Positions 1-17,561 of a stretch of 17,561 nt of DNA are shown one piece after another. A program made the position numbers and the translations under genes. Source of the DNA: an uncultured Clostridia bacterium (GTDB lineage Bacteria; Bacillota_A; Clostridia; Christensenellales; CAG-138). The notes below the pieces were generated by a model that saw only the letters and a program-made list of their open reading frames with translations, had not been told where the DNA came from and did not search any database. The stretch's first letter is position 1, and each line of letters begins with the position of its first letter. Location of the stretch: NCBI GenBank assembly GCA_947302865.1, contig CAMYWS010000008.1, positions 1 to 17,561 of the forward strand, given 5' to 3'.

Positions 1-900
1 CAGTGCGACCTCTACGGTATGTTCGGTCTGAACGACAACCTCGAGCACCGCATCATCATCGACGGCAAGGTGACCTACACCGTGCAGGATCCGCGCTTCA
101 AGGAAGCGACCAACTTCCTCGCAAACTGGGTCAGCAAAAACCTGATCGACAAGGTCTCCTTTGAGCTTTCGCAGGATAACTTCCTTGCGAACGGCAAAGG
201 TCTCGAAACCTACGGCGCATTCTACTGGTGGGAGAGCGAGACGGTTGTTTCGAACCCCGAGAACTACATCGTCTGCAACCCGCTGATCGGACCGAACGGC
301 GATCAGACGGTCTGCATCTCGAACAATCCGGAAGTCGGTGCGGGCGAAGTCGTCATCTTTTCGGATTGCCCGAACGTCGAAGTCCTGCTTGCGTACTTCG
401 ATCGCTACTATGATCCGGTCGTCTCCGCACAGATCAACTACGGTCCGATCGGTATCGTCTATGAGGAACAGCGCGATGAAAAGGGCATGCTCGTTCAGAA
501 GCCGGTTCCGGAAGGCATGACGACCGACGAACTGCGTCTGCAGAACGCGCCGCTGGGCATCATCTACCTCGGCGAGTATGCGTGGAACAACGTCGTCAAC
601 ATGGAGCCGCGCGCAAAGCTGCGTCTCGAGCGCCTGACGGCATTCGCAACGCCGTTCATGCCGAAAAATGTGCGCCCGTGCCCGAACCTGCAGTTCACGC
701 TCGACGAGCTCAATACGCTCTCGAACTATGAGACCAACCTGAACGACTACATCCGCACCAACCTGATCAAATGGCTGATGGGCGGCGGCGTCAGCGACGC
801 ACAGTGGGATGCGTTCCAGAAGGATCTTTCCGGCAAGTGCAACATTGCGGCGCTTCAGAAGGTCTATCAGGATGCGTATGACCGTTATCTGAATCAGTAA
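1..900 (+). CDS. ABC transporter sugar-binding protein, 3' part (LplA/YtcQ-like)
   Basis: The frame is open from base 1, so the gene begins upstream; 299 codons are visible and the stop is TAA at 898-900. The visible part lacks the signal peptide and N-lobe. It resembles the C-terminal half of large family-1 extracellular solute-binding proteins of the LplA/YtcQ/YesO kind: a segment like LLAYFDRYYDP followed by NYGPIGIVYE (the typical 'last residues of the chain, then YG.EG' pattern), and a final helix ending QKVYQDAYDRYLNQ, which is typical of the family end. Such proteins are lipid-anchored outside the membrane and deliver oligosaccharides to LplB/YtcP-type permeases, which would be expected upstream of the window. 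The neighbouring GH32 and fructokinase genes suggest fructo-oligosaccharide as ligand; that is inference from context, not from the binding site. It probably shares a transcript with the next gene, which starts 17 bases after the stop. Confidence 0.85.
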   Translation, partial: QCDLYGMFGLNDNLEHRIIIDGKVTYTVQDPRFKEATNFLANWVSKNLIDKVSFELSQDNFLANGKGLETYGAFYWWESETVVSNPENYIVCNPLIGPNGDQTVCISNNPEVGAGEVVIFSDCPNVEVLLAYFDRYYDPVVSAQINYGPIGIVYEEQRDEKGMLVQKPVPEGMTTDELRLQNAPLGIIYLGEYAWNNVVNMEPRAKLRLERLTAFATPFMPKNVRPCPNLQFTLDELNTLSNYETNLNDYIRTNLIKWLMGGGVSDAQWDAFQKDLSGKCNIAALQKVYQDAYDRYLNQ

Positions 901-903
901 TTC

Positions 904-910
904 AGGAGGA
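904..910 (+). promoter_or_regulatory. Ribosome binding site for the 602-aa lipoprotein, beside a stop-codon hairpin
   Basis: AGGAGGA lies 7 bases before the ATG at 918. Directly upstream, CTGAAT (889-894) and ATTCAG (900-905) can pair into a 6-bp stem whose loop and closing base contain the TAA stop of the sugar-binding protein gene. The stem touches only the first two bases of the ribosome binding site. Ribosomes terminating on the upstream gene would open it, so weak translational coupling is possible. Confidence 0.55.
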
Positions 911-917
911 ACGTACT

Positions 918-2726
918 ATGAAAAAACTGTTGGCAATACTTCTGTCCCTTGTCATGATCGCAGGGCTTATTGCATGCGGCGGCGAAACGCCGGACAAGCC
1001 CGCGGCAGACGGCGGCAGCAAGCCCGAGATCACGGGCGTGCATGACATGACCGTGGAAGCGGGACATGAGATCGACGTGCTCGAAGGCGTATCCGCGGGC
1101 GATCTGACCTCCATGATCACGATCGAATCTTCTCCCGCGCTGTCCTTCAAGGGCGGCAAAGCAACCCCGGAAACCGCCGGCAACTATGAGCTGGTCTATT
1201 CCGTCACCGACAACAGCGGCAATACCGCTGAAGCATATGCGACGCTGACCGTCACCAAGAAGACCGGGGAAGCGGTCCTTCTGAAGGACTTTGACTTCAG
1301 CACCATCGAAGCGACCGACGCGCACGGCTGGGAAGCTGTGGTTGACGGCGCGGAAGCGACCGGTGCTCTGAAAGACGGCGCGTACGTCATCGACATCGTG
1401 AACCCCGGTGAGGGCGACGATGATGTCCGCTTCGTCAAGACCCTCCCCGTGAAGGCGGGTGCGGATTATAAGATCAAGATCTGGGCAAAGTCCACGGCGC
1501 CCACGTTTGCGCACTTCATTCCGAAGAAGGCGGATGTGGAAGACTGGGCTACCTTCGGCGGCGAAGTCTGGAACGCACGTCTGGATGAGAAGATCACCTG
1601 CATCGAATCCAACTTCACGCCTGCGGAAGCCGGCAACGCGGAACTCCGTCTCCACCTCGGCAAGATCACGCCGGACCCGAACAACCCCGCAGACACCACG
1701 CCGGAGAACTTCACGGTGACGATCGACAAGGTCGAGATCTATGAGAGCGTCGGCGCAGAGGTTCTGGAACCGCTGTACACCGCTGACTTTGCAGACGGCG
1801 GCGCAACCATAGAAGCAGGCGACGGCGCGGCGGCAAGCGTTGCGTTTGAAGACGGCGCGGCTGTGTTTACGATCGAGAACTACCCGACCGAGGGCGGCGT
1901 ATGGAGCATTAAGGCAAACCTCGAACTCCCGGGCGTCACCATCGAGCAGGACACGATGTACAACTACAGCTTCACGATCGCAGCGGAGAATGCGCAGGGC
2001 GGCGAAGCGCTGACCGAAAGCGCGACGCTGTATCACGAAGCGCGCGCGAACTTCAACGGGCTTGACGTCGGCGCAGGCGAGGAAAAGACGATCTCCGTGC
2101 AGTTTACTGCGGAAGCGAACGTTACCGATCCGGTCATCCGTATGCAGATCGGCAACCCCTCCGACGGCGTAACTTCCAACAAGCTCACGATCAAGAACTT
2201 TGTGTTCAACAAGGTCGGCGGCGACAAGGAGACGATCAAGACGATCGAAGACTTCGCACCGCTCGGCATGCGTGTTGACAGCGTCGACAAGGATAAGTAT
2301 CCGTGGGAGACCTTCAACGGCACCGATGAGGACAACGAACGCGGCGTCGGCACGATCTGGACCGCGGACGGTAGTCTGTTCTACCGCATCGACGACGGCG
2401 GTACGGTCGACTGGCACAACAAGCTGATCTGTAAGCTCACGCTGCCTGCGGACAGCTACTTCATCGTCGAGATTACGGCAAAGGCAACGAAGAACGTGAG
2501 CTGCGGCTTCTTCCTGAACCCGCAGGGCGGCTGGGATCCGCGCGTAAGTGAGGGCATCGACTTCACGACCGAGGAGCAGACCTTCACGTTTGAAACCAAC
2601 GACACATTCATCATGGATATGCCGTGCGAACTTCTGTTCCAGTTCGGTTCCGAAGCAACCGCGGCGCTCGGTGACGTCACCATCGAGTTTACCAGCGTCA
2701 AGATCTACCAGAAAGCCGTTCAGTAA
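918..2726 (+). CDS. Modular surface lipoprotein: Ig-like plus three carbohydrate-binding-like modules
   Basis: This 602-residue protein begins with a lipoprotein signal peptide (MKKLLAILLSLVMIAG, lipobox LIAC with Cys20). Residues about 35-118 look like a bacterial Ig-like (DUF5011/HYR type) domain: 'MTVEAGHEIDVLEGV...ETAGNYELVYSVTDNSGN'. Three beta-rich segments follow at about 120-280, 283-435 and 438-602. Each has the layout of CBM4/9/22-like sandwiches: a basic-aromatic edge strand, 'AGADYKIKIWAKS' or similar, then 'ELRLHLG' and a closing 'VTIDKVEIYE'-type strand. No catalytic motif is visible. The same architecture recurs in the next gene. Sitting between a sugar-binding protein and a GH32 lipoprotein, it is probably a surface-anchored glycan-capture protein. 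Carbohydrate binding itself is inference; it could be structural or an adhesin. The start is supported by AGGAGGA 7 bases upstream. Confidence 0.8.
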   Translation: MKKLLAILLSLVMIAGLIACGGETPDKPAADGGSKPEITGVHDMTVEAGHEIDVLEGVSAGDLTSMITIESSPALSFKGGKATPETAGNYELVYSVTDNSGNTAEAYATLTVTKKTGEAVLLKDFDFSTIEATDAHGWEAVVDGAEATGALKDGAYVIDIVNPGEGDDDVRFVKTLPVKAGADYKIKIWAKSTAPTFAHFIPKKADVEDWATFGGEVWNARLDEKITCIESNFTPAEAGNAELRLHLGKITPDPNNPADTTPENFTVTIDKVEIYESVGAEVLEPLYTADFADGGATIEAGDGAAASVAFEDGAAVFTIENYPTEGGVWSIKANLELPGVTIEQDTMYNYSFTIAAENAQGGEALTESATLYHEARANFNGLDVGAGEEKTISVQFTAEANVTDPVIRMQIGNPSDGVTSNKLTIKNFVFNKVGGDKETIKTIEDFAPLGMRVDSVDKDKYPWETFNGTDEDNERGVGTIWTADGSLFYRIDDGGTVDWHNKLICKLTLPADSYFIVEITAKATKNVSCGFFLNPQGGWDPRVSEGIDFTTEEQTFTFETNDTFIMDMPCELLFQFGSEATAALGDVTIEFTSVKIYQKAVQ

Positions 2727-2740
2727 GAACGCATAACCCG

Positions 2741-2767
2741 AAGGGGGATGGAAAACCCGTCCCCCTT
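2741..2767 (+). terminator. Intergenic hairpin, partial terminator or 3'-end stabiliser
   Basis: AAGGGGGATGG (2741-2751) pairs with CCGTCCCCCTT (2757-2767) around the loop AAAAC, giving an 11-bp stem with one G-U pair. The following bases (TCTCACATTATTTT) are only moderately T-rich, so it may be a leaky terminator or an mRNA-stabilising stem rather than a full stop. It lies 15 bases after the stop of the 602-residue lipoprotein gene and 33 bases before the next ATG. It would favour the upstream genes over the very large one downstream. Confidence 0.6.
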
Positions 2768-2800
2768 CTCACATTATTTTCAGCATCAGGGGGGTCGGAA

Positions 2801-5800
2801 ATGAAACGCATAAAGATGCTGCTCGCGTGCTTACTGGCTCTGTTGTTCGTATGCGCGGGCTGCGGCAGGACAGCGCCCGCAGCGAATCAAAGCATAACGA
2901 CCGACGGAAAGCCAGTGCGCTATCTGCAGAACGATATCCATTTTGATACGAAGGAACAGACCGTCTCCGAGGGAGAACTGTTCCGTGTGCAGTTTGAAGG
3001 CGACGCCGTTGCGGGAACTGCCGGGGTGGTTGACGGAAAATACCGTGTCACCGCGACAAAAACCGACGGAGAGGCATGGCATATCAAACTCGAATCCAAC
3101 TATCCTACGGTCCCCGGAAACGATTACAGAATTACATACACCTTTATTTCCGACGTTGCCGGACGCGTAAAGTTCGGCGACGTGCAGGAGTTCCCGATCA
3201 AGGCGGGTCAGAACGAGGTCACGGGAGTCGTCACCGCAAAGAACGGTACGACTTATCTGGACTTCCAGCTCGGTATGCTCGATCCGTTTACGATCGATTT
3301 TGAGAAGATCACGGTCGCAGAGTTTGCGGACGAAGCGACCTTTATCAGTATCCTTCCTTCCGCCGTCCCGTTCGAATCGGAACAGGCGGTCTATGAACAG
3401 CACGACGACGGTTTTGAGCAGACCCTCGAGCGCGCTGCGGACGGCGTAACAGCGAACGTCGCAAACGCGCCGGCAAACGGCGACGTGTGGAATTCCAAGC
3501 TGTTCATCCGTACCGGCGCTGTTCCCGAGCCCGGCAAGCATTATCTGATCAGCGCGGACATTGCCGCGGAGAAGGAGATGGATTTCGAGATCTGTCTGAA
3601 CAACGGCGACGAAGAAAAGGGCTACGGCGCGCTGTACGGTCAGCGCCTTACCGAAACGCCCGCGACGTTCGTACAGACGGTCTCTATTCCGAAGACGGGC
3701 TTTGACGCCAAGGAGGTCGTTTTGCAGCTCATGCTCGGCAAGAGCGCTGCGGGCAACCGCATCACGGTGAAAAATGTCAACGTCGAGGAGATCAACGACT
3801 CCTATCGCGAACTGCTCCCGGCGGATTTTGCGATGGACAAATCCATCGCTGTCGGTACCGCAACCCGGCAGGTGCCGGACGGCTATAAAGAGATCCCTCT
3901 GAACGGGTTCTCCTTTACCGGAACGGATACGACTTTTGAGGGACATGACGACGGCTATGTGATCGAGATGAACGAAAGCGCGGACGGCGTCGATATGAAG
4001 ATCGTCAAAGCACCCGAAAACGCGGACGATCGCGGCGTCTGGAAAGCAAGGCTGTTCGTCAATACCGGCGTGGAACCGGAGGCGGGCAAGATCTATCGTG
4101 TTTCATACGATCTGACGCCGACGGCGGACCAGTCGGAATACGAGGTCTGCTTTGACGGCGACGAAGAGAAAGCGTACGGCGCGCTTTACGGGCGTCCCTT
4201 GACCGCGGGAACGGCAGACCATGTGGAATACACGTTCTCTGCGGCGGAACCCAAGGGCGTTCTGAAGCTGAAATTCCAGCTCGGTAAGACGAACGGCGCG
4301 GAAGGCAACACGTTTGCGCTTCGCAACTTCAAGTTTGAAGAGCTGACGACAGAGTTCAAGGACATTCTTCCGGCAGAGTTCGCGTATCCCGAGGGAAGCG
4401 GCGACACGACGGTCAACAATTCCTTCGACTTGGAAACCAACAACGGGACGGCTGCCGCGCTCACCGGCGACGGATCGAGCGCGACCGCAACGGTGACGAC
4501 CCCGGGCGACGACTGGCATATCAAGCTCTACGCAAAGCCCGGACTGGATCTGGAAGCGAACGAGACCTATACGATCACCATGGACGTGACCGGCGCATCC
4601 GGATGCACCGCATGCTATAAGAACGTCGCGACCGGCGCAGAGGACGGCTTCGGAACGGAAGCGATCGGCTCCGGGACGGTCACGCATACCGTGACCCCGA
4701 CCGAAGGCGGACGGCTTGAGATCCTGCTGAAGATCGGAAATGTTCCCGCAGGAACGGCTGTCATGGTCAAAAACATTCACATCACGAAAACCACGACGGA
4801 TTATATCCCGATGGAACTGTCGGGCTTCGGCTATCCCGTTACCACGGGAGGCGGCACCGAAACGGTTCCCGCAGGCTATGTCGCACAGCCGCTTTCCGTA
4901 TCGGCAAACGCGGTAGCGTGGGATGAATCCGAGGCGTCCGCATCTGCTTCGGGCAGCTCGGCGACGCTGCGAGTGACCAAGGCACGCACCTCCGGCGGTA
5001 TGTGGAGTGTGCGGCTCGAGGTCAACACCGGTGTTGCGCTTGAGAAGGACGCGCAGTATCAGGTCAGCGGCACGCTGACAAGCGAAAAGGGAAATATGCC
5101 CTTTGAGGTGCTTTACAGCAACGGAAGCGGCACCGATGAAGGTCCGCACAATCCGGGCGGACAGGGCTATGCGGAAGGAAGCTGGGGACTCAGAGTGGAC
5201 AACGACGGAGGTTCCGCAAGCTTCAGCAAGACTTTCACGGTCCCGGAGCGTTCGGAGTATCGTCCCCTCGTTCTTCGCGTACAGGTTGGCGACACACCCG
5301 CGCCGAACACGATCACCGTCAGCAACATTCAGGTAAAGAAGTGGGTTCCCGAACACGAAGAAACCACGGAACCTTCTACGGAAAACCGTTCCTTTGATCT
5401 GGAGGCGAACAGCGGCGCGGAAGCAGCGCTGACCGGCGACGGCTCAAGCGCGACGGCAACGGTTACAACGCCCGGAGCGGATTGGAACGTGAAGCTCTAC
5501 GCGAAGCCGAACGTGACGCTTGAGACGGGGAAAACCTATCGCATCAGCATGAACGTAAGCGGCGCTTCCGGCTGCACGGCGTGCTACAAGAATCTGGCGA
5601 ACGGCAACGAGGAAGGCTTCGGAACGGAAAAGATCGGAAACGGCACGGTTACGCATATCGTGACGCCGGCCGAGGACGGAGTGCTTGAGCTCATGCTCAA
5701 GATCGGCAACGTGTCTGCCGGTACTGAAGTCACGGTCAGCGGCATTCAGATCGCGGAGTTTGCCGCCGGCGAACTTGACGTGACGCCCGATTCGTTTGCG

Positions 5801-7144
5801 TACCCCGTGACGACGCCGGGCAGCGTGGCGTACCGTTCCTTTGATCTGGAGACCAACATGGGCGCGGCCGCGACGCTGACCGGAGACGGCAGCAGCGCGG
5901 TCACGACGGTCACGGCTCCCGGCGACGACTGGCATATCAAACTGTACGCGAAGCCCGGTGTGGAGCTTAAGGCAGGGGAAACGTACCGCATCAGCATGGA
6001 TGTGACAGGGGCGGACGGCTGCACGGCATGTTTTAAGAACACGGCGACCGGCGCGGAGGACGGCTTCGGAACGGAAGCGATCGGATCCGGCACGGTGACG
6101 CATACCGTGACGCCGACGGAAGACGGTACGATGGAGATCCTTCTGAAGCTCGGTACCGTCCCGGCAGGCGGAGTCGTTACCGTCAAGAACGTCAAACTCG
6201 AACAGAGCGTTGCGGGCGAAGCGACGAACGTGATCGACGATCTGCAATTCGACAGCGAAGGCTATATCAACGACGCGGCCGACGCGGGCTATGTCACGGA
6301 AATGACGCAGAGCGCGGATTCCGTCGTCTACCGCATCGTGTCCGCACCGGAGGAGCGCAATCCGTGGAATGTGAAGCTGTTTGTCAAGACCGGCTTTACG
6401 CCCGAGAAGAACAAGGGATACCGCATCAGCTTCGACATCGCATCCGAAAAGAAGCAGGATGTGCTGGAGGTCTTCTATGACGGCAATTCCGAAGCATGCT
6501 ACGGACAGCTGTTCGGACAGTCCCTGTCGGGCGGGAAAAAGACCGTTTCGTATACGATGAACGGCGGAGAAAGCAAGGGCGAGCTGGTCATCCAGATCCG
6601 CCTCGGAAAAACGGACGGCACGGACGGCAATGCCTATACCGTGTCCAACGTGAAGATCGAAGAAGTGAAATTCAAGACCGAACAGGTCGATCTGACACAG
6701 CAGACGGTCACCTCGTTTATCCATAACGAATATCAGGCAACGCTCGACAGGACGGCCGAAAACGCGGCGATGACGCTGTCGTCGACGCCTGAAAATGCGG
6801 AAGCATGGAAGACCAAGCTGTTTGTCCACACCGGCGCGAAGTTTCAGGCGGGCGGCAAGTATCGCGTCCGCTTCGACGTGAACGCAGAAAAAGAGACCGG
6901 CTATGAGGTCTGTTTCAACCACGGAAATGAGGAAAAAGGTCTCGGCGCGATGTACGGACTGACGGCGGGACCCAGGACACAAACGGTAACATACACCGTG
7001 TACGCGACGCGCGATATCGACCTTGTCATTCAGCTGTCGCTCGGCAACTGCGCCGCGCCGAATACGGTGACGATAAGCAATGTACATGTTGAGGAAGCGG
7101 GAGAACTGATCCCCGTATCCGAAACAGTATACACGTTCCACTGA
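2801..7144 (+). CDS. Giant surface lipoprotein with about nine tandem carbohydrate-binding-like modules
   Basis: This 1447-residue protein has a lipoprotein-type signal (MKRIKMLLACLLALLFVCAG, then Cys; the -3 residue of the lipobox is itself Cys, which is unusual). The rest is almost wholly tandem beta-rich modules of about 120-190 residues, at roughly 45-180, 182-333, 334-518, 519-667, 667-860, 861-1009, 1010-1139, 1140-1296 and 1297-1447. All nine carry a W-x-x-[KR]-L motif (AWHIKL, VWNSKL, VWKARL, DWHIKL, MWSVRL, DWNVKL, DWHIKL, PWNVKL, AWKTKL), then a 'G..Y.I..D' strand, an 'L.LG' strand and a closing '[VI]xN[VI]' strand, as in CBM4/9-like sandwiches. One class (modules 2, 3, 8, 9) has an E..CF..G.EE..YG.LYG-like stretch; another (4, 6, 7) has GCTAC and GFGTE. 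No enzyme motif is visible. The likely role is a long extracellular stalk that binds fructan or another glycan beside the anchored GH32; the ligand is inferred from context only. The start has a GGGGGG-type purine run 5 bases upstream. Confidence 0.85.
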   Translation: MKRIKMLLACLLALLFVCAGCGRTAPAANQSITTDGKPVRYLQNDIHFDTKEQTVSEGELFRVQFEGDAVAGTAGVVDGKYRVTATKTDGEAWHIKLESNYPTVPGNDYRITYTFISDVAGRVKFGDVQEFPIKAGQNEVTGVVTAKNGTTYLDFQLGMLDPFTIDFEKITVAEFADEATFISILPSAVPFESEQAVYEQHDDGFEQTLERAADGVTANVANAPANGDVWNSKLFIRTGAVPEPGKHYLISADIAAEKEMDFEICLNNGDEEKGYGALYGQRLTETPATFVQTVSIPKTGFDAKEVVLQLMLGKSAAGNRITVKNVNVEEINDSYRELLPADFAMDKSIAVGTATRQVPDGYKEIPLNGFSFTGTDTTFEGHDDGYVIEMNESADGVDMKIVKAPENADDRGVWKARLFVNTGVEPEAGKIYRVSYDLTPTADQSEYEVCFDGDEEKAYGALYGRPLTAGTADHVEYTFSAAEPKGVLKLKFQLGKTNGAEGNTFALRNFKFEELTTEFKDILPAEFAYPEGSGDTTVNNSFDLETNNGTAAALTGDGSSATATVTTPGDDWHIKLYAKPGLDLEANETYTITMDVTGASGCTACYKNVATGAEDGFGTEAIGSGTVTHTVTPTEGGRLEILLKIGNVPAGTAVMVKNIHITKTTTDYIPMELSGFGYPVTTGGGTETVPAGYVAQPLSVSANAVAWDESEASASASGSSATLRVTKARTSGGMWSVRLEVNTGVALEKDAQYQVSGTLTSEKGNMPFEVLYSNGSGTDEGPHNPGGQGYAEGSWGLRVDNDGGSASFSKTFTVPERSEYRPLVLRVQVGDTPAPNTITVSNIQVKKWVPEHEETTEPSTENRSFDLEANSGAEAALTGDGSSATATVTTPGADWNVKLYAKPNVTLETGKTYRISMNVSGASGCTACYKNLANGNEEGFGTEKIGNGTVTHIVTPAEDGVLELMLKIGNVSAGTEVTVSGIQIAEFAAGELDVTPDSFAYPVTTPGSVAYRSFDLETNMGAAATLTGDGSSAVTTVTAPGDDWHIKLYAKPGVELKAGETYRISMDVTGADGCTACFKNTATGAEDGFGTEAIGSGTVTHTVTPTEDGTMEILLKLGTVPAGGVVTVKNVKLEQSVAGEATNVIDDLQFDSEGYINDAADAGYVTEMTQSADSVVYRIVSAPEERNPWNVKLFVKTGFTPEKNKGYRISFDIASEKKQDVLEVFYDGNSEACYGQLFGQSLSGGKKTVSYTMNGGESKGELVIQIRLGKTDGTDGNAYTVSNVKIEEVKFKTEQVDLTQQTVTSFIHNEYQATLDRTAENAAMTLSSTPENAEAWKTKLFVHTGAKFQAGGKYRVRFDVNAEKETGYEVCFNHGNEEKGLGAMYGLTAGPRTQTVTYTVYATRDIDLVIQLSLGNCAAPNTVTISNVHVEEAGELIPVSETVYTFH
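4421..4783 (+). repeat. 121-codon module repeat, copy 1 (CTAC class)
   Basis: First of three gap-free 363-base in-frame repeats in the giant lipoprotein gene. The encoded module runs from SFDLETNNGT through DWHIKLYAKP and GCTACYKN to a final NIHI. Two cysteines (residues 602 and 605) are spaced C-x-x-C. By hand count it matches copy 3 at about 95 of 121 residues with no insertion or deletion. Confidence 0.9.
5390..5752 (+). repeat. 121-codon module repeat, copy 2 (CTAC class)
   Basis: Second copy, again exactly 363 bases, from SFDLEANSGA through DWNVKLYAKP and GCTACYKN (Cys925, Cys928) to GIQI. It is separated from copy 1 by an unrelated divergent module (about residues 667-860) and lies directly before copy 3. 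Confidence 0.9.
5837..6199 (+). repeat. 121-codon module repeat, copy 3 (CTAC class)
   Basis: Third copy, 363 bases, from SFDLETNMGA through DWHIKLYAKP and GCTACFKN (Cys1074, Cys1077) to NVKL. It starts 447 bases after copy 2. Copies 1 and 3 share long nucleotide stretches around the GFGTEAIGSGTVTH segment, suggesting fairly recent duplication or gene conversion within the gene. Confidence 0.9.
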
Positions 7145-7159
7145 AATCCAAAACCAAAT

Positions 7160-7185
7160 GGGAAGGGCATGCAGATGCCCTTCCC
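7160..7185 (+). promoter_or_regulatory. Perfect 11-bp hairpin before the GH32 lipoprotein gene
   Basis: GGGAAGGGCAT (7160-7170) pairs perfectly with ATGCCCTTCCC (7175-7185) around the loop GCAG. No T-run follows; instead the ribosome binding site CAGGAG (7189-7194) of the next gene comes at once. It is therefore more likely an mRNA 3'-end stabiliser, processing site or translation-modulating element than an intrinsic terminator. It sits in the 56-base gap between the giant lipoprotein and the GH32 lipoprotein. Confidence 0.55.
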
Positions 7186-7200
7186 GGACAGGAGATTATC

Positions 7201-8739
7201 ATGAATAAAGCTAAATTCCGAATGACTGTTGCTCTGCTTCTTTGCGCTGTGATGCTGTTCGCATGCAGCGGACAGAGCGCAAACGCAGCGAAGACGGCGG
7301 AGGACGGAGAGGCGTTTGTGTTCCCCGAGGGCGAAACGGACTTCGCTTCACTTCGCACACCGGGTTCGCAGGAAGCCGCTTACAACTACCAGAGTTTCTT
7401 CCTGCCCGCCGAAGACAACGGCGTTCAGCCGTATGTCGGCGACACCATGCCGTACTATGAGAACGGCACCTACTACATCTACTACCTGAAAGAGGGCGGC
7501 GATTCCTATAACCACTCGGTCTATCTGACGACGACCAACGACTTCGTGACCTATACGGAACAGGATGCGGTTGTGCTCGAAGCGTCGCGCAGCGGCGGTC
7601 AGGACGGCTGGATCGGCACGGGCTCGGTCGTCAAAGTGAATGACATTTATTACTTCTTCTATACCGGGCACGCAGGCTCGGATTCCTACGAGTACAAAGA
7701 AAAGATCATGGTTGCCAAGAGCAGCGATCTGACCTCGTTCGAGAAGGTAGAGGGCTGGGAAATCGTTCCGCCGAACGACCTCGGACAGAAAAACGACTTC
7801 CGCGATCCGCAGGGCTACTATGACGCGGAGACCGACACGATCACCCTGACTGTGACCGCGTCGCAGAGCAATAAAGCGCGCGTCATCAAGTACACACTTT
7901 CCGGAGACTTGGAGACCGTGACCTATGACGGTATCATTTTCACCGATCCGGAGACGTTCTGGAACCTCGAATGTACCGATACGTTCCGGATCGGAAACAA
8001 GTACTACCTGACCTATTCCGGCCAGGATGATACGCTTTGGTATGCGATGTCCGATACGCCGTACGGTCCGTATTCCGATCCGGTGCGTCTCGACGGCGAG
8101 CTGTTCTATGCCGCAAAGCACATTGAAGACGGTTCCAACACCTATATGGTCGGTTGGGCGCGCCGCTCCGAATCCGTTTCCTCCACACAGGAGGTCTCCG
8201 GCTGGGCGGGCAACCTTGCCGTGCAGAAGGTCGTACAGAATCCGGACGGCACGCTGACGCTTGCGCCTGTGGATGCGCTTGTCAACCAGTTCAAGAACCG
8301 CCGTGAGCTGTTGATCGACAGCATGACGGCAACGCTTTCGTCCGGCGCGGTTTACAGTTATACCGACCTTTGCACGGCATATGAAAGCTATCTGCTGACC
8401 GGCACGATCCGGTTTGAGAAGAACGGTACGTTCGGACTTGCGTTCGATTACAACGGCAGAACCGACAAATACAAGACGATCACGCTCGATCCCGCGGGAG
8501 ACAAGCTGTCGCTTGCGTTTAACGAGGGCGATACGCTGATCACCGAAACCGCCGCACCGATCGAACCGGGCAAGGACTACACGTTCACCTATGTGCAGGA
8601 GGGCTCCGTTGGGATCTTCTGCCTTGACGGTATTGCATCCCTGACCGTGCGTCTCTACGGCGTCTCCGGCAGACCGGTGCGCCTGTTCGTCGAGAATAAC
8701 ACTGTCACGATCTCGGATCTCAAACAGTACACCCGCTGA
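7201..8739 (+). CDS. Surface-anchored GH32-like (clan GH-J) fructan hydrolase, lipoprotein
   Basis: A 512-residue protein with a lipoprotein signal (lipobox LFAC, Cys22). A five-bladed propeller of clan GH-J is indicated by the RDP motif (Arg201-Asp202-Pro203 in FRDPQGYY, transition-state stabiliser) and the EC motif (Glu257-Cys258 in LECTDTF, the acid/base). The usual N-terminal WMNDPNG nucleophile motif is replaced by VGDTMPYYENG, whose Asp81 is the likely nucleophile, followed by TTTNDFVTYTE where family members have a 'DLxHWE'-like strand. Residues about 380-512 form the C-terminal beta-sandwich. It should release fructose or fructo-oligosaccharides from fructan outside the membrane; endo versus exo action and inulin versus levan cannot be told from sequence. 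A GH43 enzyme is less likely because RDP plus EC is a GH32/GH68 signature. The start has CAGGAG 6 bases upstream. Confidence 0.8.
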   Translation: MNKAKFRMTVALLLCAVMLFACSGQSANAAKTAEDGEAFVFPEGETDFASLRTPGSQEAAYNYQSFFLPAEDNGVQPYVGDTMPYYENGTYYIYYLKEGGDSYNHSVYLTTTNDFVTYTEQDAVVLEASRSGGQDGWIGTGSVVKVNDIYYFFYTGHAGSDSYEYKEKIMVAKSSDLTSFEKVEGWEIVPPNDLGQKNDFRDPQGYYDAETDTITLTVTASQSNKARVIKYTLSGDLETVTYDGIIFTDPETFWNLECTDTFRIGNKYYLTYSGQDDTLWYAMSDTPYGPYSDPVRLDGELFYAAKHIEDGSNTYMVGWARRSESVSSTQEVSGWAGNLAVQKVVQNPDGTLTLAPVDALVNQFKNRRELLIDSMTATLSSGAVYSYTDLCTAYESYLLTGTIRFEKNGTFGLAFDYNGRTDKYKTITLDPAGDKLSLAFNEGDTLITETAAPIEPGKDYTFTYVQEGSVGIFCLDGIASLTVRLYGVSGRPVRLFVENNTVTISDLKQYTR

Positions 8740-8752
8740 CGAAAGGAGCGCT

Positions 8753-9394
8753 ATGCGCAAACTGCTTGACATCAACAATCCGATCATGCGGACGCTGATC
8801 ACGATCTTCGATCTGATCGCGCTGAGCATCTTCTGGACGGTGTTTTCGCTGCCGGTCGTCACGATGGGCGCGGCGTCTGCCGCCTTGTATCACGCGGTCT
8901 ATCAGCACGTCAGAAAGGGCGACGACTACCTTTGGAACAGTTTCTGGTCGGCGTTCAAGTCCAACTTCAAGCGCTCTACGCTCGCTTGGCTCGTTCCGCT
9001 CGGTATCCTGATCGTACTGACGTTTGACGCGATCGTATTCCGCAGCATCTATTTGCAGGGCAAGCCGTTCGGCTGGGTTTACTATGCTGTTCTGGTCATC
9101 ATCACGTTCGTGCTGACATGGACGATCTATCTTGCGGCCTACGGTGCGCGGTTCAACGGAACGGTGAAGGAAGTGCTGAAATACAGCTGGATCCTGTTCC
9201 GCGCGCATCCGCTTCTGCTGCTGTGCATCATGGTGCTGCTGGTCGGTGGGATCGCGCTTGCGCTGACGATTCCGCCGCTGATGATCATTATCCCCGCAGG
9301 GGTATATTGGGGCTCGACCTTCCCGATGGAAGCGATATTCAAAAAGCATATGCGCCCGGAGGATCTTGAACGGGTGCAAAGAGGGGAAGACTGA
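8753..9394 (+). CDS. YesL-like (DUF624) membrane protein
   Basis: A 213-residue integral membrane protein with hydrophobic segments at about 13-45, 75-97, 105-128 and 152-190. The start (LLDINNPIMRTLITIFDLIALSIFW), the 'LPVVTMGAASAALYHAV' stretch and the 'SFWSAFKSNFKRST' loop are characteristic of the YesL/DUF624 family. These small proteins are regularly encoded next to LplABC/YtcPQ-type sugar ABC transporters in Firmicutes; their biochemical role is not established, and an accessory role in uptake is assumed. The gene starts 13 bases after the GH32 lipoprotein stop (GAAAGGAG upstream) and its TGA overlaps the ATG of the next gene by one base (ATGA), so the three genes are likely co-translated. 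Confidence 0.85.
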   Translation: MRKLLDINNPIMRTLITIFDLIALSIFWTVFSLPVVTMGAASAALYHAVYQHVRKGDDYLWNSFWSAFKSNFKRSTLAWLVPLGILIVLTFDAIVFRSIYLQGKPFGWVYYAVLVIITFVLTWTIYLAAYGARFNGTVKEVLKYSWILFRAHPLLLLCIMVLLVGGIALALTIPPLMIIIPAGVYWGSTFPMEAIFKKHMRPEDLERVQRGED

Positions 9395-10896
9395 TGAAGC
9401 AAAAACTGTTGTTTGCAAGAGCATACGAAAAGGAAGCAGCAAAGCTGATTCCCGATACAGCGCGTCCGCTGTTTCACCTGACGCCGTATACCGGCTGGAT
9501 GAACGATCCGAACGGATTTTCCTTTTATCAGGGCAAGTTCCATCTGTTCTATCAGTATTATCCATACGATACGGCTTGGAACGACATGCACTGGGGGCAT
9601 GCCGTAAGTACCGATTTACTGCATTGGGAGTATCTGCCCGCAGTCATGGCGCCGGACAAACCGTACGACGGCTTCGGCTGTTTTTCGGGCAGCGCGATCG
9701 AGCTGGATGACGGCAGACAGCTGCTGCTCTATACCGGCGTATGCAAAGAGGGCGGCGAGAGTGACAAGGACATTCAGACGCAGTGCGTTGCGATCGGCGA
9801 CGGTCTGGATTACAAAAAAATCCCGCAGAACCCGGTCTTGGACGAACATGATCTTCCGGACGGCTGTGAGAAGTACAACTTCCGCGATCCGAGGATCTGG
9901 CGCGATCCGGACGGGACGTTCTTCTGCATCGTCGGCTCCTGTGACGAAAACGGCTTAGGAAAGCTTCTGCGTTATCGCAGTGCGGACGGGATCAAATGGG
10001 CGTATGACGGCATGCTGATCGAAAACGACGGACGTCTCGGCTTGATGTGGGAATGCCCGGACTACTTCGATCTCGACGGCAAGCAGGTGTTATTGGTCAG
10101 CCCGCAGGATATGCTGCCGGAGGGCTTTGAATACCACAACGGCAACGGCACGGTATGTCTGATCGGTCATTTTGATCCCGAAAGCCGCAGGTTCATTCCG
10201 GAAAGCGATCATGCGGTCGACTACGGCATCGACTTCTATGCGCCGACAACGATCCTGATGCAGGACGGACGGCGCGTCATGATCGGCTGGATGCAGAATT
10301 GGGACACGACCAAGCTGACCGGCAGGAAGGATCGCAGATGGTTCGGACAGATGTCGCTTCCGCGCGAGATCTGCATCAAAAACGGGCGCCTGTATCAGCA
10401 GCCGCTCAGGGAACTGGAAAAGCTTCGCAGCGGCGGCGTGCATTACGAAAACGTCCGCATCGAGGATGAAAAGCGCCTGGACGGGATAACAGGGAGGACG
10501 GTCGATCTGACGATTACCGTGCGTCCCGCTCCCGGAGAACCGATGTATCACAACTTTGCCGTGCGGTTTATGCAGAACGAGCGGTTCTATACGGAACTCA
10601 CCTACCGTACACGCGAATCCATCCTGCGCATCGACCGCAAGTTCTCCGGTTCGCGGCGTGCATACATCCATCAGCGCCGCTGCCTCGTACCCAATCGGAA
10701 CGGAGAGATCAAGCTCCGGATCATTCTTGACCGTTTCAGTGCCGAAGTCTTTATCAACGACGGCGAACAGACCATGACAGCGACGATTCTGACGGAACTG
10801 TCCGCAACAGGCATCTCCTTTGTTTCGGACGGCGCTGTGCAGATCGACGTAACCAAATATGATCTTCTTCCGGAGGACGAACATGAAACGCTTTGA
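9394..10896 (+). CDS. Cytoplasmic GH32 beta-fructosidase (sucrose/fructo-oligosaccharide hydrolase)
   Basis: A 500-residue protein of normal length for ScrB/SacA-type GH32 enzymes, without signal peptide. All three catalytic motifs are intact: WMNDPNGF (nucleophile Asp38), FRDPRIW (Arg164-Asp165) and WECPDYF (acid/base Glu220). GWMQNWDT and MSLPREI are also family hallmarks. The C-terminal sandwich covers about 340-500. Because the operon has an ABC-type binding protein and no PTS gene in view, the substrate is probably unphosphorylated imported sucrose or fructo-oligosaccharide rather than sucrose 6-phosphate, although the sequence class is that of sucrose-6-phosphate hydrolases. It yields fructose for the next gene's kinase. 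Its ATG shares one base with the YesL-like stop, and its 3' end overlaps the kinase start by 14 bases. Confidence 0.93.
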   Translation: MKQKLLFARAYEKEAAKLIPDTARPLFHLTPYTGWMNDPNGFSFYQGKFHLFYQYYPYDTAWNDMHWGHAVSTDLLHWEYLPAVMAPDKPYDGFGCFSGSAIELDDGRQLLLYTGVCKEGGESDKDIQTQCVAIGDGLDYKKIPQNPVLDEHDLPDGCEKYNFRDPRIWRDPDGTFFCIVGSCDENGLGKLLRYRSADGIKWAYDGMLIENDGRLGLMWECPDYFDLDGKQVLLVSPQDMLPEGFEYHNGNGTVCLIGHFDPESRRFIPESDHAVDYGIDFYAPTTILMQDGRRVMIGWMQNWDTTKLTGRKDRRWFGQMSLPREICIKNGRLYQQPLRELEKLRSGGVHYENVRIEDEKRLDGITGRTVDLTITVRPAPGEPMYHNFAVRFMQNERFYTELTYRTRESILRIDRKFSGSRRAYIHQRRCLVPNRNGEIKLRIILDRFSAEVFINDGEQTMTATILTELSATGISFVSDGAVQIDVTKYDLLPEDEHETL

Positions 10897-11839
10897 TGTT
10901 GTTGCGCTTGGAGAGTTGCTGATCGACTTTACCGAAACGGGGTTCAGCTCGCAGGGCAATCCGCTTTTGGAAGTCAACCCGGGAGGCGCGCCCTGTAACG
11001 TGCTTGCCATGCTTCAGAACCTCGACAGAAAAACCGCTTTCCTCGGTAAGGTCGGCAGGGACAGTTTCGGCAGCCTTCTTGCGGAAACGATCAAAACATG
11101 CGGGATCGAGACAAGCGGACTCATTCAGGATCCCGACGTGCATACCACATTGGCGTTTGTGCACACGCTGCCGGACGGCGACCGTGAATTCAGCTTTTAC
11201 AGAAAGCCGGGGGCGGACATCGCGTTTTCGAAGAGCGATCTCAGGGAAGAGCTGGTCGCGGATTGCCGGATCTTCCATTTCGGCTCGCTTTCGCTGACCG
11301 ACGAGCCATGCCGTACGGCGACGCAGACGGCGCTCAGCATTGCACAGAATGCGGGCGCGTTGATCTCGTTCGATCCAAACCTCAGAGAGCCGCTGTGGGA
11401 CAGCCTGAACAATGCGAAAATGCAGATTGCGTGGGGACTGAAACATAGCGACGTCGTGAAAATCGCCGACAATGAAATGACCTTTTTGACAGGCGAAACC
11501 GACTTTGAAAAGGGCGCGGCGATTCTTCGCGCGTGGTTCCCGAATATCCGGCTTCTGAATATCACGGCAGGTCCGGACGGCAGTCACAGCTTCTGCGGCA
11601 ATCTGCACGTCTTTGTTCCCGGATTCCGCGTACAAACGATCGAAACGACAGGCGCGGGGGATACCTTCTGCGCGTGCGTTCTGCATGACATTCTGAACAA
11701 CGGTCTGGAAAACCGAACCGAAGACAGTCTTGCAGCTATGCTGCGCTTTGCAAATGCCGCTGCTGCGATCATCACCACGCGGAAAGGCGCATTAAAATCC
11801 ATGCCGACGCTCACAGAGGTGCGGCAATTACTTTCATAG
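10883..11839 (+). CDS. PfkB-family fructokinase
   Basis: A 318-residue ribokinase-family sugar kinase. The N-terminal signature is NPGGAPCNV (residues 32-40) and the C-terminal signature ETTGAGDTF, with Asp260 as catalytic base; the first position of DTxGAGD is Glu here. The short start MKRFDVVALGELLIDF matches fructokinases of this family. An ATG eight codons upstream (10859) is open but lies deep inside the GH32 gene without a ribosome binding site, whereas GGAGGA at 10872-10877 is 5 bases before 10883, so the latter start is chosen. It phosphorylates fructose released by the preceding enzyme to fructose 6-phosphate for glycolysis. The 14-base overlap suggests translational coupling. It is the last gene before a strong terminator. 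Other PfkB substrates (2-keto-3-deoxygluconate, tagatose phosphate) are possible but fit the context less well. Confidence 0.9.
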   Translation: MKRFDVVALGELLIDFTETGFSSQGNPLLEVNPGGAPCNVLAMLQNLDRKTAFLGKVGRDSFGSLLAETIKTCGIETSGLIQDPDVHTTLAFVHTLPDGDREFSFYRKPGADIAFSKSDLREELVADCRIFHFGSLSLTDEPCRTATQTALSIAQNAGALISFDPNLREPLWDSLNNAKMQIAWGLKHSDVVKIADNEMTFLTGETDFEKGAAILRAWFPNIRLLNITAGPDGSHSFCGNLHVFVPGFRVQTIETTGAGDTFCACVLHDILNNGLENRTEDSLAAMLRFANAAAAIITTRKGALKSMPTLTEVRQLLS

Positions 11840-11888
11840 CATTCTTTCCGAGGTGCGACCAATCATCTCATGAGCACTCCCTCCTGAC

Positions 11889-11918
11889 AAAGCCCCGCCG
11901 GTGCCGCGGCGGGGCTTT
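11889..11918 (+). terminator. Intrinsic terminator of the fructan operon
   Basis: AAAGCCCCGCCG (11889-11900) pairs with CGGCGGGGCTTT (11907-11918) around a 6-base loop, a 12-bp very GC-rich stem about 50 bases after the kinase stop. The 3' tail (TTT inside the stem, then GCCTT) is short in T residues, but the stem is strong. The flanking A/T runs are symmetric, so it may also stop leftward transcription. Confidence 0.85.
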
Positions 11919-12277
11919 GCCTTACAATTGGTTTTCGACGAAACAGGCTTTCAAAGGCAGGATACGATAAACGATTGTATTTGTCGACGACTGCGCGCAG
12001 ATCTTGAATTCACCGTTATTTTTCAACGGATGCCCTGAAACAGAAAAGAATAAACAATATAATGCAGGCAGGGATATCCGACAGTGTCGTTATTCTGTTG
12101 TCGGCGCTGATAGCAAAATGACAGCGGAAGCGATGACAGGCAGGATAATATGGATATACCAAATCATCAAAGGAGCCGCAGACGGGACAGATCATAACCT
12201 GAACAAATCCGGTTGGCCTCTGTCGAACAGGCGTGAGAGAACGTATCCCTGCGCACGCCCGATCAATCTGAAAAGCG
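11919..12277. other. Convergent intergenic region without a supported gene
   Basis: The gap between the two convergent terminators is visibly more AT-rich and less codon-structured than the flanks. A plus-strand frame opened by TTG at 12004 runs to 12333 and a short minus-strand ATG frame spans 12016-12195, but neither has a ribosome binding site, family-like motifs or the codon style of the neighbours. Minor inverted repeats are visible (CCGTT/AACGG at 12013-12029; CCGACA/TGTCGG near 12089-12115). It may be decayed coding sequence, but nothing can be named. Confidence 0.5.
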
Positions 12278-12315
12278 CAAAAAGGACGTTTGGAAATATC
12301 GTTTCTTCACGTCCT
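12278..12315 (-). terminator. Intrinsic terminator of the acetyltransferase gene
   Basis: On the minus strand AGGACGT pairs with ACGTCCT, with an inner GAAA/TTTC helix across a 3x3 internal loop, and a run of five T residues follows (TTTTTGCGCTTTT). It lies just beyond the minus-strand stop codon at 12326-12328, in the expected place and orientation. Confidence 0.75.
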
Positions 12316-12325
12316 CTTTGTTTCT

Positions 12326-13144
12326 TTACCTGATCAGCCACGTCGCGCACTGATTGACCGGTTCGGGATCGTTCGTAAAGCCCATTGCGTGATACAGGGA
12401 GATCGCGGGGGCGTTGTCGACGTCGACGATCAGCATCATGTCCTTCGGACGGTTCGCTTCGATCGCCTTGTACAGGAGCTTTCGTCCCCAGCCCTTTCTC
12501 CGGCAGTCCTCTTTGACAAAAAAGTCGAACGGCTCGTTTTCCTCATTGTTTCTGGTCACGTCGATGTATCCGATGACGGTCCCGCCGTCCACGGCAAGGA
12601 AGACACGGAAGATGTCCTGCGCTTTCAGGATCCGTTCACCCGTCCAGTAGAGGTCCGTGGCGTGCAGGGCGACGTACTGATCCGCGTACGCGGGGGACAG
12701 CGGTTCGATCCCGGTCGTATCGACGGCGGGCGGTTCTTCGGTCAGGACCATCTTGAACTGCTCCGGATCGGCGGTCACACCGCGGCGGCGCAGCATGTCG
12801 AGGATTGCGGTATTCTTCGGGTTGAACACGAAGTCGACCTGATAGCCCGGATAATGCGCCGATAGCCAGTCGGCGATCTCTTCATAGGCGGCGGGGGAGC
12901 GCGAAAGCCCCACGAGCATCTCGATATACGACTCATCTTCCACGATCAGGAACACGAAAAGCCCCGTCATTTCCTCGTCGGAAAACACGCCCAGAGCAAT
13001 CTGATCCGGGCTTTTTACGGCACAATTCAGATTCTTCTCGATCTGCTCCGCGGTTTGGAGCATCGGCTCCAAAAAGGCGGGATCGCTGTTGATCCCGTTG
13101 ATGAAATCCCAATAGGGCTCGAATGTTGTAAGCTTCTGTATCAT
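12326..13144 (-). CDS. GNAT-family N-acetyltransferase, tandem-fold with degenerate N-half
   Basis: A 272-residue protein. The C-terminal half (about 140-272) is a standard GNAT domain: 'FLAVDGGTVIGYIDV' (beta strands), an acetyl-CoA loop RRKGWG (residues 215-220) within 'VKEDCRRKGWGRKLL', and the closing VDNAPAISLYHAMGF signature. The N-terminal half (about 1-130) keeps the GNAT outline ('LGVFSDEEMTGLFVF', 'NPKNTAILDMLRRRGV') but lacks the RxxGxG/A pyrophosphate loop, so it is probably a non-catalytic fold copy. The acceptor (a protein N-terminus, an antibiotic or a small amine) cannot be judged. The start at 13144 has GGAG 9 bases upstream. It is transcribed convergently to the fructan operon and divergently from the surface lipase-like gene; no functional link to either is evident. 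Confidence 0.88.
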   Translation of the reverse strand: MIQKLTTFEPYWDFINGINSDPAFLEPMLQTAEQIEKNLNCAVKSPDQIALGVFSDEEMTGLFVFLIVEDESYIEMLVGLSRSPAAYEEIADWLSAHYPGYQVDFVFNPKNTAILDMLRRRGVTADPEQFKMVLTEEPPAVDTTGIEPLSPAYADQYVALHATDLYWTGERILKAQDIFRVFLAVDGGTVIGYIDVTRNNEENEPFDFFVKEDCRRKGWGRKLLYKAIEANRPKDMMLIVDVDNAPAISLYHAMGFTNDPEPVNQCATWLIR

Positions 13145-13173
13145 TTTCGTTTTCTCCGTGCTTTCTGCTCTTT

Positions 13174-13202
13174 ATTGTAGCAGATGTTCTTTCGCAAAGC
13201 AA
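13174..13202 (-). promoter_or_regulatory. Candidate promoter of the acetyltransferase gene (extended -10)
   Basis: Minus strand: TGCTACAAT is an extended -10 element (TACAAT at 13174-13179, TGn just upstream), with a weak -35 TTGCTT at 13197-13202 and 17-base spacing. It predicts a short leader of about 20-25 bases before the ATG, which just accommodates the GGAG. Confidence 0.5.
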
Positions 13203-13259
13203 GCCGTGCGGACGGATCGGCAGTCACAGCGGAAACGGCAGGTTCTGCAAATTATATAT

Positions 13260-13288
13260 AGGATAAATCCTGCATTTTCTATTGTCAA
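13260..13288 (-). promoter_or_regulatory. Second candidate minus-strand promoter overlapping the divergent one
   Basis: Minus strand: perfect -35 TTGACA (13283-13288), 17 bases, then TATCCT (13260-13265, 4 of 6). Its -35 box lies over the -35 of the plus-strand promoter. Transcription from here would give the acetyltransferase a leader of about 110 bases. Confidence 0.4.
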
Positions 13289-13310
13289 ACGGTTTTCTGC
13301 TTTATATAAT
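13282..13310 (+). promoter_or_regulatory. Sigma-A-type promoter for the large surface lipase-like gene
   Basis: TTGTCA (13282-13287, 5 of 6) and TATAAT (13305-13310, 6 of 6) are separated by exactly 17 bases in an AT-rich stretch. The predicted start is near 13317, giving a leader of about 53 bases that contains AAAGGAG (13351-13357), 12 bases before the ATG at 13370. Confidence 0.8.
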
Positions 13311-13369
13311 ATAAAAGATATGGGAAACCATGTTTTTTCTGCAGAAACAGAAAGGAGAACCCGAAAAAG

Positions 13370-16300
13370 ATGGCGAAAAGAAACAGACTGCTCTCCCTGC
13401 TCGTGGCGGCTTTGATGCTGCTTTCGACCGTGTTTGCCGGCGTCGCGCCCGCGTTCGCGGACGATGGTGACGAACCGACCGATCCCGTTATCGTGACGGA
13501 TCAGAAGAATGACGGCGGGGAGGATTCCGAACCGGCAGCGGACGAACCGGTAGAGGAGATCGATCCGGATCTCGACACCGACTTTGACGGCGTCCCGGAC
13601 ATTGATGAGATCACTGTGTTCGGCTCCGACCCGGAGAATTCCGACACCGACGGCGACGGTCTTTCCGATTACGATGAGCTGTACGTGTATTATACCGCGG
13701 CGGGCGATCCGGACAGCGACGTCGACGGGCTCTCCGACTATGATGAGATCTTCGTGTACGGCACCGATCCCTTGAAGGGCGACACCGATTCGGACGGCGT
13801 TTCGGACGGCGACGAGCTGTATTACGGCATCGATCCGCTGGATCAGGACGGTGACGGCGACGGTATCCCGGACGGCGACGAATATCTGCTCGGCACGGAT
13901 CCGCAGTCGTATGACGATCTTTCCGGCGTGTACCAATGGCTCGACGGCGACCTTATTGAGAGCGAGCTTCAAAACGGCAACGCGGCGGTCCCCGCGATCG
14001 AGGGCTTCGCGCCGTTCGTGCTGTTCCGCGAAGCGGTCGTGATGCATTACGGCGTGGAATCGTTCCTCAAAAATCCTGCTTTGATCGGAAAGCCGGTCGA
14101 GATCCGTATGCCGGAGGGCGGCGATCTCATGCTGACGTTCGCGGTTGACAGCGACGCAAAGGAGATCGCGATCTTCCGCATGAACGAGAACGGTACGGTC
14201 CGTCTCGATGCGGATCGGAACGGCAGCGCATACACTGTTGCGCTGACCGAAAACGGCGTGTATTACGCCGCGGACATGCACAAACTCAACGTGCTCCTGG
14301 GCTTTGAGGGTGCGGGCGTACAGAACGTTCCGGCAAACTCGTATCTTCTGGAAGACTTCCGTTACGTTACGCTGAACGCGCCTCTTTCGGCGGGCAGCGG
14401 CGTCGATACCGACGGCGACGGAATCCCGGACAGCGAGGAGATCGGCAACCGGTACGAGATCGACCTCGGTAACGGGTATACGGCAAATGTTTACGGTTAC
14501 GTGTCCGACCCGACGCTTGTTGACTCCGATTTCGACGGCATGCGGGACGGTCTTGACGAGCTGCCCAGAAGCAACAGCTTCTCCGGACAGTACAAGAGCG
14601 GCGACACATTCACGATCAACCTTTCGTATACCATGAACTATCAGAACTTCTTCGGTAACAACAAGGTATACAACGCGGAGATCGCGAGCTTCTCTGTATT
14701 GGCGGCGCAGCTGTGCTATGAAAACGAGGACAACGAAGTAACGTATACGCCGAACGAGACGCTCTATGACAGCGACGGCAGCACGATCACGACTGTGCGG
14801 CGCGTGGATTCGCTGATGCGCGCGCACGGCATGGAGAATGTGATCGACTATCAGCTGGAAAACGGCTATTTTCACAGCGACATCAGCCTCGGCGCGTATG
14901 CCGATGACAATATCACCGAGGTCTTCTTCGGACATCACAAGGAGACGATCGACGGTGAGGACTATGAGATCATCTCGGTCTTTGTGCGCGGCACGAACGG
15001 CACCGAAAAGGAATGGTGTTCGAACTTCGACGTCGGCGATTTGCACCGTTATCTGGACGAATTCGACTGCGTTGAGGGAAAACAGCCCCGTCAGCTGAAC
15101 GCGGACTGGAACCGCAAGTCGAACCACCGCGGCTTCGATATCTGCGCAACGCGCATCTATCGCGCGCTCGCGGCATATATGAATACGTTCGTCGATTCCG
15201 ACGCGACGCCTGTCTTCTGGCTGACCGGCCATTCCCGCGGCGCGGCGATCTCGAACATCATCAGCGCATCCTGCGTCGATGAGGGACATAAGGTCTTTGC
15301 CTACACTTACGCTTCCCCGAACACCACGGCGAACACAGAGGCGTCGGCGGAGAAGTACGACTGCATCTTCAACCTCGTCAACGGCGACGACTTCGTTCCG
15401 ATGCTGCCGATGCCCGAATGGGGATTCACCCGTTACGGCAGAACGGCGAAAAAGTATGCGTGTCTCGCAACCAATTCCGAGCGCAGCACGCTGCTGGGCA
15501 ACACGAGCTACAGCTACGCGTCCGACAGCAGTCTCGCCGAACTTGTAGGCAAGTTTGCCAATATGACGAAGAACAACAGCGGCGTGATCGAAGGGTGGCG
15601 CGATGTGTATGCGTATCATTGCTACGGCTCAAGCGGCATCGACCACGTTGAGGTGCATCTGCATGCAGGGGAGACCATCGGCGAATTCCGCTCCGGTTCC
15701 AGAAAGGACTATGGTACGGACAGCAACTGGAACGGCTACAACGAGCACACCAAGAAGTACAGCTACTGCGTCAAGGACAAGGACGGCGGCTTCTTAGGTC
15801 TCGGCAACAAGTGGTCCTGCTGCCAGACGCCGGCGTATGCGATGCAGCTGCTTGCGATCACGATGGGCAACCTCGGACTTTCCGCGGGCTGGAGCTTTTT
15901 GACCTCGTACGATCTCGCGGACCGCTTCGACTTCGGCAAGATGAGTCTGATCACAAATTATGCGACGAAGATCATTGACCCGCACTACATGGAGAACTAC
16001 TACCTGATCCAGTATCTCCTGCAGCGGGACAACGATCCGGAAACAGCGTTCAGCACGATCAATTCGCTCTACACGAATTCCGACCATCGCCCGGTGCACG
16101 AGCACACCTATGAGATCGTGGAGATGAGAAAAGCGCCTACCTGCACCGAACCCGGCGTTGCGCATGTGGTCTGCCATTGCAGCGAAATCAATTCCGCGTG
16201 GTATGACGACGAGATCAAAAACGCGCTGATCCCGGCGACCGGTCATGCCTGGGGCGAACCGACCTGGAACTGGACCGGAAGCGACGCGGACGGCTACACC

Positions 16301-17561
16301 GCCGCGACCGCGACCTTCACCTGCGAAAACAATAACGAACACGTCGAGACCCGCAGCACGACGGATATCATCCGCACCGAAAACGGCGACACGGCGGTTT
16401 ATACCGCAACGGTCGAATTCGAGGGCGAAACCTATACCGACGTCAGGACCGTCGAGATCGGCTACTACCTGATCGGCTCCATGACGAACTGGGAGGTCGA
16501 TGAAACCTATCGCTTCACCGCAAACGCCGCGGCGGAGGGCGAATATCTGCTGAACACGAACCTCTCGGTCGGCGACGAGATCAAGGTGGTCCGTGCGGAA
16601 GGCACGACGAAGCTCATCTGGTATCCGGACTACGGCGGAAACTATGCTGTCGACTATGCACATTCCGGCAGCGTGAACGTCTACTTCCGTCCGGCAGGCA
16701 ATTACTGGAACGACTTCTTCACGGGCGGTTTCTTCTATATCTCCCGTCTGCATACCGCGGAGGTGGTCACGGACGGCAACGGCACGGCGACGATCGATCC
16801 GGCGGCGCCTGACGTAACCGCAACGGTCACGCTGACGACAATGCCGAACGACGGCTATCATTATGCCTATACCGAGATTTATCAGCGTATCGGCGCGGGC
16901 GAGAACGATCTTGTGCAGATCGAGCTCGGCGCGCTTGACTGGAACGACACGAATAAAACCTTCACGATGCCCGGCTGCGACATCGTGATCAAGGTTTACT
17001 TCACGCTGAATACATACACCGTGACCTGGCGCAACGACGACGGCACTACGCTTGAAACGGATGAGAATGTACCGCACGGTTCAATGCCTTCCTATGACGG
17101 CGAAACCCCGACGAAGAAAGCGACGGCGGATTATACCTATATATTCGCGGGCTGGATGCCGGAGATTGCGGAAGTCACCGGCGACGCGACCTATACGGCG
17201 ACGTTCGATGCGATCGCGTTCGAGCCGGCGTTCATGACACAGTCGCTGGTGCTCGAAGGTCAGATCGGCGTGAACTTCTTCGTGCGTCTGCCGCAGGTAG
17301 AAGGTTACGAGTATGAAGGCGTCGACTTCGCGATCGACAACGCGGGCGGCGGAACTGCATCCGTACCGTTCAGTCCGGATATGCCGACGAACAGTAAGGG
17401 CTACTATCAGTTCACCTACTACGTGCGGTCGATCGAGATGGCGGACACCATCACCGCAACGCTCCGGTACAGACAGAACGGCGAAGACAAGACGCTCGAA
17501 AAGACGTACTCCGTGAAGCAGTACTTCGAGACGTACGATGACTATAAGAATCTGTTCACGC
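13370..17561 (+). CDS. Secreted multidomain TSP3-repeat / class-3-lipase-like surface protein, 5' part
   Basis: The frame is open for 1397 codons from ATG 13370 to the window end with no stop; the C-terminus is outside. Residues 1-30 are a Sec signal peptide ([20 protein letters not shown]...AFA|DD). An acidic linker follows, then DxDxDG calcium-type TSP3 repeats at 69-178 and again at 346-398, with a beta domain between. About 434-895 resembles a class 3 lipase (or DUF2974) alpha/beta hydrolase: FVRGTNGT (540-542 RGT, oxyanion region), GHSRG with nucleophile Ser622, NGDDFVP with likely Asp674, and DPHYMENYY with likely His872. About 908-985 is a Cys-containing 'APTCTEPG...C.C...IPATGHAW' repeat; 1032-1125 a [10 protein letters not shown] starch-binding/SusE-like sandwich; 1216-1280 an InlB/Listeria-Bacteroides repeat ([19 protein letters not shown]); 1281 onward an unnamed domain ([14 protein letters not shown]). 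It is probably a cell-surface esterase/lipase or adhesin; the substrate is unknown. It has its own promoter. Confidence 0.87.
13574..13903 (+). repeat. TSP3-type DxDxDG repeat block in the surface protein
   Basis: Five successive calcium-loop motifs are encoded: [48 protein letters not shown] and [12 protein letters not shown], most followed by a G-[ST]-DP-type turn. Two further copies lie at 14405 ([12 protein letters not shown]) and 14522 ([13 protein letters not shown]). Such repeats fold around calcium and usually act as rigid spacers in secreted proteins. Confidence 0.88.

Follow-up and report, generated by a model that had tools for sequence, protein, structure and literature searches.

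Non-catalytic CBM4-type lipoproteins as candidate polymer binders of clostridial fructan-use operons

Genes and modules at the locus

The window, by which we mean the whole stretch of 17,561 nucleotides analysed here, contains the downstream portion of a fructan-use operon (Table 1). Two adjacent lipoprotein genes, p602 and p1447, lie between the gene for a FusA-like ABC solute-binding protein (SBP) and the gene for a BT1760-like GH32 lipoprotein (GH32lipo), which confirms the gene order described in the initial annotation. The three plus nine CBM4/9-like modules described there were borne out by Pfam, by sequence profiles and by the tested folds, and p602 was found to carry an Ig-like domain in addition. 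Chance or a gene-calling artefact is ruled out by many full-length homologues, and the long ORFs that run antisense to p602 and p1447 on the minus strand were treated as probable frame shadows. At gathering score, no Rfam family matched within the window.

Table 1. Features of the operon and their positions in the window
Feature	Position	Strand	Remarks
SBP, C-terminal part, FusA-like ABC solute-binding protein	1..900	+	299 aa, 99.7% identical to the full-length L015 copy
p602, lipoprotein with Ig-like domain and three CBM4-type modules	918..2726	+	
p602 Ig-like spacer domain	1005..1259	+	residues 30-114
p602 module a1	1260..1763	+	residues 115-282, CBM_4_9
p602 module a2	1764..2225	+	residues 283-436, CBM4-type sandwich
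p602 module a3	2226..2723	+	residues 437-602, without Pfam family, nearest by sequence is the CBM4 1gui
Intergenic RNA hairpin 3' of p602	2740..2768	+	position kept, compensatory changes; L015 sequence identical
p1447, lipoprotein with nine CBM4-like modules, accessory	2801..7144	+	
p1447 module b4	4403..4804	+	residues 535-668, sequence-profile match to BtSGBP-B
p1447 module b6	5363..5755	+	similar to b4 (b6 and b7, 66-79% identical)
p1447 module b7	5828..6196	+	similar to b4 (b6 and b7, 66-79% identical)
Intergenic RNA hairpin 3' of p1447	7159..7186	+	z -4.3
GH32lipo, GH32 lipoprotein	7201..8739	+	lipobox LFAC; nearest solved relative BT1760 endo-levanase
DUF624/YesL-type membrane protein	8753..9394	+	
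Cytoplasmic-type GH32 (GH32cyt)	9394..10896	+	ScrB family
PfkB-family sugar kinase	10859..11839	+	probable fructokinase

The CBM_4_9 family (PF02018, Pfam cut-off 25.9 bits) matched p602 at 32.3 bits and p1447 at 56 bits. Pfam also recognised the Ig-like domain of p602, which was present in all 32 homologues of the p602 alignment, CBM_4_9 being matched in 19 of them at E<=1e-3; among p1447 homologues, CBM_4_9 was found in 13 of 15. No NCBIfam family scored above its cut-off with either protein. A hidden enzyme in p602 or p1447 was rejected, since no enzyme family of Pfam or NCBIfam matched them or their homologues, in agreement with the earlier claim that enzyme motifs are absent. Structure prediction, which had been proposed as a check, gave CBM4-type sandwiches for the tested modules; in p1447 the prediction reached residue 860, and modules b1, b3 and b6-b9 are less covered by structure. 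The closest folds were those of beta-glucan and xylan CBM4/CBM22 modules, and p602 and p1447 both resemble BtSGBP-B, which ranks first or close to first in the profile and fold comparisons.

Modules a1, a2 and a3 of p602 are barely related to one another by profile (0-12%), and a3 reaches at most 66% by profile with the p1447 modules. Conservation is highest in a3, where 63 of 165 positions are kept at 95% or more; the corresponding figures are 38 of 168 for a1, 32 of 154 for a2 and 24 of 85 for the Ig domain. Eleven aromatic positions of a3, including W463, W481, W499 and W539, are conserved at this level (at least 95%), and its model consists of strands with a single helix of at least four residues (579-584). 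Because it is the most conserved module, a3 is the likeliest principal binding module, and its conservation suits one fixed ligand.

By our own lipobox pattern the window p602 is a lipoprotein, and a lipobox was found in 52 of 78 full-length p602 proteins (77 from the loci described below and the window copy). Among the 26 proteins without it, 21 have an AxA-type signal and five are of other kinds, two of these having an N-terminal hydrophobic stretch from which the cleavage motif is absent. Lipid anchoring is thus the usual state of p602 but dispensable, and this points to retention by a partner or in some other way in the lipobox-less branch. In GH32lipo, a lipobox-like cysteine is kept in most N-termini as judged by eye. 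A number of p602 proteins without a lipobox, for example L024, L026, L042 and L053, have an ordinary signal peptide, and the GH32 adjoining them keeps its lipobox-like N-terminus.

Conservation of the operon and its components

A contig scan with the p602 alignment, using patterns from the most conserved stretch of p602, gave 97 relatives, and the best 80 were kept; the denominators below count loci in which the contig is long enough or the hit is present. The locus L015 is 97% identical to the window in p602, 95% in p1447 and 99.7% in the SBP, and its gene order is a LacI-type regulator on the opposite strand, two ABC permeases, SBP, p602, p1447, GH32lipo, YesL, GH32cyt and PfkB. A gram-positive polysaccharide utilisation locus (gpPUL) combines a degrading enzyme, a transporter and a regulator in one locus; the window does not extend to the regulator and the permeases, and L015 contains all three. 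Among the best 80 of the 97 loci, the SBP gene precedes p602 in 78 of 79 testable cases, with a median gap of 35 bases, and GH32lipo follows in 74 of 78. The permeases LplC (64/65) and LplB (53/54), as well as GH32cyt (69/70), PfkB (55/60) and LacI (47/48), are similarly frequent in this set; LplB and LplC are labels given here, Pfam assigning BPD_transp_1 to both.

GH32lipo was missed in L004 and L011, where the contig ends in the p1447-like gene, in L018, with 1.2 kb after p602, and in L063. The last is a true exception, with a p602-like protein, a 1762-aa p1447-like protein and an upstream GH32 (29% identical to GH32lipo), and ABC genes were unmatched within 10 kb of its p602-like gene. Eight loci (L017, L027, L032, L045, L064, L070, L071 and L077) have a GH32lipo of about 570-585 aa with an extra N-terminal stretch, presumably resembling InlB-type repeats. 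A further p602 match (L114, G605:C23) lies inside a 972-codon open frame, perhaps through an N-terminal extension or upstream read-in.

The best 80 of the 97 loci come from Clostridia, Oscillospiraceae, Lachnospiraceae, Ruminococcaceae and Christensenella, many of them from rumen or gut, and from Treponema. The five Treponema loci (L049, L060, L069, L072 and L080), which include T. bryantii XBD1002, place the p602 fructan operon in a diderm spirochaete, and this occurrence suggests that the operon moved between phyla. In the plasmid collection, p602 was unmatched.

A survey of genomes for co-occurrence with GH32 and LplABC genes had also been proposed, and in the 80 loci and two genome samples the homologues do sit with glycan-use genes. 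In these searches few candidates were scored per genome. Among 297 genomes of one order, p602 (E<=1e-41) occurred in 10, and the identical 10 had a GH32lipo at least 50% identical; among 391 genomes of one class, both were found, by the same thresholds, in the same four. Two positive genomes are shared between the samples, giving 12 distinct genomes, and in all 12 the close p602 homologue is linked to fructan genes. Any p602-profile hit was obtained in 47 of the 297 genomes, of which 10 are strong, 10 belong to a distant class and 27 have hits confined to profile positions 1-131, the signal and Ig part.

Neighbourhoods were read in all ten distant-class genomes and in three of the ten strong ones. 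The distant p602-like proteins are 23-30% identical where aligned, and SBP and GH32 genes lie alongside in 10 of 10 (nine full loci and one short contig, L102). The same transporter genes stay with the p602-like gene in these loci, and the gene order differs. In L094 the p602-like gene is ORF 7129-9027 on the minus strand. Upstream of the permeases in L091 lies a further GH32 protein of 1008 aa (361-3387), which matches CBM_X2 weakly.

The p1447-like proteins are rarer than p602, being present in nine of the 80 p602 loci (best 80 of 97 relatives), three of the nine only weakly alike, and in 1 of 297, 5 of 140 and 5 of 101 genomes of our samples, the last two of which overlap. These amount to seven distinct genomes; four are genomes of p602 loci that were known before or served as centres of the samples, and the other three (G679, G710 and G750) turned up without a p602. 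In 7 of 7 genomes the p1447-like gene has a GH32lipo relative (29-98% identical) no more than about 5 kb away, and p602 was unmatched in the 30-38 kb covered in G679, G710 and G750. The p1447-like gene is fragmented in G679 and G710. In G750 (L112-L113, G750:C6), the p1447-like open frame has 2914 codons and lies directly upstream of the GH32lipo relative. Thus p602 is the core, and p1447, being rarer and standing beside GH32 without a matched p602 in three genomes, is an optional accessory that is able to stand alone beside GH32.

In 62 of the 79 loci, the 60 bases past the p602 stop codon fold much more stably than 60 shuffled versions per locus (z<=-2). Applied to the stretches behind other genes, the same test was positive in 3 of 76 loci for the SBP, 9 of 71 for GH32lipo and 3 of 63 for GH32cyt; these controls often extend into the next gene because the gaps are short. 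In an alignment of 24 hairpins, selected out of 49 distinct sequences, 7 of the 12 pairs have changed on both sides with pairing kept. Below the threshold are 17 loci, among them all five of Treponema, L073 and L074, as well as L008 and L010, in which the hairpin is visible and z falls just short. A terminator was rejected as the usual case, since at least five T in the next eight bases follow only 15 of 61 hairpins. The malE-malF hairpin separates the levels of genes in one transcript, and by analogy we take the p602 hairpin to be punctuation through which binding-protein genes and enzyme genes may be expressed at different levels from a shared transcript.

Probable substrate and relation to known systems

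Fructan is the probable substrate of the operon, judging from its FusA-like SBP, BT1760-like GH32lipo, ScrB-type GH32 and PfkB kinase. The SBP was unmatched by any Pfam or NCBIfam family, and the nearest solved relative of the full-length L015 copy is FusA of S. pneumoniae (5g5y/5g5z, E 4e-63; next family 3e-15), which is characterised in the available text as a fructooligosaccharide binder (PMC5287374). The best solved match of GH32lipo is BT1760, a Bacteroides endo-levanase (E 3e-29), other GH32 enzymes scoring 3e-10 or worse. Its catalytic Asp, RDP Asp and EC Glu are D81, D202 and E257; across 69 sequences, these residues and also W254 and W335 are each at least 97% conserved. The two tryptophans align with W217 and W318 of BT1760, which have roles in glycan sites together with Y70 and F243, according to the accessible part of the report (PMC7618045); at the positions of Y70 and F243, GH32lipo has N104 and T278, and these two residues are not kept.

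A point against this substrate is that GD-type GH32 enzymes (cluster 4) of butyrate producers are described, in the excerpted text, as inactive on FOS, inulin and levan, and two of three adjoin ABC transporters (PMC7833758). The GD motif is present in GH32lipo and also in BT1760, which is active, so the motif alone is not decisive. GH32lipo is described here as BT1760-like with putative endo-levanase activity, and this kinship makes levan or graminan a more likely fructan than inulin.

BtSGBP-B (7kwb/7kwc), the SusE-positioned protein of a Bacteroides laminarin locus, likewise consists of non-catalytic CBM4-like sandwiches and has an endo-hydrolase in its locus; it binds laminarin and yeast beta-glucan, as its source states in the text available (PMC7157763). 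It belongs to a Bacteroidota outer membrane with SusCD, whereas p602 loci have an ABC importer and fructan genes. The B. thetaiotaomicron levan utilisome (BT1763-1760) shares with them a non-catalytic binding lipoprotein numbered next to a surface GH32, but it has SusCD, while the SusD family (PF07980) was found in none of six p602 carrier genomes, in a search for SusD only whose positive control responded. In BT1761, the levan SGBP, the C-terminal levan-binding domain is a beta-sheet decorated with helices in the part of the publication at hand (PMC7618045), which by that description differs from the strands and one helix of the modelled a3, so p602 is not a BT1761 homologue there. The BT1761 chain was absent from the matches of a p602 profile search of solved structures, an absence that by itself does not exclude homology.

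The window p602 is, as SusE and SusF are, a non-catalytic multi-domain lipoprotein with a spacer Ig domain, and in place of SusC/SusD partners the p602 loci have ABC permeases and the SBP. Because SusD is absent from 6 of 6 carriers and the BT1761 binding domain differs, p602 is not a member of the SusE/SusF family, and by analogy it would work like an SGBP. The SusE/SusF-like counterpart in a monoderm that the initial annotation envisaged is supported as an analogy, in which the principal counterpart is p602 and p1447 is a variable addition. FusABC of Streptococcus pneumoniae shares its SBP family with the p602 operon, and we know of no p602-like partner of that importer. The inuABCDEF system of Lactobacillus delbrueckii is also a gram-positive ABC fructan uptake system, which, as far as the text available describes, imports inulin polymer through an annotated oligopeptide ABC transporter from a cluster without degradation genes (PMC8346543).

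Gram-positive fructan loci, CBM4, FusA and BT1760 are already known. No description of p602 or p1447 was found in the open-licence PMC literature, in searches partly aimed at other questions, and within that literature a conserved non-catalytic binder at the core of a fructan locus of the ABC type is new as far as seen, and so are the giant protein that can accompany it and the hairpin.

Possible function and competing readings

Taken together, p602 and p1447 probably hold fructan polymer for the anchored GH32 and the ABC importer, with fructan binding by the modules, surface exposure and hand-over between the proteins as presumed parts of this reading. The lipid would hold p602 to the membrane, the Ig domain would lift it and the CBM4-type modules would grip the polymer, to which p1447, where present, would add a long multivalent array. 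Polymer would thereby be kept beside the lipid-anchored BT1760-like GH32, which would cut it; the FusA-like SBP and the permeases would import the oligosaccharides, and GH32cyt and PfkB would complete the breakdown in the cytoplasm. The ABC importer would stand in for SusCD, and p602 and p1447 would act like SusE-positioned glycan binders. Points that weigh against this reading are the different fold described for the BT1761 binding domain, the weak mutual relation of the p602 modules, the 26 p602 proteins without a lipobox, the inactive GD-type enzymes, the loss of Y70 and F243 in GH32lipo, the glucan and xylan ligands of most described CBM4 modules, and the locus L063 with its lack of matched ABC genes. 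A stronger version, which we regard as doubtful, is a single-membrane 'utilisome' with SBP, permeases, p602, p1447 and GH32 in a standing complex that would hold a fructan chain, cut it and take up the fragments, with new fructan-binding CBM4-type families (a3 first) and with a hairpin that sets the binder above the enzyme.

A somewhat doubtful alternative is an ordinary gram-positive polysaccharide locus in which CBMs that other systems carry on the enzyme are encoded by separate genes and the mechanism is not SGBP-like. Fructan gpPULs with LacI, ABC, GH32 and fructokinase genes have been described, such as Eub-3/Eub-4 of Roseburia and E. rectale, which share these components with the p602 operon; the available text names no p602 homologue, and hypothetical genes are drawn in its figure (PMC5320581). 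The beta-glucan enzyme BpGH16MLG of Blautia producta carries four CBM4 fused to the GH16 enzyme, whereas the p602 modules form a separate gene; the excerpt adds that gram-positive CBM4 modules may serve where Bacteroides uses SGBPs (PMC10318527). However, a separate non-catalytic gene is kept as the core across the clostridial and Treponema loci found, and the p602 family, like SGBPs, has an Ig-like spacer of its own, present in all 32 aligned homologues. We consider it unlikely that p602 is instead a docking subunit of the ABC importer, which would pass GH32-released oligosaccharides to the SBP and bind partners as much as sugar. In its favour, p602 comes directly after the SBP gene in 78 of 79 cases (best 80 of 97 loci), the hairpin after p602 (62/79) and not after the SBP (3/76) groups p602 with the transporter genes, the third of p602 proteins without a lipobox would depend on a partner for retention at the cell, and the distant p602-like genes keep the same transporter genes despite their altered order. 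Nevertheless, three CBM4-type modules and the BtSGBP-B match indicate glycan binding, and in G750 an ABC/GH32 locus has the giant p1447-like gene beside GH32lipo with p602 unmatched in 38 kb.

The modules may also bind something other than fructan, such as a cell-wall polymer or plant glucan or xylan, and merely tether the enzyme set to the wall or to plant fragments, which seems quite improbable. The nearest folds are beta-glucan and xylan CBM4/CBM22, and CBM4 modules described so far are mostly beta-glucan and xylan binders, not fructan binders. The known fructan-binding families are CBM38 and CBM66, both absent from the module match lists examined, which excludes nothing. Beta-glucans are the CBM4 ligands named in the portion of the Blautia study available (PMC10318527). 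On the other side are the linkage to fructan genes, seen in all 12 genomes that carry a close homologue and in the ten that carry a distant one, and the conservation of a3, highest among the modules with 63 of its 165 positions at least 95% conserved, which suits a single fixed ligand.

How polymer is held at the gram-positive surface before import is little understood, as stated for mixed-linkage glucan in the accessible text (PMC10318527), and a conserved non-catalytic binder together with a Bacteroides-type GH32 lipoprotein in a fructan locus makes this question of surface capture testable. If polymer holding by p602 and p1447 is true, fructan binders would join the CBM4-type fold, and p602 would be a marker gene by which rumen and gut clostridia and treponemes that use polymer could be told from those that use FOS.

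Beyond the operon, the window contains a GNAT acetyltransferase gene (12326-13144, minus strand) between the fructan genes and a lipase gene. The latter (13370-17560) is truncated by the window end and encodes a large protein that combines TSP3 repeats with a class 3 lipase domain.
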